In this document: one piece after another, positions 1 to 64,000 of the stretch
How positions within the stretch are numbered: the stretch's first letter is position 1
Layout of the letters: each line of letters begins with the position of its first letter
Assembly: GCA_016278505.1 (NCBI GenBank)
Contig: JADQBQ010000002.1
Span: 153,638-217,637 of the forward strand
DNA: 64,000 nt
Source of the DNA: Clostridiales bacterium
GTDB lineage: Bacteria; Bacillota; Desulfotomaculia; Desulfotomaculales; VENG01
Reading direction: 5' to 3'
Program-made: the position numbers and the translations under genes
The notes under the pieces: generated by a model
Told to the model about the DNA's origin: nothing
Database searches by the model: none
The model's input: the letters and a program-made list of their open reading frames with translations, nothing else

Positions 1-1
1 T

Positions 2-244
2 GAACACCCTGACGTAATAGAGGTCTCGGTATTGTTTGCCCCGTCTAAAAATGAAAAAGAAGTACTTACAGCCTTTATTGTGAGCCAAGCCCCAGATCTT
101 ACAGAAGAGCAAATACACACATTCCTACAGCAAAGCAGGGCATTGACGCAGGAAGAGCTGCCTCGTCAATACCGTATGGTACCGGAAATTCCAAAGACAT
201 TAAGTGGTAAGGTTTTAAAGTTAAAATTGATTGAAGACTTCTAA
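2..244 (+). CDS. acyl-CoA synthetase (AMP-forming), C-terminal fragment cut by the window edge
   Basis: The reading frame is open from the first bases (EHPDVIEVSV...) and ends at 244, so only the last 80 or so residues are visible. The order of a short EHPDV stretch, a middle segment and a late PKTLSGKVLK motif matches the C-terminal domain of the acyl/acetyl-CoA synthetase superfamily. There the lysine in the SGK motif makes the adenylate during activation of a carboxylic acid with ATP and CoA. The substrate cannot be told from this part. A full homologue of the same superfamily lies at 31,933-33,528. The true start lies upstream of the window. Family placement is firm, specificity unknown. 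Confidence 0.8.
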   Translation, partial: EHPDVIEVSVLFAPSKNEKEVLTAFIVSQAPDLTEEQIHTFLQQSRALTQEELPRQYRMVPEIPKTLSGKVLKLKLIEDF

Positions 245-324
245 AATGCTACCTTCCGGATAGATGACAATGCTTATGGAAAGAATAATCCACGGATTAA
301 CATTCTCCCGGGAGGTATATCTAT

Positions 325-1053
325 ATGCAAAAGCAGGAAATACCAAACAAGCTTGATGAGCGTTTTCAGCATAGTAACACTGATCAGGATATGTTGGAAA
401 AAGGTGCCATATTGCAGAGAGACGGTACTTTTGCCATTGCACCACATATTACGGGTGGAGTCATTACTGATTTTGATATGCTGGTAAGAATGGCCGATGT
501 AGCCAAAAAATTCGGTTGTCAAGCCATGAAAGTAACTTCGTCCCAGCGTATTGCCCTGGTCGGTATAAAAAAAGAAGATATTGATGCCGCCTGGCAGGAA
601 CTGGGCATGAAGCCGGGCGCAGCCATTGGGTTGTGTGTGCGGAGTGTAAAATTTTGCCCCGGAACCACCTTTTGCAAAAGAGGCCAGCAGGATTCGGTGG
701 GCTTAGGTACCAAACTGGATGAAAAATTTCACGGCATGACTTTGCCGTCCAAATTTAAAATCGGCATTAGCGGTTGCCCTAATATGTGCATGGATTCCAT
801 GATGATAGATTTTGGCGCTGTAGGTATGCCCAGGGGCTTTAAAGTTTTTGTCGGGGGAAACGGCGGACGCCAACCCAGATTCGGGCAACTTATGGCCGAA
901 GACCAATCACCGGAACAAGTGGAAGGTATATTGGATAAAATTATAGACCATTACAAGGCTAATGCCAAGACTAATGAAAGATTAGGACGGTTTATCGAAA
1001 GAATTGGATTTGATAACTTTAAAGATAAAACCGTTGCCGGCTTATGGCATTGA
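325..1053 (+). CDS. small siroheme/[4Fe-4S] sulfite (nitrite) reductase-like protein
   Basis: A 242-residue protein with a single sulfite/nitrite-reductase half-domain. Two cysteine motifs that bind the coupled siroheme-[4Fe-4S] centre are visible: CPGTTFC (C-x5-C) at about residue 110 and GCPNMC (C-x3-C) at about residue 152. It is much shorter than the two-repeat assimilatory enzymes (about 500 residues or more) and resembles the compact sulfite-reductase-like proteins of sulfate reducers and methanogens. A cytoplasmic role in electron transfer to sulfite, nitrite or a related substrate is inferred. The ATG at 325 has GGGAGG 9 bases upstream. A strong terminator directly follows, so it is probably transcribed alone or with the upstream synthetase. 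Confidence 0.85.
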   Translation: MQKQEIPNKLDERFQHSNTDQDMLEKGAILQRDGTFAIAPHITGGVITDFDMLVRMADVAKKFGCQAMKVTSSQRIALVGIKKEDIDAAWQELGMKPGAAIGLCVRSVKFCPGTTFCKRGQQDSVGLGTKLDEKFHGMTLPSKFKIGISGCPNMCMDSMMIDFGAVGMPRGFKVFVGGNGGRQPRFGQLMAEDQSPEQVEGILDKIIDHYKANAKTNERLGRFIERIGFDNFKDKTVAGLWH

Positions 1054-1090
1054 AAACCAGGCTTCAGCCTTAGCTGAAGCCTGGTTTTTT
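1054..1090 (+). terminator. intrinsic terminator after the sulfite reductase-like gene
   Basis: A GC-rich perfect stem (AAACCAGGCTTCAGC with its complement) is followed by six T residues directly after the stop codon. The A-run on the other flank could let it also act on leftward transcription from adhE. Confidence 0.9.
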
Positions 1091-1133
1091 ATACTTTAGA
1101 AAAGCGCCAAGGGAACTGATTTAGCGCGTTTTA

Positions 1134-3770
1134 TTAAAGCTCTCCGGTATATGCTTTTTTATATATATCTACTAATTCCGGGATTAGAGGCTGCCTGGGA
1201 TTGGAGATAGTTGCCTGGTCATGAAATGCCTTTTCTGCCAGTACCTCCACCCCGTCCATATATACCCCCTCATTAACTCCGCAGTCTGCTATGGTAAGCG
1301 GCATGTCCAGCCTGCGCATTAATTCCTGGATTGCTTTAATCAGGCTATTAATACCCTCTTCCTCATTATTAGCTTGTAGTCCCAAGAAACGTGCTATCTC
1401 CAGGTATTTTTCCGGAGCCTTAAAATACTCGTACTGTGGAAAGGAAGTAAATTTAGTTGGGAGTTGCGAATTATATTTTATTACATGCGGTAGTAATATG
1501 GCATTAGCCCTGCCGTGAGTAATGTGGAATTCCCCACCCAACTTATGGGCCAGGCTATGACAGATACCTAAAAATGCATTGGTAAAAGCCATGCCTGCCA
1601 TGCAGGAGGCATGGTGCATTTTCTCCCGGGCCGCACGGTTTGAACCGTTTTGATAAGCCTTAGGTAAATTATCAAAAACCAATTCGATAGTCTTTATCGC
1701 CAGGGCATCTGTGTACTCCGATGCCATAACAGAAACATAAGCCTCTACGGCATGGGTCAATACATCCAGACCGGTATCCGCCGTAATTGAAGGCGGTATG
1801 GTCATGACAAAGTCACTGTCAATGATGGCCACGTCCGGGGTTAACTCGTAATCGGCAAGGGGATATTTGATATCCTCACCTTTGTGTGTTATAACTGAAA
1901 AAGCACTAACTTCGGATCCTGTCCCGCTGGTTGTGGGTATAGCTACCAACCGGGCCTGTCTCCCAAGTTTGGGATACTTAAAAGTGCGCTTTCTAATGTC
2001 CATAAACTTTAATTTCAAAAAATCAAATTCCACTTCGGGGTGTTCGTAAAAAAGCCACATAGCCTTAGCTGCATCTATGGGAGAACCTCCCCCGAGAGCG
2101 ATAATTGTATCGGGTTTAAACTGGCGCATCATTCGCACACCGTTTTTAACTGTATCTACAGAGGGGTCAGGTTCTACCTCGGAAAACACCTCTATGGCCA
2201 CAGGGTTATTCCGTTTGTTTAAGTGATGGGTTATTTTATCGACGAAGCCCAGCTTTACCACCCCAGGATCGGTAACTATCATTACCCTGGTAACACCGGT
2301 CATTTTGGTCAGGTACCTTACTGACCCTGCCTTAAAATATATTCTTTCCGGCACTCGAAACCACTGTAACCTGTCACGCCTCTTAGCCACCCTTTTCACG
2401 TTAATCAGGTTTTTTACGCTAACGTTGGAAGTGGTGGCATTACCGCCGAAAGATCCACACCCCAGAGTAAGAGAAGGTATATTAACATTGTAGATGTCTC
2501 CTATTGCCCCGTGCGTGGCCGGAGAATTGACAATAATTCTACCTGCTCTCATCCTGTTGGAAAACTCTTGTATTTTAATATCCTCACCGGAATGAATAAC
2601 AGCCGAGTGCCCCAACCCTCCAAAGGCAAGCATCTCCTCACACCTGCTTACTCCGGCTTCAAAACTATCAACAATGTAACAAGCCAAAACAGGGCTGAGC
2701 TTTTCCATGGATAAGGGAAACTCCGGGCCCACACCGTCTAAGACGGCAACAAGTATTTTTGTATCAACGGGCACTTCTATGCCGGCCATTTTAGCAATAT
2801 CCGCAGCCCACTGACCCACAATATCAGGATTAATCCTGCAACTGTCCCTGTCGATTGCCGTTTCCTCAAGGCGCGCCATTTCTTCGTCATTTAAAAAATA
2901 GCACTTGTTACTTTTCATCAAAGAAATAACTTCTTCTGAGACTTCCCGGTCTAAAATCACTGCTTGCTCTGATGCACAAATGAGCCCGTTATCAAAGGTT
3001 TTACTCATAATGAGGTCAGTGACCGCCCTTTTAATGTGAGCATTCTTTTCTATGTAGCAGGGTACGTTTCCCGGCCCCACTCCTAATGCGGGCTTTCCGG
3101 TACTGTATGCCGCCCGAACCATTTCTGCTCCCCCGGTAGCTAAAATTAGGTTAACCCCGGGGTGCTGCATCAAGTACCTTGTTGCTTCTATAGAGGGTTT
3201 TTCGATCCACCCTATACAGTTTTCCGGCGCGCCTGCTTTCACTGCAGCTTCCAGCATTACCTTGGCTGACTCTGCACAACAACCCTGTGCCCCGGGATGA
3301 AAGCTGAATATTACGGGGTTCCTGGTCTTGGTACAAATAAGGGCCTTAAACATAGTGGTAGATGTAGGATTAGTAACCGGTATCAGAGCGGAAACCACAC
3401 CAACCGGTTCCGCAATTTCCCAATAATCATCTTCCTCATCTGTTCGGATTATCCCTACAGTTTTTTCATACTTGATGCCATGATAGATGGTTTCCGTTGC
3501 GAAAATGTTCTTGGTAACTTTATCTTCATAAATTCCACGTTGCGTTTCGTCAACAGCCATATGAGCCAATTCCGTATGTCTATCAAGTCCGGCGAGAGCC
3601 ATGGCCAGTATGATATTATCAATTTGTGTTTGATCCAATTTATAAAACTCATCCAGAGCTTTTCTTGCATTGTCTATGAGGTTGTCCACCATTTCTTTTA
3701 CACTGTCATCCACTGGAGCATGCTCGCAGGATACTTCTAACGGGTTGCCTCCACAATAATTTGCGGTCAT
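1134..3770 (-). CDS. adhE: bifunctional acetaldehyde-CoA/alcohol dehydrogenase AdhE
   Basis: About 878 residues with the typical AdhE fusion. The N-terminal half is a CoA-acylating aldehyde dehydrogenase, with the catalytic cysteine in the DNGLICASEQ motif near residue 240. The C-terminal half is an iron-dependent alcohol dehydrogenase with GGGSPIDAAKA and the metal-binding histidines of HAVEAY and GICHSLAHKLGG. It reduces acetyl-CoA through acetaldehyde to ethanol with NADH and usually forms spirosomes. The start is placed at the second methionine (MTANYCGG) because GGAGG stands 7-8 bases upstream; the longer frame adds seven residues without support. It is monocistronic, with about 155 bases of AT-rich DNA upstream in which I saw no clear Rex-type operator. 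Confidence 0.95.
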   Translation of the reverse strand: MTANYCGGNPLEVSCEHAPVDDSVKEMVDNLIDNARKALDEFYKLDQTQIDNIILAMALAGLDRHTELAHMAVDETQRGIYEDKVTKNIFATETIYHGIKYEKTVGIIRTDEEDDYWEIAEPVGVVSALIPVTNPTSTTMFKALICTKTRNPVIFSFHPGAQGCCAESAKVMLEAAVKAGAPENCIGWIEKPSIEATRYLMQHPGVNLILATGGAEMVRAAYSTGKPALGVGPGNVPCYIEKNAHIKRAVTDLIMSKTFDNGLICASEQAVILDREVSEEVISLMKSNKCYFLNDEEMARLEETAIDRDSCRINPDIVGQWAADIAKMAGIEVPVDTKILVAVLDGVGPEFPLSMEKLSPVLACYIVDSFEAGVSRCEEMLAFGGLGHSAVIHSGEDIKIQEFSNRMRAGRIIVNSPATHGAIGDIYNVNIPSLTLGCGSFGGNATTSNVSVKNLINVKRVAKRRDRLQWFRVPERIYFKAGSVRYLTKMTGVTRVMIVTDPGVVKLGFVDKITHHLNKRNNPVAIEVFSEVEPDPSVDTVKNGVRMMRQFKPDTIIALGGGSPIDAAKAMWLFYEHPEVEFDFLKLKFMDIRKRTFKYPKLGRQARLVAIPTTSGTGSEVSAFSVITHKGEDIKYPLADYELTPDVAIIDSDFVMTIPPSITADTGLDVLTHAVEAYVSVMASEYTDALAIKTIELVFDNLPKAYQNGSNRAAREKMHHASCMAGMAFTNAFLGICHSLAHKLGGEFHITHGRANAILLPHVIKYNSQLPTKFTSFPQYEYFKAPEKYLEIARFLGLQANNEEEGINSLIKAIQELMRRLDMPLTIADCGVNEGVYMDGVEVLAEKAFHDQATISNPRQPLIPELVDIYKKAYTGEL

Positions 3771-3925
3771 TACATAACCTCCAAAAAACAATTACTCATT
3801 GCTTAAAAAGTATCCCCTGTGATTTTTTAACTTATACCGAGATTGGTGTTAAACAAAGCCTACATGGTATAAATTAAATAATATGGATACAAACTACTCT
3901 AAATTCGCGAAACGAAAGGCTTGAT

Positions 3926-4147
3926 ATGATGAGTCTTTGCCCCTTATGTAACTATATTAGAGAGCAAAACATTCAGTGCTCTTGTGGAAACACTATGCGT
4001 GACAGCGGACCGGTAACGGACTATTATGGTCCTTACAGCCCGTATGTCAACTTGGAATTTGAGTCCCATGTATGTCACCATCTTTTTGCCTGTCCGGAGT
4101 GCGGGCAGGATATGGTAGTGGGAATACCACTAGAAGAATCGCCTTGA
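3926..4147 (+). CDS. small zinc-ribbon-like protein of unknown function
   Basis: A 73-residue protein with three short cysteine motifs: CPLC near the N terminus, CSC in the middle and CPEC near residue 58. Paired CxxC knuckles like these usually bind one zinc ion. No enzymatic motif is visible. A GAAAGG ribosome site precedes the ATG pair. It lies between adhE (divergent) and the ferredoxin-like gene (convergent), so context gives no role. Expression as a real protein is likely because of the conserved-looking cysteines and the terminator directly behind it. Confidence 0.6.
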   Translation: MMSLCPLCNYIREQNIQCSCGNTMRDSGPVTDYYGPYSPYVNLEFESHVCHHLFACPECGQDMVVGIPLEESP

Positions 4148-4157
4148 TTTCACATAC

Positions 4158-4191
4158 AAAAAAGCGTTCCAACAGTATGTTGAAACGCTTT
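4158..4191. terminator. bidirectional terminator between convergent genes
   Basis: The stem AAAGCGTT..AACA pairs with TGTTGAAACGCTTT. An A-run on the left and a T-containing flank on the right make it usable by the zinc-ribbon gene (+) and the ferredoxin gene (-). Confidence 0.8.
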
Positions 4192-4208
4192 CACTTTCGC
4201 ATTTTCCT

Positions 4209-4586
4209 TTAACCATGTATCAATCCCGGCAGGCACTTAGTACAAACCCATATACTTTTCCCCTCACTGCGGCAGGGTAAAACAGGTACTTCATCCTCGT
4301 TGCGGCCGCAGCGAAAGCACTTTTGTGCAATATAATTGGATGACTTGTTTTGCTGGTGTCTTTGCACAGCCTCTTCCGAAAAGTTAGGTGCCTCCCGCTC
4401 TTCGAGGGTCAAGGCTCCTTGTGGGCATGTACCGATGCAGAATCCGGCCCCATCACACAATTCTTCCTTAATCACTTTTGCTTTGCCATCAACTATTTCT
4501 ATGGCACCTTCAGCACACGGGCTCACGCACAAACCGCAACCATTGCATTTCTCTTCATTGATTTTAACTATTTGCCTGTTGGCCAC
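4209..4586 (-). CDS. 4Fe-4S ferredoxin-like protein with C-terminal cysteine knuckles
   Basis: About 125 residues. A classical CNGCGLCVSPC cluster motif is followed by a second one in which the second cysteine is replaced (CDGAGFCIGTC), so the second centre may be a [3Fe-4S] or a cluster with an altered ligand. The C terminus carries a separate CFRCG ... CTKC pair that looks like a zinc ribbon or rubredoxin-type knuckle. A cytoplasmic electron carrier or an Fe-S protein partner is likely. The start is the GTG at 4586, preceded by GGGAGG; the longer frame extends into upstream DNA without a ribosome site. A TGTGA-N6-TCACA palindrome lies about 105 bases upstream of this start. Confidence 0.75.
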   Translation of the reverse strand: MANRQIVKINEEKCNGCGLCVSPCAEGAIEIVDGKAKVIKEELCDGAGFCIGTCPQGALTLEEREAPNFSEEAVQRHQQNKSSNYIAQKCFRCGRNEDEVPVLPCRSEGKSIWVCTKCLPGLIHG

Positions 4587-4691
4587 TAAAATTCCTCCCT
4601 TTGAACATGCTACTGTATTTTTTATGATGTCTCTTACAGTTATTTTAACAACGATTATGCCCGTGTTCTGTAAACAACATCTCACTTTTAG

Positions 4692-4707
4692 TGTGATATT
4701 TCTCACA
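4692..4707. promoter_or_regulatory. CRP/FNR- or Rex-like palindrome upstream of the ferredoxin gene
   Basis: A perfect TGTGA-N6-TCACA inverted repeat. This half-site and spacing fit CRP/FNR-family sites and the core of many Rex sites (TTGTGA-N6-TCACAA). It lies between the DegT gene end and the ferredoxin gene, both on the minus strand, so it would act on the ferredoxin gene. A partly overlapping CAC-N5-GTG repeat is adjacent. The identity of the regulator is inference. Confidence 0.5.
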
Positions 4708-4728
4708 GTAAATTAAACGTTAACAGAA

Positions 4729-5940
4729 TCAAACAGCATAATAGGTCATAACTTTGTATATCGCTTCTACCACATCATCTGCATCCTGCCGGGACATAGC
4801 CGGAAACAGCGGTAAAGATAAAAATATATCGTAAAGTCCCTCGGCCTTAGGGGCCAAACTACCTTCCAGATTGCAAATGTCGGGATGCCCTACCCATTTA
4901 AAGTACGGATGCATAAAAGCAGGCATGTGCTGTACCCCCACCCCTATATTTTCGGCCCGTAGGGCATTGTATATTTCTAAACGAGTTGCTTTTAGGTTTT
5001 CGGGGCGCAGCGTAATAATATAATAGTACCAGGCATGTTTACCATCATTAAAGGCTGCAGGTGTAAAGAATTGCTGCATACCGGCAAAAGCATGATTATA
5101 TATTTCTGCAATTTCACGCCGCCTGGTCAGAAACCAGTCAGCACGCCCAAGCTGTCTTAATCCTAAGGCGGCCTGCATTTCATTCATCCGGTAATAGAAA
5201 CCCCTATCCTGCATTTCAAAATGCCACGGCTCTTTACTCCGAAGAAGTCGTTCTCGTTCGGTTACTATTCCCCCGCTGCCAAAGACAGAAAGCCAAGCGT
5301 GAAGTTCCTCCGAATCTGTTACAACCATACCACCTTCGCCCGTATACACTCCCTGCGGCCCGTCAAAACTAAATACCGTTAAGGGACTAATGCTGCCGAT
5401 TTTTTTACCCTTAAATTCTGCCCCCAGGGCATGGGAAGCATCCTCAATCACTTCCACCTGGTTTTCCTGGGCAATGTCCGCAATAGCTTCCATATCACAC
5501 GGGCGCCCGGCAAAATGAACCGGCATTACCGCAACAGTTCGCAGGCTCATTGCCTTCCGTAGTTCTTGGGGATCCATGTTATATGTTTGTGGATCTATAT
5601 CCGCAAAGGTCTGCATTCCACCCTGGTGTTTAATGGCAGTTGGAGTAGAAGGATGAACAAGGGCACTTGTTATTACTTCTTCCATATGTCCTACTGCTGC
5701 CGCCATTAAGGCTATATGTATGCCTGCGGGCCCCGAAGAAACTGCATAAGCATAGCGGGCTCCGACATAACGGGCAAATTTCTGCTCAAATTCTTTAACC
5801 ACTGGGCCGTCTTTTAATATATCATGATCCAAAACCTGTTTGACTGCCTGTTTATCATCTTCTTTTATGCTGGGTTTGACCTGGGGGAGCAGTTCTTCCC
5901 TGAGCGGTTTTCCCCCGGCCACTGCCGGTTTATCTGCCAT
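4729..5940 (-). CDS. DegT/DnrJ/EryC1/StrS family PLP-fold protein lacking the catalytic lysine
   Basis: A 403-residue member of the DegT/DnrJ aminotransferase family, which modifies keto-sugars. It has the family's N-terminal GG-P-x motifs, an SSGPAGIHIAL substrate/PLP phosphate region near residue 70, and EDASHALGA near residue 166. The segment that normally reads SFHxxKxxxTGEGG reads SFDGPQGVYTGEGG: the Schiff-base lysine is replaced by glutamine 196 (codon CAG at 5,353-5,355). Ordinary transamination is therefore unlikely. In the family, the ColD dehydrase has a histidine there. The neighbours are not sugar genes, so the substrate is unknown. The ATG at 5,940 lies 31 bases from a perfect AGGAGG, with a hairpin in between. 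Confidence 0.8.
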   Translation of the reverse strand: MADKPAVAGGKPLREELLPQVKPSIKEDDKQAVKQVLDHDILKDGPVVKEFEQKFARYVGARYAYAVSSGPAGIHIALMAAAVGHMEEVITSALVHPSTPTAIKHQGGMQTFADIDPQTYNMDPQELRKAMSLRTVAVMPVHFAGRPCDMEAIADIAQENQVEVIEDASHALGAEFKGKKIGSISPLTVFSFDGPQGVYTGEGGMVVTDSEELHAWLSVFGSGGIVTERERLLRSKEPWHFEMQDRGFYYRMNEMQAALGLRQLGRADWFLTRRREIAEIYNHAFAGMQQFFTPAAFNDGKHAWYYYIITLRPENLKATRLEIYNALRAENIGVGVQHMPAFMHPYFKWVGHPDICNLEGSLAPKAEGLYDIFLSLPLFPAMSRQDADDVVEAIYKVMTYYAV

Positions 5941-5946
5941 AGTTAC

Positions 5947-5977
5947 GCGCCTTTTATTAAGGCGCTGGTCGCCTCCT
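5947..5977 (-). promoter_or_regulatory. ribosome site separated from the start codon by a stem-loop
   Basis: A perfect AGGAGG (5,972-5,977) is followed by a GCGCCTT/AAGGCGC hairpin (5,947-5,965) and then the ATG at 5,940. Linear spacing is 31 bases; folding out the 19-base hairpin leaves about 12, a workable distance. No alternative ATG, GTG or TTG lies in frame between. The hairpin may control translation of the DegT-like gene. Confidence 0.5.
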
Positions 5978-6126
5978 TTTTGCTACTGGTTACGAATATT
6001 TTTCTAGCATCAACCGGAAGATTCCTTTCCATAAACTTTAAGCTTATCAACAATTATTGGCTACACATAGCCGGTTAGGGTACAATATAATTCAACATGT
6101 ACACCCTTTGAAGGAGGATTGCAGAA

Positions 6127-7569
6127 GTGAGGAAAAAGAAATCATTAACGATAATGGCTACTATCCTCCTTACAATAATGGGAATGATGCTTTCTGTCAG
6201 TTTATTTGGTCAAACAATTTTTTCCTTAAAAGCTTTTCAATTTAGGTTAGCATTGCAATTTTCCGAAAAAGGCATCACTCAGGTGGAAATTCCTCCATTG
6301 GGGTTAATAAAGGCTCACACGCACCAAACACCTGTGAAAATCATTGTTCGATTGGAAAACATAGACCTGGAATTATTAAAAGAGTTTGTATCCGATTCTC
6401 CACAACAGGCAAAAATTATTTCGGATATACGCAGCCAGTCTAAGCATATATTGACTGTTTATGTATTTAAACTTTTATTACTGTCAGCTTTGGGCGGTGC
6501 TTTCGGAGTTTTTCTTATTCGACGCAAGGGTATTATACCACTGCTACAAGGTGCACTCGGAGGCTTAATACTTGCCGTAATATTATTAGCCGGGACATAC
6601 TATACTTATGACACTAGAGAGTTTCAAAAACCCAAGTATGAAGGCGTCTTGCGCGCAGCACCCTGGATGGTAAGCCTCGCTGAACAGACATTTGGTAAGA
6701 TTGAAACTCTAACCGAGAAAATGCAGGTTGTTGCCACCAATTTATACGATCTTTTTGAACAAATTGAAAATCTCAAACCTTTGACCGAAACAGCAAACGA
6801 CATTAAGGTTCTGCACGTTTCCGACACACATAACAATCCGGCCGGAATAGAGTTCATTCATAGCGTTGCCCGGCTTTTTGATGCGGACCTAATTATTGAT
6901 ACAGGTGATATAAGTGACTTTGGTACCCCGTTAGAAGCACTCCTTCTGGACCGGCTTAAAAAACTTAACAAGCCCTATATCTTTATTCCAGGAAATCACG
7001 ATTCACCAGATATAGTAGAGCACCTACTTCAAATACCGGAAGTTACTGTACTTGACGGGCTAACAGAAATTAACGGGCTGCGTATTATTGGTTTTCCCGA
7101 CCCAGCATCATTTGGCCCGGATGTAGTTCCACCAAGCATAGATGACATTCCACAATATGTAGATCAAATTAAAGAAAAATTGTTCCAAGTTCCGGAAGGA
7201 GTAAATATTCTGGCTTTACATAATCATGATATGGCAAAAGAATTAGCCGGGTATGCTCCGGTAATAGTATTCGGGCACAACCACCGGCTCGCCATTGAAA
7301 CCAATAAAGATTCCGTTTTGGTTAATGCAGGGACCAGTGGTGCCTCCGGCATAAGAGGACTACAGTCTTTTAATTCACCCTACTCAGTGGTATTACTCTA
7401 TTTCAGACGTATAGACGAAAAAATTAAACTTGTGGCCGCCGATTCCATTAAAGTTAATAACCTAAAACAGGGGTTTACATTGGAACGAAAGGTTTTTAAC
7501 AAGGAAAAAGAACTGCCGGCAGAGAATCCTGACAATCAGGTATTAAATTTAAAAAGTTATTTTGATTAA
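6127..7569 (+). CDS. membrane-anchored metallophosphoesterase
   Basis: A 480-residue protein with three hydrophobic segments: one at the N terminus (about residues 10-30) and two near residues 115-165. These are followed by a calcineurin-like phosphoesterase domain. The metal ligand motifs are all present: VSDTHNN, DTGDISDFG, PGNHDS, LALHNHD and FGHNHR. It probably hydrolyses a phosphoester in or near the membrane; the substrate is unknown. The start is GTG at 6,127 after GGAGG. The aminotransferase gene follows after 15 bases, suggesting co-transcription. Confidence 0.85.
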   Translation: MRKKKSLTIMATILLTIMGMMLSVSLFGQTIFSLKAFQFRLALQFSEKGITQVEIPPLGLIKAHTHQTPVKIIVRLENIDLELLKEFVSDSPQQAKIISDIRSQSKHILTVYVFKLLLLSALGGAFGVFLIRRKGIIPLLQGALGGLILAVILLAGTYYTYDTREFQKPKYEGVLRAAPWMVSLAEQTFGKIETLTEKMQVVATNLYDLFEQIENLKPLTETANDIKVLHVSDTHNNPAGIEFIHSVARLFDADLIIDTGDISDFGTPLEALLLDRLKKLNKPYIFIPGNHDSPDIVEHLLQIPEVTVLDGLTEINGLRIIGFPDPASFGPDVVPPSIDDIPQYVDQIKEKLFQVPEGVNILALHNHDMAKELAGYAPVIVFGHNHRLAIETNKDSVLVNAGTSGASGIRGLQSFNSPYSVVLLYFRRIDEKIKLVAADSIKVNNLKQGFTLERKVFNKEKELPAENPDNQVLNLKSYFD

Positions 7570-7584
7570 GAGAGGAGTTTGCGC

Positions 7585-8775
7585 ATGCCTATAGCCACAA
7601 AAATTGACAAGTTTTTGGAAAGTGCTTCCTGGATACGAAAAATGTTTGAGGAAGGGGAAAAACTGCGGCGCATTCACGGGCCTGAAAATGTGTTTGACTT
7701 TACTATTGGTAATCCTAACGTTGAGCCGCCCCAAGCATTTAAACAAGAGTTAAAAAGAATTGCTGCCGAACCCGAATCGGGGATGCACCGCTACATGAGC
7801 AATGCCGGTTATGAAAATACCAGGACCGCAGTTGCCAAAGTGCTGGCCGAAGATTCCGGTCTGTCTTTCTCACCGGAAAACGTTATCATGACCGTCGGTG
7901 CCGGCGGTGGGCTCAACGTTGTATTAAAAGCTTTATTAAATCCGGGGGAAGAAGTTATTATCCTAGCTCCCTACTTCGTAGAATACAAATTTTACATAGA
8001 TAATCACAGTGGGACAATTAAAGAGGTTTCCACACGGGAAGATTTTTCCTTGGACCTGGAAGCAATAGCTAAAGCTATTGGTCCCAATACTCGTGCGATG
8101 ATCATAAATACACCTAATAATCCTACCGGCAAAGTGTATTCTGAGCAAGAATTGGAACAACTAGGCGACCTGTTGGAACAAAAAGAAAAAGAACTGAACC
8201 GCGCGCTATATGTAATATCCGATGAGCCTTATGCTAAAATTTCTTATGATGGGATCAAAGTGCCAAGCATTTTTAAGTATATTAAAAGATCCATATTAGT
8301 AACATCCCACAGTAAAGACTTGGCCCTTCCCGGCGAGCGCATCGGTTATGCAGCGGTTAGCCCTCAGATGGAGGATGCAGGACATGTAATGGAAGGACTT
8401 GTTTTCTGCAACCGTACTTTGGGCTTTGTAAACGCACCTGCTCTAGCCCAGCGTCTTGTCACTCCACTACAGCGTGAAACAGTTGATATAGCGGCATATC
8501 AAGAAAAAAGGGATATCTTATATGACAATTTAACTCGCATGGGTTATAAAATGGTAAAACCTCAAGGTGCTTTCTATCTCTTCCCTCAGTCCCCTATACC
8601 TGACGATGTGGAATTTATAGATAAGGCGCAAAAATATAATTTACTGCTGGTTCCCGGCAGCGGCTTTGGCAAGCCCGGCTATTTTCGTATTTCTTACTGC
8701 ATAGACAAACAAGTAATATTAAACTCCTTTACCGCTTTCGAAAAACTGGCACATGAAGTAGGAATATTGGCTTGA
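7585..8775 (+). CDS. class I/II PLP-dependent aminotransferase
   Basis: About 396 residues with the fold-type I aspartate aminotransferase signature. Visible are the NTPNNPTGKVYS motif, the DEPYAKI aspartate-tyrosine pair and the PLP lysine in SHSKDLALPGERIGY. It transfers an amino group between an amino acid and a 2-oxo acid in the cytoplasm; the substrate cannot be read from the sequence. ATG at 7,585 has GAGGAG 7 bases upstream. It probably forms an operon with the upstream phosphoesterase and ends at the hairpin at 8,801-8,820. Confidence 0.88.
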   Translation: MPIATKIDKFLESASWIRKMFEEGEKLRRIHGPENVFDFTIGNPNVEPPQAFKQELKRIAAEPESGMHRYMSNAGYENTRTAVAKVLAEDSGLSFSPENVIMTVGAGGGLNVVLKALLNPGEEVIILAPYFVEYKFYIDNHSGTIKEVSTREDFSLDLEAIAKAIGPNTRAMIINTPNNPTGKVYSEQELEQLGDLLEQKEKELNRALYVISDEPYAKISYDGIKVPSIFKYIKRSILVTSHSKDLALPGERIGYAAVSPQMEDAGHVMEGLVFCNRTLGFVNAPALAQRLVTPLQRETVDIAAYQEKRDILYDNLTRMGYKMVKPQGAFYLFPQSPIPDDVEFIDKAQKYNLLLVPGSGFGKPGYFRISYCIDKQVILNSFTAFEKLAHEVGILA

Positions 8776-8795
8776 CATTTTTCTTAAATAATAGT

Positions 8796-8824
8796 AAAAA
8801 CCCTCCTCTTAGAGGAGGGTTTTC
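8796..8824. terminator. bidirectional terminator
   Basis: A perfect CCCTCCTCT/AGAGGAGGG stem is flanked by A5 and T4 runs. It ends the aminotransferase transcript (+) and the structured RNA (-). Confidence 0.9.
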
Positions 8825-8988
8825 TATGATCAAGGTCCGCAACAGCTTTCGCTCCTACCGCGGGTTTCAGAGAGGCTGCACTTTCCCTGCAAATCTCCCG
8901 CGCTCCAATTTTAACCGAATACTATACACCCGCGACAATCCTCGCGTTTGCCATAAGCGAACCCTGTGCTATTATTCTGTCCCTAATT
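8796..8988 (-). ncRNA. stand-alone structured RNA of about 190 nt (6S-like size and architecture, family not proven)
   Basis: A minus-strand unit begins at a promoter (TTGGCG, 16-base spacer, TATAAT) and ends at a strong terminator, with no credible protein frame inside. The predicted ends pair: GGGUUCGC near the 5' side with GCGGACCU near the 3' side. Inside are a CGCGA/UCGCG hairpin, a nested GAGA..UGCA/UGCA..UCUC stem-loop closed by a GCGGG/CCCGC helix, and an AGC-GAAA-GCU tetraloop hairpin. Length and a long interrupted rod with a closing stem recall 6S RNA, which inhibits sigma-A polymerase. I could not match conserved 6S bases with certainty, so an unknown RNA class is equally possible. 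Confidence 0.55.
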
Positions 8989-8994
8989 TGTAAA

Positions 8995-9022
8995 ATTATA
9001 ATTGCATTTTAATAATCGCCAA
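8995..9022 (-). promoter_or_regulatory. sigma-A type promoter for the structured RNA
   Basis: On the minus strand TTGGCG (9,017-9,022), a 16-base spacer and TATAAT (8,995-9,000). It overlaps the end of the phosphoesterase gene. The predicted transcript start is near 8,988. Confidence 0.6.
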
Positions 9023-9749
9023 GGTAATATGGCTCAAAACCCACATAGTCCGCACTGGTAAGTATAAAGCGAACTCCCCATGCTTGGTCAGGCAACCGGT
9101 AACCACAGGCCCTGGCATGTAAGTGACCGTAAATAACTTTTTGCACTCCGTATTTTTCGAAAATTTCAATAAAACCCGAATAGTTGTGTTTCTCATTGGT
9201 AGGCATATAATGCATCATTACTATTAAATCGTCAAACTTCTCCATACCTTCTTTAACTACGCTTTGAAGGGAGTTTTCCAAACGCATTAATTCCCGGCGA
9301 TATATTTTTTCGTCGGATGCTTTGAAATAGGTTCCGTTGGGACACAGCCATCCCCGTGTACCACATACAGCAACACCATTAATACTGACGTGGTCATTTT
9401 GAATAAAATGCATATTGTCCGGTGCTTTATTTCGCACTTTAGAAATGCCCTGCCACCAATAGTCGTGATTGCCCTGCACCGTTATAATCCTGCCTGGAAG
9501 CGTGCCGAGGAAATCCAGATCCGGCGATGCCTCTTCCAGGTTCATAGCCCATGAAATATCCCCGGCAACCAGTACCACATCGTCATCTGACACGGTTTCC
9601 ACCCAATTTTCATAAATACGCCGGGCATGGTTAATCCACTTACCATCTATTTCACTCATGGGTTTGTATTCCTTAACATCCGTCCAATTGCCAGGTCTAA
9701 CTTGATTACAGAAGGAAAGGTGCAGATCGCTAATGGCGAATATTTTCAA
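9009..9749 (-). CDS. soluble metallophosphoesterase
   Basis: A 246-residue calcineurin-like phosphoesterase with the full motif set: SDLHLSF at the N terminus, VAGDISWAM, QGNHDYWW, MMHYMPTN and YGHLHA. These ligate two divalent metals. No membrane segment is seen, so it is cytoplasmic. The substrate is unknown; the family ranges from cyclic nucleotide to nucleoside phosphate hydrolases. The gene is monocistronic on the minus strand, and a promoter for the downstream RNA lies in its last codons. The upstream 110 bases are AT-rich. Confidence 0.85.
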   Translation of the reverse strand: MKIFAISDLHLSFCNQVRPGNWTDVKEYKPMSEIDGKWINHARRIYENWVETVSDDDVVLVAGDISWAMNLEEASPDLDFLGTLPGRIITVQGNHDYWWQGISKVRNKAPDNMHFIQNDHVSINGVAVCGTRGWLCPNGTYFKASDEKIYRRELMRLENSLQSVVKEGMEKFDDLIVMMHYMPTNEKHNYSGFIEIFEKYGVQKVIYGHLHARACGYRLPDQAWGVRFILTSADYVGFEPYYLGDY

Positions 9750-9861
9750 AAATTTATCCCCCCAAATAAACTTACAGCCAAGCTATACTTTCCATTTCAA
9801 TTCTACACCCACAACAACCTTCCTTTTCTCATTTTTGCAAAAATTTAATCCACTCAAGAAA

Positions 9862-10893
9862 CTAACTTTGTTTCATAATATTTTCTATAATGGATATTGC
9901 CCTATCAACATCACTGCCGGATATATTTAGATGCGTTACCAGGCGAACCGAGTAAGGGCCTGTAGCGTTGCATTTTACGCCCTTTTCCGCCATTTTTTGA
10001 ACAAATTCAGCTGCGGTGATTTGTCCCGAGAAATTTACTGAGATAATATTGGTCTGTACAGAATTCAAATCTATTTCAAGACCGGGCAAATCGTTTAAAG
10101 CTTGGGCCAGGCGCCCGGCATTAACATGGTCTTCCGACAGCCTTGTAATATTCTCCAATGCCACTAAACCAGCGGCAGCAAGTATGCCTGCCTGCCGTAA
10201 ACCTCCCCCCAGAGCTTTACGGTAACGAAGTGCCTTGGCAATAAATTCTTCGGAACCGGCCAACAATGACCCCACCGGTGCCCCTAATCCTTTAGACAGA
10301 CAAAACATTACGCTGTCGCAGGACCGGGTAAATTCCTTTACATTGACCCCGGATGCGGTGGCGGCATGGAATATTCGTGCCCCGTCCAAGTGAACATTCA
10401 AATTTCTTTCCTTGCACATGTTATACATTTTACTCATTGTTTTAGCGGACATAACAGTGCCGCCACCGCGGTTAAATGTGTTTTCCATGCATACCAGCCC
10501 TGTGGGCGGAAAATGAAGGTTAGCCGGCCGGAAAGCTTTTGCTAAGACTTCCGGGCCGTTTTCGGACAGCAACCCTGCCACCGTGTTTAGCTGAACACCA
10601 CCAAACATAGCAGCAGAACCAACTTCGTAGTAGTAAATATGGCCTTCCTTGTCCAAAATAACTTCTTGGCCACGTTCTGAATGCGTTAAAACGGCAATCA
10701 AGTTTCCCGCTGTCCCGCTGGGCACGAAAAGAGCAGCTTCCTTGCCTGCCAGTTGGGCAGCTTTTACCTGCAGCTCATTTACCGTTGGATCTTCACCATA
10801 CACATCATCCCCTACAGCGGCATTTGCCATGGCTTCACGCATTTTGTCACACGGTAAAGTAACCGTATCGCTACGCAGATCAATAACTCTCAT
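9862..10893 (-). CDS. ltaE: low-specificity L-threonine aldolase
   Basis: About 343 residues of the beta-eliminating lyase/threonine aldolase family. LRSDTVTLP starts the protein, DDVYGEDPTV and the HLDGARIF motif follow, and the PLP lysine lies in SKGLGAPVGS near residue 200. It cleaves L-threonine or L-allo-threonine to glycine and acetaldehyde. The start is the ATG at 10,893, which has AGGAGT upstream; ten residues further upstream lack support. It is apparently monocistronic. Produced acetaldehyde could feed the AdhE encoded nearby, but that is inference. Confidence 0.92.
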   Translation of the reverse strand: MRVIDLRSDTVTLPCDKMREAMANAAVGDDVYGEDPTVNELQVKAAQLAGKEAALFVPSGTAGNLIAVLTHSERGQEVILDKEGHIYYYEVGSAAMFGGVQLNTVAGLLSENGPEVLAKAFRPANLHFPPTGLVCMENTFNRGGGTVMSAKTMSKMYNMCKERNLNVHLDGARIFHAATASGVNVKEFTRSCDSVMFCLSKGLGAPVGSLLAGSEEFIAKALRYRKALGGGLRQAGILAAAGLVALENITRLSEDHVNAGRLAQALNDLPGLEIDLNSVQTNIISVNFSGQITAAEFVQKMAEKGVKCNATGPYSVRLVTHLNISGSDVDRAISIIENIMKQS

Positions 10894-10959
10894 ATGTTTA
10901 CTCCTATTTATTGATTTATTCAAATCTTACATTATCATAATCATTTAAAATCGTCCATA

Positions 10960-10997
10960 AGAATAAGGCTGCAGCTCTAGGGCTGCAGCCTTATTCT
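10960..10997 (-). terminator. terminator after the first betaine-binding protein gene
   Basis: A 15-bp perfect stem (AGAATAAGGCTGCAG and complement) lies 11 bases after the stop of the gene ending at 11,009. The T-run is weak (TTCTTAT). Confidence 0.7.
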
Positions 10998-11008
10998 AAA
11001 AACATTTC

Positions 11009-11914
11009 TTATTTTTCGAGCCATTCATTTACAAGGTCACGATTCTCTTCCAACCAAATTTTTGCACCTTCGGCCGGATCGCCCGCTTCATTAATAGTAG
11101 ACATCAAGCTGCCCAGGGATTGGTCATCCATGTGCCAGTTATTCAGCCACTTGGTAACAGTAGGATATTTCTCACTAAATCCTTCGTGGCCTACAGCATA
11201 AATTTTTTCCTTGTCACCATAAACATTTTTAGGGTCTTTCAAGTACTTTAGATCAAAATCCGCAAAAGCCCAGTGAGGGTTCCACAGAGTAACTACAACC
11301 GGCTCTTTATTTTCAATGGATTTTTTTAGAGTCGCCGTCATGGCCGGACCGGAAGTTTCCATTAGCCTTAATTCAAGATCATAAGCCTCTATGGCTTCTT
11401 CAGTCATCCGCATCAGGCTGGCTCCTCCGCCTATACCCACAATAGAAGGTTCACCGTTTACATTAAAAATTTCTTTGTTCGCGTTTAATTCCGTTATACT
11501 ATCTATTTCCATGTATTCCGGCACGACAAGACCTAGTGATGTTCCTTCGTACCAGGGTTCAAGAAGCTCCCAGCCGTTACCTTTATATTTTTCAGCAAAG
11601 GGTTCATCTGTCTTGGGAAGCCATACTTCACAAGCTAAATCCAGATCCCCGCTGGCCACAGCGGCAAAAAGAGGCTGCTTTTCGCCTTCAATTAGCTTTA
11701 CGTCATATCCTTCCTCTTCTAAAACCAGTTTCCACAAGTTCACCGCGGCAATGTTTTCAGCCCAGTTAAAAACTCCTATTTCAATAGTTTCACCTTTAGC
11801 TGTGGACTCATCGTTTTGTTTTTCTCCACCAGTACTTCCACAACCGGTTACCATCATAGCCATAACCACCGTTGCTGCAACAATTGTCCATAGTTTACTA
11901 CGAAATCTTCTCAA
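11009..11914 (-). CDS. glycine betaine/proline-type ABC substrate-binding lipoprotein
   Basis: About 301 residues. A lipoprotein signal peptide (RRFRSKLW then a hydrophobic stretch) ends in the lipobox VTGC, so it is anchored outside the membrane. The mature part is an OpuAC-type domain; the FNWAENIAAVNLW start, VTLWNPHWAFADFDLKYL and the conserved tryptophans suit a cation-pi cage for a quaternary amine. The start is TTG at 11,914 with GGGAGG upstream. A close paralogue directly precedes it on the same strand. No permease or ATPase gene is in the window, so it must work with a transporter encoded elsewhere. Confidence 0.88.
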   Translation of the reverse strand: MRRFRSKLWTIVAATVVMAMMVTGCGSTGGEKQNDESTAKGETIEIGVFNWAENIAAVNLWKLVLEEEGYDVKLIEGEKQPLFAAVASGDLDLACEVWLPKTDEPFAEKYKGNGWELLEPWYEGTSLGLVVPEYMEIDSITELNANKEIFNVNGEPSIVGIGGGASLMRMTEEAIEAYDLELRLMETSGPAMTATLKKSIENKEPVVVTLWNPHWAFADFDLKYLKDPKNVYGDKEKIYAVGHEGFSEKYPTVTKWLNNWHMDDQSLGSLMSTINEAGDPAEGAKIWLEENRDLVNEWLEK

Positions 11915-12090
11915 TAGTAAATTACCTCCCTTGTTATTTAATTTACCAACAACTTCAGATAATATTATAAGATGCCCCATTTGACAAATGTCATAAATCC
12001 TTACCAAATAGTACAAGCTTTGTTGACTTATCTCTATCTTAACAATTCTCATAATTTCAGCCTTTTATCTCTCCCCAGCCATAACCAAAC

Positions 12091-12124
12091 AAAAAAACCG
12101 TAGCCCACATAACTACGGTTTTTT
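12091..12124 (-). terminator. terminator between the two betaine-binding protein genes
   Basis: AAAAAACCGTAG pairs with CTACGGTTTTTT around a 9-base loop, 17 bases beyond the stop of the gene ending at 12,141. The paralogues are therefore probably separate transcription units. Confidence 0.85.
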
Positions 12125-12140
12125 CTGGTCAAGCATATTT

Positions 12141-13037
12141 TTATTTTTCCAACCATTCATTTACAAGATCGCGATTATCTTCCAGCCACTTTTTAGCACC
12201 TTCAGTGGGATCCCCCACATCCTTGATTACAGACATTAACCCACCCAGGCTCTGGTCATCCATATCCCAATTATTAAGCCACCGCGTAACAGTAGGATAT
12301 TTTTTACTGAAACCTTCGTGGGCCATGGGATATATTTTTTCCGGTTCACCGTAAACATTCTTAGGATCTTTCAAATATCTTATATTAAAGTCGGCGAAGG
12401 CCCAGTGAGGACTCCAAAGCGTTACCACTACCGGTTCTTTGTCTTCAATTGCCTGTTGTAAAGTTGCGGTCATGGCCGGCCCGGAAGATTCCATTAATTT
12501 AAAATTAAGACCGTAAGTATCTATGGCCTCTTCCGTCATCCGCATTAAGCTGGCTCCCCCGCCTATACCTACGATTGAGGGTTCACCACCCTTGATAAAT
12601 TTGTCCTTGTTTGCGTTTAATTCATCAATGATTTCAATATCCGAATATTCCGGTACAACAAGGCCCAGTTTAGCCCCTTCGTACCATGGATCCAAGCGCT
12701 CCCATCCGTTGTCTTTATATTGTTCCCAAAACGGTTTGTCTGTTTTAGGAAGCCATACTTCACAGCCAAGATCTAAATCACCGCTGGCAATAGCAGAAAA
12801 GAGAGGTTGTTTTTGCCCCTCAATTAACTCTACATCATACCCTTCCTCTTCTAACACAATTTCCCATAAATGTACCACGGCAACATTTTCAGCCCAGTTA
12901 AATACTCCGATCTTGATGGTGTCTTCTTTTGCGTCCTTGGCTTCGTTTTCTCCACCTGCACAACCTGACATTACTACTACAGCGAAAACAACTACTAGTA
13001 CTAAAAAACTGCATAGCTTACTGCGAAATATCTGCAA
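12141..13037 (-). CDS. glycine betaine/proline-type ABC substrate-binding lipoprotein (paralogue)
   Basis: About 298 residues, closely similar to the gene at 11,009-11,914 over the whole length (same INTIKIGVFNWAEN-type start, same SLMRMTEEAI and LNNW.MDDQSLG blocks). The signal peptide ends in a lipobox MSGC. The start is TTG at 13,037 after GGGAGG. The two genes clearly come from a tandem duplication; differences are concentrated in the signal peptide and a few surface segments. As with its twin, the partner permease and ATPase are not here. Uptake of betaine for osmoprotection or as a methyl donor fits with the BCCT transporter at 33,708-35,207. Confidence 0.88.
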   Translation of the reverse strand: MQIFRSKLCSFLVLVVVFAVVVMSGCAGGENEAKDAKEDTIKIGVFNWAENVAVVHLWEIVLEEEGYDVELIEGQKQPLFSAIASGDLDLGCEVWLPKTDKPFWEQYKDNGWERLDPWYEGAKLGLVVPEYSDIEIIDELNANKDKFIKGGEPSIVGIGGGASLMRMTEEAIDTYGLNFKLMESSGPAMTATLQQAIEDKEPVVVTLWSPHWAFADFNIRYLKDPKNVYGEPEKIYPMAHEGFSKKYPTVTRWLNNWDMDDQSLGGLMSVIKDVGDPTEGAKKWLEDNRDLVNEWLEK

Positions 13038-13154
13038 TAATAAGTACCTCCCTTTGTAAAACATCAATGGTAAATAATGGACGAGGGCATACCTTTAAAC
13101 TAGCTTTTAGGCTATGCTTTAATATAATTGTAGTTTAACAATAACAGGCACCGG

Positions 13155-14009
13155 CTATTCAAAGCCTTCGAACAACTTACTATATTGCCGGGTCATTATC
13201 TGTGTTAATGCCCCGGCCTTGCCATTTCCAATCTTTTGTTCATCAACCGCTACCAGAGGCATAATCCCCATTAGAGAATTGGTTAAAAACGCCTCTTCTG
13301 ATGAGAACAACTCGCTGGGTGCCAGCGGGCATTCCTTAACCTGAATATTATTTTCCAAAGCCAGATCTATCACTTTTTGCCTGGTTATTCCTGGCAGTAG
13401 CCCTGAATTTACGTCCGGTGTATAAAGCACATTACTCTCAACAAAAAACAAATTACTTACCGTACCTTCACTTAAATAACCGCGGTGGTTCATATATAAT
13501 CCTTCATCCCAACCACGACGAAATGCTTCCTGCCGCCCCAGAATATTATCCAGATAATTTAAAGTTTTTAGCTTTAGCAATGGCGAATCAGCGTTGCGGC
13601 GGCATTTTAGAAACCCGGTCCGAAATCCTGCCCGGTAACAAGCATCTGCATAAGGTAGTCCATGCTTGACTGTAATCACCACATTTTGTCCGTACCATTC
13701 ATCTTCACTAGTATTCTCCTGTGCACCGGCAGAGACTGTGATTCGCAAACTGCCGTTTTTTAAGCTGTTGGCATCAATGATACGGGCAACCATTGTCTTA
13801 ATCGCTCTTATATCTATGGGATTAAGACCAATCTCATTCAGTGAATTCTTCATTCTTCGTAAATGTTCTGTTAAGAATACTGGTCCTTTGGGTAAAACAC
13901 GTACGGTCTCGAAAAGCCCGTAACCATATAATAATCCTCTGTCAGTGACAGGAATAAAAGCCTCTTTGCTGCTCACAATATCACCGTTAACGCAAATGTA
14001 CTCTTTCAT
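13155..14009 (-). CDS. pabC: aminodeoxychorismate lyase (class IV aminotransferase)
   Basis: A 284-residue fold-type IV PLP enzyme. The family features are DRGLLYGYGLFETVRV near residue 24, the PLP lysine region LKTLNYLDNILGRQEA and YLSEGTVSNLFFV. Branched-chain and D-amino acid aminotransferases share this fold, but its place after pabA and pabB makes 4-amino-4-deoxychorismate lyase, which releases p-aminobenzoate and pyruvate for folate synthesis, the best call. GGGAG lies upstream of ATG 14,009. A hairpin sits in the 107-base gap to pabB. Confidence 0.87.
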   Translation of the reverse strand: MKEYICVNGDIVSSKEAFIPVTDRGLLYGYGLFETVRVLPKGPVFLTEHLRRMKNSLNEIGLNPIDIRAIKTMVARIIDANSLKNGSLRITVSAGAQENTSEDEWYGQNVVITVKHGLPYADACYRAGFRTGFLKCRRNADSPLLKLKTLNYLDNILGRQEAFRRGWDEGLYMNHRGYLSEGTVSNLFFVESNVLYTPDVNSGLLPGITRQKVIDLALENNIQVKECPLAPSELFSSEEAFLTNSLMGIMPLVAVDEQKIGNGKAGALTQIMTRQYSKLFEGFE

Positions 14010-14075
14010 TTTTTTCTCCCGTACTTTTGAAATTTATCTTCGCACAGCCTGTAAGCTCGAAATAAGTGCGACTAA

Positions 14076-14107
14076 GGTTCATATGGGGTGAAAACCCCAC
14101 CTGAACC
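14076..14107. repeat. intergenic hairpin between pabB and pabC
   Basis: GGTTCA and an inner GGGGT pair with ACCCC and TGAACC. There is no T-run after it, so it is more likely an mRNA stabiliser or processing site than a terminator. Confidence 0.5.
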
Positions 14108-14116
14108 AAGTCTTCT

Positions 14117-15511
14117 TTATTCCAAGCCCAAAGCTCTCATCAGTGCTCTGGCTTTATCCAACGTTTCATCATATTCCGCCGCAGGATCAGAGTCAGCGGT
14201 TATACCGCCCCCTACCTGAAAATAGAGCTCTTCCCCCTTGGAAATAATAGTTCTTATCACTATATTCAAATCCACTTGCCCATCAAAGCCCAGGTATCCT
14301 ATAGAACCGGTATAGATTCCCCTGCGTACCGGCTCTAACTCCTCAATTATTTCCATGGCCCTTATTTTTGGTGCTCCGGTTATTGACCCACCCGGAAAGG
14401 CCGCCCTTAACATATCAATGAAATCCTTGTCATCCGGCAGTTCCCCCTCCACGGTGGATACAAGGTGAAAAACTGTGGCATACTCTTCCAAGCGCAGCAA
14501 TTCAGGCACCCGCACCGATCCAATCCTGCAAATTCGCCCCAAGTCGTTTCGCTCTAAGTCAACTATCATCATCAACTCCGCCCTATCTTTGGCGCTGTTC
14601 CAGAGCTCTGCTTTTAACCTTTCATCCTGCTGCGGTGTTTTGCCCCGTGGCCTGGTACCCTTAATAGGCCTGGTTTCAACTTTTTGGCCGTCAATTTTCA
14701 AATACCGCTCCGGGGACGCGGATATAACCCTAAAATCGCCAAAATTTAAATAAGCGGCAAAGGGTGCCGGGTTAATTTCGTGCAGTTTGCAATACAGTGC
14801 CCACGGGTCTCCCTTATAATTAACAGAAAATCGTTGCGATAAATTAGCCTGGAAAATATCTCCGGCGTGTATGTAATCAACCACTTTCTGCACAGCGTTC
14901 ATGTATTCTTTGGGGGTAAAATGTCTCTCCAGAGTTCCGTTGGCCGGTGAGACCGTATGATTTATCACTTGGGTGCCCAACATGCTTTCAAATTCTTTCA
15001 GGCGTGCCTGAGCCCTAAACAAAGCCTGTTCTCCTTTTTCAGGCAACCCGGTTGATATAATATACACTGCCTTCTTGTGGTGATCAATTAAGCCAATAAC
15101 ATCATAGAAACCAAAGCAGCAATCGGGCGTTTGCAGATCGTCCACAGCTTGCGACGGCATCTTTTCCAGATAGCGCCCCAGATCATAGCTAAAGTAACCC
15201 ACCGCACCACCGTTAAAAGGAAAGCTTGGATTAATTGGTGCCTGTGCAAACTCCTTCATGTAACGTCGAAGTTCTTCCAAGGGACAGCCCTCGTATGCGC
15301 TCATTTCCCCATTCCGGTTCACCTTTATTCTACCGTCCTTAACCTCAAGAGTCATAAAGGGTGTGGCACCCAAAAAAGAATAATGGCCCAAACCTTGTAC
15401 AGTCATCCCGGAATCCAGTAAGAAACTAAAGGTTGAGCTCTGCAGCGGACTATAAAGGGAAAGAACATCCACCTTGAGGTTAAGACGCTTGACCAGCGGC
15501 AAGATTGGCAA
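14117..15511 (-). CDS. pabB: aminodeoxychorismate synthase component I
   Basis: About 464 residues of the chorismate-binding family (anthranilate synthase component I/PabB). PIKGTRPRG marks PabB rather than TrpE, because the lysine forms the covalent adduct in aminodeoxychorismate synthase. DRAELMMIVDLERNDLGR, FPGGSITGAPK and IYTGSIGYLGFDG are present. It aminates chorismate with ammonia delivered by PabA. The start is uncertain: TTG 15,511 has GGGGGTG upstream, GTG 15,526 is an alternative. It overlaps the end of pabA by about 30 bases, indicating translational coupling. Confidence 0.9.
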   Translation of the reverse strand: MPILPLVKRLNLKVDVLSLYSPLQSSTFSFLLDSGMTVQGLGHYSFLGATPFMTLEVKDGRIKVNRNGEMSAYEGCPLEELRRYMKEFAQAPINPSFPFNGGAVGYFSYDLGRYLEKMPSQAVDDLQTPDCCFGFYDVIGLIDHHKKAVYIISTGLPEKGEQALFRAQARLKEFESMLGTQVINHTVSPANGTLERHFTPKEYMNAVQKVVDYIHAGDIFQANLSQRFSVNYKGDPWALYCKLHEINPAPFAAYLNFGDFRVISASPERYLKIDGQKVETRPIKGTRPRGKTPQQDERLKAELWNSAKDRAELMMIVDLERNDLGRICRIGSVRVPELLRLEEYATVFHLVSTVEGELPDDKDFIDMLRAAFPGGSITGAPKIRAMEIIEELEPVRRGIYTGSIGYLGFDGQVDLNIVIRTIISKGEELYFQVGGGITADSDPAAEYDETLDKARALMRALGLE

Positions 15512-16088
15512 TCCACTCACCCCCACGCCACGCCAGGAAGTTAGCCAAAATCCTTTTTCCTTCTCCGGTTAATATTGATTCAGGGTGGAATTGAACTCCC
15601 TCCACGGTAAAGCGCCTGTGCCTTATACCCATCAATTCTCCGTCTGCGCTATATGATACAGCCTGCAAAATATTTGGCAGTCCTTCATCCTGTACCACTA
15701 AAGAATGATATCGGGCGGCGGCAAGTGGAGACACCAACCCGTTGTATACACCCTTACCGTCGTGCCTAATGAGGGAGCTTTTTCCGTGCACAGGACGCTT
15801 GGCCCTAATCACTTTCCCCCCGAAGGCCTGTCCTATGGATTGGTGCCCTAAACATACACCTAAAATGGGGCACTTACCTGCAAATGCCCGAACCAACTCT
15901 ACTGAAATACCGGCTTCATTCGGCGTGCACGGCCCCGGAGAGAGAACAATATGGGTAGGTTTTCTGACCTCAACCTCACTCACTGTTATTTCATCATTAC
16001 GAAAAACTTCCACTGCTACCCCTAATTCGCGGATATACTGGTAGAGATTGTAAACAAAAGAATCATAGTTATCAAGGAGTATGATCAT
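15480..16088 (-). CDS. pabA: aminodeoxychorismate/anthranilate synthase glutaminase subunit
   Basis: About 202 residues, a class I glutamine amidotransferase. LDNYDSFVYN begins the protein, LSPGPCTPNEAG forms the oxyanion region, GVCLGHQSIG holds the nucleophilic cysteine and VQFHPES the catalytic histidine-glutamate. It releases ammonia from glutamine for PabB; in bacteria with a single glutaminase it also serves TrpE. ATG 16,088 is chosen because the DNYDSF motif must be N-terminal. First gene of the pabA-pabB-pabC operon, preceded by a regulatory leader with a terminator and NAG triplets. Confidence 0.92.
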   Translation of the reverse strand: MIILLDNYDSFVYNLYQYIRELGVAVEVFRNDEITVSEVEVRKPTHIVLSPGPCTPNEAGISVELVRAFAGKCPILGVCLGHQSIGQAFGGKVIRAKRPVHGKSSLIRHDGKGVYNGLVSPLAAARYHSLVVQDEGLPNILQAVSYSADGELMGIRHRRFTVEGVQFHPESILTGEGKRILANFLAWRGGEWIANLAAGQAS

Positions 16089-16129
16089 AAATCTTTCTTC
16101 ACCCCTTTTCCCATAAAGTTTAACCCAAT

Positions 16130-16159
16130 AAAAAAAGACCAGCACAAAACGCACTGGTC
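16130..16159 (-). terminator. attenuator-type terminator in the pabA leader
   Basis: On the minus strand GGACCAG..GC pairs with GC..CTGGTC around a T-rich loop, followed by seven T residues. It lies about 40 bases before the pabA start and downstream of the promoter, so it must be bypassed for pab expression. Confidence 0.8.
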
Positions 16160-16227
16160 CTCACCCCAAGCTCCGAGTCGTCTCATCTCCACTCTAATTT
16201 ACCACTCATCTACTCTATGCTCAGCTT
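16160..16227 (-). promoter_or_regulatory. TRAP-like NAG triplet array in the pab operon leader
   Basis: On the minus strand the leader reads AAG-ct-GAG-ca-TAG-ag-TAG-at-GAG (five triplets, each gap exactly two bases), then after 10 bases GAG-tg-GAG-at-GAG, then two further GAG triplets each 8 bases on. That makes ten triplets in 68 bases. The TRAP protein (MtrB) of Bacillus binds 9-11 GAG/UAG triplets spaced 2-3 bases apart in the trp leader and at pabA (trpG). The last triplet touches the terminator stem. Tryptophan-dependent attenuation is the inferred role; whether an mtrB gene exists in this genome cannot be seen here. Confidence 0.65.
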
Positions 16228-16243
16228 TCAATTGTATGCAGAC

Positions 16244-16272
16244 AGTGTAATATAATCCCCGGCAGGTGTCAA
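16244..16272 (-). promoter_or_regulatory. promoter of the pab operon
   Basis: A perfect -35 TTGACA (16,267-16,272), a 17-base spacer and TACACT as -10. The start near 16,237 places the whole triplet array and the terminator in the transcript. Confidence 0.6.
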
Positions 16273-16356
16273 TTGGAATTTATTTTTCTTTCCGAATCCT
16301 TCCGTATTACCGCCGCACATGGGACAAAAAAGGAAACGCTGGCCCGGTCCAGTCAA

Positions 16357-17166
16357 TTATTTACCCACCTTTCCCTTTTTATTAACCAGTAAAACGGTTA
16401 TCAAGATGGCAATAGATGTAAGTATAATGGTACCACCGGGAGGCAAATTTAAGTAGAAAGATATAAAAAGGCCAAGTGCAACCGATAACTCACTAAATAA
16501 TACAGACAATAAAAGGGCGGAACGAAAGCTTACAGCTAATCGCAAACTTGCAGTAACCGGCAATATCATTAGAGAACTTACTAATAAAACTCCTACAGTC
16601 TTCATAGCCACGGCAATGGTTAAGGCCGTAAGAACCATAAACCCCACCCCTAAAGCCTTGACCGGTACTCCACTGACCTGAGCGGCTTCCTCGTCAAAAG
16701 TTGTATAGAACAATTCTTTATAAAAAAGAAAAATTAAAAAAAGTGCAATAATCCCAATCCCGGCAATGATCCACATGTCGAAAGAGTTTAAAACCATAAG
16801 GCTGCCGAAAAGATAACCCATAAAATTAGCATTAAAGCCTCCGGCAAGTCCCATAAAAACAGCGGCAAGTGCAACACCACCGGACAATATGACAGCAATA
16901 GAAAGCTCGGCGTAATCCTTATAGGCTATACGCAGTCTTTCCATGAGCAGTCCTCCCCCCACTGCAAACGCTGACGCTGTAATCACAGGATGGGTGCCGG
17001 CCAATAATGCTGCCGCAACTCCGGACAAGCAAAGGTGTGACAGGGCATCGGCTACCAGTGACAAACGGCGCAGGGTGATAAACAGCCCAACCACAGGACA
17101 TAAAACCCCTACAACCACTCCTACAATAAAGGCATTTTGCATAAATGCATAAGCAAATATATCCAC
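16357..17166 (-). CDS. znuB: zinc/manganese ABC transporter permease
   Basis: A 269-residue ABC-3 family membrane protein with about eight hydrophobic segments and the family motifs CPVVGLFITLRRLSLVADALSH near the N terminus and DEEAAQVSGVPV in the middle loop. It forms the channel for metal import across the cytoplasmic membrane. GTG at 17,166 follows GGGGAGG. It is the last gene of the zur-znuA-znuC-znuB operon. The Fur-type regulator at the operon head makes zinc the most likely metal, with manganese as an alternative. Confidence 0.88.
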   Translation of the reverse strand: MDIFAYAFMQNAFIVGVVVGVLCPVVGLFITLRRLSLVADALSHLCLSGVAAALLAGTHPVITASAFAVGGGLLMERLRIAYKDYAELSIAVILSGGVALAAVFMGLAGGFNANFMGYLFGSLMVLNSFDMWIIAGIGIIALFLIFLFYKELFYTTFDEEAAQVSGVPVKALGVGFMVLTALTIAVAMKTVGVLLVSSLMILPVTASLRLAVSFRSALLLSVLFSELSVALGLFISFYLNLPPGGTIILTSIAILITVLLVNKKGKVGK

Positions 17167-17231
17167 TTTCTACCCTCCCCAATCAGCCGGCTTAAGACAT
17201 ATGCACCCCCAAGGGTACTTTGCACTACTGT

Positions 17232-17963
17232 TTATACCATCGCCAGCCTTTTGGAACACGCCTCATTACTTTGTTTACCAGTATCCGATAGCTTCTTCTG
17301 ACAAAAGCAGAGCTTCCTGTCCAGACAAACCTGCTTAGTAAGCAAAGGTGATACTTCTTCCACATCATGTGAAACCAACATCAAGGTAACTCCCTTTTCG
17401 CTATTTAGCTCAGAAAGAATTCTATACAATTCATGTCTTCCGCTCACATCCAAACCCGCTGTTGGCTCATCCATGATGAGCAGCTGGGGTTTGGCAGCAA
17501 GGGCCCTAGCCAGCAATATTTTTTGTTGCTGACCGCCGGACATATTTCCTACCATATGATGACTCATATTCAGCATACCAACGGTATCTAGGGCTTCATC
17601 AACAACTTTATAATCCTCTTTTCTCAACCGTCGTAAAATTCCTCTAGCGGGAACACGTCCGGATGCTACAACCTCTCTGGACGTAGCGGGAAAAGACTTA
17701 TTAAAGAAACGGGCATTCTGAGAAATATAACCTAGCCTAAACCTTTCCTTGAAAGCCATACTGTCCATTCCGAATATGTTTACCTTGCCCTTTTGCGGTT
17801 GTAATTGCCCTAGTATTAATTTTAAAATAGTTGTTTTGCCGGCGCCGTTTGGCCCTGTTATTCCAACTACATCGCCGGAATTAACCTGTAAGTTAACCTC
17901 ATCCAAAACAGGGTGACAGCCGTACGTAAAAAATACGGAACAAAGTTCAACCACTGTGCTCAT
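17232..17963 (-). CDS. znuC: zinc/manganese ABC transporter ATP-binding protein
   Basis: A 243-residue ABC ATPase. Walker A GPNGAGKTT, the signature MSGGQQQKILLARAL, Walker B LLIMDEPTAGLD and the switch histidine in LVSHD are all intact. It powers metal import by the adjacent permease. It starts 1 base after the end of znuA and the metal-binding protein, permease and ATPase genes are contiguous. The C-terminal tail with three cysteines (CLDRKLCFCQKK) is unusual for the family and could sense metal, which is inference. Confidence 0.9.
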   Translation of the reverse strand: MSTVVELCSVFFTYGCHPVLDEVNLQVNSGDVVGITGPNGAGKTTILKLILGQLQPQKGKVNIFGMDSMAFKERFRLGYISQNARFFNKSFPATSREVVASGRVPARGILRRLRKEDYKVVDEALDTVGMLNMSHHMVGNMSGGQQQKILLARALAAKPQLLIMDEPTAGLDVSGRHELYRILSELNSEKGVTLMLVSHDVEEVSPLLTKQVCLDRKLCFCQKKLSDTGKQSNEACSKRLAMV

Positions 17964-17964
17964 T

Positions 17965-18924
17965 TTATCCCCCCAATCCTTCCTTGAGGTTGGCCATATT
18001 CTTACGCATCAAGGTAAAATAATTTTCACCTTGAGCTTTGTTTTCTACAGATATACCACCTAATGTATACAAAACAAGGGTTTTTACCCCGGCTTCTCTG
18101 GCAATAGTCTCGCTTATTTTAGGGCTTACTAAGGACTCAAAAAAAACACATTTAATATTTTTTTGCCGAATAGTATCAACTATTTCTGCTAACCTCGCCG
18201 GACCCGGTTCAACTTCCGGTGAAATACCCCTTACAGCAATCTGATTTAGCCCGTACCGCTGTGCCATATAGCCGAAAGCAGAATGGGATACCACAATGTC
18301 ACTTAAACTTATATCTTGTAGTGTGTTTTTAAAATCTTGGTCAAGCTCTATTAACTTTTGGGTTAATAAATCCCGGCGGTGCCGAAAAAAATCGGCATTA
18401 GCAGGGTCAATTGCACAAAGAGCCTTTGTTATATTGTCTACCATTATTGCAGCATTCACAGGATTGGTCCATATATGGGGATCAACCCTGGCTTCGCGCT
18501 TATCTTCCACGTGCTGTACCCCGCCGGCCTCCAGTAAATCAATATTTTCACTGCAATCTACTGTCCTAACTCCTGTATCCAGACCGGCAAGCACATCATC
18601 AATCCATGCTTCCATGCCGGCACCACTGTAGACAAGAGCATCTGCCTGATTCATTTTCACCATATCCCTGGGGGAAGGTTCCCAGTGGTGTGCCTCGCCT
18701 CCGGATGGTATTAAATTTATAACATTTGCTTTATCCATGGCAATCTCTGATGTAAAATAATACACTGGGTAGATGGTTGTAAAAACCGTGAGTTTTGCTT
18801 CGCCCAAAGCCACACTGCCTGAATCCCCATCAACCGTATTTACTGCACAACCTGCTGAAAGGATAATTATAAAGAAAATAGTAAAGCAGTACGCTGTGAT
18901 ATATTTTGAGTGAACAGGAGTCAT
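17965..18924 (-). CDS. znuA: zinc/manganese ABC transporter substrate-binding lipoprotein
   Basis: A 319-residue cluster A-I (ZnuA/TroA) binding protein. The signal peptide ends with the lipobox LSAGC. Metal ligands of the family are visible: histidine in GGEAHHWEP, histidine in DPHIWT, histidine in VVSHSAFGY and a late acidic residue. There is no long His-rich loop, so it is a compact form. It captures the metal ion outside the cell and hands it to ZnuB. Its start overlaps the stop of the upstream Fur-type gene by four bases (ATGA). Confidence 0.88.
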   Translation of the reverse strand: MTPVHSKYITAYCFTIFFIIILSAGCAVNTVDGDSGSVALGEAKLTVFTTIYPVYYFTSEIAMDKANVINLIPSGGEAHHWEPSPRDMVKMNQADALVYSGAGMEAWIDDVLAGLDTGVRTVDCSENIDLLEAGGVQHVEDKREARVDPHIWTNPVNAAIMVDNITKALCAIDPANADFFRHRRDLLTQKLIELDQDFKNTLQDISLSDIVVSHSAFGYMAQRYGLNQIAVRGISPEVEPGPARLAEIVDTIRQKNIKCVFFESLVSPKISETIAREAGVKTLVLYTLGGISVENKAQGENYFTLMRKNMANLKEGLGG

Positions 18925-19373
18925 TCCTCGCCCTCCCCTTCATTTTCTTCTATCTGAATACAGTGTGAACAATAACCAAAGATTTCAAAACGGTGGTTTT
19001 TAACTTTAAAGTCTTTTTTAAGCACTTTATTCCAATCAAAGTAATCCAAGGGACAAAAATCAAGCTTTTGTGATACCCCACAGCCAAGGCAAATGAGATG
19101 GTGAGAGTGGCCGTCACCATCCCTGTTAAGTTCGTACCTGTTTTTGCCGCCAAAATTAATCTCACTTACAATATTTAAATTGCGTAAAAGAGCCAGGTTT
19201 CGGTAAACTGTATCCAATCCCATGGCGGGATAATGAGAGCAAATTCGTTTATGAACTTCTTCCGCACTTTGGTGCCCTTCTCGCTCGGAAAGGACTTCAA
19301 TTATTTCTTGCCTTTGAGGTGTTACTTTGTATCCTTTATTTCTTAATTCTTTTAACAACTTGGTTTTATCCAT
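18921..19373 (-). CDS. zur: Fur-family metalloregulator, probably Zur
   Basis: About 150 residues. A winged-helix DNA-binding domain (TPQRQEIIEVL, GLDTVYRNLALL) is followed by the Fur dimerisation domain with HSHHLICLGCG and a C-terminal CSHC pair. The two CxxC pairs form the structural zinc site. It heads the metal transporter operon, so a zinc-responsive repressor controlling its own operon is the natural reading; PerR or Mur activity cannot be excluded by sequence alone. ATG at 19,373 follows GGAGG directly. Confidence 0.85.
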   Translation of the reverse strand: MDKTKLLKELRNKGYKVTPQRQEIIEVLSEREGHQSAEEVHKRICSHYPAMGLDTVYRNLALLRNLNIVSEINFGGKNRYELNRDGDGHSHHLICLGCGVSQKLDFCPLDYFDWNKVLKKDFKVKNHRFEIFGYCSHCIQIEENEGEGEE

Positions 19374-19414
19374 ATTATCCTCCACCCAATTAGGAAACAT
19401 TCTTAATTACTATA

Positions 19415-19478
19415 TTTTTACTAGCAATTTACTTCCTTGTCAAGTCGGGTAGTATTTTATTCTTGATTAATAGTATTT
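19415..19478 (-). promoter_or_regulatory. promoter and repeated boxes upstream of zur
   Basis: TTGACA (19,438-19,443), 17 bases, TAAAAA. Two direct copies of TAGTATTT at 19,450 and 19,471 lie 21 bases (two helical turns) apart just upstream of the -35. They may be regulator sites; they do not match the Bacillus Zur box well. Confidence 0.4.
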
Positions 19479-19500
19479 CCTAACTAGAAAAATTAGTAAT

Positions 19501-19527
19501 AAAAAATTCCCCAATGGGGAATTTTTT
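19501..19527 (-). terminator. terminator after the ADP-ribosylglycohydrolase gene
   Basis: A 12-bp perfect palindrome (AAAAAATTCCCC and complement) with a three-base loop, 77 bases beyond the stop at 19,604. Confidence 0.8.
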
Positions 19528-19603
19528 AAGATCGATGACTAACCTGTCTTTTGCGCATAGCGAATGAATTAAATTGAGCAGCTGCCATAAAGAAAAATAT
19601 CCT

Positions 19604-20527
19604 TTATTTCATTGCCACAAAGCCTGCCGAGATTCTATCCAATCTTTCTTTTCCTTTTAATAGACCGACCCAACGTTCAGGAATGCCTTCAAACCCGTAA
19701 TAAGCACCGGCCAGCCCGCCTGTCACCGTACCTGCAGTATCAGCGTCCTCTCCCCTGTTTATTGCGGACACTAAAATATCCTCAAAAGAATCTTCCTGTA
19801 AGAAGCATTGTACCGCAGTACCCACGGTGTATAAGGCATTACCCTTGGGCAACAATTCCTCAGTTCCTGACTGCACGCATTTTACTATGAACCAAAAAAA
19901 ATTGGAAGGATATAAACCGTATTTTTTACATTGCTCATCAGTAAATTGCAGGCTCTTCGTAATCATTTCTCGCTTGGCTATAGACGCCCGGGAAGCTAGA
20001 TAGACAAGGTAATTGTAAAAGATGCAGCACGCTGCCCCTTCTTCACTGTAATGGGTCATACTTGCAATTTCCTTGGACCAATAAGCCATTAAACTTGTAT
20101 CCTTTTGGTAACCAAAGGTGACTGCTAGTGTACGCATCAAACCACCGTTACTATCCATTTTGTTTATTGTCGTTGCAGTTGCCCTGGCCGCATCCTTCCA
20201 ATTACCCACCAGTAAATAGTTCTTAAATGAGAGCGCAGTTGTGGGGCCAACATAATCGGGTTGTTCCCTGTACCAAGCTATGAAACGTCTCCCAATTTCC
20301 TCCACCGGGTACATGGGATTAGCCAATATTCCTTCTGCCACATGTAAAAGCATATGGGTATCATCAGTATATTGCCCTGGTTCCAGATTATTCCTGCCGC
20401 CCCCTACCATATCCCTCAAAGTACCAAACTTGCTTTTTATGTCTTCCTTTTTCATGTACTCTACGGGACCTCCAAGAGCGTCCCCTATGGCAGCACCATA
20501 CAACGCACCTTTAATATATTCCTTCAT
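19604..20527 (-). CDS. ADP-ribosylglycohydrolase family protein
   Basis: About 307 residues. The dinuclear Mg site motifs of the ADP-ribosylglycohydrolase/DraG family are present: GDALGGPVEY near residue 14, YTDDTHM near residue 60 and GEDADTAGTVTGGLAG near residue 265. It removes ADP-ribose from proteins or small molecules, or hydrolyses related N-glycosidic bonds. ATG 20,527 follows GAGGGTGG. A second, related gene is broken by an insertion sequence at 50,885-54,376 inside the mobile element. No ADP-ribosyltransferase gene is next to it, so its substrate is unknown. Confidence 0.88.
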   Translation of the reverse strand: MKEYIKGALYGAAIGDALGGPVEYMKKEDIKSKFGTLRDMVGGGRNNLEPGQYTDDTHMLLHVAEGILANPMYPVEEIGRRFIAWYREQPDYVGPTTALSFKNYLLVGNWKDAARATATTINKMDSNGGLMRTLAVTFGYQKDTSLMAYWSKEIASMTHYSEEGAACCIFYNYLVYLASRASIAKREMITKSLQFTDEQCKKYGLYPSNFFWFIVKCVQSGTEELLPKGNALYTVGTAVQCFLQEDSFEDILVSAINRGEDADTAGTVTGGLAGAYYGFEGIPERWVGLLKGKERLDRISAGFVAMK

Positions 20528-20627
20528 TCGGCCACCCTCTTTAAACTTTCTAAATATCACCTCTTTAAATATTCTGCGATAAAGATAAAAAAGCCTGCTC
20601 TGAAACTTAATCCCTTTAACATTAACG

Positions 20628-20646
20628 AAAAAAGGCCCTAAAGGCC
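20628..20646 (-). terminator. short terminator after the TM1266-type gene
   Basis: A GGCC-TTTAG-GGCC stem followed by six T on the minus strand, six bases after the stop. The stem is short, so confidence is moderate. Confidence 0.5.
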
Positions 20647-20651
20647 GGATA

Positions 20652-20909
20652 TTACTGCAGTACAGGTCCTAATATCATTGAGTTCACTGATACTCCGGGA
20701 ACATCATGTAAATCTTTCTCTAAAGACTTCCTTCCGTTTTCGTCAACCTGCAAAGTCAGAGATATAATTCCCCTTCCCTTGGTGGGATCAGGTATGCCGC
20801 TGCGGCTTAAAATTGAATCACCATAACGTGTAAGCACCTCTTGCACCTCGGGTCCCCTGGTTGCCCTGTGATCGACCATAATTCCAACAATACATATATC
20901 TCGGGACAT
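20652..20909 (-). CDS. TM1266-type putative regulator of iron-only hydrogenase systems
   Basis: An 85-residue protein with a small ferredoxin-like/ACT-like fold reminiscent of the NikR C-terminal domain: it starts with a beta strand (DICIVGIMVDHR), ends with a GVSVNSMILGPVL strand and has no DNA-binding helix. Members of this family usually sit beside hydrogenase maturation genes (hydEFG) in clostridia. No hydrogenase gene is in the window. Probably a dimer or tetramer sensing a small ligand; function is inferred from the family. GAGGAAAAA precedes ATG 20,909. Confidence 0.7.
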   Translation of the reverse strand: MSRDICIVGIMVDHRATRGPEVQEVLTRYGDSILSRSGIPDPTKGRGIISLTLQVDENGRKSLEKDLHDVPGVSVNSMILGPVLQ

Positions 20910-21291
20910 TTTTTCCTCCTCATTAACTTTATGGTTTTAATTATAGTATGCACGCGCAACCCGGGTTTAAAAACATGTCTTGGCTCAATGGAAGGATTTA
21001 GCGTAATTAAAACATAAGCAGAAGGAACTACCACACTTAACCCCTTAATAGTCAGTTAATTCTAAATATTGTTTATAATTTATAAAATATGGAAACTCTA
21101 TCACCCCTTAATTAATGTCTACAATTATATACATAGAAACTTTATTTCGCATGCAACAACTAGCTTTAAATACTCTCCGGAGATCGAAGTGTAGCTAACG
21201 TTTACATAACATGTAGGCATTGTTCTTGCACTATTAGATACAAAGTTGACACTGTACACATAGTACACATCACTTCCGGGGAGGGGAAATT
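20910..21291. other. intergenic region without a recognisable gene
   Basis: AT-rich DNA of 382 bases. Near its right end TTGACA (21,246-21,251) is followed by two direct copies of GTACACAT (21,254 and 21,263), which also form a TGTAC/GTACA inverted repeat. A strong GGGGAGGGG ribosome site precedes the next gene. The rest shows only weak TATAAT-like runs. Confidence 0.5.
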
Positions 21292-21756
21292 ATGCGAGTT
21301 TATATACTTAATGATAAAATAATCGACACCCTGGAAAATAAAGTCCTTAAATCGGGATACTTTATTCTAAAAGAAGCTGTGAGATATTGCAACAGGCATG
21401 GATGGAAATGGTATTATGCAAATGATAAAAGGCTTATGCACGGACGTGAACTTTGGGACACATTAGGATCAGTACTTGCTCCTTCGATGCCTGAAGTTTA
21501 TCTGTTCAACAAAGACTTACACGCACATATTTATGACGTGTTGGTAAAAGAATCATCTTCGTATGTTCCGCGCCCGTACATTACTACTAAAAAGGTGATG
21601 CGATGCTTGTTTAAAAGAGGAGACGGGGATTTTTTCGGTGTTTGGTTTGTCTACCACCATTCAGGTGTTTATTATTGCGTTAGGGACAGCAAAGCTAAAT
21701 TAATATGGAGACCGGAAGTTTCCTCTTCAGGAGATTTTATTGAGCAAGCAAATTAA
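21292..21756 (+). CDS. hypothetical protein, 154 residues
   Basis: No family was recognised. The protein is soluble, rich in tyrosine, tryptophan and basic residues (HGWKWYYANDKR, WFVYHHSGVYYCVRD), with no signal peptide or membrane segment. The ATG has the strong site GGGGAGGGG 5-6 bases upstream, supporting real translation. A promoter-like TTGACA with GTACACAT repeats lies 40-50 bases upstream. It is isolated: the next feature on the plus strand is far away, and the DNA to its right encodes a minus-strand Cys-rich peptide. Confidence 0.6.
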   Translation: MRVYILNDKIIDTLENKVLKSGYFILKEAVRYCNRHGWKWYYANDKRLMHGRELWDTLGSVLAPSMPEVYLFNKDLHAHIYDVLVKESSSYVPRPYITTKKVMRCLFKRGDGDFFGVWFVYHHSGVYYCVRDSKAKLIWRPEVSSSGDFIEQAN

Positions 21757-21767
21757 AATATACGATA

Positions 21768-21920
21768 TTAATGATTTGACTTTGCATTACTACATCCCAC
21801 ATTACTACATTTCAGGAAACTAAAATGCTCCAACCCGGGACAACTGTCTGCCCACTGGTAAATACAAATCTTACATTGATTACACAACTTCCGTTGACGG
21901 TTTTGTTTCTGTAGTATCAT
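21768..21920 (-). CDS. 50-residue cysteine-rich protein
   Basis: An open frame of 51 codons with ATG at 21,920 preceded by AGAGGTGAT at good distance. The protein has seven cysteines... counted as CNQCKIC (residues 13-19), then single cysteines near 27, 38 and 43, giving six in all. The CxxCxxC core and later cysteines could hold zinc or an Fe-S cluster. Charged N terminus, no signal peptide. I recognise no family. It ends 12 bases from the convergent hypothetical gene. The ribosome site and cysteine pattern argue for a real small gene, but length alone does not. Confidence 0.45.
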   Translation of the reverse strand: MILQKQNRQRKLCNQCKICIYQWADSCPGLEHFSFLKCSNVGCSNAKSNH

Positions 21921-22073
21921 AACAATCACCTCTTACCAAATCTTTTTAAATTATTCTGTCATAATATGGCGGTTAATTCTGCAAAGTGAATGACACTTTA
22001 GGTTAAATTATTGTTAAGCAGTATAACGTTTTTAAAACATATTATGCTGTGCTTACTTATGACTTTATAATCG

Positions 22074-22124
22074 AAAAAACCCCGGATACTTGGGAAATCT
22101 GCTTTTCCTGGTTCCGGGGTTAAA
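22074..22124 (-). terminator. terminator after the HED-repeat protein gene
   Basis: AACCCCGGA pairs with TCCGGGGTT around a long loop with a second small stem; TTTTTT follows on the minus strand. Confidence 0.75.
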
Positions 22125-22161
22125 TTTTTGCGATTTCGGATGCCATTTCAACTGATCGAAT

Positions 22162-22869
22162 TCACTTTTTCTTTTTCTTACCCCTTTTCCTTTCCTTTTT
22201 GGAAGACGTCGTCTCTACTTCTACCGCGTTAACACCGGGAACGGAATTCGGCAGTTTAGGCAACTTTTCAGGAGATAATTTCTTTTCCAAACTGCCAACC
22301 AAGTCCGGGGGAAGTTTATAAGTCATCGGATAAGGGGAAACTTGAGGATCCGGACAAGCAACGGCTACTTCCTTGGCAGCACCTTCTATTTCTTTCTCTA
22401 TTTCCTCGTGGTCTTCGTGGTCTTCGTGGTCTTCGTGATTTTCCGATAAGTCAATTCGAATTTCCGCTCCGCCGGAACATACATCACTGTTACTATAAGT
22501 ATGAACTTGGCCCGCAGTGTTCAACCCTTCCATTCCTTCGTCCGAAACCAAGCTTTTTGCTTTGTCCCGCAGAGAAACAGCATTCACAATTACATCTTCA
22601 AGGGCAAATATGTCAGAAGGTATACCACTGTCATCAAGCGCCTTTTCTGCCTTGGCAAGTGCCTCGTTAATCCAACTTTCTATTCGTCCCAAACTCTGGC
22701 TGACCTGCTCTAAAGTTCCTTTGGCCTGCCGGGCAATTGTCTTGGATAACCAAGCTTGCTCTTCAAGAAGACGGCGAAGTTCTGCACCTTCTTCGTTAGC
22801 AAGCGAATCCATCTTTGCACCAAGTTCAAGACACCTATCCGTAACTTCCCTGTATCGATTAAAAAGCAA
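22162..22869 (-). CDS. hypothetical coiled-coil protein with His-Glu-Asp repeats and a lysine-rich tail
   Basis: About 235 residues, no recognised family. Residues 5-120 are helical and charged with heptad-like spacing, suggesting a coiled coil. In the middle lies a run of HED tripeptides (NHEDHEDHEDHEE), coded by a 9-base DNA repeat (about 22,406-22,442) that could expand or contract. The C terminus is KKERKRGKKKKK, a strongly basic tail that might bind nucleic acid or membrane. The HED run could bind metal. The start is TTG 22,869, with GGGAGG 11 bases upstream; earlier codons have no ribosome site. Confidence 0.6.
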   Translation of the reverse strand: MLFNRYREVTDRCLELGAKMDSLANEEGAELRRLLEEQAWLSKTIARQAKGTLEQVSQSLGRIESWINEALAKAEKALDDSGIPSDIFALEDVIVNAVSLRDKAKSLVSDEGMEGLNTAGQVHTYSNSDVCSGGAEIRIDLSENHEDHEDHEDHEEIEKEIEGAAKEVAVACPDPQVSPYPMTYKLPPDLVGSLEKKLSPEKLPKLPNSVPGVNAVEVETTSSKKERKRGKKKKK

Positions 22870-22989
22870 GAATATCACTACCTCCCAATTGGTATAATTT
22901 AACACTGTATACTTTCTATGGAAATAATGAAATTCCTTCTTGCCGGGTAACAAAAAAAACAAAGGCACAGTAATTGGATCGCCTTTGTT

Positions 22990-23457
22990 TTATCTGCTAT
23001 GTTCTTTACCGTTCGATAGTTCTTCTTCCTTCAGCCTCTTTTTCTCCACAAATGACCGCATTAGAATAATGCCGAACCAAATCCCAGCGGCTCCGGACAC
23101 AGCCGGATCAGCTAGAAAATTGAAGGGATACCCCGTACCAAAATATTTCACCCATACAGTACTAGGTATTAAACTTAGCATCCCCGAGGGTATACCTTGA
23201 ATGATCAATAGTTCCTGTTTAACACGATATTGAATACTCCACCCCCAGAACCTGCTTAGCTCAATCAGAATTCCCGACAATATGGTCATCACGGAAAGCA
23301 ACGTATTGGAAATCCATATCTGGGTGGAAAATGGACTTAAAAGATAAGGCCCGGCATTATAATAGGCATAATAAAAGTAACTATACAGCAGCAATAAAAC
23401 CGTGGCCATAATAACAGCCTGTCCAAGAGCATACGGTACTCCTCTTTTCCTCGTCAC
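22990..23457 (-). CDS. hypothetical integral membrane protein
   Basis: A 155-residue protein with four hydrophobic segments (about residues 10-32, 47-67, 83-103 and 117-133) and a charged C-terminal tail rich in Lys and Glu. No known family was recognised. The GTG start at 23,457 has AAGGAAGTGAAGG upstream. It lies between the HED-repeat gene and the Fe-S flavoprotein gene, all on the minus strand, with gaps of 70-120 bases. Confidence 0.6.
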   Translation of the reverse strand: MTRKRGVPYALGQAVIMATVLLLLYSYFYYAYYNAGPYLLSPFSTQIWISNTLLSVMTILSGILIELSRFWGWSIQYRVKQELLIIQGIPSGMLSLIPSTVWVKYFGTGYPFNFLADPAVSGAAGIWFGIILMRSFVEKKRLKEEELSNGKEHSR

Positions 23458-23529
23458 AAGCCTTCACTTCCTTGGGGCGTTAAACTTAAATAACACCCAT
23501 ATTATGGCAATATTTACCTTTTATACATC

Positions 23530-25563
23530 TTACCACAAAGAACCTATGGTCGCTACCTTTTGGGCAAAGTCCGTTAATTTATTGATCACGGATTCCTGGT
23601 TTTCTGCATTAAGATGAGCCAGACGACCTGCATCAATACCAATTTCACCCAATAGTGTAAGAGAAGCCTTAAATTCAGCATCCCTTCCCGCATTATACAG
23701 ACTTCCACTGGTACACCCCTCACTGCATGAGATCAAGGCCACTCCCCAGACCCCCCGAGCAAAATTGGTAAGCAAAGTGTCTTTACGTAAAGAGCCTATA
23801 CAGGGAAGCACTCTAATAACTGCATTATTCAGCACAGTATAGCCTGTAACCGTTCCGGGTAATATATGCCTACCCACGGTCTTGCGGCAGGCATATATTA
23901 CCATGGGAGGATTAGCCGGGTTTGAAAACACATCATAGGAATCACCATCCGATTCTCTTTTTAATCCCGGAATAGTTATGGCCCCTGCCGGGCACGCTGC
24001 AGCACACATGCCACAAGCTTGGCATATATCAGGTGATATGCTTGCCTTACTTTCAACTGCAGGCACGCCATAAGGGCATATGCGCTGGCAGGTTAGACAT
24101 CCTATACACAGGGAAATGTCAACCTCTGCACCTAGTCCGCAGCGAAGGCATCTACTTGCCTCAGTTAATGCATTTTCTTCATTAAACCCCATTTCAAAAA
24201 CCCCAAAACTCTTAACCCTGGTTTCAGGCTTTAAATGCTTTAAGTTCCTGCGCTTATGTGTGATTATATGTTTTGATACCTTGTCGGGAAGATCACCCAA
24301 TACTGCTATGGCCTCAGGTTTCCGAGGCCCGATCTTAGATAGGTAAGCAGCAACATTCTCTGCAACTTTGTGTCCAGATGCTATTGCTGAAACGGCCGCC
24401 CCCGGCCCCTGTGCTACTTCGCCGCAGGCAAAAAAACCATCTTCACCTGCAGCCAGGGTATCTCTGTCGACCACCAGGTTACCCCTACTATCCAATTGCA
24501 AATGACCCCGAACCCAACTTAGTGAGGCAGCCTGACCTACAGAAACTATGACGTTATCACCATTAATAACTTTTGTTTGAGCGGTATCAAAACAGGGGTT
24601 AAATCGGCCTTCTTTATCAAAGACCTGCATCACTTTTTGTACTTCAAGACCTTGAACTCCCTCGTCTATTGACAATAATATTTCCTTGGGGCCCAGTCCG
24701 GTATACAGCCTGACGCCCTCTTCACGTGCTTCTTGCACCTCCCATGCATGGGCAGGCATCTCTTCCGGAGATTCCAGGCAAACAACATTTGCCTCACTAC
24801 CCCCCTGCCGCAAAGCAGTTCGAGCTACATCCATGGCCACATCTCCCCCACCGATGACAATAACACTTCGCCCAACAGGCATGGGGTTACCTGAATTTGC
24901 TCTTTGAAGAAACGGTAATGCCGGAAGTACTGCAGGGTGCTCTCCTCCAGGAATGGACAGCATTTTACTTTCCTGCATTCCCACGGCTAGCACCACAGCC
25001 CGGTATTTACCTCGTAACTCCTCAAGACCGGCGTCTTTCCCGACTTCAAATCCGCATCGAATATCAACACCGCTTTCTTGCAGCATGGCTATATCACCCG
25101 ATAGAACTTCCCGCGGCAACCTGAAGACAGGGATCGACGCAAAAAAATGACCACCGGGTTCATCGTGACGGTCAAACACGGTTACCGTAAATCCACGTTG
25201 TACAAGATCATGAGCTGCGGTCAGGCCGGAAGGCCCGGCCCCGATTATTGCAATATCACCACCGGGAATGTTCCCTTTTTGGTCAAGGCAATTCCCTGCC
25301 CGCTGTGTATATTTACTTTTCCTTCCTTTTTCCACGGCAAATCGCTTTAGCGCCCTTATATTAACCGGGGCATCCACCTTGGCCCGGCGACAATTATCCT
25401 CGCATGGATGGGGACATACCCAGGCACATACGGAAGGGAAAGGGTTGTTTTCTTCTATTATTTTGAAGGCTTCAGCATAATCACCATTAATGATGCTATC
25501 AACGTAACCGGGTACATTTGTTTTCACCGGACACCCATAACTGCATGGTGTTAAATAAGCCAA
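23530..25563 (-). CDS. FAD-dependent NAD(P)-linked oxidoreductase with ferredoxin and MvhD-like domains
   Basis: A 677-residue fusion. The N terminus (residues 1-80) has the cysteine pattern of glutamate synthase small subunits and NfnB (CSYGCPVKTNVPGYV, CAWVCPHPCEDNCRR). Residues 100-430 hold two dinucleotide sites, GAGPSGLTAAHDL for FAD and GGGDVAMDVARTA for NAD(P)H. Two [4Fe-4S] motifs follow near 485 and 515 (CIGCLTCQRICPYG, CQACGMCAAACPAG). The last 120 residues resemble MvhD, the link between hydrogenase and heterodisulfide reductase (VLPCIGSL, SCSEGCTSG). It probably passes electrons between NAD(P)H, ferredoxin and an Hdr-type partner. TTG 25,563 follows AGGAGG. Confidence 0.85.
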   Translation of the reverse strand: MAYLTPCSYGCPVKTNVPGYVDSIINGDYAEAFKIIEENNPFPSVCAWVCPHPCEDNCRRAKVDAPVNIRALKRFAVEKGRKSKYTQRAGNCLDQKGNIPGGDIAIIGAGPSGLTAAHDLVQRGFTVTVFDRHDEPGGHFFASIPVFRLPREVLSGDIAMLQESGVDIRCGFEVGKDAGLEELRGKYRAVVLAVGMQESKMLSIPGGEHPAVLPALPFLQRANSGNPMPVGRSVIVIGGGDVAMDVARTALRQGGSEANVVCLESPEEMPAHAWEVQEAREEGVRLYTGLGPKEILLSIDEGVQGLEVQKVMQVFDKEGRFNPCFDTAQTKVINGDNVIVSVGQAASLSWVRGHLQLDSRGNLVVDRDTLAAGEDGFFACGEVAQGPGAAVSAIASGHKVAENVAAYLSKIGPRKPEAIAVLGDLPDKVSKHIITHKRRNLKHLKPETRVKSFGVFEMGFNEENALTEASRCLRCGLGAEVDISLCIGCLTCQRICPYGVPAVESKASISPDICQACGMCAAACPAGAITIPGLKRESDGDSYDVFSNPANPPMVIYACRKTVGRHILPGTVTGYTVLNNAVIRVLPCIGSLRKDTLLTNFARGVWGVALISCSEGCTSGSLYNAGRDAEFKASLTLLGEIGIDAGRLAHLNAENQESVINKLTDFAQKVATIGSLW

Positions 25564-25608
25564 AATAAGACCTCCTGTATCACTTGACTATTTAAAAAAG
25601 ATGTAAAT

Positions 25609-25634
25609 GCAAAAGCCCCCAATTAAGGGGGACT
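25609..25634 (-). other. hairpin in the leader of the Fe-S flavoprotein gene
   Basis: CCCCC-AATTAA-GGGGG stem with flanking A/T. On the minus strand GGGGG is followed by CTTTTG, so it could act as a weak terminator in the leader. Confidence 0.4.
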
Positions 25635-25779
25635 TGTGGGTCATTATAGCATTCTTCATAGCTTAAGTCCACTACGATTGGGGAACTGCTGGAACCACTA
25701 TTCAAAACCGTAAGTTTAATTATTACCCGATAAAAGGAAATAATAATAACAGTACTAAAAGATGTGACGAGGCGATTTA

Positions 25780-26592
25780 ATGCACACAGACCAAAAAATC
25801 CCCGTACTCATAGAACAAATTGTAAGCTTGTACCGGGAAGCAGGCAACCACCTTCAGCAGAACAATGAAGGACAGTACTTAAACAAAATAGCCAAAACCG
25901 GCCTTTATAAAAACCAATTAAGATCTTTAATGGGTGACACCTTTGAGTTCTCTGATCACTGGCTTAACATGCTGGACAAATTTGAAGACCAAAATGACTC
26001 ACTGGCTATAGGTTATTTATACAAATTGCACGCGAACTTAATGGAAGACCAAAACAAAGACCTGGCGGGCATAACATTAACGGCAAGAATTTATTTTTTG
26101 GCCGCGGAGTATCTGGAATTAGGTGGACTTTTTACCGATGCGTCGCACACTTATTTAAAGGCAAGGGCTTTCTATAGTAAATTTCAAAATTGGGACGGAG
26201 CAGACACAGCTTACTACAGACACCTTATTTGTCATCGCAAGGATATGCCCTATAATTCTCCCAAATTGATAAAGGCAATATTATTCGAATGGACCACCGG
26301 TTATGGTTACAAACCATTTCGTCTCCTGGCATCTTCGCTGATTATTATCCACGTTTTTGCCGCAGTCTTCCTCTTTTTGGACCTTATTGGCTGGGGAGGT
26401 ATCAGTGGGGATAGCACAAATATCTGGGATTATGTTTACTTTAGCGGCATAACATTTTTGACCGTTGGCTACGGAGATATTATACCTTCGTCAATACCGG
26501 CCAAAGTGATTGCTCTATTAGTAGGGTTTGTAGGACTCGGCTCATATTCTTTATTTATAGCTATGATGGCTCGAAAAATGTTTAAATTTTGA
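25780..26592 (+). CDS. two-TM potassium channel with an N-terminal helical domain
   Basis: A 270-residue protein. The C-terminal 100 residues form a classic ion channel: first membrane segment near 180-205, pore with the K+ selectivity filter TVGYGD near residue 232, second membrane segment to the end. The N-terminal 170 residues are soluble, helical and TPR-like in feel (YFLAAEYLELGGLFTDASHTY), which is unusual because regulatory domains of such channels (RCK) are normally C-terminal. It forms a tetramer in the plasma membrane. GAGGCGA precedes the ATG. Confidence 0.85.
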   Translation: MHTDQKIPVLIEQIVSLYREAGNHLQQNNEGQYLNKIAKTGLYKNQLRSLMGDTFEFSDHWLNMLDKFEDQNDSLAIGYLYKLHANLMEDQNKDLAGITLTARIYFLAAEYLELGGLFTDASHTYLKARAFYSKFQNWDGADTAYYRHLICHRKDMPYNSPKLIKAILFEWTTGYGYKPFRLLASSLIIIHVFAAVFLFLDLIGWGGISGDSTNIWDYVYFSGITFLTVGYGDIIPSSIPAKVIALLVGFVGLGSYSLFIAMMARKMFKF

Positions 26593-26681
26593 TTCTTTTT
26601 TTAAGAATATAAGCGTGTGTTAGGGGAAGATTTAAAAAAGCATTGAACAAAACTTTGTGTTAGAACGGGTGATCATTCAGC

Positions 26682-27242
26682 ATGCCATACATTGCAGCTG
26701 TGGGTAAAGCCATCTTGATATTCTTCCTATTGCTGTTTATCATGCGCGTTATCGGGAAAGCGGGTTTCGCAAAGCTTTCCCCCAGTGATGCCACATTAAT
26801 ATTAATTATTGCAGCAGTAATTGGAACTCCGCTGGTAAAGCCAGGCCATCCACTATCTTACACCCTCCTGGTTTTAGGGACTGTGGTAATCCTGCAGTTC
26901 ATTTTCTCCCGACTGTCACTGGTGGATAAGTTAAGACCCTGGTTGGAAAGCAAGCCCACAGTGGTTATTTTAGATGGTAAAATTTCTTTTGAAAACATGG
27001 AGAATAACCAATTTGACATGGATCAGCTTCTGTCAGCTCTGCGCTTACGCGGCATCAGAAGCTTTAACGAAGTAGAACTGGGAACACTTGAACCCTCCGG
27101 GCAATTCAGTGTAATGAAAAACTCAAATCTAAGTGAACATCTCTTGGAAGAGGATTCTACTTACAAACAATTAAAAGAGGAAGCCTTAAAGCAATTCCAA
27201 AGTCAGGGACTAAATATGAACCCCCCGCAACCAGCAAGATAA
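26682..27242 (+). CDS. DUF421 family membrane protein (YetF-like)
   Basis: A 186-residue protein with three N-terminal hydrophobic segments and a soluble C-terminal alpha/beta domain. KLSPSDATLILIIAAVIG and LESKPTVVILDGKISFENM are typical of the DUF421 family, where the domain follows the membrane part. Function is unknown; some Bacillus members are spore or cell-surface linked. It follows the K+ channel gene after 89 bases on the same strand. GGGTGAT lies upstream of the ATG. Confidence 0.8.
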   Translation: MPYIAAVGKAILIFFLLLFIMRVIGKAGFAKLSPSDATLILIIAAVIGTPLVKPGHPLSYTLLVLGTVVILQFIFSRLSLVDKLRPWLESKPTVVILDGKISFENMENNQFDMDQLLSALRLRGIRSFNEVELGTLEPSGQFSVMKNSNLSEHLLEEDSTYKQLKEEALKQFQSQGLNMNPPQPAR

Positions 27243-27266
27243 ACCACTGGATTCAAAAAAAACAAC

Positions 27267-27782
27267 TCAGTCACCGGCTAAGAAACCTTTTTCTTTGAGA
27301 GCTTTTCGCGCACCGTCCAAATCCTCTGCATTGCGGTATTGTACGGTGTGCAAGTGAACTCCACCGGTAAGAGATGACAGCAGGGAGGCAGATTCCGCCT
27401 CAACCCGGGCTACAAATTTGGTTACATCACGCCTTGACTCCAACATCAGGTAGCCTTTTAACTCGCCATAAAGGGGGTGTTCCACCAGAACATCAAGTAC
27501 CTTAAGACCATGATCAACCAAAATATTTAACTCATCCATTGTTTCCCGTGGCATATGTTTAACAGCCAACACTGCTTTCTTATGCATCCCTGCATCTTTA
27601 TTGGGCAAAATATATCCTTGGGGCGTTGCCATCACATCATAGCCTTTAGCACGCAAAATGGCCACATCCTGCACAATCACCTGACGGCTCACCCCAAGCT
27701 TTTTGGCCAGGTCTGTACCGCTGACAGGCTGTAAACTTTGGTTAAGAATTATAATAATTCTTTCTCTTCTTTCTATGCTCAT
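27267..27782 (-). CDS. niaR: NiaR transcriptional repressor of NAD biosynthesis
   Basis: A 171-residue protein with an N-terminal HTH (GTDLAKKLGVSRQVIVQDVAILRAKGYDV) and a C-terminal 3H domain, named for three histidines, visible here as KHMP, DHGLKVLDVLVEHPLYGEL and VHLHTV. NiaR (YrxA) senses niacin and represses nad genes in Firmicutes. Its position at the end of nadB-nadC-nadA supports this. GGGTGA precedes ATG 27,782. It probably represses its own operon through the candidate operator at 31,345-31,370. Confidence 0.9.
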   Translation of the reverse strand: MSIERRERIIIILNQSLQPVSGTDLAKKLGVSRQVIVQDVAILRAKGYDVMATPQGYILPNKDAGMHKKAVLAVKHMPRETMDELNILVDHGLKVLDVLVEHPLYGELKGYLMLESRRDVTKFVARVEAESASLLSSLTGGVHLHTVQYRNAEDLDGARKALKEKGFLAGD

Positions 27783-27797
27783 TAATTTTCACCCTAT

Positions 27798-27827
27798 CTT
27801 TACCGTTCTTTACCATGCTTTACCGTA
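27798..27827. repeat. three tandem 10-bp repeats between nadA and niaR
   Basis: Three consecutive copies of CTTTACCRTN at 27,798, 27,808 and 27,818, overlapping the nadA stop codon. One helical turn apart, they could bind a protein or merely reflect slippage. Confidence 0.5.
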
Positions 27828-28908
27828 TAGAAAGCATCCTTTGCAATGCTACTTTTGCCCATCCGGCAGTTTCTAAATCAACCTTCACCTGGTTTTCCAC
27901 CCTCCCGGATACTAAATTTTCCAAACAGTAAAGTAAGTTGCGTGGGTGTATTTTCATCATATCCGGACACGGTCTTACCTCATCATTTAAGGAGATTATC
28001 TTATTGTCCTTGTACGTATCAGCAAGTCTTTGAACTAGATTAATCTCCGTTCCCACAGCCCATGACGAACCCGGCAAGGATTCACGTATACACTTAATAA
28101 TATACTCAGTTGAGCCACTTTCATCTGCCTCTTCCACAGTTTCGTAAGAACATTCCGGGTGCACTACCACTTTAATGCCGGGATAGTCTTTCCTAACTTC
28201 ACAAACCTGTTGTGAGCTAAATTCTTGGTGTACAGGACAATACCCATTCCACAAAATAAGGCGGGGATTATCACAGCCCTTAAGTAAGCCTTTATGGCGG
28301 TCCCATAAAGCCATATCTGTAAGGCTAATTCCGATTTTCTTGCCTGCATTACGGCCTAAGTGCTCATCGGGAAAGAATAAAATCCTCTTACCCTTTTGTA
28401 ATGCCCACCTGAAAGCTGATTCGGCACTGGAAGAAGTACAAGTTAAGCCTCCATTTTCCCCGCAAAAAGCCTTCACTTGAGCCGAAGAATTAACATAAGT
28501 AATGGGAATAACTTCCCCGGGAAAATATTTTTGTATTTCTGCCCAACACTGCTTAACCTGCCCGGTTCCGGCCATATCGGCCATAATACAGCCTGCCGCC
28601 GTGTCCGGGATAATCACTTTTTGCTCTCCAGTAGTAACTATATCGGCAGTTTCGGCCATAAAATTTACGCCAAGGAAAACAATGTAAAGGGCTTCTTTGC
28701 ATTCCGCCGCCTGGCGGGCCAATAGAAATGAGTCACCCTTGAGGTCGGCGAATTGAATAACACTGTCATGTTGGTAATGATGTCCCAACACTAATAGCTT
28801 TGAGCCCAGTTTCCTTTTTGCTTCCGTAATTTTGTATTTAATTTCCTCGTCAGACAACTGACTGTACATTTGGCCTTGGTATTTGTTTGGAGCTAATTGA
28901 GTAAACAT
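27820..28908 (-). CDS. nadA: quinolinate synthase
   Basis: A 362-residue protein. It condenses iminoaspartate with dihydroxyacetone phosphate to quinolinate, using a [4Fe-4S] cluster whose three cysteine ligands are expected at CGENGGLTCTSSSA, VVHPECSYETVEEADESGSTEYI and DEVRPCPDMMKIHP; all are present. Conserved GHHYQHDSV and HPECS motifs confirm the family. The ATG is preceded by AGGGGGAT. nadC lies 13 bases upstream. Confidence 0.95.
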   Translation of the reverse strand: MFTQLAPNKYQGQMYSQLSDEEIKYKITEAKRKLGSKLLVLGHHYQHDSVIQFADLKGDSFLLARQAAECKEALYIVFLGVNFMAETADIVTTGEQKVIIPDTAAGCIMADMAGTGQVKQCWAEIQKYFPGEVIPITYVNSSAQVKAFCGENGGLTCTSSSAESAFRWALQKGKRILFFPDEHLGRNAGKKIGISLTDMALWDRHKGLLKGCDNPRLILWNGYCPVHQEFSSQQVCEVRKDYPGIKVVVHPECSYETVEEADESGSTEYIIKCIRESLPGSSWAVGTEINLVQRLADTYKDNKIISLNDEVRPCPDMMKIHPRNLLYCLENLVSGRVENQVKVDLETAGWAKVALQRMLSIR

Positions 28909-28921
28909 GTAAATCCCCCTG

Positions 28922-29761
28922 TTATTTAACTGTATGCAATTCCAAACTTATATCCAGCGGTTGGGCCGAGTGGGTTATCCAGCCCAGTGAAATAACATCC
29001 ACCCCTGCCGCTGCCACATCGGCAACCACATCCGGCGTTAAACCGCCGGAAGCTTCAACTAACACTCTGCCGGAAACCAAATTTACCGCTTCTTTCATAC
29101 AATCACAAGTCATGTTGTCCAACATGATCACATCGGCCCCTGACTCTATGGCCTCCTGCACCTGTTCCAATGTTTCTGTCTCCACTTCTATCTTCACCAG
29201 ATGACCCACATTTTCCCTGGCCAGGCGTACAGCTCTCTTTATACCACCCGCAATTTCAATGTGGTTGTCTTTTATTAATACAGCGTCATCCAATCCCATA
29301 CGGTGATTGCTTCCTCCCCCTACTCTCACTGCATATTTTTCCACTAGCCGCAGTCCGGGAGTCGTTTTACGAGTATCTACTATCCGGGTACCGAACGGTT
29401 CCACTGCTTTTACGGCTGATGCTGTGGCAGTAGCAATACCTGATAAACGTTGAAGAAAATTTAAGGCTACCCTCTCCGCAGACAAAATACTGCGTGCATT
29501 CCCATATACCCGACCGATAACACTGCCTTTTGTCACGGCACCTCCATCATTAACAAAAGGCTCTAATTGAACATCTGAGTCCAGCAAATGAAAAGCAGTG
29601 CGTGCATATGCCATACCGGCCACAATACCGTTTGATTTACATAAGAAACTGCCTGAGCCCCTTATATCACGTGAGACAATAGCCTCACTGGTTATATCAC
29701 CACGACCCAAGTCTTCTTCCAGGGCCCGTCTCACTATTTTCTCAAGTTGCAATAAGCTCAC
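28922..29761 (-). CDS. nadC: nicotinate-nucleotide pyrophosphorylase (carboxylating)
   Basis: A 279-residue quinolinate phosphoribosyltransferase. RTAFHLLDSD, NFLQRLSGIATATA, DTRKTTPGLR, KYAVRVGGGSNHRMGL, KIEVETET and the C-terminal EASGGLT, SLGWITHSA are the family's substrate- and PRPP-binding segments. It makes nicotinate mononucleotide from quinolinate with release of CO2. It lies 9 bases downstream of nadB and 13 upstream of nadA. Confidence 0.95.
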   Translation of the reverse strand: MSLLQLEKIVRRALEEDLGRGDITSEAIVSRDIRGSGSFLCKSNGIVAGMAYARTAFHLLDSDVQLEPFVNDGGAVTKGSVIGRVYGNARSILSAERVALNFLQRLSGIATATASAVKAVEPFGTRIVDTRKTTPGLRLVEKYAVRVGGGSNHRMGLDDAVLIKDNHIEIAGGIKRAVRLARENVGHLVKIEVETETLEQVQEAIESGADVIMLDNMTCDCMKEAVNLVSGRVLVEASGGLTPDVVADVAAAGVDVISLGWITHSAQPLDISLELHTVK

Positions 29762-29770
29762 CCTTTTAAT

Positions 29771-31321
29771 TTAAATATTCGATGCCGGCCTAAGACTATC
29801 TGAACTTTTCCCATCCGAAAAATCAGATCGATAATGACTTCCCAGGGTTTCCCTGCGGGCCAAGGCATTTCTAGCTATTAAACAGGCTACCGTAAGCATA
29901 TTTGCAGCGGTAATATTTTGTCCTCCTAACAAATTCCTTTCCATCTCTTTTAGTTGCTCAACAGCATCTGTAAGTCCCTCTTCAGACCGTACTAACCCCA
30001 CCTTACACCACATTAATTCGCGCAAGGCAAAAATAAACTTATTATCACCTGTATCAATTGCCTTCCGGTTAAAGCTCTTTGCACGCAACACAGCCGAATG
30101 CATCTTATTTGACCTAAATTGTTCACAGGCAACTGCCCCACCTACCCGGTGTCCGAAGACTAACCCTTCCAACAACGAATTACTAGCCAAGCGGTTAGCA
30201 CCATGCACTCCAGTACTAGCCACTTCCCCACAGGCATAAAGCCCCTTTATACTTGTACGCCCATTTAAATCGGTTCTGATTCCACCCATGATAAAATGGG
30301 CGGCAGGCACTACTGGAACTAGGTCCTCAGGCAAACTCAATCCTCGCTTTTTACAGGCCTGGAATATTGACGGAAAAAGCTTAGCGAATTTTTTTCCGAG
30401 GGGAGAAACGTCAAGAGACACCTGATTACCATTGCTTAATTCAGCAAAAATTCCCCTGGCCACAATATCCCGCGGCGCTAATTCCGCCCATGCGTGATAC
30501 CGCTCCATAAAACGTTCACCATTACCGTTTACTAGCACAGCCCCTTTTCCGCGTACAGCCTCGGAGATAAGAAACATAGGGTTTTCATCAACCTTAAGAG
30601 CCGTAGGATGAAATTGAATAAACTCCATATTCTCCAACTTTGCCCCGGCCCGGTAAGCAAGTGCAAACCCGTCACCGGTGCAATTAATATTGTTAGTGGT
30701 GTGAGCAAAAATCTGACCGCAGCCCCCTGTAGCCAAAACCACACTACGGCAGTAAAAGATCAACGCACCACCCTTTTCCATATCAAGTGCAAACAAACCC
30801 GTACACTCATTATTGGACACTAAAAGTTCCAGCACAAACGTCTGTTCATAGAAAAGTATATTTTCACGGCTTTTCGCCTCACTCCACAATGTCTCAGCCA
30901 GCGCTTTTCCGGAGCCGTCTCCCCGAGATGAAATTACCCTGGGCACGGAATGAGCCCCTTCGCGCCCCATTAGAGGCTTACCGTCTATTGATTTGTCAAA
31001 AGGAAATCCCATCTGAAAAAGTTGCTTAACCCTTTTTGCCCCATCCTTTACCAGCACCTCTACCGCATTGAGATCACATTCCCCGGCACCGGCATACAGG
31101 GTATCCTGAATATGCATTTCATATGTGTCTTTTTCTCCCAAAACCGTTGCAATGCCCCCCTGAGCCAGAGGCGTATTCCCTGAAGGCATTGTTTCTTTGG
31201 TCAGTAACGCCACCGTTCCGGACTCAGAGGCCTTTAATGCACAAGAAAGGCCTGCCGCCCCGCTTCCAATAATGACATAATCAACTTCGATGTGCTGCAA
31301 ACTACACACCCACTCTCGCAT
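29771..31321 (-). CDS. nadB: L-aspartate oxidase
   Basis: A flavoprotein of about 516 residues. The FAD motif DYVIIGSGAAGLSCALKA starts the protein; HSVPRVISSRGDGSGKA, QFHPTALKV and ACGEVASTGVHGANRLASNSL match succinate dehydrogenase/aspartate oxidase flavoproteins. It oxidises L-aspartate to iminoaspartate, the first step of de novo NAD synthesis, using fumarate or another acceptor in anaerobes. Start choice is uncertain: ATG 31,321 has no strong ribosome site, TTG 31,300 and GTG 31,309 are alternatives. First gene of the nadB-nadC-nadA-niaR operon. Confidence 0.92.
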   Translation of the reverse strand: MREWVCSLQHIEVDYVIIGSGAAGLSCALKASESGTVALLTKETMPSGNTPLAQGGIATVLGEKDTYEMHIQDTLYAGAGECDLNAVEVLVKDGAKRVKQLFQMGFPFDKSIDGKPLMGREGAHSVPRVISSRGDGSGKALAETLWSEAKSRENILFYEQTFVLELLVSNNECTGLFALDMEKGGALIFYCRSVVLATGGCGQIFAHTTNNINCTGDGFALAYRAGAKLENMEFIQFHPTALKVDENPMFLISEAVRGKGAVLVNGNGERFMERYHAWAELAPRDIVARGIFAELSNGNQVSLDVSPLGKKFAKLFPSIFQACKKRGLSLPEDLVPVVPAAHFIMGGIRTDLNGRTSIKGLYACGEVASTGVHGANRLASNSLLEGLVFGHRVGGAVACEQFRSNKMHSAVLRAKSFNRKAIDTGDNKFIFALRELMWCKVGLVRSEEGLTDAVEQLKEMERNLLGGQNITAANMLTVACLIARNALARRETLGSHYRSDFSDGKSSDSLRPASNI

Positions 31322-31344
31322 CGTATTTAAAATCAATTATCTGA

Positions 31345-31370
31345 CTTTACAGCTGTCTTGTCAACTGATA
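31345..31370 (-). promoter_or_regulatory. candidate NiaR operator upstream of nadB
   Basis: The segment with ACAGCTGTCTTGTCA resembles my recollection of NiaR sites of Firmicutes (ACAG-TGTC-TTGACA type). It lies 24-50 bases before nadB, where a repressor would block transcription. No footprint or comparison was possible. Confidence 0.4.
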
Positions 31371-31458
31371 AACCTAAAAATAACGTCAAACTTTATAAAA
31401 TTTAAAGGATTGGCGCTATTTATTTATAATATTAGTTATTGGAAGGGAGGTTTCAGAA

Positions 31459-31878
31459 ATGCCCTGGGTTTTCGTTTACGGTACACTCATGCGGGGGATG
31501 CTCAACCACGATTTAATTAAGGATTATATGTTGCAGTGCCTAAAGGCAACTTCTACCGGCAGACTTTTTCATCTACCGGAAGGTTACCCCATGCTTGTTG
31601 ATGATGAAAGAAAGATCGTTTATGGTGAGGCAGTAAAAATATATGATGACACCTCAGCGTTAAGCATTCTTGATGAATTAGAGGCTTTTTTTGGCCCCGG
31701 GCACACTGACAATCTCTACGAAAGGGTTGAAAGAGACATTCAGTTACCGGATCTGGCGTGGAAAGTAAGGGCACTTATTTATATCTGCCCGGAACATAGA
31801 AAGGAACAGATTTTTCAAACGGGTACCCTGGTAACCCATGGAGATTGGAAGAAACATATAAAACCATCTAACAAGTAA
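31459..31878 (+). CDS. gamma-glutamylcyclotransferase-like (AIG2/GGCT fold) protein
   Basis: A 139-residue protein with VYGTLMRGMLNHDLI at the N terminus, the substrate-binding loop of the GGCT fold, and a conserved acidic residue in LDELEAFFG that acts as the general base in the family. It probably releases 5-oxoproline from gamma-glutamyl compounds, or belongs to the broader butirosin/AIG2-like group. GGGAGG precedes the ATG. It ends at a convergent terminator. Confidence 0.8.
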   Translation: MPWVFVYGTLMRGMLNHDLIKDYMLQCLKATSTGRLFHLPEGYPMLVDDERKIVYGEAVKIYDDTSALSILDELEAFFGPGHTDNLYERVERDIQLPDLAWKVRALIYICPEHRKEQIFQTGTLVTHGDWKKHIKPSNK

Positions 31879-31886
31879 TCTCTGAA

Positions 31887-31934
31887 AAAGAAAAGTAAGG
31901 GCTACCTCACAAGGCAGCCCTTACTTTTCTTTTT
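31887..31934. terminator. bidirectional terminator
   Basis: Long perfect stem AAAGTAAGGGCT with its complement, flanked by A and T runs, between the convergent cyclotransferase and acyl-CoA ligase genes. It overlaps the ligase stop codon. Confidence 0.9.
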
Positions 31935-33528
31935 AATTTACCTTTTTCCCGCTGTCTCCCCATTCCTTTGCACGTAACCGGAACTTTTGAATTTTACCGG
32001 TTGAGGTTTTAGGCAGGTCACCGAATTCAATATCCTTCGGGACTTTAAACCTGGCAATTCTCTCTCTACAAAACTCTATAATGGCGTCCTTTGAAGGATT
32101 CGCACCCTCCTTCAAAGTTACAAAAGCCTTAGGTACCTCCCCCCATTTTTCATGAGGCTTGGATACTACTGCCACCTCTAAAATATCCGGGTGTTGGTAA
32201 AGAGCATTTTCTACCTCCACAGTAGAAATATTCTCGCCCCCGCTGATGATTATATCTTTCATTCTGTCCTTAATTTCCACATAGCCATTGGGGTGAGTTA
32301 CAGCCAAGTCACCGCTGTGAAACCAGCCGCCGCGGAAGGCCTGTTCTGTGTCTTCGGGTTGTTTGAAGTACCCGGCCATGACATTGTTACCGCGCATAAC
32401 AATTTCGCCCACAGTTTCCCCGTCATGGGGCACCGGTTGCATAGTAGAGGCATCCCAAACATCCATAAATACCGATGTAATATAGGGCACGCCCTGTCTT
32501 GACTTAATTTCCGCCTGCTCATCCACACTCAGTGAATCCCATTCGGGATCCCACTCGCAGATACTGTGCGGGCCATATACTTCCGTTAAGCCATAGGTTT
32601 GAGTTACTGTGCATCCTATGGCCTCCATTTGTTTGATTACTGTAGGAGAAGGCGGGGCACCGGCTGTCATGATATTAAGATGTATTTTGATATTAATCTG
32701 GTCTTTTTTAGGATAATTAGCCATGCCAATCAAAATAATAGGTGCTGCACACAAGTGTGAAACTTCCTGCTTAGCTATTTGCGCGTAAATTTCCTCAGGC
32801 ACAACCTTCCTCAGGCATACGTGAGTCCCACCTGCCGCAGTTATACCCCAAGTGAAACACCACCCGTTACAATGAAACATAGGAAGCGTCCATAGATATC
32901 TTGTTCTTGAATTGCACTGGAATTCAAGTATTTCCCCTAAAGCGTTCAAATAAGCACTGCGGTGCGAATATAAAACTCCTTTGGGCTTACCGGTAGTACC
33001 GCTGGTGTAATTCAAAGTTATGTGCTGCAATTCGTCTTCGACACCAAAGAAAAGCTTCTCGGGCTCCACCGAAATAAATTCTTCGTAGTCCGGCCCATCA
33101 AAGGCTTTCGGCTGTACATCACAAATATTTACTATCTTTATATCACCAATATCTTTTAGAATAGGATTAATGGCATTAGCAAATTCAGTATCAATAAATA
33201 GTATTTTACTTTCAGAGTGTTGCAGTATATATGCTATTTCCTGAGGAGACAATCTTATGTTGACGGTTAAGAGAACACCTCCGGCGAGCGGAACAGCATA
33301 GTGAGCTTCAAGGAGCGGCGGAATATTCGGGCAGAGAAAAGCCACCTTGTCACCCTTTTGAATGCCATGCTGCTTTAGTGCCGTGGCAAATTTTTGCACC
33401 CGATTTTTTAATTCTCCATATGTCAGCCGAAAGTCGTTGTAGACCACGGCCTCTTTCTCCGGGTAAGCAAAAGCACTTCTCTCTAAAAAGCTTAGTGGTG
33501 ACAGTGGTTCATAGTTAGGTTGTCTCAC
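31933..33528 (-). CDS. AMP-forming acyl-CoA synthetase (fatty acid or short-chain ligase)
   Basis: A 531-residue protein with all ANL superfamily motifs: YTSGTTGKPKGV near residue 180 (ATP phosphate loop), QTYGLTEVYGP, GWFHSGDLAV, KDIIISGGENIS and the catalytic lysine in KTSTGKIQKFRL. It forms an acyl-adenylate and then acyl-CoA. Length and motif spelling are closest to medium/long-chain ligases; the precise acid is unknown. No beta-oxidation genes are adjacent. A TAGTTAACTA palindrome lies 96 bases upstream and might be a TetR-type site. Confidence 0.88.
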   Translation of the reverse strand: MRQPNYEPLSPLSFLERSAFAYPEKEAVVYNDFRLTYGELKNRVQKFATALKQHGIQKGDKVAFLCPNIPPLLEAHYAVPLAGGVLLTVNIRLSPQEIAYILQHSESKILFIDTEFANAINPILKDIGDIKIVNICDVQPKAFDGPDYEEFISVEPEKLFFGVEDELQHITLNYTSGTTGKPKGVLYSHRSAYLNALGEILEFQCNSRTRYLWTLPMFHCNGWCFTWGITAAGGTHVCLRKVVPEEIYAQIAKQEVSHLCAAPIILIGMANYPKKDQINIKIHLNIMTAGAPPSPTVIKQMEAIGCTVTQTYGLTEVYGPHSICEWDPEWDSLSVDEQAEIKSRQGVPYITSVFMDVWDASTMQPVPHDGETVGEIVMRGNNVMAGYFKQPEDTEQAFRGGWFHSGDLAVTHPNGYVEIKDRMKDIIISGGENISTVEVENALYQHPDILEVAVVSKPHEKWGEVPKAFVTLKEGANPSKDAIIEFCRERIARFKVPKDIEFGDLPKTSTGKIQKFRLRAKEWGDSGKKVN

Positions 33529-33623
33529 GAAATGCCCTCCTAATTGTAAATTTTTATAATTATCTAAACTTTATACAAAATTTTAAATAATTGTAACACT
33601 AGCTAACCAATAAATCAATATAT

Positions 33624-33633
33624 TAGTTAACTA
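33624..33633. promoter_or_regulatory. short palindrome upstream of the acyl-CoA ligase
   Basis: TAGTTAACTA with a partial second copy (AGCTAAC) 25 bases away. Possible repressor site for the ligase gene; weak evidence. Confidence 0.3.
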
Positions 33634-33675
33634 GTATTTACATTTAATCGACAATTTTCTATTATAGACGTCAAT

Positions 33676-33697
33676 CAGCCCAGTGATCACTGGGCTG
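33676..33697 (-). terminator. hairpin after the BCCT transporter gene
   Basis: A perfect 22-base palindrome CAGCCCAGTGA/TCACTGGGCTG, 11 bases beyond the stop at 33,708. It lacks a clean T-run, so termination is plausible but not certain. Confidence 0.55.
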
Positions 33698-33707
33698 TTA
33701 AATTCTG

Positions 33708-35207
33708 CTAAAATTTTTCATTAGAATAAAGGTCTCGGTCTTCCTGGGATAAGGCTCGAAGCAGGCTGTAACACATTAGCAACATTATCATGGTAAATGG
33801 CAGTGCGGCTGCAATAGCCATCTGCTGCAAGGCATTCAGTCCCCCGGATAATAACAAGGTTGCTGCCACAGCAGATTCTGTTAGGCCCCAAACCAATTTT
33901 TTCGCGAGCGGTGGACTTAGGCTGCCTGAGGAGGTCATCATACCGAGCACAAAGGTGGCAGAATCCGCAGACGTGACAAAAAACACTAACAATAGAATCA
34001 CCGCTACCAGGGATAACAAATCACCCAGAGGGTAATACTCAAAAACGCTAAAGAGGGCAGTGGAAGCATCTGAAACAGCTGCAGAACCTATATTTGCCCC
34101 CTGCTGCAACTCTAAATTCAATGCTGCTCCCCCGAAAACACTAAACCACAGGAATGTTAATAATGTAGGGGCCAGCAGAGCACCCAGAATAAATTCCTTG
34201 ATAGTACGCCCCCGGGAAATACGGGCCACAAAAAGCCCCACAAAGGGGGACCACGCAATCCACCATGCCCAGTAAAAAAAAGTCCAATCCTTAGTCCACT
34301 CGTAACCCTGGAAAGGATTAACCTGCAGGCTCATTTCCAATAGACGGTTTGCATATTCACCTAACGTACTTGTAAAGACATTAAAAATATAAGAAGTAGG
34401 CCCCACAATTAACATAAAGATAAGCAGTAAAGCGGCCAGCATCATGTTTGACTTACTTAGTAATTGAATACCTTTATCGAGTCCCGTGAGGCTGGATGTA
34501 ATGAATAGAACTGTAACCACTCCGATGATTACCAGTGTAGAGGCTGTAGAATTAGGCAAATTAAACACATGCGCCAAACCACTGTTAATCTGCAGAGCAC
34601 CCAGACCTAAAGATGTAGCAATGCCGAATATGGTGGCGAACACTGCCAAGATATCTATAATGTATCCTGCTATGCCGTTAATTCTGTCACCCAGGAGAGG
34701 ATAGAAACAAGAACTAATTAAAGGCGGCATCCCCCTCCTAAAAGAAAAATACGCAATGGAAAGGCTCATTACTATATATATTGCCCACGGGTGCAGGCCC
34801 CAGTGAAAAAAACTATAACGCATAGCAAAAGCAGCAGCATCACCGGACCCGGCAGCGATGTGCTGCGGAGGATTCATATAATGATTGAGTGGCTCAGAGA
34901 CACCCCAAAAGATAAGACCGATGCCCATACCGGCAGCGAAGAGCATGCTAAACCAACCGAAATAACTGTATTGAGGCTTTTCATGGTCCTTTCCCAACTT
35001 AATGTTTCCGTAACGGCTAAAAGCCAGTCCCACACTAAACACAAGAAACAGAAACGCAGAGAGTAAATACGCCCAGCCAAAGTGATTTATAATATTGGTA
35101 TGCACAGCCGTGGATACTTTGTCCAACAGATCGGGATCATAAAACCCTATCCCTACCACTAACAATACAATAAGCAAAGAGGTCCTAAAAACAATATCTT
35201 TGGTCAA
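33708..35207 (-). CDS. BCCT family betaine/carnitine/choline transporter
   Basis: A 499-residue protein with twelve predicted membrane segments and the BCCT signature AAGMGIGLIFWGVSEPLNHY and, in segment 8, the aromatic box region DWTFFYWAWWIAWSPFVGLFVARISRGRT. These tryptophans form the quaternary amine site. It imports betaine or a related compound with sodium or protons. TTG 35,207 is preceded by GAAGGAGGG. Together with two betaine-binding lipoproteins it points to active use of betaine as osmolyte or methyl donor. Confidence 0.92.
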   Translation of the reverse strand: MTKDIVFRTSLLIVLLVVGIGFYDPDLLDKVSTAVHTNIINHFGWAYLLSAFLFLVFSVGLAFSRYGNIKLGKDHEKPQYSYFGWFSMLFAAGMGIGLIFWGVSEPLNHYMNPPQHIAAGSGDAAAFAMRYSFFHWGLHPWAIYIVMSLSIAYFSFRRGMPPLISSCFYPLLGDRINGIAGYIIDILAVFATIFGIATSLGLGALQINSGLAHVFNLPNSTASTLVIIGVVTVLFITSSLTGLDKGIQLLSKSNMMLAALLLIFMLIVGPTSYIFNVFTSTLGEYANRLLEMSLQVNPFQGYEWTKDWTFFYWAWWIAWSPFVGLFVARISRGRTIKEFILGALLAPTLLTFLWFSVFGGAALNLELQQGANIGSAAVSDASTALFSVFEYYPLGDLLSLVAVILLLVFFVTSADSATFVLGMMTSSGSLSPPLAKKLVWGLTESAVAATLLLSGGLNALQQMAIAAALPFTMIMLLMCYSLLRALSQEDRDLYSNEKF

Positions 35208-35249
35208 TGCAACAACCCTCCTTCATATAAAAAGCGCGCTAAAAACAGC

Positions 35250-36047
35250 TCAGGGAATAAGCATTAGCGAACACCGCGCCTGATCCACTACCCTGACCGA
35301 AGTTGAACCCATTATGGTATGAATTGGTATTTTATTAAAACGGCCCATCACAATCAAATCAATTAACTTATCATCTACTTGTTTCAGGATATTTCTATAA
35401 GGAATACCGATACTAGAGTTGCTTTCAATGATGGAAAAATAAGGTGAAAAAATGTTTTTCAACTCGCCCATCTGCTTGTTTATTGCCTTTTGGCGTTTTT
35501 CCTCTGATACCGGATCAGCCGCCCGCTGGCCTGCATGTAAAAGCACCACTGCCGATGCCTGCTTTCCTAGAGCCTTTACATACGGCACCGCCCGAGCTGC
35601 AGCCCCTTTCAAATCTGTAGGATAAAGAATGCGATAAATATTCTCTTCTTTTCCGTTCTCAGGAAAACTTTTATATACAAGAACTGGTTGATCAGTTAAC
35701 CTGACTACTTCCTTGGCTGTACTGCCCAGGAGAGTCCGATAAACCTTGCTCTTCCTCCTCCATGGTAAGAAAATAAAACCTATGTCATTCTCAGTGGCTG
35801 CTTCGCAAATCTCCCCGGGGGTATAGCCTTCCCGCACATCAATAGTAATACCGTAACCGAAGGAATGAAGCAAAACACCTAAATTATTTAACTTGTCCAT
35901 AATCTGTTTTCTATTGCCCCAGCCGGGCGAAACGACATGCAATAATCGTAAATATTTAATTCCTATCTGGTTAATATAATTTGCCATTGAAACAATCTCT
36001 GTTTCGGTTTCATGAATATCCAGTGGTAGCAGTGCTTTTTGAAACAT
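35250..36047 (-). CDS. universal stress protein with two UspA domains
   Basis: About 265 residues. Two UspA-like halves are seen; the second ends in VMGRFNKIPIHTIMGSTSVRVVDQA, close to the G-2x-G-9x-G-S/T nucleotide motif, and the first has FLPWRRKSKVYRTLLGSTAKEVVRL. It is a cytoplasmic stress protein, possibly ATP-binding. ATG 36,047 follows GGAGGG. It is encoded directly upstream of the betaine transporter on the same strand (42 bases), consistent with a joint osmotic stress role. Confidence 0.85.
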   Translation of the reverse strand: MFQKALLPLDIHETETEIVSMANYINQIGIKYLRLLHVVSPGWGNRKQIMDKLNNLGVLLHSFGYGITIDVREGYTPGEICEAATENDIGFIFLPWRRKSKVYRTLLGSTAKEVVRLTDQPVLVYKSFPENGKEENIYRILYPTDLKGAAARAVPYVKALGKQASAVVLLHAGQRAADPVSEEKRQKAINKQMGELKNIFSPYFSIIESNSSIGIPYRNILKQVDDKLIDLIVMGRFNKIPIHTIMGSTSVRVVDQARCSLMLIP

Positions 36048-36145
36048 CCGCATTCCCTCCGTAATATACTAAAAGGCTTTTTTAGTCTAACTAGATCATG
36101 ACATGAGAATACCTGATAGGTCAAGAGATACAGAGTGCTCCTTAT

Positions 36146-36613
36146 TCAGATGTTAGTTTTAGATACATAGGCTGGACTATAAAATCGATAGATGCCGGCA
36201 ATTGAAAAGAAAATCATGACATCTGCAACCACGGAGAGCCATAAATTCCACCAAAACTTATGCTGCATGTAGCCAGTTTCTAAAGTTATCCATTCCAGAA
36301 GGCCAGCAAACAAAGTCCAAATTAATATTCTTATAAAGATCTCTTTCCAAGTAGGCGGAAGTTTTTGCACGAATAAATAGGAAACTACAGGATATACACT
36401 AAATTCAAGGAGTAGAGGAATAGTATATAAAGGTTGTGGAAGGCCGCTGTAAGACCAGAGATTATAGTGCACCATGATTAAATCAGTCATTAATCCTAAT
36501 AAACTGGCAAAAACAGCAGCACCGTATATTTCGCGAGCACGTTTTTTATTGGCCCTGAAGTAGAACCATGTCCATGCTAAAACAAAAAGTATTATGAAAT
36601 ACATTATTATCAT
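36146..36613 (-). CDS. CBO0543-like small membrane protein
   Basis: A 155-residue protein with four to five hydrophobic segments. GLMTDLIMVHYNLWSY, PLLLEFSVYPVVSYLFVQKLP and the late FWWNLWLS resemble the CBO0543 family of spore-former membrane proteins, of unknown function. It is divergent from a related protein at 36,658. The start among ATG codons at 36,613 and 36,604 is not settled. Confidence 0.65.
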   Translation of the reverse strand: MIIMYFIILFVLAWTWFYFRANKKRAREIYGAAVFASLLGLMTDLIMVHYNLWSYSGLPQPLYTIPLLLEFSVYPVVSYLFVQKLPPTWKEIFIRILIWTLFAGLLEWITLETGYMQHKFWWNLWLSVVADVMIFFSIAGIYRFYSPAYVSKTNI

Positions 36614-36657
36614 CCCATAACTTTATATGTAAATTTCTATGTGAAGGAGATCGGTCA

Positions 36658-37131
36658 ATGGTAATATTAGCATTCTCGTCCCTTGCCATACTGAGTTTTG
36701 CATTATTTGCAAACACAAAACGAGTCAAGGAATTTCTCCCTGTAATAATGACCGGCGTATTTTTACGCTTTTTAGAGCATTACATAGTGGTGGACTGGCT
36801 TAGGTTATGGACGGTTAAGGGATCACACTTAATGCACCTGTGGCTCCCTATCACCACCGACTTAACTGTTTGGCCCGTGGCGTGCTATTTTTACTTACAG
36901 TACTTGCCACGTAAGAGAATACTATTATACGGAGCAACCTGGGTGGGAATTATGTTAACTTACCTGATCTGTATTCATATGTTGGGAGTATTTGATTTCC
37001 GGGATAATTGGAATTGGGGCATTACAATTATTGTACTGTGTGCATACTTCAGCTTGATTAATGTTACATGGAAATGGCTCCAAAATCGAGACCACAACGT
37101 GATAGATTCCGCCATATTTAAAACAAAGTAA
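36658..37131 (+). CDS. CBO0543-like small membrane protein (divergent partner)
   Basis: A 157-residue protein with four membrane segments, similar in layout to the divergent protein at 36,146-36,613 (both have a LIM.D/LEHYIVVDWLRLW region and an aromatic-rich FRDNWNW/FWWNLW stretch). GAAGGAGAT precedes the ATG. Only 44 bases separate the two starts, so a shared control region is likely. Function is unknown. Confidence 0.65.
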   Translation: MVILAFSSLAILSFALFANTKRVKEFLPVIMTGVFLRFLEHYIVVDWLRLWTVKGSHLMHLWLPITTDLTVWPVACYFYLQYLPRKRILLYGATWVGIMLTYLICIHMLGVFDFRDNWNWGITIIVLCAYFSLINVTWKWLQNRDHNVIDSAIFKTK

Positions 37132-37222
37132 ATGACTTGATAGGTTAGATAATATTTTTTGATAAATTAAGCATCAATCATGGCGGAAAAGGCAAAATAT
37201 AAAAAACTAGGGGTGATAATTC

Positions 37223-37474
37223 TTGTTTTTAACAGGCATGGTAAGCGATTTTTCCAGCGAAATGATGAATGACTACCTGGAAAAAACTAAGGATGACCCT
37301 CAAAAGAGGGAAACTCTTTTGAAAATGTCTTTAATTGGGGTAGAACTGGGTATTATCCTTTTACAGGAAAGTAAGGAATTTAGAGAAGCTTTTGGAAAAA
37401 TACACGCGGAATTTTTTAAGCACCCAGAAAGTAAGGAGGTAATCCGACAAGCAATAAGCTCTATAACACATTAA
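37223..37474 (+). CDS. hypothetical helical protein, 83 residues
   Basis: A small, charged, mostly helical protein with no membrane segment and no family that I recognise. Its TTG start has GGGGTGAT upstream. The sequence is rich in acidic and lysine residues and could be a cytosolic spore or stress protein; there is no direct evidence. Confidence 0.5.
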   Translation: MFLTGMVSDFSSEMMNDYLEKTKDDPQKRETLLKMSLIGVELGIILLQESKEFREAFGKIHAEFFKHPESKEVIRQAISSITH

Positions 37475-37540
37475 CCGGCCAATACCACAAAAAAAGCCCG
37501 TCCATCTTGACGCCGGTTTGTTAGTAACAGTTATACCATA

Positions 37541-37571
37541 ATAGAACCCCGTTCAATAAACGGGGTTCTAT
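37541..37571. repeat. perfect 13-bp inverted repeat
   Basis: ATAGAACCCCGTT and its complement enclose a 5-base loop. Outer repeats (TAACAGT and ACTGTTA) flank it at about 37,525 and 37,615. T-runs are short, so its role as terminator is uncertain. Confidence 0.5.
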
Positions 37572-37640
37572 TGCAAAGGATCTTTAAATTTGTGATGATT
37601 TAAATTATTGGTTACTGTTAGCAAAACTTAAAAAAATTTT

Positions 37641-37748
37641 TTAGGCGTTATATACGCCGCCGATGAATGGGAAGCTGAAAACCAGTAAGATCAAAATAAG
37701 AAATAGAATAAAACTTCCATCAAAGTACGGAGCACATCCGTCAGCCAT
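37641..37748 (-). CDS. small hydrophobic YjcZ-like sporulation protein
   Basis: A 35-residue protein with a very strong ribosome site (AAAGGAGG). A short polar, Cys- and Gly-containing N terminus is followed by one membrane segment (FILFLILILLVFSF) and ends in GGVYNA. This layout is that of the YjcZ/CotM-type micro-proteins of spore formers, which are made in the mother cell and sit in the coat or membrane. Assignment is by pattern, not by alignment. It would be missed by length-filtered gene finders. Confidence 0.6.
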   Translation of the reverse strand: MADGCAPYFDGSFILFLILILLVFSFPFIGGVYNA

Positions 37749-37972
37749 ATGATCTTCCTCCTTTCTTTACTTTTCCGTCTTTCCTGTAATACTAAGATAT
37801 TCATACTATAAAAGGAACGCAACTTGTCTATCGAGTTTTTCGAATTTTTTAGTATTTTTCCATCATACTCAACCTACTTGAAAATCTTTCAAAGACATAA
37901 AGTGTATGATTAAGACTGTCAAGCAGCATATTAATAATGCTTCAGAAAAAAATATATTTGGAGGTGCATAGT

Positions 37973-38161
37973 TTGAAAAACCAAGAGGTAGAAAAGAAAC
38001 TGAACAAAGCTGAAAACTATCTGTATGAAATCGGCAAGATTGCCGACCAAGTCAAAGGTAAGTATGAATTTTCAGCTGAAATCGGGAACCTGGAAAAGAT
38101 GAAGAAAATGGCCAACGATGCAAAGATGGAAGTAGCGGATGCAAAAGCAAAAAATCAATAA
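37973..38161 (+). CDS. small charged coiled-coil protein
   Basis: A 62-residue protein, helical throughout and highly charged (VEKKLNKAENYLYEIGKIAD). The TTG start at 37,973 has GGAGGTG upstream; an ATG 36 bases earlier lacks one. It ends shortly before a strong terminator. No family was recognised. Regular heptad-like spacing suggests a short coiled coil. Confidence 0.5.
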   Translation: MKNQEVEKKLNKAENYLYEIGKIADQVKGKYEFSAEIGNLEKMKKMANDAKMEVADAKAKNQ

Positions 38162-38192
38162 TAGAAAAACTTTATGAAATCCTTTTCAATCC

Positions 38193-38225
38193 AAAAGGCG
38201 CCGGTTTTTATAACCGGCGCCTTTT
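38193..38225 (+). terminator. intrinsic terminator
   Basis: AAAAGGCGCCGGTT pairs with AACCGGCGCCTTTT around a five-base loop. It ends the small coiled-coil gene. Confidence 0.9.
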
Positions 38226-38266
38226 ACGTGAATAATAAACCAACACTCATTTGGGAGGAGTCAAAC

Positions 38267-38428
38267 ATGGCAGAATCAAACAGCTTAATCCATCAGAAAA
38301 GCCCATATCTTTTACAGCATGCATACAACCCTGTCGAATGGTATTCCTGGTCTGAAGAGGCCTTCGAAAAAGCCGGTCATGAAGATAAACCCATATTCCT
38401 GTCTATAGGGTATTCAACTTGCCACTGA
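38267..38428 (+). pseudogene. thioredoxin-domain (DUF255/YyaL) gene truncated by element integration
   Basis: The first 53 residues ([33 protein letters not shown]) are the N terminus of the YyaL/DUF255 family, usually about 680 residues long. Where the family continues with WCHVM the frame meets TGA and then unrelated DNA. GGGAGGAG precedes ATG 38,267, so the promoter-proximal part is intact. The break lies next to a serine recombinase gene, so the gene was the integration target; its 3' part should lie beyond the far end of the element. Confidence 0.85.
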
Positions 38429-38433
38429 TGGCA
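38420..38433. other. candidate attL of the integrated element
   Basis: TGCCA-CTGA-TGGCA, an imperfect-dyad site of the kind cut by large serine recombinases, spans the exact point where DUF255 homology ends. The crossover would fall in the central bases. Confidence 0.55.
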
Positions 38434-38649
38434 CGTAAACTATTTACACTAAGTTTGATAAGCAAAATAATACTGGGTTTTGGTCGTTATATATTAAATT
38501 AGATAATCGACTATAATTCTCCTGCAACCTGAATTATATTTTAAATAAATTTTCCCCTGCCGTTCGCAAATCATATTCCTTCATATTTAAGTTCGCTCCT
38601 GGAATAAAGTTAGAAGAATAAGGGCGTTTATCATATTTAATTATAATAA

Positions 38650-40170
38650 CTATTTATACTCAATCTCAAGGGTGATTTGGCTACCTTCTCTGTCATAGTA
38701 TATTTTATTGACTAAGGAACGTATTAGTTTATTTTTTTCTTTGATAGACATATTTTTATTCCAACTGACTTTAAATTGCTCTATTCGTTCTTGCATTTCT
38801 TCTAAGGTTACTTCTTTCTGACTATCCCTTATGAGCAATTCAAGTTTCTGAATTTCCCCTTTAGCAATATTTATTTTATCCTTTCTTTCTGTTTTCCTCC
38901 GCTTAAAATCCTTGACATCATATGCTCCCTCTTCAAAAGCTTCCTCTATCCTTTTTAAAGCCTTTTCGTGTTTGTTTAATTCCTGCTTTTTGGTCTCTAA
39001 TAATTGCTTTTGCTGTTTTATTGATTCGTTCTGCTTTTTTAGCTGAGCTAGGTAATCATCGTCTATATTAATTATCTTCTGGTATAGGGCATCAAAAAAA
39101 GCCTCGTCCAACTTTCGGCCTGTTTGTTTACACTTTGTTCCGCCTGGATAAACATAATGACATTTGCAGTTTTCATAAACCTTCCCGGTTTTCGCCATTT
39201 TTTTTCTGCCAAATAACATTCTATGTCCACACTTCTTGCAAATCAAAAGACCGGATAAAGTAAAGCATCCTGACTTACTTCTGTCTGGTATCATTTGATT
39301 CTTTGCTAATTTTGTTAGTATTTGCTCGTGTTCCTCCTCAGTTTTTAGAGGTGTATGGCTGCCTTTAACTTTTGTCCACTCTGAAGGTGGAAGTTTGGTT
39401 ACTTTTCCGCCTTTTTTCCTATGTCCACTACCTTTTACCTTATTGTTTATTATATATCCTAAATGAAACTCGTCTGATAATACCCTGTATATCGCGTTGT
39501 TGTGCCATGTACTTCCCCCGGGAGAAGGGATTTTATTTCTGTTTAGCCATACTGAAATCTCTTGGGTGCTGTAGCCCTTTAACAAATACATTTCAATTAT
39601 CATCCGGTATATTTTGGCCTTCTCATTGTCTACTTGCACACGCTGGGAAGGTTCTTTTGTCCGATCATAATAATAGGGAAAAGGGGGTTTACCGTTAACC
39701 CATGTCCCCTTTTCGGCCCCGTACCTTTTCCCTTGGATGAGCCTTTTCTTAATCTGATTGTATTCCATCCTTGCAAATAAGCCCTGCATGTTCATGGTAA
39801 CGTCATCTAATTCGTTATGGGGATTGTAGATTTTTTGTGGAGTTATAATGTAGGTGTTTGATTCTTTAAAAGCCTTATTAATTATAGCTTGGTCATATAG
39901 ATCCCCACGCCCTAAACGGTCAATGTCCATCACTAAAACTCCGTCATAAAATCCCGCTTCAACGTTATCTAATAATTTTTGTACTTTCGGCCTGTAAGCG
40001 ATCTTGTCCCCAGATTCCACTTCCTCATATAATACGTACTTCCAATTCTGATTAGTTGCATAACTAACCAACGTGTCCCGATGTTTTACTAAAACGTCTT
40101 CTGCCTCTCCCTCGTCCCTGCTTTTTCTTAAATAGATAGCAACAATTTTAATTTTTTGCTGTAAATCCAT
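38650..40170 (-). CDS. large serine recombinase (site-specific integrase)
   Basis: A 506-residue protein. The resolvase domain at the N terminus has the catalytic serine in YLRKSRDEGE and the MDIDRLGRGDLYD segment. A recombinase domain (GYSTQEISVWLNRNKIPSPGG) follows, then a zinc ribbon with CKKCG and CKCHYVYPGGTKCKQ, and finally a long coiled coil (about residues 370-440) that controls synapsis direction. It probably integrates and, with a directionality factor, excises the element. It lies 220 bases from the predicted attL, as is typical. Confidence 0.93.
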   Translation of the reverse strand: MDLQQKIKIVAIYLRKSRDEGEAEDVLVKHRDTLVSYATNQNWKYVLYEEVESGDKIAYRPKVQKLLDNVEAGFYDGVLVMDIDRLGRGDLYDQAIINKAFKESNTYIITPQKIYNPHNELDDVTMNMQGLFARMEYNQIKKRLIQGKRYGAEKGTWVNGKPPFPYYYDRTKEPSQRVQVDNEKAKIYRMIIEMYLLKGYSTQEISVWLNRNKIPSPGGSTWHNNAIYRVLSDEFHLGYIINNKVKGSGHRKKGGKVTKLPPSEWTKVKGSHTPLKTEEEHEQILTKLAKNQMIPDRSKSGCFTLSGLLICKKCGHRMLFGRKKMAKTGKVYENCKCHYVYPGGTKCKQTGRKLDEAFFDALYQKIINIDDDYLAQLKKQNESIKQQKQLLETKKQELNKHEKALKRIEEAFEEGAYDVKDFKRRKTERKDKINIAKGEIQKLELLIRDSQKEVTLEEMQERIEQFKVSWNKNMSIKEKNKLIRSLVNKIYYDREGSQITLEIEYK

Positions 40171-40192
40171 TGGTAATCCTTTCCGTGCCTAG

Positions 40193-40375
40193 TTATTTTG
40201 CTTTGCCATGCTTGTCTGCTCGCTCAGGTTTCGTATCCTGTTCCATCATGTCTAAAATGTTTCGGTGGAACTCATCATGTGCTTGGAGGGAAGGCTTATT
40301 AATTTCTTTTACGATGATTTCAACCTTCGGAATTTCTATACGATCAGACCATTCTAATAAGGGTTTTTTTGACAT
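40193..40375 (-). CDS. small protein encoded directly upstream of the recombinase
   Basis: About 60 residues, charged, no cysteine motif. ATG 40,375 has GGGAG 9 bases upstream. It ends 22 bases before the recombinase start, so the two are probably co-transcribed. A recombination directionality factor would suit this position and size, but no sequence feature proves it. Confidence 0.5.
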   Translation of the reverse strand: MSKKPLLEWSDRIEIPKVEIIVKEINKPSLQAHDEFHRNILDMMEQDTKPERADKHGKAK

Positions 40376-40488
40376 TTGCATCCACTCCCATTGTTATAAT
40401 TAATCGAAACAAGCCCGCTTAATTGGAATGTTTTACAGAGGGCTGAACGTAAAGCCGGAGTCTTTACGACGCTTTTAGTAGAGGACAC

Positions 40489-40519
40489 AAAAAAAGCTCC
40501 GACAAAATGCCGGAGCTTT
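40489..40519 (-). terminator. terminator after the SpoVS-like gene
   Basis: AAAGCTCCG pairs with CGGAGCTTT; on the minus strand seven T follow. It separates the spoVS-like gene from the recombinase unit. Confidence 0.85.
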
Positions 40520-40550
40520 AAGGGATTTCTCAATAAATCTAGTAATGGCT

Positions 40551-40811
40551 TTAATTCCAATTGACCTTCAGCTGAACTGCTGTCCTCTCCTGACCATCGG
40601 TATTTAGATCAACAAACGCAGGAGTGATTTTTAACTCGCCCCCCTGCGGTGCGGCAAGACCACGGGCTATAATAGAACCTTTAATCGCATTATTCACGGC
40701 CCCGGCACCTACTGCTTGAAGTGTTGTTTCTCTACCGTTTTCTTTCAGGCTGTTAAAGACTGCATAACCGAGCTTTTTGGCATCTGTGGTACTGGATACT
40801 TTGAATAACAA
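40551..40811 (-). CDS. SpoVS-like protein
   Basis: With the TTG start at 40,811 (AAGGAG 9 bases upstream) the protein has 86 residues, exactly the length of Bacillus SpoVS. The family core is evident: LFKVSSTTDAKKLGYAV, LQAVGAGAVNNAIKGSIIARG and DLNTDGQERTAVQLKV. SpoVS has an Alba-like fold and acts late in spore coat assembly and septation. Its presence in a mobile element, between recD2 and the integrase, is unusual; it may bind nucleic acid or alter host sporulation. Longer upstream starts are not supported. Confidence 0.85.
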   Translation of the reverse strand: MLFKVSSTTDAKKLGYAVFNSLKENGRETTLQAVGAGAVNNAIKGSIIARGLAAPQGGELKITPAFVDLNTDGQERTAVQLKVNWN

Positions 40812-40859
40812 TTTAACCATCTCCTTAGTAATATTTGTTTTGGGATAACCCCATAATAT

Positions 40860-40884
40860 AAAAAAGGCGGCAATTAAGCCGCCT
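40860..40884 (-). terminator. terminator overlapping the recD2 stop codon
   Basis: AGGCGGC/GCCGCCT stem with an AATTAA loop that contains the TAA stop; six T follow on the minus strand. Confidence 0.85.
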
Positions 40885-42979
40885 CCAGGAAATCCTGCAA
40901 TAGTGTACACCTTTGAACAGGCTTATTGTTTCTTATGGCCATTGCAAGAGCTTTTCGTGTTCCTATTAATACAATCTTTTCCTTTGCACGAGTTATTGCA
41001 GTATACAGTAAATTCCTGGCGAGCATGATGTAATGTGAAGTCGTGAGTGGAACTATGACCACCTTAAATTCTGATCCCTGGCTTTTATGAGTTGTAATAC
41101 AAAAGGCAGGGGCTAGTTCGTAGACTTCGTTACCGGTATATTCTATGGTGTCACCGTTAAATTGAACTTCAATTAAATCATCTTCTACACGTTTTACCAT
41201 CCCTATATCACCATTGAAAACCTGTTTGGTGTAGTTATTTTTCTGCTGGATGACTTTATCCCCTGGGAGGATATATTTATTCTCATACCGTGGATTTTTA
41301 CTGTTCGGGTTAATCTCCTTTTGGATCATCTTATTGATTTCGTAAGTTCCAACTGGACCTTTTTTCATGGGTGAAAGAATCTGTATATCTGAAATGTCAT
41401 AAGGAAGTTTTTTAACGCATTCAAGCATACATTTTCTAATGTCTTGTGGTTGCTCCCGGTCGAAAAAGAAAAAATCGTTTTTGGAACGGTCAATCGTTAT
41501 CTGAAGGCCCTTATTAATACGGTGTGCATTTGTTATAATTTGAGATTTTGCTGCCTGGCGGAATACTTTATCAAGTACCACCCTTGGTATCGTGTTACAT
41601 GAAAGCATATCCCGTAGGATATTTCCGGGACCCACACTCGGCAACTGATCCACGTCGCCGACAAAGAGTATTCTGGTTCCTGCTTTAACCGCGTCCAATA
41701 CTTTTTTAATCATGATTAAATCAACCATTGACGTTTCGTCCACAATTAACAGATCGCAAGGTAGAGGGTTGTCTTTATTGTAAGCTGTTTTCTTATCCCG
41801 GCTTATTTGTAGCAGTTTATGTAATGTTGATGCAAGTTCGCCGGTCATTTCACTCATTTTTCTTGCCGCCCGGCCAGTAGGTGCGGCAAGTTTTATTACT
41901 GCTCTGGGGTGTATGGTCTTGAATACCCATAGGATTGCTTTAATAGTTGCAGTTTTCCCTACACCCGGGCCACCAGTAAGGATAGAGAAGGTGCTATTTA
42001 AAACCATATTGACCGCTTGTTTCTGTCTTTCTGTAAGCTTTATTTTTTCTTTCTTTTCATAACGGTTGATTACCGGTGTTGGGGTAGTTTTAGGTAGAAC
42101 TTTAATTAACTTTTTGATAACCTCAGATATCTTGTTTTCGTAGTGGTATACCCAGGCCAGTGAAATACCTTTATCATGGTTAAAAATTTCTGCATCGTGC
42201 AAAGCATTTAATATGTGTTCTTTTGTTACATTGATTTCGCCTTTATTTAAAAGTGATAAGGTTTTTTCAGTTAATTTTTGTAATGGTAAATATGTGTGGC
42301 CTTCATTCCACAATGCTTCATTTAATGTGAATAATACTCCAGCCCTAACCCTAAAGGGGGCATCTTTTTTAATGTTTAGTTTTTGTGCAATCTCATCAGC
42401 TTTCACAAAACCAATCTGTCCAACGTCAGTAAGACAATACGGGTCATTTTTAATTAAGTCCATGGTTGGTCGTCCAAACCGTTTGTAGATTTTATAGGCT
42501 GTTTTGGGAGTGATCTCAAGTTTAATTAACTGACTAACTGTACGCTGGGCGTCATAGCTTTCTGCCACTGTACGGGATATGACGGCTGCTTTTTTACTAC
42601 CAATACCCTTTACCTCTGTTAACCGTTCGGGCTTTTCTAAAATTGTTTCAATAGCATTTGCACCGAGAGTGTTTACGATATGTCCTGCCGTTACCGGGCC
42701 AATACCTTTAATCATACCGGAGGATAGGAATGCGATTGCGTGCTCTTTATCCGTTGGAATTATTTTTTCCCATGCCGTTATCTTAAATTGTTTACCGAAT
42801 TTAGAATGCTCTTCCCAATCACCTTTGATGAAAAGCCTGTCACCTTCGTTGGCCTCGATAACATTTCCAAGGGCTACAAATCCCTCGGCTTTAGTTTCAA
42901 ACTTAAATATAGCAAATCCGTCGTCTTGGGGTGGGAGAAGAAACTTTTTAATCACCCCTGTGTATTCAGTTGCGTCCAT
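40874..42979 (-). CDS. RecD2-like SF1B DNA helicase
   Basis: A 701-residue protein. The N-terminal half has helix-hairpin-helix repeats (GIGPVTAGHIVNTLG, EVKGIGSKKAAVI) as in RecD2. The helicase core starts with Walker A GGPGVGKT near residue 338, then DETSMVD, LFVGDVDQLPSVGPGN and the C-terminal THKSQGSEF and YTAITRAKEKIVLIG motifs. It unwinds DNA 5' to 3' with ATP. In a mobile element it may serve replication or repair. ATG 42,979 follows GAGGTGA. Confidence 0.92.
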   Translation of the reverse strand: MDATEYTGVIKKFLLPPQDDGFAIFKFETKAEGFVALGNVIEANEGDRLFIKGDWEEHSKFGKQFKITAWEKIIPTDKEHAIAFLSSGMIKGIGPVTAGHIVNTLGANAIETILEKPERLTEVKGIGSKKAAVISRTVAESYDAQRTVSQLIKLEITPKTAYKIYKRFGRPTMDLIKNDPYCLTDVGQIGFVKADEIAQKLNIKKDAPFRVRAGVLFTLNEALWNEGHTYLPLQKLTEKTLSLLNKGEINVTKEHILNALHDAEIFNHDKGISLAWVYHYENKISEVIKKLIKVLPKTTPTPVINRYEKKEKIKLTERQKQAVNMVLNSTFSILTGGPGVGKTATIKAILWVFKTIHPRAVIKLAAPTGRAARKMSEMTGELASTLHKLLQISRDKKTAYNKDNPLPCDLLIVDETSMVDLIMIKKVLDAVKAGTRILFVGDVDQLPSVGPGNILRDMLSCNTIPRVVLDKVFRQAAKSQIITNAHRINKGLQITIDRSKNDFFFFDREQPQDIRKCMLECVKKLPYDISDIQILSPMKKGPVGTYEINKMIQKEINPNSKNPRYENKYILPGDKVIQQKNNYTKQVFNGDIGMVKRVEDDLIEVQFNGDTIEYTGNEVYELAPAFCITTHKSQGSEFKVVIVPLTTSHYIMLARNLLYTAITRAKEKIVLIGTRKALAMAIRNNKPVQRCTLLQDFLEAA

Positions 42980-43066
42980 GATTGCTTCACCTCTTTGTTC
43001 AAAAGAATGTTAAATAGTACGGGAATTTGACTTGTATTAGGAAGGATCGGTATTTTAATCCACTTT

Positions 43067-43105
43067 AAAAAAAGCCCCCACTCTTAACTAAGAGCAGGGG
43101 CCTTT
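43067..43105 (-). terminator. terminator after the hypothetical gene at 43,110
   Basis: GCCCC..CTCTT pairs with AAGAG..GGGGC; T-rich on both sides. On the minus strand seven T follow. Confidence 0.8.
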
Positions 43106-43109
43106 CTTT

Positions 43110-43730
43110 TTAAATTGCATGGGCGAGGTTTTTTAGGTTTTTGAGGTATGCCAGGTCGTGTATATCGTATAATCCGTTGTTGTTATCACGAATGCTTTTT
43201 TTGAAATCTTTGTATAAGCTGGGTTCAGTAATGACCGATATGAGATTATATATGGTTTTAACTGCATCAATTGGAGAGTATTCATCCCCGTTCCAAATGA
43301 AACACGTAATTGAAGGCGCACCCTGGTGATGAAGTTTTATTACGTAAGGTGCGATTTCTGTAATAAAATCTTCAAACAGAGCAAAAAGATATATATTGCA
43401 TGGTTGCGTGTCCTGTGCCATGTATCTGAACGGGTCACTAGCAAAATTGTCCAGTTGAGCTATCGTAAAGTATGCATCAGCAAAGATTGATTCGGAATAA
43501 TTTTCGGCATCAAATACCTTATATTTAATCCAGGTTACTGTTATATCATCTTCAATTGTGATAACCTCACCATTTACTTTTAATGCCCTTACATCAATAC
43601 ATGATTGAATCAAATCAAGAAAAGAATCCGGGGTAAATTCTTGATTCTTTATTAGGTTTTCAAACTTTTCCTTATTATTACGATACTGCTGTAGGTGTTT
43701 TCTGTATAATTTTTCATTGTATTTTTCCAT
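43110..43730 (-). CDS. hypothetical protein, 206 residues
   Basis: No family recognised. Soluble, mixed alpha/beta by eye, with a charged helical N terminus and aromatic-rich centre (VTWIKYKVFDAENYSESIF). The strong site AAGGAGG precedes the ATG, and a terminator follows, so it is a real single-gene unit within the element. Confidence 0.65.
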   Translation of the reverse strand: MEKYNEKLYRKHLQQYRNNKEKFENLIKNQEFTPDSFLDLIQSCIDVRALKVNGEVITIEDDITVTWIKYKVFDAENYSESIFADAYFTIAQLDNFASDPFRYMAQDTQPCNIYLFALFEDFITEIAPYVIKLHHQGAPSITCFIWNGDEYSPIDAVKTIYNLISVITEPSLYKDFKKSIRDNNNGLYDIHDLAYLKNLKNLAHAI

Positions 43731-43799
43731 CTTTACCCCTCCTTGCTAGTATTGCCACGAAGTACTTATTAGGAACCGTTGGGAAGCCACCCCTTAACC

Positions 43800-43830
43800 A
43801 AAAAAAATGCCGAGCAAATGCTCGACATTA
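43800..43830 (-). terminator. terminator after the YdjM-like gene
   Basis: AATGCCGAGCA pairs with TGCTCGACATT; on the minus strand eight T follow. It overlaps the gene's last codons. Confidence 0.8.
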
Positions 43831-44304
43831 TATGAATGAAAACCAGGTTTCTGAAATGGAGTTGGCAAGCAAAAATAATAGACAAATTGAAATGGTCGGG
43901 AAAACAATGTATCTTTCCAATAACCCACCGGTTTTTAATAAGGATAGGCTGAATCGTTTCTTTATCGGCCATAAAAACGGAATACCTGATACCGTGAAGA
44001 GGTCAGTCAATACATGTGTTAGGTATCCTGCGCCGGCCGCAAGAGCTAAATCGAAACTCCACAAGGGTATCGCTGCCAGGAAGACTATTAATGACGCTAG
44101 TGCGCTGTGAAATACTCCTCTGTGCCCGAATGTGACTTTTAAGAGTGTGGGCATAATAGGGATCTTGCTTCCGATGTAACTATTAGGGTGGTCCAGATCG
44201 GGAAGCAATGACGCTACACCTGCGGTAATTATGGCATATGGCTCCATTGAACTGACTAAGCACCCAACGGTTAATCCGGAAATTAAGTGTGTTCTCCATA
44301 ACAT
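43828..44304 (-). CDS. membrane-bound metal-dependent hydrolase (YdjM/DUF457 family)
   Basis: About 158 residues. The start at 44,304 (AGAGAGGTATCCCC-ATG) gives MLWRTHLISG. The family's histidine and aspartate motifs are present: RTHLISG, SLLPDLDHPNS, FGHRGVFHSA and HVLTDLFT. Four hydrophobic segments place it in the membrane. The E. coli homologue YdjM is SOS-inducible; the substrate is unknown. Such genes are frequent on phages and plasmids. Confidence 0.82.
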   Translation of the reverse strand: MLWRTHLISGLTVGCLVSSMEPYAIITAGVASLLPDLDHPNSYIGSKIPIMPTLLKVTFGHRGVFHSALASLIVFLAAIPLWSFDLALAAGAGYLTHVLTDLFTVSGIPFLWPIKKRFSLSLLKTGGLLERYIVFPTISICLLFLLANSISETWFSFI

Positions 44305-44380
44305 GGGGATACCTCTCTTCGTGATTAAAATTAACAAGCCTTAACAGTCTTGGTCAAATTGAATTAGCTTTTTATTAGGA

Positions 44381-45115
44381 TTAACTGGCCTTGAATGACC
44401 CAGTGATAAGCCTTAATTTTTCGTGCAGCCATTCTGAAGCTTCATCTTCACCGGCCAACACTTCGTTTACGAGCCTGAAAGCTTTTTCAGCCTTTTCTTT
44501 TTTAAGAGTTTTCTTGCTATCTTCAGATTCGCATTTAGCTAACTTGATCTGCTCTACCATTTGACGTGTGCTCCACTCATTATCAGCGGCCAGAGAGATC
44601 CATTTGTGCGGGTCATTAGTTCTCACTGCTGCGATACGGTGATGATAGAAACTTAACGTTGGTACGCGCATACTCTCTTCCGGAAAGGTGTTGTATGTTT
44701 TAACCATCTGTCTAATTAATGGTTGAGAGAGACCCACTTCCGAGGAAATTTGCTTAACATTCATTTTTAACCCAAATTGGAGTATAACAAGAGCACCAGA
44801 TTGTTCCCACTTAGTATTTTCTTCTTTTTCCCTACTATTGACAAATATTTGTAGCACTTCCTCGACAGCAGGCATTTCTTTTGTTATAATTTCTTCAACT
44901 GAAAGGTCAATCTCACCATTATGTATTTTTATATGACACTCGAAGCAAACGGTGATTTCGTTTTCAGGTACGTCATCGCCTCCACTACCTTTACTTTTAA
45001 TGTGATGACTATGCAGCCCATATTCTTGAAACCTGCCACAGATTTGACAGAACTTCTTTCGTGCTGATTTAAAACCTGACGGGTCAGCTATTCTTTTTGG
45101 TTTAGTTATATTCAA
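44381..45115 (-). CDS. HNH-type zinc protein with a helical C-terminal domain
   Basis: A 244-residue protein. The N-terminal 75 residues contain an HNH-like module: CQICGRF, HSHHIKSKGSGGDD, NEITVCFECHIKIHNG, where CxxC pairs and histidines hold the zinc and the catalytic site. The remainder contains a helix-turn-helix-like stretch (MNVKQISSEVGLSQPLIRQMVKTY), as in ParB or phage replication proteins. It may nick or cut DNA or bind it specifically. A consensus promoter and repressor sites lie upstream, divergent from the XRE gene. Confidence 0.75.
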   Translation of the reverse strand: MNITKPKRIADPSGFKSARKKFCQICGRFQEYGLHSHHIKSKGSGGDDVPENEITVCFECHIKIHNGEIDLSVEEIITKEMPAVEEVLQIFVNSREKEENTKWEQSGALVILQFGLKMNVKQISSEVGLSQPLIRQMVKTYNTFPEESMRVPTLSFYHHRIAAVRTNDPHKWISLAADNEWSTRQMVEQIKLAKCESEDSKKTLKKEKAEKAFRLVNEVLAGEDEASEWLHEKLRLITGSFKAS

Positions 45116-45231
45116 AATTCCTCCCCCCCTTAAGACATAAAAATAACTGCTTTTTTAAGAAGCAGTTAGCGAACATTTTTGCATATTTTTTTAAATTGTC
45201 TTGGGCATACGAAAAACCAAAGGGAAACTAT

Positions 45232-45279
45232 ATTGATTAATATTACAAGCATTATATTCTACATATTGGTTAATGTCAA
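45232..45279 (-). promoter_or_regulatory. consensus sigma-A promoter with repeated operator boxes
   Basis: On the minus strand a perfect TTGACA (45,274-45,279), 17-base spacer and TATAAT (45,251-45,256) drive the HNH gene. Two direct repeats, ATTGATTAATAT (45,232) and ATTGGTTAATGT (45,265), lie 33 bases apart, on the downstream side of the -10 and over the -35. They are natural targets for the divergent XRE repressor. Confidence 0.75.
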
Positions 45280-45309
45280 TACACTTTTTCTTATTGTGAG
45301 GGAAAATTA

Positions 45310-45666
45310 ATGAAAAATCCATTTCCTGAAAGACTTAAGCAGATAATTAAAGAAAATGATTTAGCAGTTGCTGAGGTTGCTAAGGCAATTGATGTTTCAC
45401 CAAAAACTATTTATGCATTTATGAGTGGTGACCGGGGTCCTGCTTTTGATAGACTTGTTAAGTTAGCAGATTACCTTAACGTGTCTACGGATTATTTACT
45501 AGGAAAATCGGACGAGCCCACCGCGATTCTGGTTGAAGAAGGAGAAGAAGGAATTAAAGGTGAAGTTCTATATATTAGGAGAGCATACAAAAATTTATCA
45601 AGCAAAGAAAGAAAAATAATTATAAATTTAATTAAAAGCTTGGAAGACGATGACGATAAAGACTAG
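45310..45666 (+). CDS. XRE-family transcriptional repressor
   Basis: A 118-residue protein. Residues 8-62 form an HTH_3 domain (VAEVAKAIDVSPKTIYAFMSGDRGPAFDRLVKLADYLNVS in shorter pieces), ending with DYLLGKSDE as in SinR/phage repressors. The C-terminal half is acidic, helical and lacks protease motifs. It probably controls the divergent HNH operon and itself. The next gene overlaps its end by 17 bases, coupling it to the ImmA-like protein. Confidence 0.88.
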   Translation: MKNPFPERLKQIIKENDLAVAEVAKAIDVSPKTIYAFMSGDRGPAFDRLVKLADYLNVSTDYLLGKSDEPTAILVEEGEEGIKGEVLYIRRAYKNLSSKERKIIINLIKSLEDDDDKD

Positions 45667-46195
45667 CCCTCCAAAAACCGACAATAAACGACATAGCTAT
45701 GCACAGGCAAAAGCTAAAATGTTAAGAAGGATAGTAGGATTGAACACCGCCCCGATACCGCTTGAAGAAATCCTGATTAACCAAAAGATTTCAGTTAGTT
45801 ATGTATTTGATTTGCAGGAAATGATTTGTCTTAAATACGATGATAGAAACATCATCATGTTCCCTCCAAGTTCAGATAGAAACAGAGACCGGTGGTACCT
45901 TGCTCAGGGGATTGGTCATTTTTGTTTGCATCATTTTGAGGTATATGATGCAAATAGGATTATCTCGGGTATCCCACTAGAGACAACTACAGAGTACCAG
46001 TTGAAAAAACTACAAAAGGAAGCCAGCATATTCGCATCTGAAATATTACTTCCATTAAATCTTTTTAAAAGGTATATTACTCTAAATGCAGACATAGATC
46101 ACATAGCCGAGCAGGTAAGCAATCTAATTGAAATATTCCAAGTCCCGGAGGATGTTATCTATAATAGGTTGGGTCAAGTAGGCAGGAGGGGTTAA
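45650..46195 (+). CDS. ImmA/IrrE-like protein with a degenerate zinc motif
   Basis: A 181-residue protein, overlapping the XRE gene. The layout of the ImmA/IrrE family is present, including the late EASIFASEILLP segment with the third ligand glutamate. The HExxH motif is replaced: the expected AHELGH reads AQGIGH, losing the first histidine and the glutamate. Proteolysis is therefore doubtful; it may act as a binding antagonist of the repressor. In phages and ICEs, ImmA cleaves the neighbouring repressor (ImmR) upon DNA damage. Confidence 0.7.
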   Translation: MTIKTSPPKTDNKRHSYAQAKAKMLRRIVGLNTAPIPLEEILINQKISVSYVFDLQEMICLKYDDRNIIMFPPSSDRNRDRWYLAQGIGHFCLHHFEVYDANRIISGIPLETTTEYQLKKLQKEASIFASEILLPLNLFKRYITLNADIDHIAEQVSNLIEIFQVPEDVIYNRLGQVGRRG

Positions 46196-46204
46196 CCCCT
46201 CCTG
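46183..46204. terminator. bidirectional terminator between convergent ImmA-like genes
   Basis: A perfect 22-base palindrome CAGGAGGGGTT/AACCCCTCCTG overlapping the stop region of the plus-strand gene and near the stop of the minus-strand gene. Confidence 0.65.
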
Positions 46205-46205
46205 T

Positions 46206-46736
46206 TTAGCTCGCTACGTGTATTTTTCTTAACCTTTCTTTTATAATTTCCCGGGGGACTCCTGCGGTTTTGACTGCGAAATTGATTTGGTTCTCGGTTG
46301 GTCTACTGGTTAAGTTATTCAACACCCATTTCCTGGGCAACAGAAACTCATGAGCAAATAGGTCCGCTTCTTGAGTTAGGATATCAATTTCTTCATTGGT
46401 TAAGTTTTCTTCTATTAAACTCCTATTCAGCTTGTCAACTGTAAACTCTTCAAAGTGTCCGAGATAAATATGGGCAAATTGCTGTATCAATGTCCAGTTG
46501 TTTGGGAAATATGTATCCCCTGGTAGTATAATGTACTTGTTGCCATGAAGGATAATTATTGGCTTTTTGATCTCCACATGATGAATTTCAGTGTTATACG
46601 CTGTCAAAATTTCCCGGATCGGGAATGGAGGGTTTTTAAGGTTAAACTCTTTGTAAAGTTGTTCGGCCTTTTGAGTTACATAATGATGCCTTACCTTTTT
46701 AGGTTTCATAAACGATGGTTGTACTACACCTCCCAT
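46206..46736 (-). CDS. second ImmA/IrrE-like protein with a degenerate zinc motif, behind a c-di-GMP riboswitch
   Basis: A 176-residue protein of the ImmA/IrrE fold, with EADLFAHEFLLP near residue 125. The HExxH position reads QQFAH (WTLIQQFAHIYLGH), so again the first histidine and the glutamate are missing. It is convergent with the similar protein at 45,650-46,195 but only distantly alike. The first ATG 46,736 has no close ribosome site; MKPKKV nine residues on is the alternative, with GGGAGG further upstream. A c-di-GMP-I riboswitch lies 100 bases upstream on the same strand. Confidence 0.68.
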   Translation of the reverse strand: MGGVVQPSFMKPKKVRHHYVTQKAEQLYKEFNLKNPPFPIREILTAYNTEIHHVEIKKPIIILHGNKYIILPGDTYFPNNWTLIQQFAHIYLGHFEEFTVDKLNRSLIEENLTNEEIDILTQEADLFAHEFLLPRKWVLNNLTSRPTENQINFAVKTAGVPREIIKERLRKIHVAS

Positions 46737-46798
46737 TTTTTAAAAATCCATGAACGTTAGACGAGAGAAGCGTACGCGTTTCCCTCCCTTCTAAATAT

Positions 46799-46830
46799 AA
46801 AGAGTAGCCTTTTAAAAAGGACTACTCTTT
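46799..46830 (-). terminator. expression-platform hairpin after the riboswitch
   Basis: AAAGAGTAG pairs with CTACTCTTT, continued by CCTTTT/AAAAGG. On the minus strand a U-rich ATATTT tail follows. It lies just after the aptamer and could be its switchable terminator. Confidence 0.65.
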
Positions 46831-46837
46831 TCTTAAT

Positions 46838-46920
46838 TGAGCAGCCTGGCAACCATAGTAGAAAATACCGTAGGCCCATTGGCTTTGCGTCCCGGTCTTT
46901 CGACCAGTTTGCCCTATTTA
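46838..46920 (-). ncRNA. cyclic-di-GMP-I (GEMM) riboswitch
   Basis: On the minus strand the aptamer core matches the Vibrio Vc2 class: AGGGCAAAC, then CUGGUCGAAAGACCGG with its GAAA tetraloop, GGACGCAAAGCC, the GGGCCUA segment and UAUGGUUGCCAGG, which holds the tetraloop receptor. All conserved blocks occur in order and spacing. It binds cyclic di-GMP and controls the downstream mRNA, here probably the ImmA-like gene at 46,206-46,736. Confidence 0.93.
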
Positions 46921-46977
46921 GTTGACTCAGGGATGGATTTCCTATTATTAAAAGGACCATTGTCCTATTGTGATCGC

Positions 46978-47003
46978 AAAAAAAATAGAAGGAGTTGCCT
47001 TCT
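46978..47003 (-). terminator. early terminator between the upstream promoter and the riboswitch
   Basis: AGAAGG-CAACT-CCTTCT followed by A and eight T on the minus strand. It lies about 30-50 bases after the predicted start of the promoter at 47,037-47,065 and 60 bases before the aptamer. Confidence 0.7.
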
Positions 47004-47036
47004 TTGAGCTTTGAGACTGGAATACTTGTCAGGGAG

Positions 47037-47065
47037 ATTATAACATACAAACACTTGTTTGGCAA
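47037..47065 (-). promoter_or_regulatory. promoter upstream of the riboswitch leader
   Basis: TTGCCA (47,060-47,065), exactly 17 bases, TATAAT (47,037-47,042). Transcripts from here would meet the hairpin at 46,978-47,003 and then the aptamer. Confidence 0.65.
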
Positions 47066-47104
47066 AGGGTTTGACTACCATAAATTAAACTTAATTATAT
47101 AAAG

Positions 47105-47136
47105 AACCTACCCCAAAAAGTAGGGATAGGTTTTTT
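47105..47136. terminator. terminator after the broken DUF3006 gene
   Basis: AACCTACCCC pairs with GGGATAGGTT; T-rich on both sides. It lies 24 bases beyond the DUF3006 stop codon on the minus strand. Confidence 0.7.
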
Positions 47137-47159
47137 ATATAACTGATTCAAATTGTCGG

Positions 47160-47297
47160 CTAAAAAAAATAATCTACTAACCCGTTTATCCTTGCACGTC
47201 TATTTTCAGTAGCCTTTCTATTTATTTCTATGTTGATTTTTAAAACGTCACCCTCTTTAGCTTCATCAGGTATAAGGGCTTTAGGAATGTTGAAGGT
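47160..47297 (-). pseudogene. DUF3006 gene, C-terminal part (split by the IS200/IS605 element)
   Basis: The frame TFNIPKALIPDEAKEGDVL ... NGLVDYFF is the C-terminal two thirds of a DUF3006 protein. Its N terminus (MLVIDRFEGEWAVVEYN) is found on the other side of the insertion at 49,456-49,509. Joined they give about 63 residues. DUF3006 genes usually follow an MBL/ComEC-like hydrolase gene, as they do here. Confidence 0.8.
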
Positions 47298-47301
47298 ACT
47301 T

Positions 47302-47341
47302 CGCGCCGCATTCTTCTGAATTTATTCAGGAGTTAGGCGCG
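47302..47341. repeat. left-end hairpin of the IS200/IS605 element
   Basis: Outer CGCGCC/GGCGCG and inner TCTTCTGAA/TTCAGGAGT stems. Such subterminal hairpins are recognised by TnpA. A further 12-bp inverted repeat (AAGTTACTATGT, 47,356 and 47,384) stands in front of tnpA. Confidence 0.75.
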
Positions 47342-47414
47342 TTTTCTCTCTTCATAAGTTACTATGTGTATGATACGATATATACATAGTAACTTGTGCA
47401 AGGAGCTGTAAGCC

Positions 47415-47819
47415 ATGGAGCTTCAAAGAAACCGTAACAGTGTGTACCAAATAGGTTACCATATAGTTTGGTGTACAAAGTACCGTAAGCAAATACTAAC
47501 AGATCAGATTGCCGAAGATATGCAAGAGTTGCTAACCAAAATAGCTGAGGATAACAATTTCACCATCGAGAGCATGGAAATCATGCCAGATCACATACAC
47601 CTTTTCGTTACCGCTACGCCAAATCATTTAATAGCCAGCATGATAAAGGCACTTAAAGGGGTATCTGCTCGGTACCTGTTTAAAAAGCATCCCTACTTAA
47701 AAAAGCAGTTGTGGGGCGGACACTTGTGGAACCCCAATTACTACGTTGGAACGGTCGGTAATATATCGGAACAGACGATTAAGAAATATATCGAAACTCA
47801 AAAGAAGGCGGGTGATTAA
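47415..47819 (+). CDS. tnpA: IS200/IS605 transposase TnpA (HUH/Y1)
   Basis: A 134-residue single-strand transposase. The HUH motif is DHIHLF near residue 62, and the nucleophilic tyrosine lies in the helix near the C terminus (IKKYIETQ). It cuts and joins single-stranded DNA at the end hairpins as a dimer. It appears complete. tnpB starts 2 bases later. Confidence 0.93.
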   Translation: MELQRNRNSVYQIGYHIVWCTKYRKQILTDQIAEDMQELLTKIAEDNNFTIESMEIMPDHIHLFVTATPNHLIASMIKALKGVSARYLFKKHPYLKKQLWGGHLWNPNYYVGTVGNISEQTIKKYIETQKKAGD

Positions 47820-47821
47820 CT

Positions 47822-49141
47822 ATGCCGCATCTGCATGGATTCACCAAAACAAGCAAATATAAGTTAATCACACGATCAGACATAGAAAACCAGCTATTAT
47901 GCACAACCAAACTTTATAACATAGCAGTTTCATACTATCTGCAAGTGTTTCAAGACCATCCCAAAACACTGGGACAGGGGCAATGGTTAATAATAGCGGA
48001 AACGCTTACACATAGGACAAAATTTAACCCCAACCCGGTGTATCCATTGGATACGATATTACCAAACCTACCGTCTGGACTTAGGCGGGCTGCTATTTCG
48101 GAAGCCTATGGGTTAGCTCTGGCGTGGCAAAGTAGTTATAACAACTGGCAGAACAAAAAAGTTCGCCAGAAAGAGAAAAATAAAGAACGTGTGGCTAAGG
48201 GTAAGAAACCCATCGTGTTTACTGACCGGCCACCACAGTATCCCGAGGAAAGTAACGCATGGCCCGTGTACTATGGCACTGAACATAAATGGCTAGATAA
48301 AAACCATATTATGTTAAAGCTATATACGGGAAAAGCCTATGTGTACCGCAAAATAGCACTGGCCGAACCCTTCATAGTACCGGATGGTTACGAAGCTGGT
48401 TCACCGTCTTTAGTATACAAACCCACCGGTTGGGAATTGCATATACCGCTAGTATTACAAAGAAAAGTCGGCCTTAAAAAAATAACAACTTTGGTTAAAA
48501 ATCCAGAGCTTAAGTTATGTGTAGTAGATTTGGGTATAACCCGTCATGCAACAATAACCATTCAAGATACCGAAGGCAGGGTCTACGCTACGAAGTTTAT
48601 CTCCGGGCGAAAAGATAACCACCTTAGGAAGCGGTATCTGGAAAAGATAGTTAGACTACAAAAGAAAACCCGCATTATCCCGGAAGGTGAGCGTTTCGCT
48701 AAGCACCTATGGGATAAGGTAAGTAACCTAAACGATGATATTGCCCACCGGGTTTCCAAACAAATAGTTGAGTTTGCCAGTCATCACGGTGCTGGAATAA
48801 TCGTATTTGAGCACCTTGGTAACTTAAAGCCGGAGAAAGGCACTAAATCCCGCCGGTTAAACCAAAAGCTTGGTTACTGGGTAAAGGGTCGTATCTTCCG
48901 CTACAGCCAATACAAGGCACTGCACCAGGGTATCATCACCAGCCGGGTTAACCCGAAGAACACGTCCAAAAGATGCCCCTACTGCGGGATGTTAACAATT
49001 GAGCGTTATAACCCGGGCAACAGATGTGAGGCAGGTAATGACTTAGCCTGGTGCACTAACTGTAATACCCATGATATTAACGCTGATTTTATCGGCACCT
49101 TGGGTATTGGGTTAAAATTTAGGTTAAGGCACTGTTCTTAA
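47822..49141 (+). CDS. tnpB: RNA-guided nuclease TnpB (IS605 OrfB)
   Basis: A 439-residue protein. The split RuvC site is intact: aspartate in CVVDLGITRHATI near residue 238, glutamate in IIVFEHLGNLKP near residue 335, aspartate in DINADFIGTLG near the end. A four-cysteine zinc finger (CPYCG ... CTNC) lies between the last two. TnpB is the ancestor of Cas12; it uses an RNA from the right end of the element to cut the empty donor site. It looks functional. Confidence 0.92.
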   Translation: MPHLHGFTKTSKYKLITRSDIENQLLCTTKLYNIAVSYYLQVFQDHPKTLGQGQWLIIAETLTHRTKFNPNPVYPLDTILPNLPSGLRRAAISEAYGLALAWQSSYNNWQNKKVRQKEKNKERVAKGKKPIVFTDRPPQYPEESNAWPVYYGTEHKWLDKNHIMLKLYTGKAYVYRKIALAEPFIVPDGYEAGSPSLVYKPTGWELHIPLVLQRKVGLKKITTLVKNPELKLCVVDLGITRHATITIQDTEGRVYATKFISGRKDNHLRKRYLEKIVRLQKKTRIIPEGERFAKHLWDKVSNLNDDIAHRVSKQIVEFASHHGAGIIVFEHLGNLKPEKGTKSRRLNQKLGYWVKGRIFRYSQYKALHQGIITSRVNPKNTSKRCPYCGMLTIERYNPGNRCEAGNDLAWCTNCNTHDINADFIGTLGIGLKFRLRHCS

Positions 49142-49455
49142 CAGGCTAAACCTTATTTCATGCCGTAAAACCGGAAGTCCTCTCAAGGCGACTTAGGGGC
49201 GTCCATATTGCCTATACTATGCACTAATCTCACAGCAACGCACTTTCGATAACGCATACAATAAACTGTTAGCTTCGGCAGTATTGTGGATTAGGCACGA
49301 ACCCGCTGGTGTTTGCACTTGGTAAAACTACGGATGGCTAGCAGCAGGGCTTATGGCCTACAGGCTTCTTCACCCGCTTACCCAAGGCAGGCACGAAGTT
49401 TCGGGAATTAATACTCGGAATCCTCTGACTTTAGTCAGGGGAGGTTCAAGGTTGA
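49142..49455 (+). ncRNA. right end of the IS with probable omega RNA (reRNA)
   Basis: About 310 bases without a gene, rich in short stems, ending in a CCTCTGAC/GTCAGGGG hairpin near the element boundary. TnpB guide RNAs derive from this place; the guide would be the flanking host sequence after 49,455. RNA borders are inferred. Confidence 0.6.
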
Positions 49456-49509
49456 TCTATTGTATTCTACCACAGCCCATTCCCCTTCAAAACGGTCAAT
49501 CACAAGCAT
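49456..49509 (-). pseudogene. DUF3006 gene, N-terminal part
   Basis: ATG 49,509 is preceded by GAGGTGA, and the frame reads MLVIDRFEGEWAVVEYNR before entering the insertion sequence. It starts 4 bases after the stop of the MBL-lipoprotein gene. Confidence 0.75.
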
Positions 49510-49513
49510 TTTA

Positions 49514-50822
49514 TCACCTCGGAAATTCGGAAATAGTATTTCCATTTAGATCATAGAGTGCACCCGGGTCACCCTGGTTGTTCCAAATATTTTTATTTGT
49601 CCATACCAGGGAATTGGTGCCGGCCTGCGCATCGGGTCCACTCTTTACTTTCAAGGTCTCCCCAGGAGTTATTACTGTCCCTGCAGGGAAATTAAATGCT
49701 TGGTCACCTTTCTGGCTGACTAGCTCCCATCCGGAAAGGTCTACCGGCTCGCTGCCGGTATTATTTATAGTAACTATCTCGCTTCTCAGGTCTATACCTA
49801 TTATCTCCACGCTGCTGGATATGGAAACATTGGCTGGCGCTTTTGCATCGGCAGTCGAAGTATCCGGGCTATGCTCTTGCACCGGTTCTTCATTAAATAT
49901 TATATTCTTACCATCACTGGTGGCCACGATAGTCCCCTGCTGGTAAGTGGTAAAAACTTGAACTCCTGCTGAAGCAAGCTTGGCCAGGGTTTCGCCATGC
50001 GGGTGACCATAGTCATTGTCTTTACCAGCAGAAATAATTCCGTATTCAGGGGATACAGCATTTAAAAATGCTGTTGTGGTGGAGCTGTGAACTGCCGTGG
50101 TGTGCCACTTTTAGTACATCTGCCTTCGGGTTTTGCCCGGAGGACAACAGCATTTCTTCTTCCGATTCAGCCTCGGCGTCACCTGTAAACAAAAAGCTGG
50201 TGCTGCCATAGGTAAGTTTTAGTACTGCACTATAGTTGTTAAGACCATCGTAACTGGATTTGCCGGGAGCAAGGAAAACTGCATCAACACCGGAAACAGT
50301 GTCTAGTTTAATACCTGTTTTAGCCTCAGTAACTTTTAGGTCCTTATTTTTAATTGCCAGAAGCAGGTCTTCGTAAGTTTTGGTGTTGTGGGACACCCTG
50401 GGCAGGTATATCTTGCCGGTATCAAAAGTTTCTATTACTACATCGAGTCCGCCTATGTGGTCTTCATGGGGATGGGTTCCAATAACATAGTCCAGTTGAT
50501 TAACTCCCTGCTGTTGAAGATAGTTTACTACAAGGTCTGCATCGGTATTGTTACCGGCGTCGATTAATATATTTTGCCCATCCGGCAGTTGAGCCAGGAT
50601 TGAATCCGCCTGGCCCACATCTATAAAGTGAACTATAAGAGCTTCATCAGTTTCTCCCGAAGCAGGTTTCTGCTCCCCGGAGGGATAGTTCTGACTCTCG
50701 GCAACAGGGTTTTGGTTTTCAGATGTTATTTGATTGTCTGACGAACTAGAGCACCCTGTAACTAACACTGCAATACTTAATGCCGCCATAAAAATAAATA
50801 TTAATTTTGCTGAATGTCTCAT
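49514..50822 (-). pseudogene. MBL-fold (ComEC-like) lipoprotein with a lamin-tail domain, frameshifted
   Basis: The N-terminal part (from 50,822) has a lipoprotein signal with lipobox VTGC, then a metallo-beta-lactamase domain like the ComEC C-terminal domain (FIDVGQADS, GTHPHEDHIGG, TGDAEAE, VAHHGSS). After HHGSS the frame breaks at about 50,082-50,086, where one extra base (AGTTCAC in place of AGTCAC) would explain it. In the next frame the protein continues STTTAFLNAVSPEYG, GKDNDYGHPHGET and a lamin-tail domain with LSGWELVSQKGD. It may hydrolyse extracellular nucleic acid. The shift is a real mutation or a sequence error. Confidence 0.82.
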
Positions 50823-50884
50823 GTCTATCCCCTCTCCACAGTAAAGCCGGGTGCCTTTACAATCCCCTCGCGCTCCCCGGTATC

Positions 50885-51139
50885 CTAAATTAAAACAACT
50901 CTTTTGAACCCACTCGCAACACTGTCCAATCGATTTATCTGCTCAACAATAAACTCCGCTAACCACCTATTCGGTATAGCCTCGAAGCCCCAGTAAACCC
51001 CAGAAAGACCACCAGTGAGTGCTCCAATGGTATCAGCATCACCACCCAGGTTAACGGCACTTACCACGGCCTCTTCAAAAGAAGTCCCTTTAAAAAAGCA
51101 GGACAGAACACAGGCCAAAGAATCGACGGTATAACCACT
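50885..51139 (-). pseudogene. ADP-ribosylglycohydrolase gene, C-terminal part (split by IS21)
   Basis: The frame from the insertion border reads SGYTVDSLACVL and then GGDADTIGALTGGLSGVYWG, the second metal motif of the family. The N-terminal part lies at 53,646-54,376. Removing the insertion and one copy of the 5-bp duplication restores one uninterrupted frame (LDPSGYTVDSL). Confidence 0.88.
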
Positions 51140-51211
51140 TGTAACCGGTAAAATAAACTTAACAACTTTAGGCAAATAAGAATCAACACTATTTACCACA
51201 AAGCACCAATT

Positions 51212-51249
51212 CCTATATGATTGAGCTGGAAAAAAATCAATCATATAGG
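51212..51249. repeat. 12-bp inverted repeat in front of istA
   Basis: CCTATATGATTG and CAATCATATAGG with a 14-base spacer end 9 bases before the istA start, overlapping its ribosome site. It could hide the site in transcripts entering from outside. Confidence 0.6.
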
Positions 51250-51258
51250 GAGCGGCAT

Positions 51259-52852
51259 ATGAAACGAGAAGAAAGGTGGCAAATGTACTCCAGAATCCAT
51301 GAATTAAAGAGACTTAATCTTAAAGTGTCTCAGATTGCAAGGCATGTTGGAGTTTCCAGAAATACTGTTTACAAATACATCAACATGATGCCGGAAGAAT
51401 ATCATCAATACCTGGAGAGGAGGGAAACAAGAAAGAAGAAGCTTGATGAATATGAAGGTGAAATACTGGGCTGGCTAAAAGAATATCCTGATCTATCCAT
51501 AGCCCAGGTTTATGACTGGCTGCGAGACGAACACCCTAAAATTAACATGTGTGAAAGAACCGTTGGGAATTTAGTTAACCAATTGAGAAAGGAGTATGCC
51601 ATACCGAAAACTGTGTATAAAAGACAATATGAAGCTATTCCTGACCCGCCTATGGGTTACCAGGTACAAATAGATTTTGGTGAAAAGAAACTCAAAGATC
51701 CTGAAGGAACATTACACAAACTGTGGTTTATTGCTTTCGTGCTCTCAAACTCCCGGCAAAAGTACGTAGAGTGGCTAGACCGGCCATTTACTACGGCAGA
51801 TTTAATAAGAACACATGAAAATTGTTTACGGTACTACGAAAATGCCGGTGGAATTTGTGTACGACCAGGATCATGTTGTACTGGTAAGTGAAAACCATGG
51901 CGACTTAATATACACCTACGAATTCGCAGCCTATCGGCAGCAAAGGGATTTTAAGATCCACATGTGCAGGAAAAGTGATCCGGAAAGTAAAGGCCGCATC
52001 GAAAATGTAGTTGGTTTTGTTAAGAAAAACTTTGCTAAACACCGTATCTATTACAATCTGGACAAGCTTAACGAACAAGTCCTGGATTGGCTGAAGCGCA
52101 CGGGAAACGGCAAAATGCACAACATTACAAAGAAAATACCGGCCGAAGTGTTTTTAGAAGAGAAAAAACACTTAAGACCGGTACCAACCACAATATCTAT
52201 CAAATTAGCTAACGGTAGTATATCAAGGTTGGTAAGGAAAGACAACACTATATCATTTAAAGGAAACCGTTATAGCGTTCCCCTTGGCACATATGACGGC
52301 ACGGAAAAGTACGTAAAGGTTTATGTTGAAGATAAAGACATGCTGGTTATCGGTGACATAGAAACTGACTTGGAAATTACCCGCCACCATCTCTGTCACG
52401 CAAAGGGGAAGCTTATTAAGAATAATAATCACGGCCGTGACCGGTCGAAAGGTATCCCTGAGTACATTAAAACGGTGGCAGAGCTCTTGGGTAACACAAA
52501 AGAGGCCAGGGACTTCTTAGAAAGGATATACGAGCTTAAACCCCGGTATATAAGGGACCAGCTGCAATTAATCAGCAGTGAAGTAAAGGATGTAAATAAC
52601 AAAACTATTGCCATAGCCTTGAATTATTGCCGGAAATACAAACTTTACAGTGCAACTGATTTTACAGATGCTTTAACGTACTTTGTGGCTCAAGACATAA
52701 GTGTAATACAGATAGCAGCCGCAGGAGAACAAGAGTCAGATATTAAGATGCTGGATGAAAAAGATGTTCTTAACCTAAAAATCAAGCCCCAAACTAGGGA
52801 TGTTAAGGTTTATCAACAAATAGCGAGCGGAGAGATGCCATGCAACAACTAA
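51259..52852 (+). pseudogene. istA: IS21 transposase istA, broken by a one-base frameshift
   Basis: The first frame (51,259-51,891) gives the HTH (VSQIARHVGVSRNTVYKYI) and the first DDE aspartate (VQIDFGEKK). The second frame (from 51,815) supplies the second aspartate (VYDQDH) and the glutamate (GRIENVVGF). Removing one A from the AAAA run at 51,839-51,842 joins them into YYEMPVEFVYDQD. The needed shift is +1, unlike the usual -1 programmed shifts of insertion sequences, so a mutation or sequencing error is likely. Confidence 0.85.
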
Positions 52853-53595
52853 ATAATGAATTAAAACAGTACATGAAGACACTGCGAATTTCAGAGGCTG
52901 CCGGTATTCTTGATACCCTGCTGATGGAAGCTGAAAAGAAAGGGTTTACCTATCAGGAGTTTTTATGCAAATTAATCAAGCATGAGGTAAAGATGCGGGA
53001 TGAAAAGTCTATGGGAAGGCGGCTTAAACAGGCTGCCTTTCCGGAACACAAGACGCTTGAAGAGTTTAATGTAAATGAACAAGAATCTTTGAGCAAAAAA
53101 CAGCTCAAACAGCTTAAAGAGCTACAATGGCTGGAACAGGCGTATAATTTGATACTGCTGGGTCCACCAGGTGTTGGTAAAACCATGATTTCTATTGGCC
53201 TTGGGTTTGAGGCGGTGTACAGTGGCTATAAAGTTAGTTTTATAACCATGGATGAGCTAGTACAGGTTCTTAAAACCCAGGAAATCACGCGTGGCTCTAA
53301 AACAAAACTGAAGCGTATTATTGCCTCAGACCTAGTCATTATTGACGATTTAATGTTTTTAGCCATGGATCGTCATGAGGGTAATCTATTCTTCCAGCTA
53401 ATTAACAAGCTTTATGGCCAGTCCTCAGTGATAATAACTTCTAACAAAGGCCCAGAGGATTGGAGTGAATTAATAGGCGACAAGGCGATAGCTACTGCTA
53501 TATTAGATAGGCTTATTCACAGAAGCGAGGTAATAAACCTTGCTGGTGACAGCCACAGGATGAAGCACAGGGAAACCATTTTTGGTAATAACTAG
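52840..53595 (+). CDS. istB: IS21 helper ATPase IstB
   Basis: A 251-residue AAA+ ATPase of the DnaC/IstB type. Walker A GPPGVGKTM near residue 110 and Walker B LVIIDDLMF near residue 168 are intact. It overlaps istA by 13 bases and chooses the target site for IstA. Complete. Confidence 0.93.
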   Translation: MQQLNNELKQYMKTLRISEAAGILDTLLMEAEKKGFTYQEFLCKLIKHEVKMRDEKSMGRRLKQAAFPEHKTLEEFNVNEQESLSKKQLKQLKELQWLEQAYNLILLGPPGVGKTMISIGLGFEAVYSGYKVSFITMDELVQVLKTQEITRGSKTKLKRIIASDLVIIDDLMFLAMDRHEGNLFFQLINKLYGQSSVIITSNKGPEDWSELIGDKAIATAILDRLIHRSEVINLAGDSHRMKHRETIFGNN

Positions 53596-53645
53596 GTGTT
53601 AAATCTTATTTGCTAAAATTTGTTCAAAGTTACTTGACAGTCACA

Positions 53646-54376
53646 CCACTGGGGTCCAGATCATCGTATTGCCGTTTTTCGATATCAAAAAGCTTATCAA
53701 GAACCAGCTTTTCGGCAACATTAGAAAACTTAGCCGGTACTACTTCCAGAAATGTATCTTTTGTCTTTTCCCACGCTACTACCTTATTAGTAGTGCCGGA
53801 AATAAACTCCCGAGCTAAAAGGCTATATAAACAACAAGTTAAGCCAGCTTCCGGGTCCCAGTGTGTCATGCGCGCAATCATCATACTCATCATATAAATA
53901 TCAGCAGGATCTTTGTACATAAATGCAACAGGCAGAGTTCTCATTAATGCTCCGTTGCCAGCTGTAAGACCCTCTTCTTTATGTATTTCCTCAGCGGCCT
54001 TTTGCCAGTTCTTTAGTTTATTATACTTTCTTATAGCAAGCCTAGTAAAAAGGCCCATGGCTGGATGGTCAATCTTGGCAAACTCAATAAAATTTTCGCC
54101 AATACGCCTTACAGGATCATGGGGGTTGGCAAGTATCCCTTTCGCAACGGCAATAGTCATTGCGCTATCGTCTGTCCATTCACCAGGTTTTAGCCCTAAC
54201 CAGCCACCGCCAACGATGTCCCTTAATTGGCCATGTCTTCTTTTTATTTCTTCTTTAGAAAGATACTCTACAGTGGATCCTAATGCATCGCCTACTGCCA
54301 AGCCAAACATGCCTCCGTGGATTCGGTTCAGGGATACCACCCCTCTCAAGTGAAGTTCATTGAAGCCCAGTTGCAA
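53646..54376 (-). pseudogene. ADP-ribosylglycohydrolase gene, N-terminal part (split by IS21)
   Basis: The frame contains GLAVGDALGSTVEY, EWTDDSAMTIAVAKGILANP and the conserved TGNGALMRTLP-like AGNGALMRTLPVAF. It runs into the insertion sequence after LDPSG. It is a relative, not a copy, of the intact gene at 19,604-20,527. The start is uncertain; the frame opens at 54,376, and GAGAGGGGTGG stands before codon CTG near 54,330. It lies downstream of the sigma factor operon on the same strand. Confidence 0.85.
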
Positions 54377-54706
54377 GAAAATCTTGCTGGAAGTTTCAAC
54401 TCCTTTTCTTCTTTATAAAAGTGAATTGTTCCTTTAAAACTAAGACCAGTGTTTCCGCCCATTAAAAAGTTGAATACCGGCATAACCCCCTGTGCCAGTT
54501 TCTTGATGGTCTTGTCCTTCACGTTTTGCATAAATGATCAGCTCCTTATTGCCAAATCTAAAGTGGAAACCCGTGAACAAAAACCCACGCTCATCCTGGT
54601 TAATTTTAATTATAAGATACTCAAATAACTCCTGCTGTCCGATATGGCGATATGCTATTGTTTTTTCTAGAAGATTTGCATTATACTCTAAGCATGGTCC
54701 ATCCAG
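54346..54706 (-). pseudogene. small gene downstream of the sigma factor, probably frameshifted
   Basis: An open frame without a normal start directly follows the sigma factor stop (LDGPCLEYNANLLEKTIAY, ELFEYLIIKINQDERGFLF, GNKELIIYAK). A second frame from ATG 54,531 (NVKDKTIKKLAQG, MPVFNFLMGGNTGLSF) continues it if one base is removed from the AAAA run near 54,525. Together they give about 115 residues with no known family. Alternatively only the 61-residue frame at 54,346-54,531, which has AAGGAG upstream, is made. Confidence 0.4.
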
Positions 54707-54716
54707 TAAATAGAAT

Positions 54717-55844
54717 TTAATAATCTAATTTTAATATTCTTGCCCTGGATGGATGCCTGAGTTTCCTAAAAACTCTTGCTTCTATCTGTCTAATCCTTTC
54801 TCGCGTTAGATTAAAGATTTGACCAACTTCTCCTAAGGTTCTAAATTTTCCATCCTCCATCAAACCATATCTCCACTTAACAACCTCGCATTCCCTATCA
54901 GTTAAGGTAGCGAGAACTGTTTCAATATTTTGTTTTAAATTTCTTCGCTTTTCCTCACCAACAAGCATGTCCATCAACTCACCATTATCGCTAAAAACAA
55001 AGCTATCTAGTTCATTATCTAAGATTTCCTCAATACTCAATGGTTCTTCCAAAATATCTAGATACTTTTCTGCAGTATCTTCCCCAACACAAAACTGCTG
55101 GCATATATCATTAATTAGCAGCGGACAAAATCTTATGCGATAACACTCTTCACAACTATGTTGATTTTTTAAGTCAATAACTTCATACATTTTATTTTTT
55201 ATATGTGCTGGCAAATAATACTTATTGCTTATCCCTTGCGTTGAACGATCTATATTTTGTCTAATCCACCAAGGTGCATAAGTAGAAAACTTAATTTCTT
55301 GAGGGATTTTTTCAAGCGCAATCACTAACCCAGTATTAGCATCCTGTATGGTTTCATCTAAAGGCAATGAATATTTTTCAAAGTACCATAGGGCTATCCT
55401 CAATGCTACTTTCAAATACATGGTTATTATACGCTCTTTGGCGTAAGCATTATTATCTTTTGCGTGATAAATTAGTGTAGCTTCCTCCTTCCGCCGGGGA
55501 GGGGGAAGGACCTTAACCTCATCGATATAATTTGTTAAGGACGGGTCGAGGCTAATGACTTTATTAAATATTGCATTGTAATCAAGTTTACTTCTGTCAT
55601 AAGAATATTCTTCAAACTCGTCATCTTGAAACTGATAATCTTCTTCCCCATCTCGGATAATTATCCCTCTGCTAGTCAAAATTTCACAGAACCTATCGAT
55701 CTCATCTATGGGAAAATCAACATCATCAATAGACTTAAGGACATCATCGATTAAGATATATCCTTTAATCATTGAAAGCGCTGTAAGTTCTTTAATTATC
55801 AGCTGTTTTCCTTGCTCCATACTTGTCATATTCACCACTACCAT
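54717..55844 (-). CDS. primary-type sigma-70 factor with a five-cysteine insertion
   Basis: A 375-residue RNA polymerase sigma factor. The N terminus resembles region 1.1 of RpoD (LSMIKGYILIDDVLKS ... FCEILTSRGIIIRDGEEDY). Region 2 is divergent (FSTYAPWWIRQNIDRS near residue 187). Region 4 is strong (LTDRECEVVKWRYGL, FNLTRERIRQIEARVFRKLR). In region 3, residues 231-252 carry five cysteines (CEEC, C, C, C), an insertion not found in housekeeping factors and suited to zinc or an Fe-S cluster. It starts one base after the preceding gene and closes the putative defence operon, so it may redirect polymerase to element promoters. Confidence 0.85.
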   Translation of the reverse strand: MVVVNMTSMEQGKQLIIKELTALSMIKGYILIDDVLKSIDDVDFPIDEIDRFCEILTSRGIIIRDGEEDYQFQDDEFEEYSYDRSKLDYNAIFNKVISLDPSLTNYIDEVKVLPPPRRKEEATLIYHAKDNNAYAKERIITMYLKVALRIALWYFEKYSLPLDETIQDANTGLVIALEKIPQEIKFSTYAPWWIRQNIDRSTQGISNKYYLPAHIKNKMYEVIDLKNQHSCEECYRIRFCPLLINDICQQFCVGEDTAEKYLDILEEPLSIEEILDNELDSFVFSDNGELMDMLVGEEKRRNLKQNIETVLATLTDRECEVVKWRYGLMEDGKFRTLGEVGQIFNLTRERIRQIEARVFRKLRHPSRARILKLDY

Positions 55845-55845
55845 T

Positions 55846-56376
55846 TTAAGTTCTAGCAAGTTTACACAGTTCAACTATACTGTCGCTTGAGACAGCTTCA
55901 TTATAGCGCTCATTGAACTCATCCATAAAATCATATAAATTCTTGACGTAATCTTCACTCACAGTAGCGTTTTCTATAAGCTTTTCATATAAAACATCAA
56001 CCCCACCGAGCACATACTGATCAAAAATTATTTCGTCGTCCTTTGTTTGATCACTACCGTAATATCGAAAAGCCTTGTTAAGACGCTCATCGAATGATGC
56101 CTCATTCTTCTTATCAAGTAGCATAATTAATTGATAGTTATATTTTAGGTTAGTCAGTTCATTAGAAAGTTGCTGTGGGAAAATTTTAGTAGTCTCACTG
56201 TTAGTCTTATTAACATCGGCTTTGCACCCATATAAAAAACCTATCAGCGGTGCTATTATGTAAACATCAATGTTGCGGGCAAAAAGCCTTGCTTTACTAT
56301 TACTATCAAATTGAGCTGTAAGTTTGACAACTTTTTCCGCATGAGAACCTCTAAAAGAATACTCTTTATCAAACAT
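55846..56376 (-). CDS. conserved protein of the putative defence operon, 176 residues
   Basis: Soluble protein with FRGSHAEKVVKLT near the start and RNIDVYIIAPLIGFLYGCKAD in the middle. I cannot name the family with confidence; small DndE-like or Ssp-associated partners of the neighbouring ATPase are possible. The ATG 56,376 follows GAGGTGAT, which itself contains the stop of the ATPase gene, so translation is coupled. The longer GTG start at 56,385 is unlikely. Confidence 0.6.
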   Translation of the reverse strand: MFDKEYSFRGSHAEKVVKLTAQFDSNSKARLFARNIDVYIIAPLIGFLYGCKADVNKTNSETTKIFPQQLSNELTNLKYNYQLIMLLDKKNEASFDERLNKAFRYYGSDQTKDDEIIFDQYVLGGVDVLYEKLIENATVSEDYVKNLYDFMDEFNERYNEAVSSDSIVELCKLART

Positions 56377-56381
56377 AATAA

Positions 56382-58376
56382 TCACCTCGTCATAAGATAG
56401 GTCTCAAATTCATTTTTTTTGTCAAACAAGTATCGCCTACCAACTTTCGCACCCATATTATCTTCTGCCAGTTCGCCATCGGTATCTTTAATAAAGATAA
56501 TAACCTGTTCTGCAATCTTAGGCAGCGCATCACAGACAGTTTTAATTCTGCGCTTATCAAAAGCAGATAATGGAGCATCCATAACAAGAGGATATGGTTC
56601 TGAATCCAACATTTTCGTTTCAGCATCTGTTGCGCTACTGTTCTCTCTCGCCATCTTGATTATACCTGAAATGAAAGCAAAGATAACGGAGATGCTCTGA
56701 GCCGTTGAAGTCTCTACATCGGTATTATAACCATCAAACTCCTCTACAAACGCTTGAATATTGTACTTTTCATCAATAGTAACTGACAATCCACCTTTAT
56801 AAATACCCTTGAAGATTTTGTTGATGCTTTTTTCCAACTTCTCCCTGGTCAGATTTTCGTTATGTTTATACGCCTTATCGATTTCGTTATACATATACTG
56901 TGCATATGCCTTATAGATTTCAATCTTTCTATTATTCTCATCGCGAAGCGTTAATTCAGCCCTTTCCGTGATTAAACGGTCCCGGGAAGTTTCCAATGCA
57001 CCTTTTTTACGGTTAAGCTCGTCTCTTTCAGTTTGACGATTCCTGATTATTTTTTCATACTTCATTAAATCTCGTTGAACAGTAGCAAATTCTTCCTTTC
57101 CAATTAATTTCTTTTCAATTAATTGGATTTGGTTTTTCTGCTCATCAATTCTATTTTCATAATCTCTAACCAAAGCATACTGCCCAGATATGTCATCAAA
57201 TAAACTAGTAGAAGATTTTGTCCTCAACTCTGATTCTTTGATGAAATGTCCGATAGAAACTCCTATAGATTGAGGAGGTATAAACGCTAATGCATTATTT
57301 AATTCTTTATATGCGTCGTTGCCAAATTCTATTTTTGTTCCACAGACACACTCACCACGCTTAATTAAAAACTCGATGGTACGAGCGTGCATGTCCGGAA
57401 TTCCCTTGTCCAGCTTATCTGCCTTTGACAAGCTCTCCAAAGCATCTTTAATCATCGACTTAGCAAAATACGAGGAAGCATTTGTGTTGAAATGCTTAAG
57501 CAAAGTAGCTATAGCCGAGGATTTTGCCTGCTTCGTTTGGTCAACAGTATTTTTGAGCTTTTCTTTTTCCTTCTGTAACTTTTCGCTTTCCGCGTTCATG
57601 GTTAGCTTTAATGAGAGCTCTTCACATTTATCCCTTGCCAGTTGTACTTCGGTTTCTATCTCATCAAGTCGTGAATCTATATTTCTAATGTTATCCTGCT
57701 TTTCTTCTATATCTCTAGTATACAGGGCTATCCGTTCATTACTGGAAGAATCGTAGCTTTCATTATAGCTTCCGATAACACCATACTTTGAAGTGGGTTT
57801 TAAATGTTCTAGTGCGGAAATAAAAGCATTTAAGCCTAGCAACCCCCGCACTGCTTGGGCAAACTCTTGGCTTCTTCCTTTTTTAACATCCTTGCTCATA
57901 TTCCCAATACGCTCACCATCAAAGAAGAAATACCTTGAAAGCTCTTTCGGTAAAATTTGCTTCATTCTAACTTCTGCTTCGAGGGGTTTAAGAAATTCCT
58001 TCTGTCCATCCTTTTTATATGAGATATTGAAGGAGGTATTTGATGCCTTGATTTTGCCGGTTAAATCTTTCTTATATACCTGTTCCCGGATGATAGTATA
58101 GTCTGTTCCGCTGTGGGTTAGATCTAAATCAACCCGTACCCGACTCTCGTTATCGGGTAACATTTGACCTTCGACAATCTTGTTTAGCATTAATTTATCA
58201 TCAAAGTCTGTGTCCCCATAGAGGCACCAGGAAAAGGCCTGAGCAAGCGTTGTCTTGCCGGATCCATTTTCACCCATGATGACCGTTACATTCTTATCAT
58301 CATCAGTGGCAAATAAAATCTCTTGTTCACCTTTAAACTGCCGAAAATTCAATAGTTTTAAGGATTTTAGTAGCAT
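56382..58376 (-). CDS. DndD-like SMC/Rad50-type ATPase
   Basis: A 664-residue protein with head-coil-head design. Walker A GENGSGKTTLA lies near residue 35, the conserved RYFFFDGERIGNMSKDV near 155, a long coiled coil interrupted by a CVCG motif (zinc-hook-like) near 340, and Walker B YPLVMDAPLSAFD near 598. DndD of phosphorothioate systems has this layout and the FFFDGE motif. It may provide ATP-driven DNA handling for modification or restriction. It overlaps the small gene upstream and the 176-residue gene downstream by a few bases. Confidence 0.8.
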   Translation of the reverse strand: MLLKSLKLLNFRQFKGEQEILFATDDDKNVTVIMGENGSGKTTLAQAFSWCLYGDTDFDDKLMLNKIVEGQMLPDNESRVRVDLDLTHSGTDYTIIREQVYKKDLTGKIKASNTSFNISYKKDGQKEFLKPLEAEVRMKQILPKELSRYFFFDGERIGNMSKDVKKGRSQEFAQAVRGLLGLNAFISALEHLKPTSKYGVIGSYNESYDSSSNERIALYTRDIEEKQDNIRNIDSRLDEIETEVQLARDKCEELSLKLTMNAESEKLQKEKEKLKNTVDQTKQAKSSAIATLLKHFNTNASSYFAKSMIKDALESLSKADKLDKGIPDMHARTIEFLIKRGECVCGTKIEFGNDAYKELNNALAFIPPQSIGVSIGHFIKESELRTKSSTSLFDDISGQYALVRDYENRIDEQKNQIQLIEKKLIGKEEFATVQRDLMKYEKIIRNRQTERDELNRKKGALETSRDRLITERAELTLRDENNRKIEIYKAYAQYMYNEIDKAYKHNENLTREKLEKSINKIFKGIYKGGLSVTIDEKYNIQAFVEEFDGYNTDVETSTAQSISVIFAFISGIIKMARENSSATDAETKMLDSEPYPLVMDAPLSAFDKRRIKTVCDALPKIAEQVIIFIKDTDGELAEDNMGAKVGRRYLFDKKNEFETYLMTR

Positions 58377-58531
58377 TCTACTTCCTCCTCTATAGCCTTC
58401 TTTATCTTTTTAACCATTTCCGCATCATTGTTTTGCTTAGTCCTCTTGTTAACTTTCTCCATAATAATAAGCTTTTTGAGCAACCGTTTGGCTTTCTTCT
58501 CATCAATCTCAATACCATTAACCTCTGCCAT
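58367..58531 (-). CDS. 54-residue charged protein of the defence operon
   Basis: ATG 58,531 follows GGGGGGTG. The product is helical and lysine-rich (KKAKRLLKKLIIMEKVNKRT) with an acidic tail (IEEEVECY). Its stop overlaps the start of the ATPase gene (TGCTACTAA/ATGCTACTA). The 5' neighbour helicase ends 48 bases before it. The overlap and ribosome site argue for a real gene that most pipelines miss. Confidence 0.65.
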   Translation of the reverse strand: MAEVNGIEIDEKKAKRLLKKLIIMEKVNKRTKQNNDAEMVKKIKKAIEEEVECY

Positions 58532-58578
58532 TGTTCACCCCCCTCTTCTGTTACTATTTAATTAATTATTAATAAAAA

Positions 58579-60723
58579 TTACTTTTCGTACAGGTTATAA
58601 GCATCCTTAATCTGCTGAATGACCACATCGGCCTCCATTTCATTCATTGCTATTCGTGAAAATTCCTCCGCTCGGTTTAACTCATTTCTTATTAGCGATA
58701 AGTCTTTTTTCATTTCATCAAGGGTAAGCGATGATACCTCATCTAGTGGCCTTGGAGTAGTAATAAAATCATAAATCTCAGCAAAGTCTTTCCCCTTGGC
58801 TAATCGTAAGACACGCCCACGTCTCTGGATATACTCTTTGGGGTTTGTCGTACTAGCCAAAATGAATGCCACTTTGATTTTGGGAATATTAACACCTTCG
58901 TCCAAGCATTTGATAGCAATCAAAGCTTGAAGGTTATCTCCTTCTTCAAATTCTCGCTTGAGGATTTCTCTTTCCTCAACATCTTCTTTTGATGTAAATT
59001 GTGATACCTTCATATTAAGTTCTTTACCTAGTAATAATGTGACTGCATCGATTTGGCGGATATCATCGTCTTCAACTGGTGTATAGTCATCATTGTCACC
59101 GAGCAAGGACGCAGCGCCACAATATACCAATATATAACTCTGGTTTAAATAAGGATTGATAAGCTCGCGGAGCTTATCAATCTTTGCATCTGCTGCTGCT
59201 ACGAGCCTTGCCCTCTTAAGTGCAATTCTCTCGCCTTTTTTAGAAAGTCTCAACTTACCGTTTTTACCTTTAATCAAGCACTTACCCATTTCTTGTGATA
59301 AGAAAGAATATTCCTGCAACTCCTTTTCTGAAAGGTTGACAAGCACAGGATAGTACTTGTAAGGCGTAAGCTTGTATTCTTCAATAGCTCTTTCCAAAGG
59401 GTATTCGATACATTTCTTTCCAAAGTAACTTTTAAGCTTCTTTGTGCCTTCCTCATCGTTATGACGTTCCAATGTTGCTGATAATGCCAATCTAAAATTA
59501 AAAGTTTCGGTAAGCATTGAGCTTAATCTTTCTGAACCAAAATTATGTGCTTCATCTACAACAAGCAGCGCATTGCCTTTTATTTTTGAAAGTTGTTTTT
59601 GAACAAATTCCGATGCGAAAGTAGCATTAGTACATACAAAGCAGTAGAACTCTCTATTCTTAACGTTTAATTTTTGGTCACGAATTGCGTTTTCCAGCTT
59701 ACGCTTCCAGTCACGCTGCGGGGAACTACTATAACCAATAATAGGGTTAATATTAAACTTCACAATATCTTCAACCCATTGTTCAACTAAATGCTGAAAT
59801 GGACAAACAATTATAACTGCAAGTTGGTACTCACAATGGCTATACAACTCTACTATAGCTCCCAAACCAGTATAAGTCTTACCAGTACCTGTAGCCATAT
59901 CAAAAATTCCTCGGAAATCATATTTAACCCACTCATCGATTGCTCCTAGCTGGTAATCGTGAAGACGTATCCCTTTAGGAACGCATGGTCCCTTAGGGAC
60001 CAAATTATGGTTGACGTAAAAATACTCAGTTTCGTCTATTTGCATATCTATCGGCCCTTGTTTGTATGTTTGGAGTTTTTCACTGGCTACCTTAGGAAAT
60101 TCCACGATACTAACATTAGGTTCATGGTCATTCCAAAGCGTGTTAAAAGCTATATCCTTTGCCCTGACGCGAGCATTGTCTTCGGTCCAGGAACAAAACA
60201 CATCAATAGTTTCGTAGTTGTGCATAAAAGCAGTAGAAGTTTCATTCATGGAGCCGGTAAAAGCAACAATATTGTCTTTCTCGTCGTAAAGAAGCCCCAT
60301 CTTCTCATGGTAAATACCAACACCGTCAACTGCCTCAGTAAAGGCGATCTTAATGTCTAAACGTCCCTCGGCGATCAAATTGGCTAGCATGTTTAGCCGT
60401 TTCTCTTCAAAGAGGTCGCGTGGTTCTGTTATGGAATTGAGTACGGCACGTTCAATCACATGAACTCGTTCTTCGTAACCTATGGTAATTGCCTTTACAT
60501 CCCCATCCTGTAAATTTGGGGATGCTATCAACATTATGCGACCGTCATTTTTAATAAGGCCAGTTATACCGCGGGAAATTTCAATTAGGGCTGATGATGA
60601 GAAGAAACCCACAGCACGTTTATATAACACTGCATTTCGGAGAGTTGGAATATAAAAATCCGTAACAACATTATCACATAGCGAACGGTATTCGGACTTG
60701 ATGCTTAACCCCCGAAATCCCAT
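58579..60723 (-). CDS. SF2 helicase with an N-terminal phospholipase D-like domain
   Basis: A 714-residue protein. The N-terminal 200 residues look like a PLD nuclease (HEKMGLLYD ... FTGSMNETSTAF, the HxK-GSxN half-site). Residues 260-690 are a DEAD/DEAH helicase: DMATGTGKTYTGLGA, LLVVDEAHNFG, LALSATLERH and QRRGRVLRLAKG. Such fusions occur in many defence loci and may unwind and cut foreign DNA. ATG 60,723 has AGGGGGG 7 bases upstream; the first T of that site lies in the stop codon of the desulfurase gene. Confidence 0.88.
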   Translation of the reverse strand: MGFRGLSIKSEYRSLCDNVVTDFYIPTLRNAVLYKRAVGFFSSSALIEISRGITGLIKNDGRIMLIASPNLQDGDVKAITIGYEERVHVIERAVLNSITEPRDLFEEKRLNMLANLIAEGRLDIKIAFTEAVDGVGIYHEKMGLLYDEKDNIVAFTGSMNETSTAFMHNYETIDVFCSWTEDNARVRAKDIAFNTLWNDHEPNVSIVEFPKVASEKLQTYKQGPIDMQIDETEYFYVNHNLVPKGPCVPKGIRLHDYQLGAIDEWVKYDFRGIFDMATGTGKTYTGLGAIVELYSHCEYQLAVIIVCPFQHLVEQWVEDIVKFNINPIIGYSSSPQRDWKRKLENAIRDQKLNVKNREFYCFVCTNATFASEFVQKQLSKIKGNALLVVDEAHNFGSERLSSMLTETFNFRLALSATLERHNDEEGTKKLKSYFGKKCIEYPLERAIEEYKLTPYKYYPVLVNLSEKELQEYSFLSQEMGKCLIKGKNGKLRLSKKGERIALKRARLVAAADAKIDKLRELINPYLNQSYILVYCGAASLLGDNDDYTPVEDDDIRQIDAVTLLLGKELNMKVSQFTSKEDVEEREILKREFEEGDNLQALIAIKCLDEGVNIPKIKVAFILASTTNPKEYIQRRGRVLRLAKGKDFAEIYDFITTPRPLDEVSSLTLDEMKKDLSLIRNELNRAEEFSRIAMNEMEADVVIQQIKDAYNLYEK

Positions 60724-60735
60724 CTTCAATCCCCC

Positions 60736-61890
60736 CTAACTGTTAATGCGGATGTATTCTAGTGCTTCCCGTAAAGCGTCTACATCTGCTTCCGTATTGA
60801 AGTAACTCACGCTCAGCCGAACCGTGCCGCCAGGAAAAGTTCTAATAAAGCGGTGCGCATCCGGCGCGCAATGTAGCCCGGTTCTCACAGCAATGTCAAT
60901 ATCACTAAGAATTTGACCTATGTTGTTGCTACTATATCCTTTAAATACACAAGATATCACCCCGATACAATCAGCCCGCGGGAGAATTAAATCAACAATG
61001 TCAAACTCCTGTAAGCACTTAATAACCTGCTTATATATTGCTTGTTCCTTTTCGTATATAGCCTGTATGCTAGTTTTTTCGATCCATTGCAAGGCTGCGT
61101 TTAATCCTGCAATAGACTGCACATTCAGACTACCTACCTCAAACCGCTCCGGGACAGTGCTAGGTACGTTAGGGTTGGAAGAATCTATACCGGTGCCCCC
61201 CAAAAGCAAAGGACGTAGAGGTGAGTTACTATCAGTGATAAATCCGGCAACACCAAAAGGACCATATAACGTTTTGTGCCCAGCAAACACGGCATAATCC
61301 ACCGAAATACCACCAAGATCCGTATCTATCAACCCCGCGGTTTGTGCCATATCCACTATGATTGTGGTTTTGTATTGTTTAGCCAAACTAATAATTTCTT
61401 TAATGGGTGTAACCAAGCCGCACACATTGCTAGCGTGGTTCATAATTAATACGTCCGGGCGCGCATCTTGAAATTGATATTCAATGGCCTCTAGGTCATA
61501 GCATAAATTATTGCGATCCACATTTAATTGGATAATTCTAAGATTATAAATAGAACGTAAATAGTGGAGTACACGAAGCACAGCATTATGTTCAAAGGGA
61601 GTTATATATATTGTTTGCCCGTCCTGCCAATCCAGACCCCGTATCACAATATTTAGGGCTTCAGTAGCAGAAGCCGTAAAAACAACGCGTTTTTGCGTAG
61701 GACAACACATGAGCTTTAGCATCCTATTACGTGTGTCGTCCACAAGAGCTGCAACTTCTGCCGCCCTTTTGTATTGGCCACGACCTAAACTCACACCTTT
61801 TTCTCGATAAAAAGTATCCATCATGACATAGACTTCTTCCGGCTTAGGCATGGTGGTGGCAGCATTATCAAAATAAACCATCCTACTCAT
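60736..61890 (-). CDS. cysteine desulfurase (DndA/SspA or Csd type)
   Basis: A 384-residue fold-type I PLP enzyme. YFDNAATTMPKPE starts the protein, the PLP lysine is in FAGHKTLYGPFG near residue 208, and the active cysteine lies in RTGLHCAPDAHRF near residue 340. It takes sulfur from cysteine as a persulfide. In phosphorothioate systems a desulfurase (DndA or SspA) feeds the DNA sulfur modification; its location within this operon supports such a role. A housekeeping Fe-S role is the alternative. Confidence 0.85.
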   Translation of the reverse strand: MSRMVYFDNAATTMPKPEEVYVMMDTFYREKGVSLGRGQYKRAAEVAALVDDTRNRMLKLMCCPTQKRVVFTASATEALNIVIRGLDWQDGQTIYITPFEHNAVLRVLHYLRSIYNLRIIQLNVDRNNLCYDLEAIEYQFQDARPDVLIMNHASNVCGLVTPIKEIISLAKQYKTTIIVDMAQTAGLIDTDLGGISVDYAVFAGHKTLYGPFGVAGFITDSNSPLRPLLLGGTGIDSSNPNVPSTVPERFEVGSLNVQSIAGLNAALQWIEKTSIQAIYEKEQAIYKQVIKCLQEFDIVDLILPRADCIGVISCVFKGYSSNNIGQILSDIDIAVRTGLHCAPDAHRFIRTFPGGTVRLSVSYFNTEADVDALREALEYIRINS

Positions 61891-61920
61891 GTTTTCGCCT
61901 CTCTTCTGGTAAAATATACA

Positions 61921-64000
61921 TTACTCACATAGCATCTCAATAATATCAAGCAAAACTTGCCTTAGTTCCTGTTTAGAAACTGCTTCACCGTACTCGTCAA
62001 TGTTATTGGTTACCTCGTTGTAGAATAGTTTAGCCCTTTCACTATATGAAGTCTTATCGAAAGTTCTGATTACTTCGTTGCCTTTGTCATTAACTAAAGA
62101 AAGGCTATAAATACCTTTACTTAATCCACTTTCGGTTAATTCCTTAGCTTTATTCTGTTGCTCCACGCTATCTTTGAATTGCTTGAGTGATACAGAGAAG
62201 GAATCTATAGTATCATCCTCCCAGTCATCAATACGAAGCCCGGTTAGATTACGAGCTAGCGATTCAATAAACCGAGAATGGTCATTAGTCATGTCCCGGA
62301 TGAGGGTAAGAATTCGCTCTTCTCCCGATGCAAAAATGTGATTTTTAATCTGGCCAGATAGTCCGTCATACCAATCCAACATAACTGATCGGAAAGTCGC
62401 TTTTGGGGATTGATGCTTGCTAAATAAATGGATGACCTCTTGGGTTACCATGTCTACCAAGCATCTCTTTGCACGACTTAAAGTATTTTTTGAGTCTTCG
62501 ATTTTACCAAGTAACTCCTCATCTATTTCAATACGGCCAAACGTTTTTGGGAGTTTATTAAATAAAAATTCATGGGCGTTTATCTCTGATAACTTCAGAC
62601 TATTCCTAAATTGCTTTTCACTATTGCTAATGGTAATATACCTACCATCTGACTGATAAATTCGATTAGTTTCCTTAGCATACTTAGGCAATTGAAGAAA
62701 CCAACGTTGCATAGCTTTAACAATATAATCAAATGAATTATAATTCTTTTCACTTTCACGCATATTATCGGCAAATATCTGCTCTAATCCTTTGATGTAA
62801 GATTCTTTTTGCTCGTTCCAATCTTCCAGATAAGCTTCATATTCTTTAGGGTTGTCGTTAATGCTATCGAGAAGTCTAGCATTTATCTCCATCTCTCTTC
62901 CGCCTCGTACAATTACTACATGTTTTTTTATTATGTGTAAAACAGCAGCAATAAAGATGGGAATGATACCTTTTTTAAGCCCAATATGGTGTTCTGGACG
63001 AGTCAATACATCGTATAATTCTTGAAAGTTTCTTTTTCCTACTTTTGAAGACTCGATGAAAAAAGATTTAATGATATCTATGGTATATTGTATTTTTGTC
63101 TCCAAACCGTCCAAGCGAAGGGAAGGACGATCCTCATCTTCATTAATCACAATGATATCAGTGTTTTTCAAGGTGCTACGCATAATACTGACATCTTGCC
63201 CATGACCTTCCAGCCCTAATTTCGGCTTTAGTTCTTTCATTAACAAACCAGCCAATACCTTCCGGCGGCTGTTGATAACCACATTTGTAGGCACGTCTTT
63301 ATTGATAACCTCATTGTTGATTATCGGCGCAAGTGAATAGACATTTTTACAGATATTAGAAAGCAATTGCGAAATCTGCGATTTGCGGTAGATGAGCTTC
63401 TCCTGTCCTTTGTGGTAATAGGAACTCATTCGCAATTCGGGCCGTGAGTAGATATCTATATATGAGCGAATTACTTCCGCCAAATCATTAAAATAAACCG
63501 TCAATTCCTCGCAAAGCAACGTATCATCTGCTTGCTGTGACAGAATGGAGTCGACCGCATCAAATTTACGTAGAGTTTCCTCAATATCATATAACCGACG
63601 GGGAACAACTAATACTACCCGCTCATGCTCTATAGCCTGCACAGTAGCAATGGCCGTTTCCACATCTTCAGACTTATCCAGTAGCAAAGCAAAAACAGCT
63701 CCGGTTGATATCCTATCGGAGAGTTTCTTATCCCAATTTTTGACAGATTGCAAAGTTCGTAATGTAGTAAATTCAAAATCAAAATACCGCGTAATCTCGT
63801 GATCATCATTATAACCGGTAGGGTATAGCCATCTGTCTCGTATGTAATAGTTAAGTACCGAAAGGATATCAAATACGGTGCTGCGTTTAACGACTGTATC
63901 GGAAATTAAACTGCCAATATCAACATCCGTACTTACCATCAGCCGTAGATAATATTTACTTTTCATTAGATACAGGTACCGCTTGTCCTGCAAGTTGTTA
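61921..64000 (-). CDS. large protein of the defence operon, 5' part outside the window
   Basis: At least 690 residues are visible and the frame is still open at the right edge; the TTG at 63,993 is probably internal. No Walker motif is present in this part. A segment GLKKGIIPIFIAAVLHIIKKHVVIV, followed by an LDSINDNPKEYEAYLEDW stretch and LQLPKYAKETNRIY, resembles the C-terminal halves of large BrxC/PglY- or SspC-like ATPases, whose P-loop would be N-terminal and thus outside. This is inference from pattern. It is followed after 30 bases by the desulfurase gene. Confidence 0.6.
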   Translation of the reverse strand, partial: NNLQDKRYLYLMKSKYYLRLMVSTDVDIGSLISDTVVKRSTVFDILSVLNYYIRDRWLYPTGYNDDHEITRYFDFEFTTLRTLQSVKNWDKKLSDRISTGAVFALLLDKSEDVETAIATVQAIEHERVVLVVPRRLYDIEETLRKFDAVDSILSQQADDTLLCEELTVYFNDLAEVIRSYIDIYSRPELRMSSYYHKGQEKLIYRKSQISQLLSNICKNVYSLAPIINNEVINKDVPTNVVINSRRKVLAGLLMKELKPKLGLEGHGQDVSIMRSTLKNTDIIVINEDEDRPSLRLDGLETKIQYTIDIIKSFFIESSKVGKRNFQELYDVLTRPEHHIGLKKGIIPIFIAAVLHIIKKHVVIVRGGREMEINARLLDSINDNPKEYEAYLEDWNEQKESYIKGLEQIFADNMRESEKNYNSFDYIVKAMQRWFLQLPKYAKETNRIYQSDGRYITISNSEKQFRNSLKLSEINAHEFLFNKLPKTFGRIEIDEELLGKIEDSKNTLSRAKRCLVDMVTQEVIHLFSKHQSPKATFRSVMLDWYDGLSGQIKNHIFASGEERILTLIRDMTNDHSRFIESLARNLTGLRIDDWEDDTIDSFSVSLKQFKDSVEQQNKAKELTESGLSKGIYSLSLVNDKGNEVIRTFDKTSYSERAKLFYNEVTNNIDEYGEAVSKQELRQVLLDIIEMLCE

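Follow-up and report, generated by a model that had tools for sequence, protein, structure and literature searches.

A putative TRAP-controlled transcription attenuator with a conserved pseudoknot in front of pab genes in Desulfotomaculales

The leader of the pabABC operon in a 64-kb window (the whole stretch of DNA that was analysed, 64,000 nucleotides) from a bacterium of the order Desulfotomaculales is probably a transcription attenuator, in which a TRAP-type triplet array is combined with a pseudoknot antiterminator that would be blocked by TRAP-tryptophan. Comparison of related leaders and genomes brings out the parts of this system, namely the array, stem 1 and stem 2 of the pseudoknot, the terminator, the downstream pab genes and TRAP in the genome. 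From their arrangement we infer TRAP binding, the block of the pseudoknot, terminator formation and a fall in pab at high tryptophan. When tryptophan is scarce, the pseudoknot would fold first in the nascent RNA, the terminator would not form and pab would be transcribed. With ample tryptophan, the TRAP ring of 11 subunits would wrap the array, including the GAG of stem 1 and the KAG of loop 1. In the TRAP-wrapped leader the pseudoknot would be prevented, the terminator would form and pab would be switched off along with trp. A previous sequence-only reading of this DNA had proposed the array and the terminator, and that part of it stands; the conserved 3' pseudoknot and its occurrence without TRAP had been missed.

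All features of the leader lie on the minus strand of the window (Table 1). Along this strand the order is TTGACA, 17 nt, TACACT, ACAAUUGAAAGCUGAGCAUAGAGUAGAUGAGUGGUAAAUUAGAGUGGAGAUGAGACGACUCGGAGCUUGGGGUGAGGACCAGUGC-GUUUU-GUGCUGGUCUUUUUUU and the pabA ATG at 16088. The earlier count of ten GAG/UAG/AAG triplets in 68 nt, with six of nine gaps exactly two bases, has been reproduced by chain scoring: the best chain has 10 members, one of them AAG, with gaps of 2,2,2,2,10,2,2,8,8. Three of these gaps (10, 8, 8) differ from the TRAP spacing of 2–3 nt. The array scores 16.5. Two sets of 2000 dinucleotide shuffles failed to reach this value, the highest shuffled score being 12.1 over 240 nt in one and 15.5 over 107 nt in the other, and the second-highest score on either strand of the window is 7.3. 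The coordinates also agree with the earlier placement of the array between a TTGACA promoter and an intrinsic terminator upstream of pabA, the terminator being present between the array and this first gene. The last two triplets (16173-16171 and 16162-16160) fall within the pseudoknot.

Table 1. Features of the pab leader and operon in the window, with the evidence for each
Feature	Position	Strand	Evidence
Sigma-70-type promoter, TTGACA-17 nt-TACACT (predicted)	16244..16272 (TTGACA 16272-16267, TACACT 16249-16244)	minus	sequence reading
Predicted transcription start	near 16237	minus	sequence reading
TRAP-type array, ten GAG/UAG/AAG triplets	16227-16160 (68 nt)	minus	chain scoring against shuffles
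Stem 1 5' strand, CUCG	16174..16177	minus	CUC:GAG or CGC:GCG in 80/80 leaders
Stem 2 5' strand, UUGG (putative antiterminator strand)	16166..16169	minus	pairs with CCAG 16157-16154
Stem 1 3' strand, UGAG, holds last GAG triplet	16160..16163	minus	alignment
Stem 2 3' strand, CCAG, also terminator 5' arm	16154..16157	minus	alignment, covariation
Terminator hairpin (9-bp stem, loop GUUUU) and U7	16159-16137; U7 16136-16130	minus	fold, covariation
pabA, glutamine amidotransferase	15480..16088	minus	TIGR00566 trpG_papA
pabB	14117..15526	minus	above cut-offs of TIGR01824 and TIGR00553; under trpE cut-off
pabC-like aminodeoxychorismate lyase	13155..14009	minus	best NCBIfam match, under its cut-off

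The trp-operon enzyme passes the TrpE model and fails the PabB models, which is the reverse of the PabB in the window; the window operon is therefore pab and not trp. Directly upstream of the pab promoter (16357-19400, minus strand) there is a metal ABC transporter cluster (permease, ATPase and binding protein) with a Fur-family regulator, as named from the translations.

One TRAP (mtrB) gene has been found in the genome (PF02081, 1.7e-39; NCBIfam MtrB, 137 bits against a cut-off of 117), and PDB TRAP chains match it. In the alignment TEKLD and AIKIRG, the surroundings of Lys37, Lys56 and Arg58, are nearly identical to SEKLD and AVKIRG of the solved TRAPs. TRAP is also encoded in 58 of 60 relatives. 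Similar arrays occur before trp genes of the same genome. The trpB-trpA-trpD-trpC operon (L040, C15, 1835-2110, plus strand) has two tandem complete array-plus-terminator leaders, with gaps mostly of 2 and scores matched by 0 of 2000 shuffles each. The trpE leader is weaker and contains two short clusters, the best chain having five triplets (11 of 2000 shuffles).

A further locus of the genome (L041, C48, ~2330-2400, minus strand) chains twelve triplets into an almost perfect array, with gaps of 2,2,2,2,2,2,3,2,2,2 among eleven of them. The array has a promoter of its own and two stems that resemble terminators, and its neighbours are a DhnA-type aldolase gene on one side and a Uma2 (PF05685) gene on the other. 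It may be the leader of an operon since lost, or may act as a TRAP sponge.

The pab leader is shared with relatives. In a PabB-baited search of 60 relatives, 22 of the 43 upstream loci examined carry the same leader. R1, a covariance model built on the 3' part of the leader, matches 39 of the 113 genomes in the order. The other 74 are without a match, though nearly all of the genomes tested have TRAP, a point against the attenuator reading. In an even sample of the phylum R1 matches 42 of 398 genomes, 33 of them with E at most 4e-7, and TRAP is present in all 33 of these strong-match genomes compared with 200 of the 398 in the whole sample (a comparison by eye). Among the nine weaker matches the one in G409 is real and the other eight look like bare terminators. 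The E-values of R2 are poorly calibrated, and its matches below ~30 bits, mostly plain terminators in the sample inspected, were left uncounted except L288, in which the motif stands before pabB.

An exact-pattern scan of named genomes returned 49 stretches, forty of which fit, including those of Moorella thermoacetica, Desulfotomaculum copahuensis, Desulfofundulus, Desulfotruncus, Desulfallas, Desulfoscipio, Pelotomaculum and Candidatus Formimonas. Nine stretches from other phyla (L168, L175, L180, L188, L194, L196, L198, L208 and L212) are apparent chance matches; seven of them were re-parsed, and these lack a terminator and score no higher than 4.4 for the array. The leaders of same-order genomes are those of the named Desulfotomaculum, Desulfofundulus, Desulfotruncus, Desulfallas, Desulfoscipio and Pelotomaculum records, and the host, previously called a clostridium, is not a Clostridium proper. 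Three leaders from MAGs titled Actinobacteria, Armatimonadetes and Deltaproteobacteria (L171, L186 and L199) are identical to same-order leaders (L055, L152 and L074, respectively), and these titles are probably wrong. Desulfofundulus thermobenzoicus (G086, contig 244) has two copies, at 16461 and 27657 (L117 and L149), each before a pabA-like gene. The Moorella mulderi leader (L156 / L182) is without the terminator stem and has pabB matches downstream in pieces only, which reflects either decay or an assembly fault.

The 124 matches reduce to 72 distinct leaders, of which 62, from about 17 families, have a terminator. The ten excluded are seven chance matches, two at the end of a locus (L172 and L174) and one with a degraded terminator (L156). 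In the 62 leaders AG dinucleotides 5 nt apart number 303 against 81 expected, with a z of 28.7, and further peaks appear at 10, 15 and 20 nt (z 17.6, 9.3 and 8.8), values that overstate independence because the leaders share descent. The 5-nt spacing is the TRAP period. In 57 of the 62 leaders the upstream array scores above 95% or more of the shuffled versions of itself, the exceptions being L045, L074, L076, L077 and L121. Each leader has 7–12 triplets (median 9), and the array starts ~44 nt upstream of the motif. Nine upstream triplets plus those of loop 1 and stem 1 make eleven, the number of TRAP subunits, which is suggestive. Every leader with enough downstream sequence stands before pabA or pabB, and in Moorella pabB-first operons have it too. 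The conserved triplets, the mtrB gene and the trp arrays support the earlier suggestion that pab may be under tryptophan-controlled attenuation in this distant lineage. Neither of the two findings that were to refute that reading, a genome lacking an mtrB homologue or triplets not kept in related leaders, was obtained.

The 3' half of the leader contains a conserved H-type pseudoknot of ~30 nt, with CUC:GAG or CGC:GCG as stem 1 and YGG:CCR as stem 2. In the alignments this part, RAG-ACGA-CUCG-KAG-N-YGG-GG-U-GAG-N-A-CCR-G, is much more conserved than the array. For comparison of the stems, the 62 leaders and 20 CGC-type leaders, less two duplicates, give 80 distinct leaders. Of these, 55 have CUC:GAG as stem 1 and 25 have CGC:GCG, with no mixed pairs, and the switch from one to the other arose in two or more distinct clades (L052 and the f46 group). 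The GG:CC pairs of stem 2 never vary, and its outer pairs covary: 157 are formed compared with 144.9 when strands are swapped between leaders (0 of 5000 permutations), and the third and fourth pair together give 55 compared with 51.7 (72 of 5000 permutations). The third pair is C-A or A-A in 12 of the 80, leaving GG:CC, and all twelve are arrayed or weakly arrayed leaders. Covariation of the stems and the terminator was counted in 32 leaders (31 distinct) picked for variety. In this alignment the terminator covaries strongly and both stems exceed slid controls in cells paired and in covariation score, and the +3 slide control has more pairs changed on both sides than the stems.

Stem 2 and the terminator share CCR and are therefore mutually exclusive: with the pseudoknot on, the terminator is off. 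Stem 1 ends in GAG in 48 of 58 clear arrays, 7 of 7 weak arrays and 0 of 15 array-less leaders (Fisher p 2.7e-5, descent ignored; the array cut-off of 8.0 is our own choice), while in 10 of the 58 arrayed leaders it ends in GCG, which is not a TRAP triplet. An antiterminator overlapping the triplets can thus be proposed, its stem 1 including the last GAG and its stem 2 the terminator arm, and the covariation argues for it, with stem 2 incomplete in the twelve leaders above. A shared nested antiterminator was not found in MFE folds of 22 leaders, whether full or cut before the 3' arm of the terminator. The helix energies of arrayed leaders are modest (mean -10.6 kcal/mol before a pseudoknot penalty) and the nested fold is dominated by the terminator, so antitermination must be kinetic.

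Several other elements have been considered and set aside. UGGU-like local partners within the array are not conserved, an ACUC:GRGU helix is broken by L045 and by GGGAU leaders (CUC:GAG suits all), and a k-turn reading of GA...RA fails since the base following GAG may be C or U. Of 65 arrayed leaders, 35 have a conserved 5' element, ACAAYUGAAAG, at a steady distance of 38-54 nt from the pseudoknot. This element is not significant in array-less leaders, and the idea of an array inserted behind a fixed 5' element was given up for this reason.

The array-less leaders number fifteen distinct sequences with array scores of 2.8 or less, all before pabA or pabB. They have CGC:GCG as stem 1, five pairs in stem 2 in 15 of 15 (with A-U, G-C, G-U, U-G and C-G variants), and a first loop that starts with A (AA in 14) and not KAG. 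Ten come from TRAP genomes and five from one family without detectable TRAP; none of the 5 genomes of this family gave a TRAP match, and one of them is a single contig rated 100% complete. Without a pseudoknot penalty, their mean helix energy is -15.9 kcal/mol, compared with the -10.6 kcal/mol of leaders with array and CUC. The presence of the pseudoknot without an array and in a TRAP-less family makes it independent of TRAP, and its position before pab without an array gives it an input of its own, separate from TRAP. Since stem 2 excludes the terminator, a ligand stabilising stem 2 would switch pab on. In the simplest history the TRAP triplets would have been added to, and would have weakened, a pre-existing switch; the reverse order of acquisition may instead have taken place.

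In 80 distinct leaders the pab pseudoknot is an aptamer-like conserved fold joined to an expression platform, and it stands before the genes of one pathway wherever there was enough downstream sequence. It has a fair chance of being a new RNA class. A fuller proposal, which we hold tentatively and at a shade below an even chance, is that it forms an undescribed cis-regulatory class that controls p-aminobenzoate synthesis, probably as a compact riboswitch or protein switch of the ON type, and works alone in TRAP-less bacteria. The TRAP array would have been grafted onto it in sulfate-reducing and acetogenic relatives, stem 1 changing from CGC:GCG to CUC:GAG and loop 1 becoming KAG, so that both hold TRAP triplets. 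If so, a single ring protein governs a further RNA switch. In Rfam, neither the window leader nor the L143 leader reaches the gathering score of a family, and at E up to 10 both give only weak matches far below cut-off. The only gathering-score match in the window is a c-di-GMP-I-GGC riboswitch at 46836-46922, minus strand.

A related view is that the pseudoknot itself is the sensor, as a riboswitch or the site of another protein, in the window leader as well, with TRAP as a second, additive input. We regard this as plausible and give it rather less than an even chance. It draws on the fifteen leaders in which the pseudoknot stands alone before pabA or pabB, five of them from the TRAP-less family, and on the fact that the pseudoknot is strongest there, with the five-pair stem 2 and near-invariant GA/GA/AA loops; in several of them, judged by eye, the promoter is near the pseudoknot and there is no space for a leader peptide. 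However, the fold has no Rfam match and no known ligand, and stem 2 is weaker in arrayed leaders, as if TRAP took over sensing.

The other readings concern what TRAP or the triplets do. As the direction of control is read from geometry, TRAP binding might instead favour the pseudoknot and hence antitermination, which is unlikely because in most arrayed leaders the 3' strand of stem 1 and loop 1 are themselves TRAP triplets that a bound ring would occupy. A block of pabA translation by the array has a precedent in the known TRAP control of trpG (pabA) in B. subtilis, but it is very improbable here. None of the triplets of the window leader overlaps the pabA ribosome-binding site, the last one ending at 16160, ~70 nt before the ATG, with the terminator in between; the leader also heads pabB-first operons. 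Least credible of all is a chance or compositional pattern of triplets with no TRAP role, in which the pseudoknot alone matters. The five leaders without a significant upstream array would suit it, whereas the shuffles, the 5-nt period, the co-occurrence with TRAP and the lack of an array in the TRAP-less family speak strongly against it.

With attenuation by TRAP through the pseudoknot, folate synthesis in a distant lineage would also come under TRAP control, exerted by transcription termination. Because the Moorella pabB-first operons have the leader, a shared TrpG subunit would not fully account for this control, and tryptophan-folate cross-control would be more than a by-product of it. The comparison also brings to light a conserved, nameless pseudoknot before pab genes. 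In the open PMC subset we found no paper on the pab leader RNA or on TRAP control of pab in these bacteria, and none that describes a terminator under TRAP control ahead of pab, an antiterminator in pseudoknot form or its TRAP-free version. A term search of PMC2864571 returned no mention of pab.

Among known systems, the fluoride and ZTP riboswitches are small pseudoknot riboswitches of the ON type with a terminator. They resemble the pab leader in a pseudoknot strand that is also a terminator arm, in strongly conserved loops and in one class of downstream gene; the pab pseudoknot differs in being without a known ligand or an Rfam match. TRAP control of B. subtilis trpG (pabA) was reportedly described by Yang et al. 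in 1995, and its mechanism is said to be translational. The gene and the regulator are the same as here, but the control acts on translation there and on a terminator here. TRAP attenuation is known in Bacillus, where it uses 11 (G/U)AG repeats with 2–3 nt spacers (PMC3913778, PMC4027176). The pab leader shares with it the triplet array, the mutually exclusive antiterminator and terminator and the presence of TRAP in the genome. The antiterminator is a nested hairpin in Bacillus and a conserved pseudoknot here, where about nine triplets lie upstream and two within the pseudoknot, the target is pab and the lineage is a distant one.

Follow-up and report, generated by a model that had tools for sequence, protein, structure and literature searches.

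The window analysed here, a stretch of 64,000 nucleotides, ends inside a nine-gene minus-strand operon with the gene order sspD - sspB - sspC - sspA - pbeA - pbeB - pbeC - pbeD - sigma. All seven minus-strand ORFs that the original prediction had placed at 54717-64000 are there, separated by overlaps or by gaps of at most 47 nt, as one contiguous unit with a desulfurase and a DndD-like ATPase. The operon runs past the window edge: beyond 64000 the contig (G000:C27) carries the rest of sspC, then sspB, then a PAPS-reductase gene, and the SspD-like and DUF4007/SspB genes whose presence had been proposed as a check thus lie directly upstream of that position. Near the operon, which had been suggested to sit on an integrated element, are a large serine recombinase gene (38650-40170) and IS21-like and TnpB-like genes, but attachment sites were not found and tRNA genes are absent from the window. 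The repeats detected around the operon were only chance-like pairs.

The upstream half of the operon, like the rest on the minus strand, encodes an Ssp modification module. SspC (61921..64000, on to window-equivalent 65565; 1214 aa) is a BrxC-like AAA+ ATPase with the Walker A motif GAYGKGKS, matching the PADLOC SspC model over residues 217-1136 (6.3e-128; 6.7e-49 for the in-window part alone). SspB, the DUF4007 nickase of the module (window-equivalent 65562-66464), was detected by Pfam DUF4007 (4.6e-83) and PADLOC SspB (3.9e-62), and matches the solved SspB structure PDB 6juf (E 8e-22). SspD (window-equivalent 66461-68209) belongs to the PAPS-reductase/ATP pyrophosphatase family (PF01507, 2.3e-30) and has the SGGKDS motif; it is closer to the BrxP model (257 bits) than to the SspD model (50 bits) and is of the longer, BrxP-like type, which has zinc-ribbon-like cysteines and ends in a 4Fe-4S-like tail. 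The cysteine desulfurase SspA (60736..61890) was assigned by PADLOC SspA (9.5e-40), NCBIfam TIGR01977 and its RTGLHC active-site motif. In the phylogenetic tree it clusters with desulfurases from other ssp operons, apart from the three other homologues in its own genome, and not with Fe-S housekeeping enzymes. The Ssp-type DNA sulfur modification suggested originally by the desulfurase and the ATPase is supported by the presence of all four genes, sspA, sspB, sspC and sspD.

The genes behind sspA had been compared with the helicase, small protein and ATPase module described next to sspBCD. PADLOC identified PbeA and PbeC, and the module is PbeABCD instead, known from archaeal Dnd systems (PMC6459918, PMC10853773). 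PbeA (58579..60729) combines a PLD (HxK) nuclease-like domain with an SF2 helicase; it matched PADLOC PbeA at 1.1e-243 and NCBIfam TIGR04095, 'DNA phosphorothioation system restriction enzyme', at 1.7e-153 with 512 bits, below the model's whole-protein cut-off of 600. PbeC (56382..58376; PADLOC, 1.5e-106) is a DndD-related CxC-type ABC ATPase with Walker A GENGSGKT and CVC at residue 343, and CxC is kept in 39/40 relatives. PbeB (58367..58531, 54 aa) was assigned solely by where it lies, flanked by pbeA and pbeC, and by relatives placed likewise in 21 loci. PbeD (55846..56385, 179 aa) was assigned as a DndE-like small protein by predicted fold, position and conservation: three DndE structures were the best matches (Z 7.4, 6.1 and 5.4; the next unrelated row was 2.9), while a sequence comparison with the PDB gave no convincing match. 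The order A-B-C-D is complete. SspFGH was ruled out as the restriction half, the genes behind sspA being pbeA-D; sspF, sspG and sspH were not found beside sspBCD, and SspH, which is FtsK-like (PMC8092258), is absent from the locus. The search for additional restriction partners covered the contig.

The last gene encodes a sigma-70 family factor. Its ORF is open from 55874; the probable start is the ATG at 55832, which both the relatives and the spacing favour and which gives a 371-aa protein (54717..55832). Pfam detected sigma-70 region 4 (PF04545, 3.6e-15) and region 2 (PF04542, 2e-06), and the RpoD residues that contact polymerase, melt DNA and read the -35 element are retained (KFSTYAPWWIRQ, TRERIRQIE). 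The protein departs from RpoD at the upstream edge of -10 recognition, which argues for a changed promoter. According to the alignment, a C-x2-C-x5-C insert in region 3 is invariant in six such sigmas and absent from twelve RpoDs. Apart from RpoD (C13), its own genome encodes no other full-length RpoD-type factor. The predicted structure had a mean pLDDT of 72 and a pTM of 0.42, too low a confidence for judging the geometry of the cysteine site. A consensus scan found no sigma-specific promoter, with 46 promoter-like matches across the operon vs 47.6 in shuffles, and the aligned upstream regions of the six sigma loci had no evident common element.

The same gene order was found elsewhere and is not unique to this genome. 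Besides this locus, 28 loci have sspB and sspC on the pbeA strand, and in six genomes, each from a different family, the sigma gene lies 4-25 bp behind pbeD. The six sigma-bearing loci form one clade in the PbeA tree (support 100/99), with 1 gain; in the SspC tree the same genomes are scattered, with 3 changes. The sigma thus moves with Pbe and not with Ssp. A search with the sigma only yielded three of the six loci, all three adjoining pbeABCD. No sigma of this type was found in viral contigs, and the best plasmid matches were about 31% identical and RpoD-like. No such sigma is present in 22 further Pbe loci whose downstream sequence extends for 1.5 kb or more; most Ssp-Pbe operons lack it, so the basic function does not require it. 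Two of the six loci (L055, L091) have the Pbe-sigma unit without adjoining ssp genes, so its link to phosphorothioate (PT) marks is not universal. That the mobile island carries the sigma gene along as an unrelated passenger, as its transposases and serine recombinase might suggest, is extremely improbable given the tight spacing of the gene behind pbeD in six genomes of six families, its single clade, the purifying selection on it and the pbeABCD neighbours of every sigma-only find.

The sigma dN/dS of 0.18-0.27 indicates this purifying selection. Its gene changes more quickly than the Pbe genes, a pace that a looser or different role could explain as well. Fast evolution would also suit a back-up factor that keeps the defence operon transcribed once the housekeeping sigma has been disabled or redirected by a phage; -35 residues as in RpoD, combined with different region 2.4/3 surfaces, would be expected of a factor that uses similar promoters yet escapes inhibitors. 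We regard such a function as quite unlikely, since the changed residues at the upstream edge of -10 recognition point to a changed promoter and we know of no phage anti-sigma factor for these hosts. The kept core-binding residues and the partly changed -10 recognition surface could also belong to a poisoning factor, made or activated on infection, that deprives the housekeeping sigma of core RNA polymerase and halts growth (abortive infection). This is very improbable: the melting residues are conserved, selection is purifying, and making such a factor constantly along with the operon would carry a cost.

A second form of sigma-region-4-like HTH recurs with Pbe. Here a lone sigma region 4 sits in a large protein of 690-1320 aa. 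The gene for this protein immediately precedes pbeA in L066-L069 and also, judged by position, in G018; in L034, L035 and L050 it lies upstream of sspD. Plasmid pbeA neighbours in Lactiplantibacillus are likewise annotated as sigma-like HTH proteins. These large proteins were ruled out as a Pbe-only family, about half of those found sitting elsewhere. Together with the sigma-like HTHs described in the defence effectors DndH (PMC10853773) and BrxL (PMC12839542), they raise the alternative that the sigma-like protein is a working part of the Pbe machine and not a transcription factor for the operon. Its HTHs would then read promoter-like DNA or bind RNA polymerase, bringing PbeA-D to actively transcribed invading DNA. 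We consider this alternative unlikely. The six sigmas retain the full set of regions (1.1-like, 2, 3 and 4), core-binding and melting residues included, which exceeds the needs of a DNA-binding adaptor, and the large-protein family occurs away from Pbe too.

We propose, with moderate confidence, that the locus is a PT restriction-modification operon (Ssp and PbeABCD) in which a dedicated sigma, added in one Pbe clade, drives transcription of the operon or island. Gene content, its recurrence, the single gain, the purifying selection and the retained core-binding and -35 residues are direct results of the analysis; the PT chemistry and anti-phage action are predicted from the known families. 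SspA would draw sulfur from cysteine, and the PAPS-reductase-type SspD with the SspB/SspC pair would insert it into the DNA backbone. DndE-like PbeD and the CxC ABC ATPase PbeC would scan DNA, the PLD-helicase PbeA would act on unmarked DNA, and PbeB may be a small regulator. The sigma-70 factor, acquired behind pbeD in one clade of Pbe modules, would bind core RNA polymerase and direct it to the Pbe/Ssp operon or another island promoter, tying the supply of the restriction half to a signal. Such a target promoter is our inference, as is an activating and not a blocking effect of the sigma on transcription. The candidate sensor, of metal or redox state, is the C-x2-C-x5-C site in region 3. Quite tentatively, this three-cysteine site may sense metal, redox or sulfur state and set restriction-gene transcription relative to marking; the sulfur sensed would possibly be the same supply that marks DNA.

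Restriction genes can kill the cell with DNA still unmarked. For one clade, a dedicated sigma would answer directly, and in a way open to testing, how PT systems time marking vs attack, and a sensor sigma, if true, would give a restriction system a safety catch at the level of transcription. The Ssp-Pbe pairing shows that PbeABCD is not tied to Dnd, and the exchange of the modification half while the Pbe-sigma half stays together predicts that Pbe can read or tolerate marks from different machines.

An Ssp-Pbe operon ending in its own sigma was not found described in the literature searched. The original claim that a sigma is not described for phosphorothioate systems held there, yet one is known in the unrelated Mza (MzaABCDE) defence system, as its MzaA component (PMC9523054; NCBIfam NF041931). 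Both systems encode a sigma-70 domain protein within a defence operon; however, MzaA is about twice as long and the other Mza genes are absent here, no match of the operon genes to MzaB-E being among the matches listed. The sigma scored 151 bits against a cut-off of 800, through the shared sigma domain only. A kinship with MzaA was rejected: the ordinary RpoD of the host matches the PADLOC MzaA model better (236 vs 93 bits).

In regions 2 and 4 the sigma resembles RpoD/SigA, down to the core-binding, melting and -35 residues, and identity over the protein is 32-35%. It differs by the CxxCx5C region 3 insert and the divergent region 2.4-3.0 linker, and it matches neither the region 3 nor the region 1.2 model of Pfam. 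The BrxP-like PAPS-reductase, DUF4007 protein, BrxC-like ATPase and cysteine desulfurase are shared with BREX type 4 (brxPCZL; PMC11931770, PMC12839542), but PglZ and BrxL had no match in the nine operon genes and the five upstream ORFs to the contig end. As in SspABCD-SspE and SspABCD-SspFGH (PMC8092258), sspA, sspB, sspC and a PAPS-reductase sspD form the predicted PT module; sspD here is the longer BrxP-like form with its additional cysteines and tail, and the partner is PbeABCD, with neither SspE nor SspFGH among the genes examined. The closest arrangement of the restriction half is that of DndCDEA-PbeABCD of Haloterrigena jeotgali (PMC6459918) and the CxC ABC-ATPase systems (PMC10853773), with pbeA-D ordered as here and a PT modification module alongside. 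Unlike in those systems, the modification module here is Ssp, not Dnd, and pbeD is followed by a sigma.

We detected the seven near-contiguous minus-strand genes of the original prediction at their coordinates in the window (host genome and contig, G000:C27:153638-217637), neighbouring genes overlapping or lying no more than 47 nt apart. The contig past 64000 shows that SspC is 1214 aa long, the fragment cut off by the window edge being its last 690 aa, and that the PAPS-reductase-like and DUF4007/SspB genes sought there are both present upstream of sspC (582 and 300 aa, SspB being nearest). Since the ORFs past 64000 are the rest of sspC, sspB and sspD, with Shedu and Gabija genes beyond, the operon order is sspD-sspB-sspC-sspA-pbeA-pbeB-pbeC-pbeD-sigma, within a defence island. 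Shedu SduA and Gabija GajB-GajA share the operon's strand and lie upstream of it, up to the contig end (window-equivalent about 71900-77100; extracted locus L006:8545-13768). Just downstream of the operon (window 50885-54376), an ADP-ribosylglycohydrolase gene is split by an IS21-like istA/istB pair, with istA in two overlapping frames; one part of the split gene lies at 53630-54376 and the other apparently at 50885-51244. Other signs of mobile DNA in the window are a large serine recombinase (38650-40170), a RecD2-like helicase (40874-42979), two M78 peptidase genes (45650-46736) and a TnpB-like gene (47822-49141).

Both the modification half and the restriction half are of known kinds. PADLOC matches identified SspC (6.3e-128), SspB (3.9e-62) and SspA (9.5e-40), and SspB additionally matches the solved SspB structure 6juf (8e-22). 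The PAPS-reductase begins with zinc-ribbon-like cysteines and ends in a 4Fe-4S-like tail; it scored 257 bits with the BrxP (BREX type 4) model versus 50 bits with the SspD model. A BrxP-like build was reported for a subset of SspD proteins (PMC12839542), and the phosphorothioate-making gene families include BREX type 4, brxPCZL (PMC11931770). The BrxP-like PAPS-reductase is a likeness to BREX type 4, but PglZ and BrxL are missing among the operon genes and the flanking genes scanned, and we therefore class the modification half with Ssp rather than BREX. The desulfurase belongs to the TIGR01977 type and shares the RTGLHC motif, with small changes, with ssp-linked relatives; clustering with housekeeping Fe-S enzymes had been considered, and the host's three other homologues fall outside the ssp-linked set on the tree (88/87).

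The predicted helicase/small protein/ATPase restriction module stood as restriction genes, and clear matches gave their identity as PbeA (1.1e-243) and PbeC (1.5e-106). The PbeA helicase part scored 512 bits, under the cut-off of 600, with the NCBIfam 'DNA phosphorothioation system restriction enzyme' model; the HxK motif known from PLD nucleases is present in PbeA, and a CxC motif in PbeC. The 179-aa PbeD has a high-confidence predicted fold (pLDDT 89), its best structural matches being three DndE entries (Z 7.4, 6.1 and 5.4; next 2.9), and PbeD is likewise stated to be DndE-like in PMC10853773. Xiong et al. reported that PbeABCD with DndCDEA stops virus in an archaeon, visible cleavage being absent (PMC6459918); Rakesh et al. 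took the nuclease domain of PbeA as an argument that DNA is in fact cleaved (PMC10853773).

Our Pbe survey comprised 20 neighbourhoods (phylum-wide PbeA search), 21 loci from genome contigs and three found with the sigma, L033 and L056 being the same contig and counted once. The sspB and sspC genes are on the pbeA strand at 28 loci besides the window, and in 10/20 neighbourhoods of the phylum sample. Most hosts are Bacillota; Bacteroidota and Campylobacterota are each represented by a single MAG so labelled, and in an Actinomycetota MAG the two units are divergent. No description of the pairing was found in the open literature searched, subscription papers (including the first on SspABCD-SspE) aside, and we claim no priority.

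In six genomes of six families the sigma gene follows pbeD at a distance of 4-25 bp, namely in the window host, G235 (locus L054), G086 (L055), G434 (L091), G424 (L092) and G413 (L093), and the gene order is thus not unique to this genome. The last three were found by the sigma profile alone in 113 genomes of the host's class (396-555 bits, RpoD at most 232 bits), all beside pbeABCD; searches of three more classes and a phylum sample added no further sigma. A further 22 Pbe loci, each extending 1.5 kb or more downstream, lack the sigma; this count omits the sister locus L033, which ends 253 bp after pbeD. Because the six genomes form one clade on the PbeA tree (100/99, one change), the three having sspC are scattered on the SspC tree, and ssp genes are absent beside Pbe in L055 and L091 (the L091 contig ends near), we assign the sigma to the Pbe module.

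Two of these loci hold additional genes. In L093, sspC and sspA are separated by a DndB homologue together with an IS110-type transposase (L093:8010-11480); in L091, where the Pbe-sigma unit has no ssp genes beside it, a Ser/Thr protein kinase is encoded 29 bp upstream of pbeA (L091:9310-10161). A related, partly frameshifted coding remnant upstream of pbeA in L092, L093 and L055 (about 8900-9070; ISNALRKYY..NGR.FP.LS.Y) may be what is left of a lost partner gene.

Pfam detected regions 2 and 4 in the sigma, whose nearest solved relatives, across nearly the whole length, are SigA/RpoD; it is the host's sole full-length RpoD-type factor besides RpoD. Aligned with twelve RpoDs, the six sigmas keep the KFSTYxxWWIRQ melting block, the region 2.2 IQ pair and the -35-reading region-4 helix TRERIRQIE. 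They differ from RpoD in a C-x2-C-x5-C insert between region 3 helices (6/6 sigmas, 0/12 RpoDs), in a linker that replaces the RpoD one (IADQARTIRIP), and at the site equivalent to E. coli T440, which varies among the six (D, Y, I, I, A, V). Given this variable site and the replaced linker, recognition of the -10 box probably differs from RpoD at its upstream edge. An extra cysteine, C49, is invariant in the six. By dN/dS (0.18-0.27 versus 0.07-0.13 for the Pbe genes), the sigma is under selection, yet evolves faster than the Pbe genes.

Given the known gene content, linkage and conserved residues, the best reading is a sigma that would be dedicated to the operon or island, for which we infer activity and a promoter; no sigma-specific promoter was identified for the operon. 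The region 3 cysteine site may be a sensor. The sigma could instead be a back-up during phage takeover, a polymerase poison, or an adaptor working within the Pbe machine. The adaptor reading gains from a further pattern that is independent of the first: large proteins of 690-1320 aa, whose only sigma-70 part is a region-4 HTH, are encoded immediately upstream of pbeA (L066:5532-9002, L067:6041-8917, L068:9638-13045, L069:4991-8953) or sspD (L034:545-2611, L035:201-2627, L050:180-2600), but this family also occurs away from Pbe. These Pbe loci have no small sigma; a large protein upstream of pbeA in the genome G018 was assigned to the pattern by position.

The original prediction held the dedicated sigma to be undescribed for these systems, which stands, no sigma being found as a conserved part of a phosphorothioate system in the literature searched; among other defence operons, Mza has one (PMC9523054; NCBIfam NF041931). 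The six sigmas were rejected as MzaA, the host's RpoD fitting that model far better, and what the operon shares with Mza is thus that a sigma, of a different kind, is encoded among defence genes. Compared with the archaeal DndCDEA-PbeABCD system (PMC6459918), the Pbe genes are common to both, whereas the modification half here is Ssp.

Follow-up and report, generated by a model that had tools for sequence, protein, structure and literature searches.

An RpoD-derived sigma factor encoded directly after pbeD in one subtype of the PbeABCD phosphorothioation-linked defence system

Why should an operon with a cysteine desulfurase gene end in a gene for a sigma factor, and why should that factor carry a tight cluster of cysteines? 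The question is raised by a 64,000-nucleotide stretch of a Clostridiales bacterium genome (the window), in which an open reading frame on the reverse strand encodes a protein of 375 amino acids, seven of them cysteines, that we refer to as sigma-Pbe (Table 1). An earlier note on this DNA had taken the protein for a sigma factor with a five-cysteine insertion in region 3 that might bind a metal or an Fe-S cluster and act as a redox- or sulfur-responsive switch. The true start of sigma-Pbe is probably the ATG at 55829 and not that at 55844, because its relatives start there and GGTGA precedes it; all residue numbers used here would then drop by 5. Pfam detects sigma-70 region 4 (55.6 bits, cut-off 24.1, E 3.6e-15) and region 2 (27.9 bits, cut-off 24, E 2e-6), domains that place the protein among the sigma-70 factors, but region 1.1, which the earlier note had counted alongside these two, stays below its cut-off (16.2 against 22.5 bits). 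The AlphaFold model (mean pLDDT 82.2, pTM 0.45) matches structures of SigA proteins, the best solved relatives, with E-values down to 7.5e-15. As in RpoD and SigA, regions 2, 3 and 4 follow one another in order, with a nearly identical -35 helix and a weakly detected region 1.1. Sigma-Pbe is nevertheless not the housekeeping factor: the host's own RpoD is encoded elsewhere and is about 35% identical, and sigma-Pbe reaches only 176.5 bits against the 572-bit cut-off of the NCBIfam RpoD equivalog. It differs from RpoD and SigA in an H-x-C-x2-C-x5-C insert, in its region 2.4 and 3.0 contacts, in the loss of the sigma finger and in belonging to a defence operon.

Table 1. Sigma-Pbe, its cysteine features and the genes upstream of it in the operon.
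Feature	Coordinates in window	Strand	Remarks
RpoD-like sigma factor (sigma-Pbe)	54717..55844	-	375 aa as given; 370 aa from the likely start at 55829
Five-cysteine stretch, Cys231-Cys252	55089..55154	-	Cys248 and Cys252 not conserved as ligands
H-x-C-x2-C-x5-C motif (His229, Cys231, Cys234, Cys240)	55125..55160	-	In the turn between sigma-3 helices; from alignment, motif check and AlphaFold secondary structure
PbeD-like protein, 179 aa	55846..56385	-	Assigned by position and size only; ends one base ahead of the sigma ATG at 55844
PbeC, DndD-like coiled-coil ABC ATPase	56382..58376	-	PADLOC PbeC, E 1.5e-106
PbeB-like small protein, 54 aa	58367..58531	-	Assigned by position and size; overlaps the start of pbeC
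PbeA, PLD/HKD nuclease fused to SF2 helicase	58579..60729	-	PADLOC PbeA, E 1.1e-243; TIGR04095, E 1.7e-153
Cysteine desulfurase, SspA/DndA-like	60736..61890	-	Pfam Aminotran_5; PADLOC SspA/DndA
SspC/BrxC-like ATPase, 1214 aa	61921..64000, continuing past the window end	-	Complete in L033, 8702-12346

Phosphorothioate-based defences are known as systems that join modification to restriction. The sigma gene is the last in an operon that holds PbeABCD-like genes and a complete Ssp-type phosphorothioation module; reading upward from it, the order is PbeD-like, PbeC, PbeB-like, PbeA, desulfurase and the SspC/BrxC-like ATPase, and further upstream lie DUF4007/SspB and a PAPS reductase that is BrxP/SspD-like and carries a ferredoxin end. 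Homologues of PbeA and PbeC thus stand in one operon with homologues of SspA, SspB, SspC and SspD, the last of these matching BrxP best and then SspD. The PbeB-like and PbeD-like genes match no profile (for PbeD, neither Pfam nor PADLOC) but are conserved, with the right size and in the right place, in all loci examined. The fold model of the PbeD-like protein (pLDDT 43) was too low to use and was discarded, so that the kinship of PbeD to DndE rests on synteny and the literature. The same operon order is found in L044 and L144, where genes were named by eye, while the Bacillus locus has the sigma gene between pbeD and sspB and the Desulfallas locus L043 has a DndB-like protein and a desulfurase ahead of pbeA (both identified by eye). 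The desulfurase had been thought to fit a sulfur-responsive sigma factor, but it belongs to the Ssp-type phosphorothioation module and, as part of a full module of this kind, can be explained without any tie to the sigma factor.

Downstream of the sigma gene, positions 54377-54716 look like coding remnants, beyond which an IS21-like element with a two-ORF transposase, within 50885-54376, splits an ADP-ribosylglycohydrolase gene into an N-terminal part (53630-54376) and a C-terminal part (50885-51244; assigned by eye). The ends of the element are 29-nucleotide imperfect inverted sequences (51161-51189 and 53596-53624); its istA is apparently frameshifted at 51815-51891, and istB lies at 52840-53595. 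A few kilobases downstream of the sigma gene, positions 50046-50822 encode what appears by eye to be a secreted MBL-fold, ComEC-like protein, and the locus of the closest relative of sigma-Pbe has one in a similar place (L034, 12282-13520). Near the island, about 9-13 kb past the window end (L036, 2-3911), an OLD-like ATPase/TOPRIM gene is followed by a UvrD-like helicase gene, a pair that by eye resembles the Gabija type.

We find that the place of the sigma gene in this operon is fixed. Among 299 genomes of the phylum we found two close relatives that are clearly separate from RpoD (55% and 44%); a GTDB species scan added four more genomes, and searching with a profile of pbeD, the gene next door, led to two further members, giving, with the window's own, a family of nine distinct sigma factors from genomes of several classes. 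These form a single clade relative to RpoD and phage-borne sigma factors (support 100/99) in a tree from which the insert columns were left out. Viral contigs and phage and plasmid records yielded ordinary RpoD-like sigma factors or nothing, and no sigma-Pbe, and an origin from a phage or plasmid is therefore without evidence. In all nine members the sigma gene lies directly 3' of pbeD. Eight of these loci have PbeD scores above 300 bits, a range in which every locus has the sigma gene, and the ninth scores 218 bits; by contrast, no sigma gene follows pbeD in any of the 13 more distant loci whose PbeD scores below 160 bits and whose 3' sequence can be read. We left L048, L158 and L161 out of this count, as these loci end before the slot. 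In the distant loci the slot is taken by another protein or lacks a large ORF; its occupants include a DUF262-like protein (labelled by eye) in L051, L053 and L159, an unknown protein of roughly 340 amino acids in L059, L145, L156 and L157, and others. The slot after pbeD thus appears to be exchangeable and filled according to PbeD subtype. Since the close PbeD loci have the sigma gene and the distant ones other occupants or none, sigma-Pbe marks one subtype of PbeABCD, and that it is, as a matter of anatomy, a dedicated sigma factor of this subtype is well supported.

With respect to the cysteines, the five residues lie exactly where they had been placed, at 231, 234, 240, 248 and 252 in region 3. 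Their compactness is borne out, five of the seven cysteines falling within 22 residues (P about 0.0007 under random placement), as is the absence of such a cluster from housekeeping sigma factors, since none of 25 RpoD-like controls has at least two cysteines in the homologous stretch. The CxxCx5C spacing has a P of about 0.0015 when seven cysteines are placed at random. Alignment with eight housekeeping RpoDs of the same phylum, one of them the host's own, could have revealed no insertion at all; one does exist, but it is small: in the turn that joins helices one and two of sigma region 3, sigma-Pbe is longer by a net five residues. In the AlphaFold model this part of sigma-Pbe has helices at 213-228 and 241-251 and, between them, a helix of four residues (232-235) with coil on either side, the first coil being short. 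Comparison within the family redraws the cluster: Cys231, Cys234 and Cys240 are kept together with a fourth conserved residue, His229, which the earlier note had missed, but two of the five cysteines are not conserved and three of the nine members fail to keep the pattern. Cys248 occupies the position of a conserved alanine in the region 3.1 helix-turn-helix of RpoD; the other sigma-Pbe subclade has serine there and a cysteine five residues on, at a hydrophobic helix-turn-helix position. Both cysteines are poor candidates for ligands because these are alanine or hydrophobic core positions. Cys252 is absent from even the closest relative of sigma-Pbe. We considered a cluster with five ligands and rejected it, since neither Cys248 nor Cys252 is conserved and both fall on core positions of the helix-turn-helix in the alignment. 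The earlier observation, then, is partly confirmed, being real but mis-described, and a metal site at H-x-C-x2-C-x5-C, with zinc the most likely metal, is plausible from the conserved ligand pattern.

The motif is exact in five of the nine members (those of the window, L034, L042, L043 and L058), and L041 has a variant, C-x2-C-x2-C-x5-C, with a histidine beside the second cysteine. The members from Bacillus and Acetobacterium have a degenerate form, L040 having the histidine and two cysteines and L044 two cysteines, and the motif is absent from L144; in all three cases the sigma gene still follows pbeD. L144 is the deepest branch and falls outside two subclades that each mix intact and decayed motifs, so that the simplest reading of the motif's history would be one gain and two decays (three changes on the tree). 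With the quartet decayed in two members and missing from a third, a metal is not something that the whole family requires. This distribution bears on the switch that had been proposed. Three conserved cysteines with a histidine or a fourth cysteine could hold an Fe-S cluster, and several family members come from anaerobic lineages, but there is no fourth cysteine at a conserved place and the desulfurase is accounted for by DNA phosphorothioation. Above all, because the Bacillus, Acetobacterium and L144 members keep the sigma gene without an intact motif, a cysteine switch cannot be the shared function; the redox or sulfur switch is not supported, and we consider it improbable that the motif holds an Fe-S cluster. 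Less probable still is that sigma-Pbe is an ordinary alternative sigma factor, a mere passenger of the island with functionless cysteines. That only three of the five cysteines are conserved and that the motif has decayed in two members would be expected of a passenger, but a passenger would hardly lie directly after pbeD in nine of nine members of a single clade across several classes, nor keep the cysteine spacing across two subclades.

We next consider what the remainder of the protein suggests. All regions of primary-type sigma factors align in sigma-Pbe. Region 4.2 is almost unchanged relative to RpoD, with the -35 helix TRER[IV]RQI present in all nine members, the core-binding segment IQ(D/E) of region 2 is kept, and the tryptophan pair of the melting motif is found in eight of nine, L144 having LW. 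Other landmarks are gone: region 2.1 is without the EANLRLV motif, region 2.4 without ADQARTIR and region 3.0 without the VETINK contacts (L144 being nearer RpoD in regions 2.4 and 3.0), and region 3.2 no longer has the sigma-finger motif DSHLGDF. Read against sigma-70 factors in general, this pattern predicts that -35 recognition is kept, because region 4.2 is almost unchanged, and that -10 recognition is changed, because the contacts in regions 2.4 and 3.0 are; efficient initiation is not assured, because the finger is lost. A look for shared promoter motifs upstream of element genes had been proposed as a check. We searched upstream of seven sigma-Pbe operons and found no common promoter, and the L044 operon has a sigma-A-like one (TTGCCA-17-TAGAAT).

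Our preferred reading, to which we assign a probability of roughly 0.45, is that sigma-Pbe is an RpoD-derived sigma factor dedicated to one PbeABCD subtype of phosphorothioation-linked defence, in which it serves as a fifth component and ties transcription to that system. Tight coupling of the two genes would cause sigma-Pbe to be made together with PbeD; it would bind the RNA polymerase core through its retained region 2 and direct the polymerase to promoters that combine a TTGACA-like -35 box with a non-standard -10 element, and the transcription of defence-related genes may thereby be tied to the Pbe system. The H-x-C-x2-C-x5-C motif, which stands in place of the turn joining the first and second sigma-3 helices, would likely bind one zinc ion and stiffen that turn. 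The quartet with its short spacings, and the position of the two variable cysteines in the helix-turn-helix core, appear to count in favour of this reading; the want of a common promoter, the lost sigma finger and the members in which the motif is degenerate or absent appear to count against it.

Ranking close behind a transcriptional role is the possibility that sigma-Pbe has no part in transcription and is instead a DNA-binding subunit, derived from a sigma factor, of the PbeBCD machine; it would place the ABC ATPase or nuclease by reading -35-like or promoter sequences or by sensing RNA polymerase. Such a subunit would account for the invariant coupling to pbeD and for the lost finger, and an exchangeable slot that elsewhere holds unrelated proteins, such as the DUF262-like one, is what might be expected of an accessory or specificity subunit; sigma-type helix-turn-helix domains also have precedents in DndH (PMC10853773) and BrxL (PMC12839542). 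On the other hand, a subunit of this sort would not need the whole sigma architecture, including the core-binding segment of region 2 and the two tryptophans kept in eight of nine members. We are more doubtful of a further idea, that the metal-knuckle sigma factor of Pbe defence couples the detection of foreign or unmodified DNA to RNA polymerase, either to switch on a defence transcription programme or to target phage promoters engaged by the polymerase.

PbeABCD has been described, with pbeB, pbeC and pbeD essential, in a paper in which the word sigma is not mentioned (PMC6459918); it was later reinterpreted as a CxC ABC-ATPase/DndE system with the HKD-helicase PbeA, in a paper that uses the word once, for a domain of DndH (PMC10853773). 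The locus described here shares with PbeABCD the genes for PbeA, a small PbeB-like protein, PbeC and a PbeD-like protein in the same order, but it has a fifth gene, for the sigma factor, after pbeD (compare PMC6459918 and PMC10853773) and modification genes of the Ssp type in place of DndCDEA. Type 4 BREX phosphorothioation modules, together with the sigma-helix-turn-helix-like domain of BrxL, have also been described (PMC12839542). Like these and SspABCD, the module in our operon comprises a cysteine desulfurase, DUF4007, an SspC/BrxC-like ATPase and a BrxP/SspD-like PAPS reductase with a ferredoxin end, but it is coupled to PbeABCD-like genes and sigma-Pbe and not to SspE, SspFGH or PglZ/BrxL; neither PglZ nor BrxL had a match among the operon proteins scanned. 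The MZA defence system likewise has a sigma-70 factor, MzaA, within its operon (PMC9523054). Residues 145-380 of a 385-residue reading of sigma-Pbe match the MzaA profile of PADLOC, but the score for the MzaA equivalog is 150.8 bits, where 800 would be needed, and the partners of MzaA are MzaBCDE and those of sigma-Pbe the PbeABCD and Ssp genes. In the open-access literature we found no sigma factor associated with PbeABCD or SspFGH, and a literature search for a metal-binding sigma region 3 returned nothing on point.

A sigma factor fixed beside pbeD provides a concrete and testable link between phosphorothioate defence and transcription. If true, the knuckle of one histidine and three cysteines in region 3 would also be an uncommon variation on the sigma fold.
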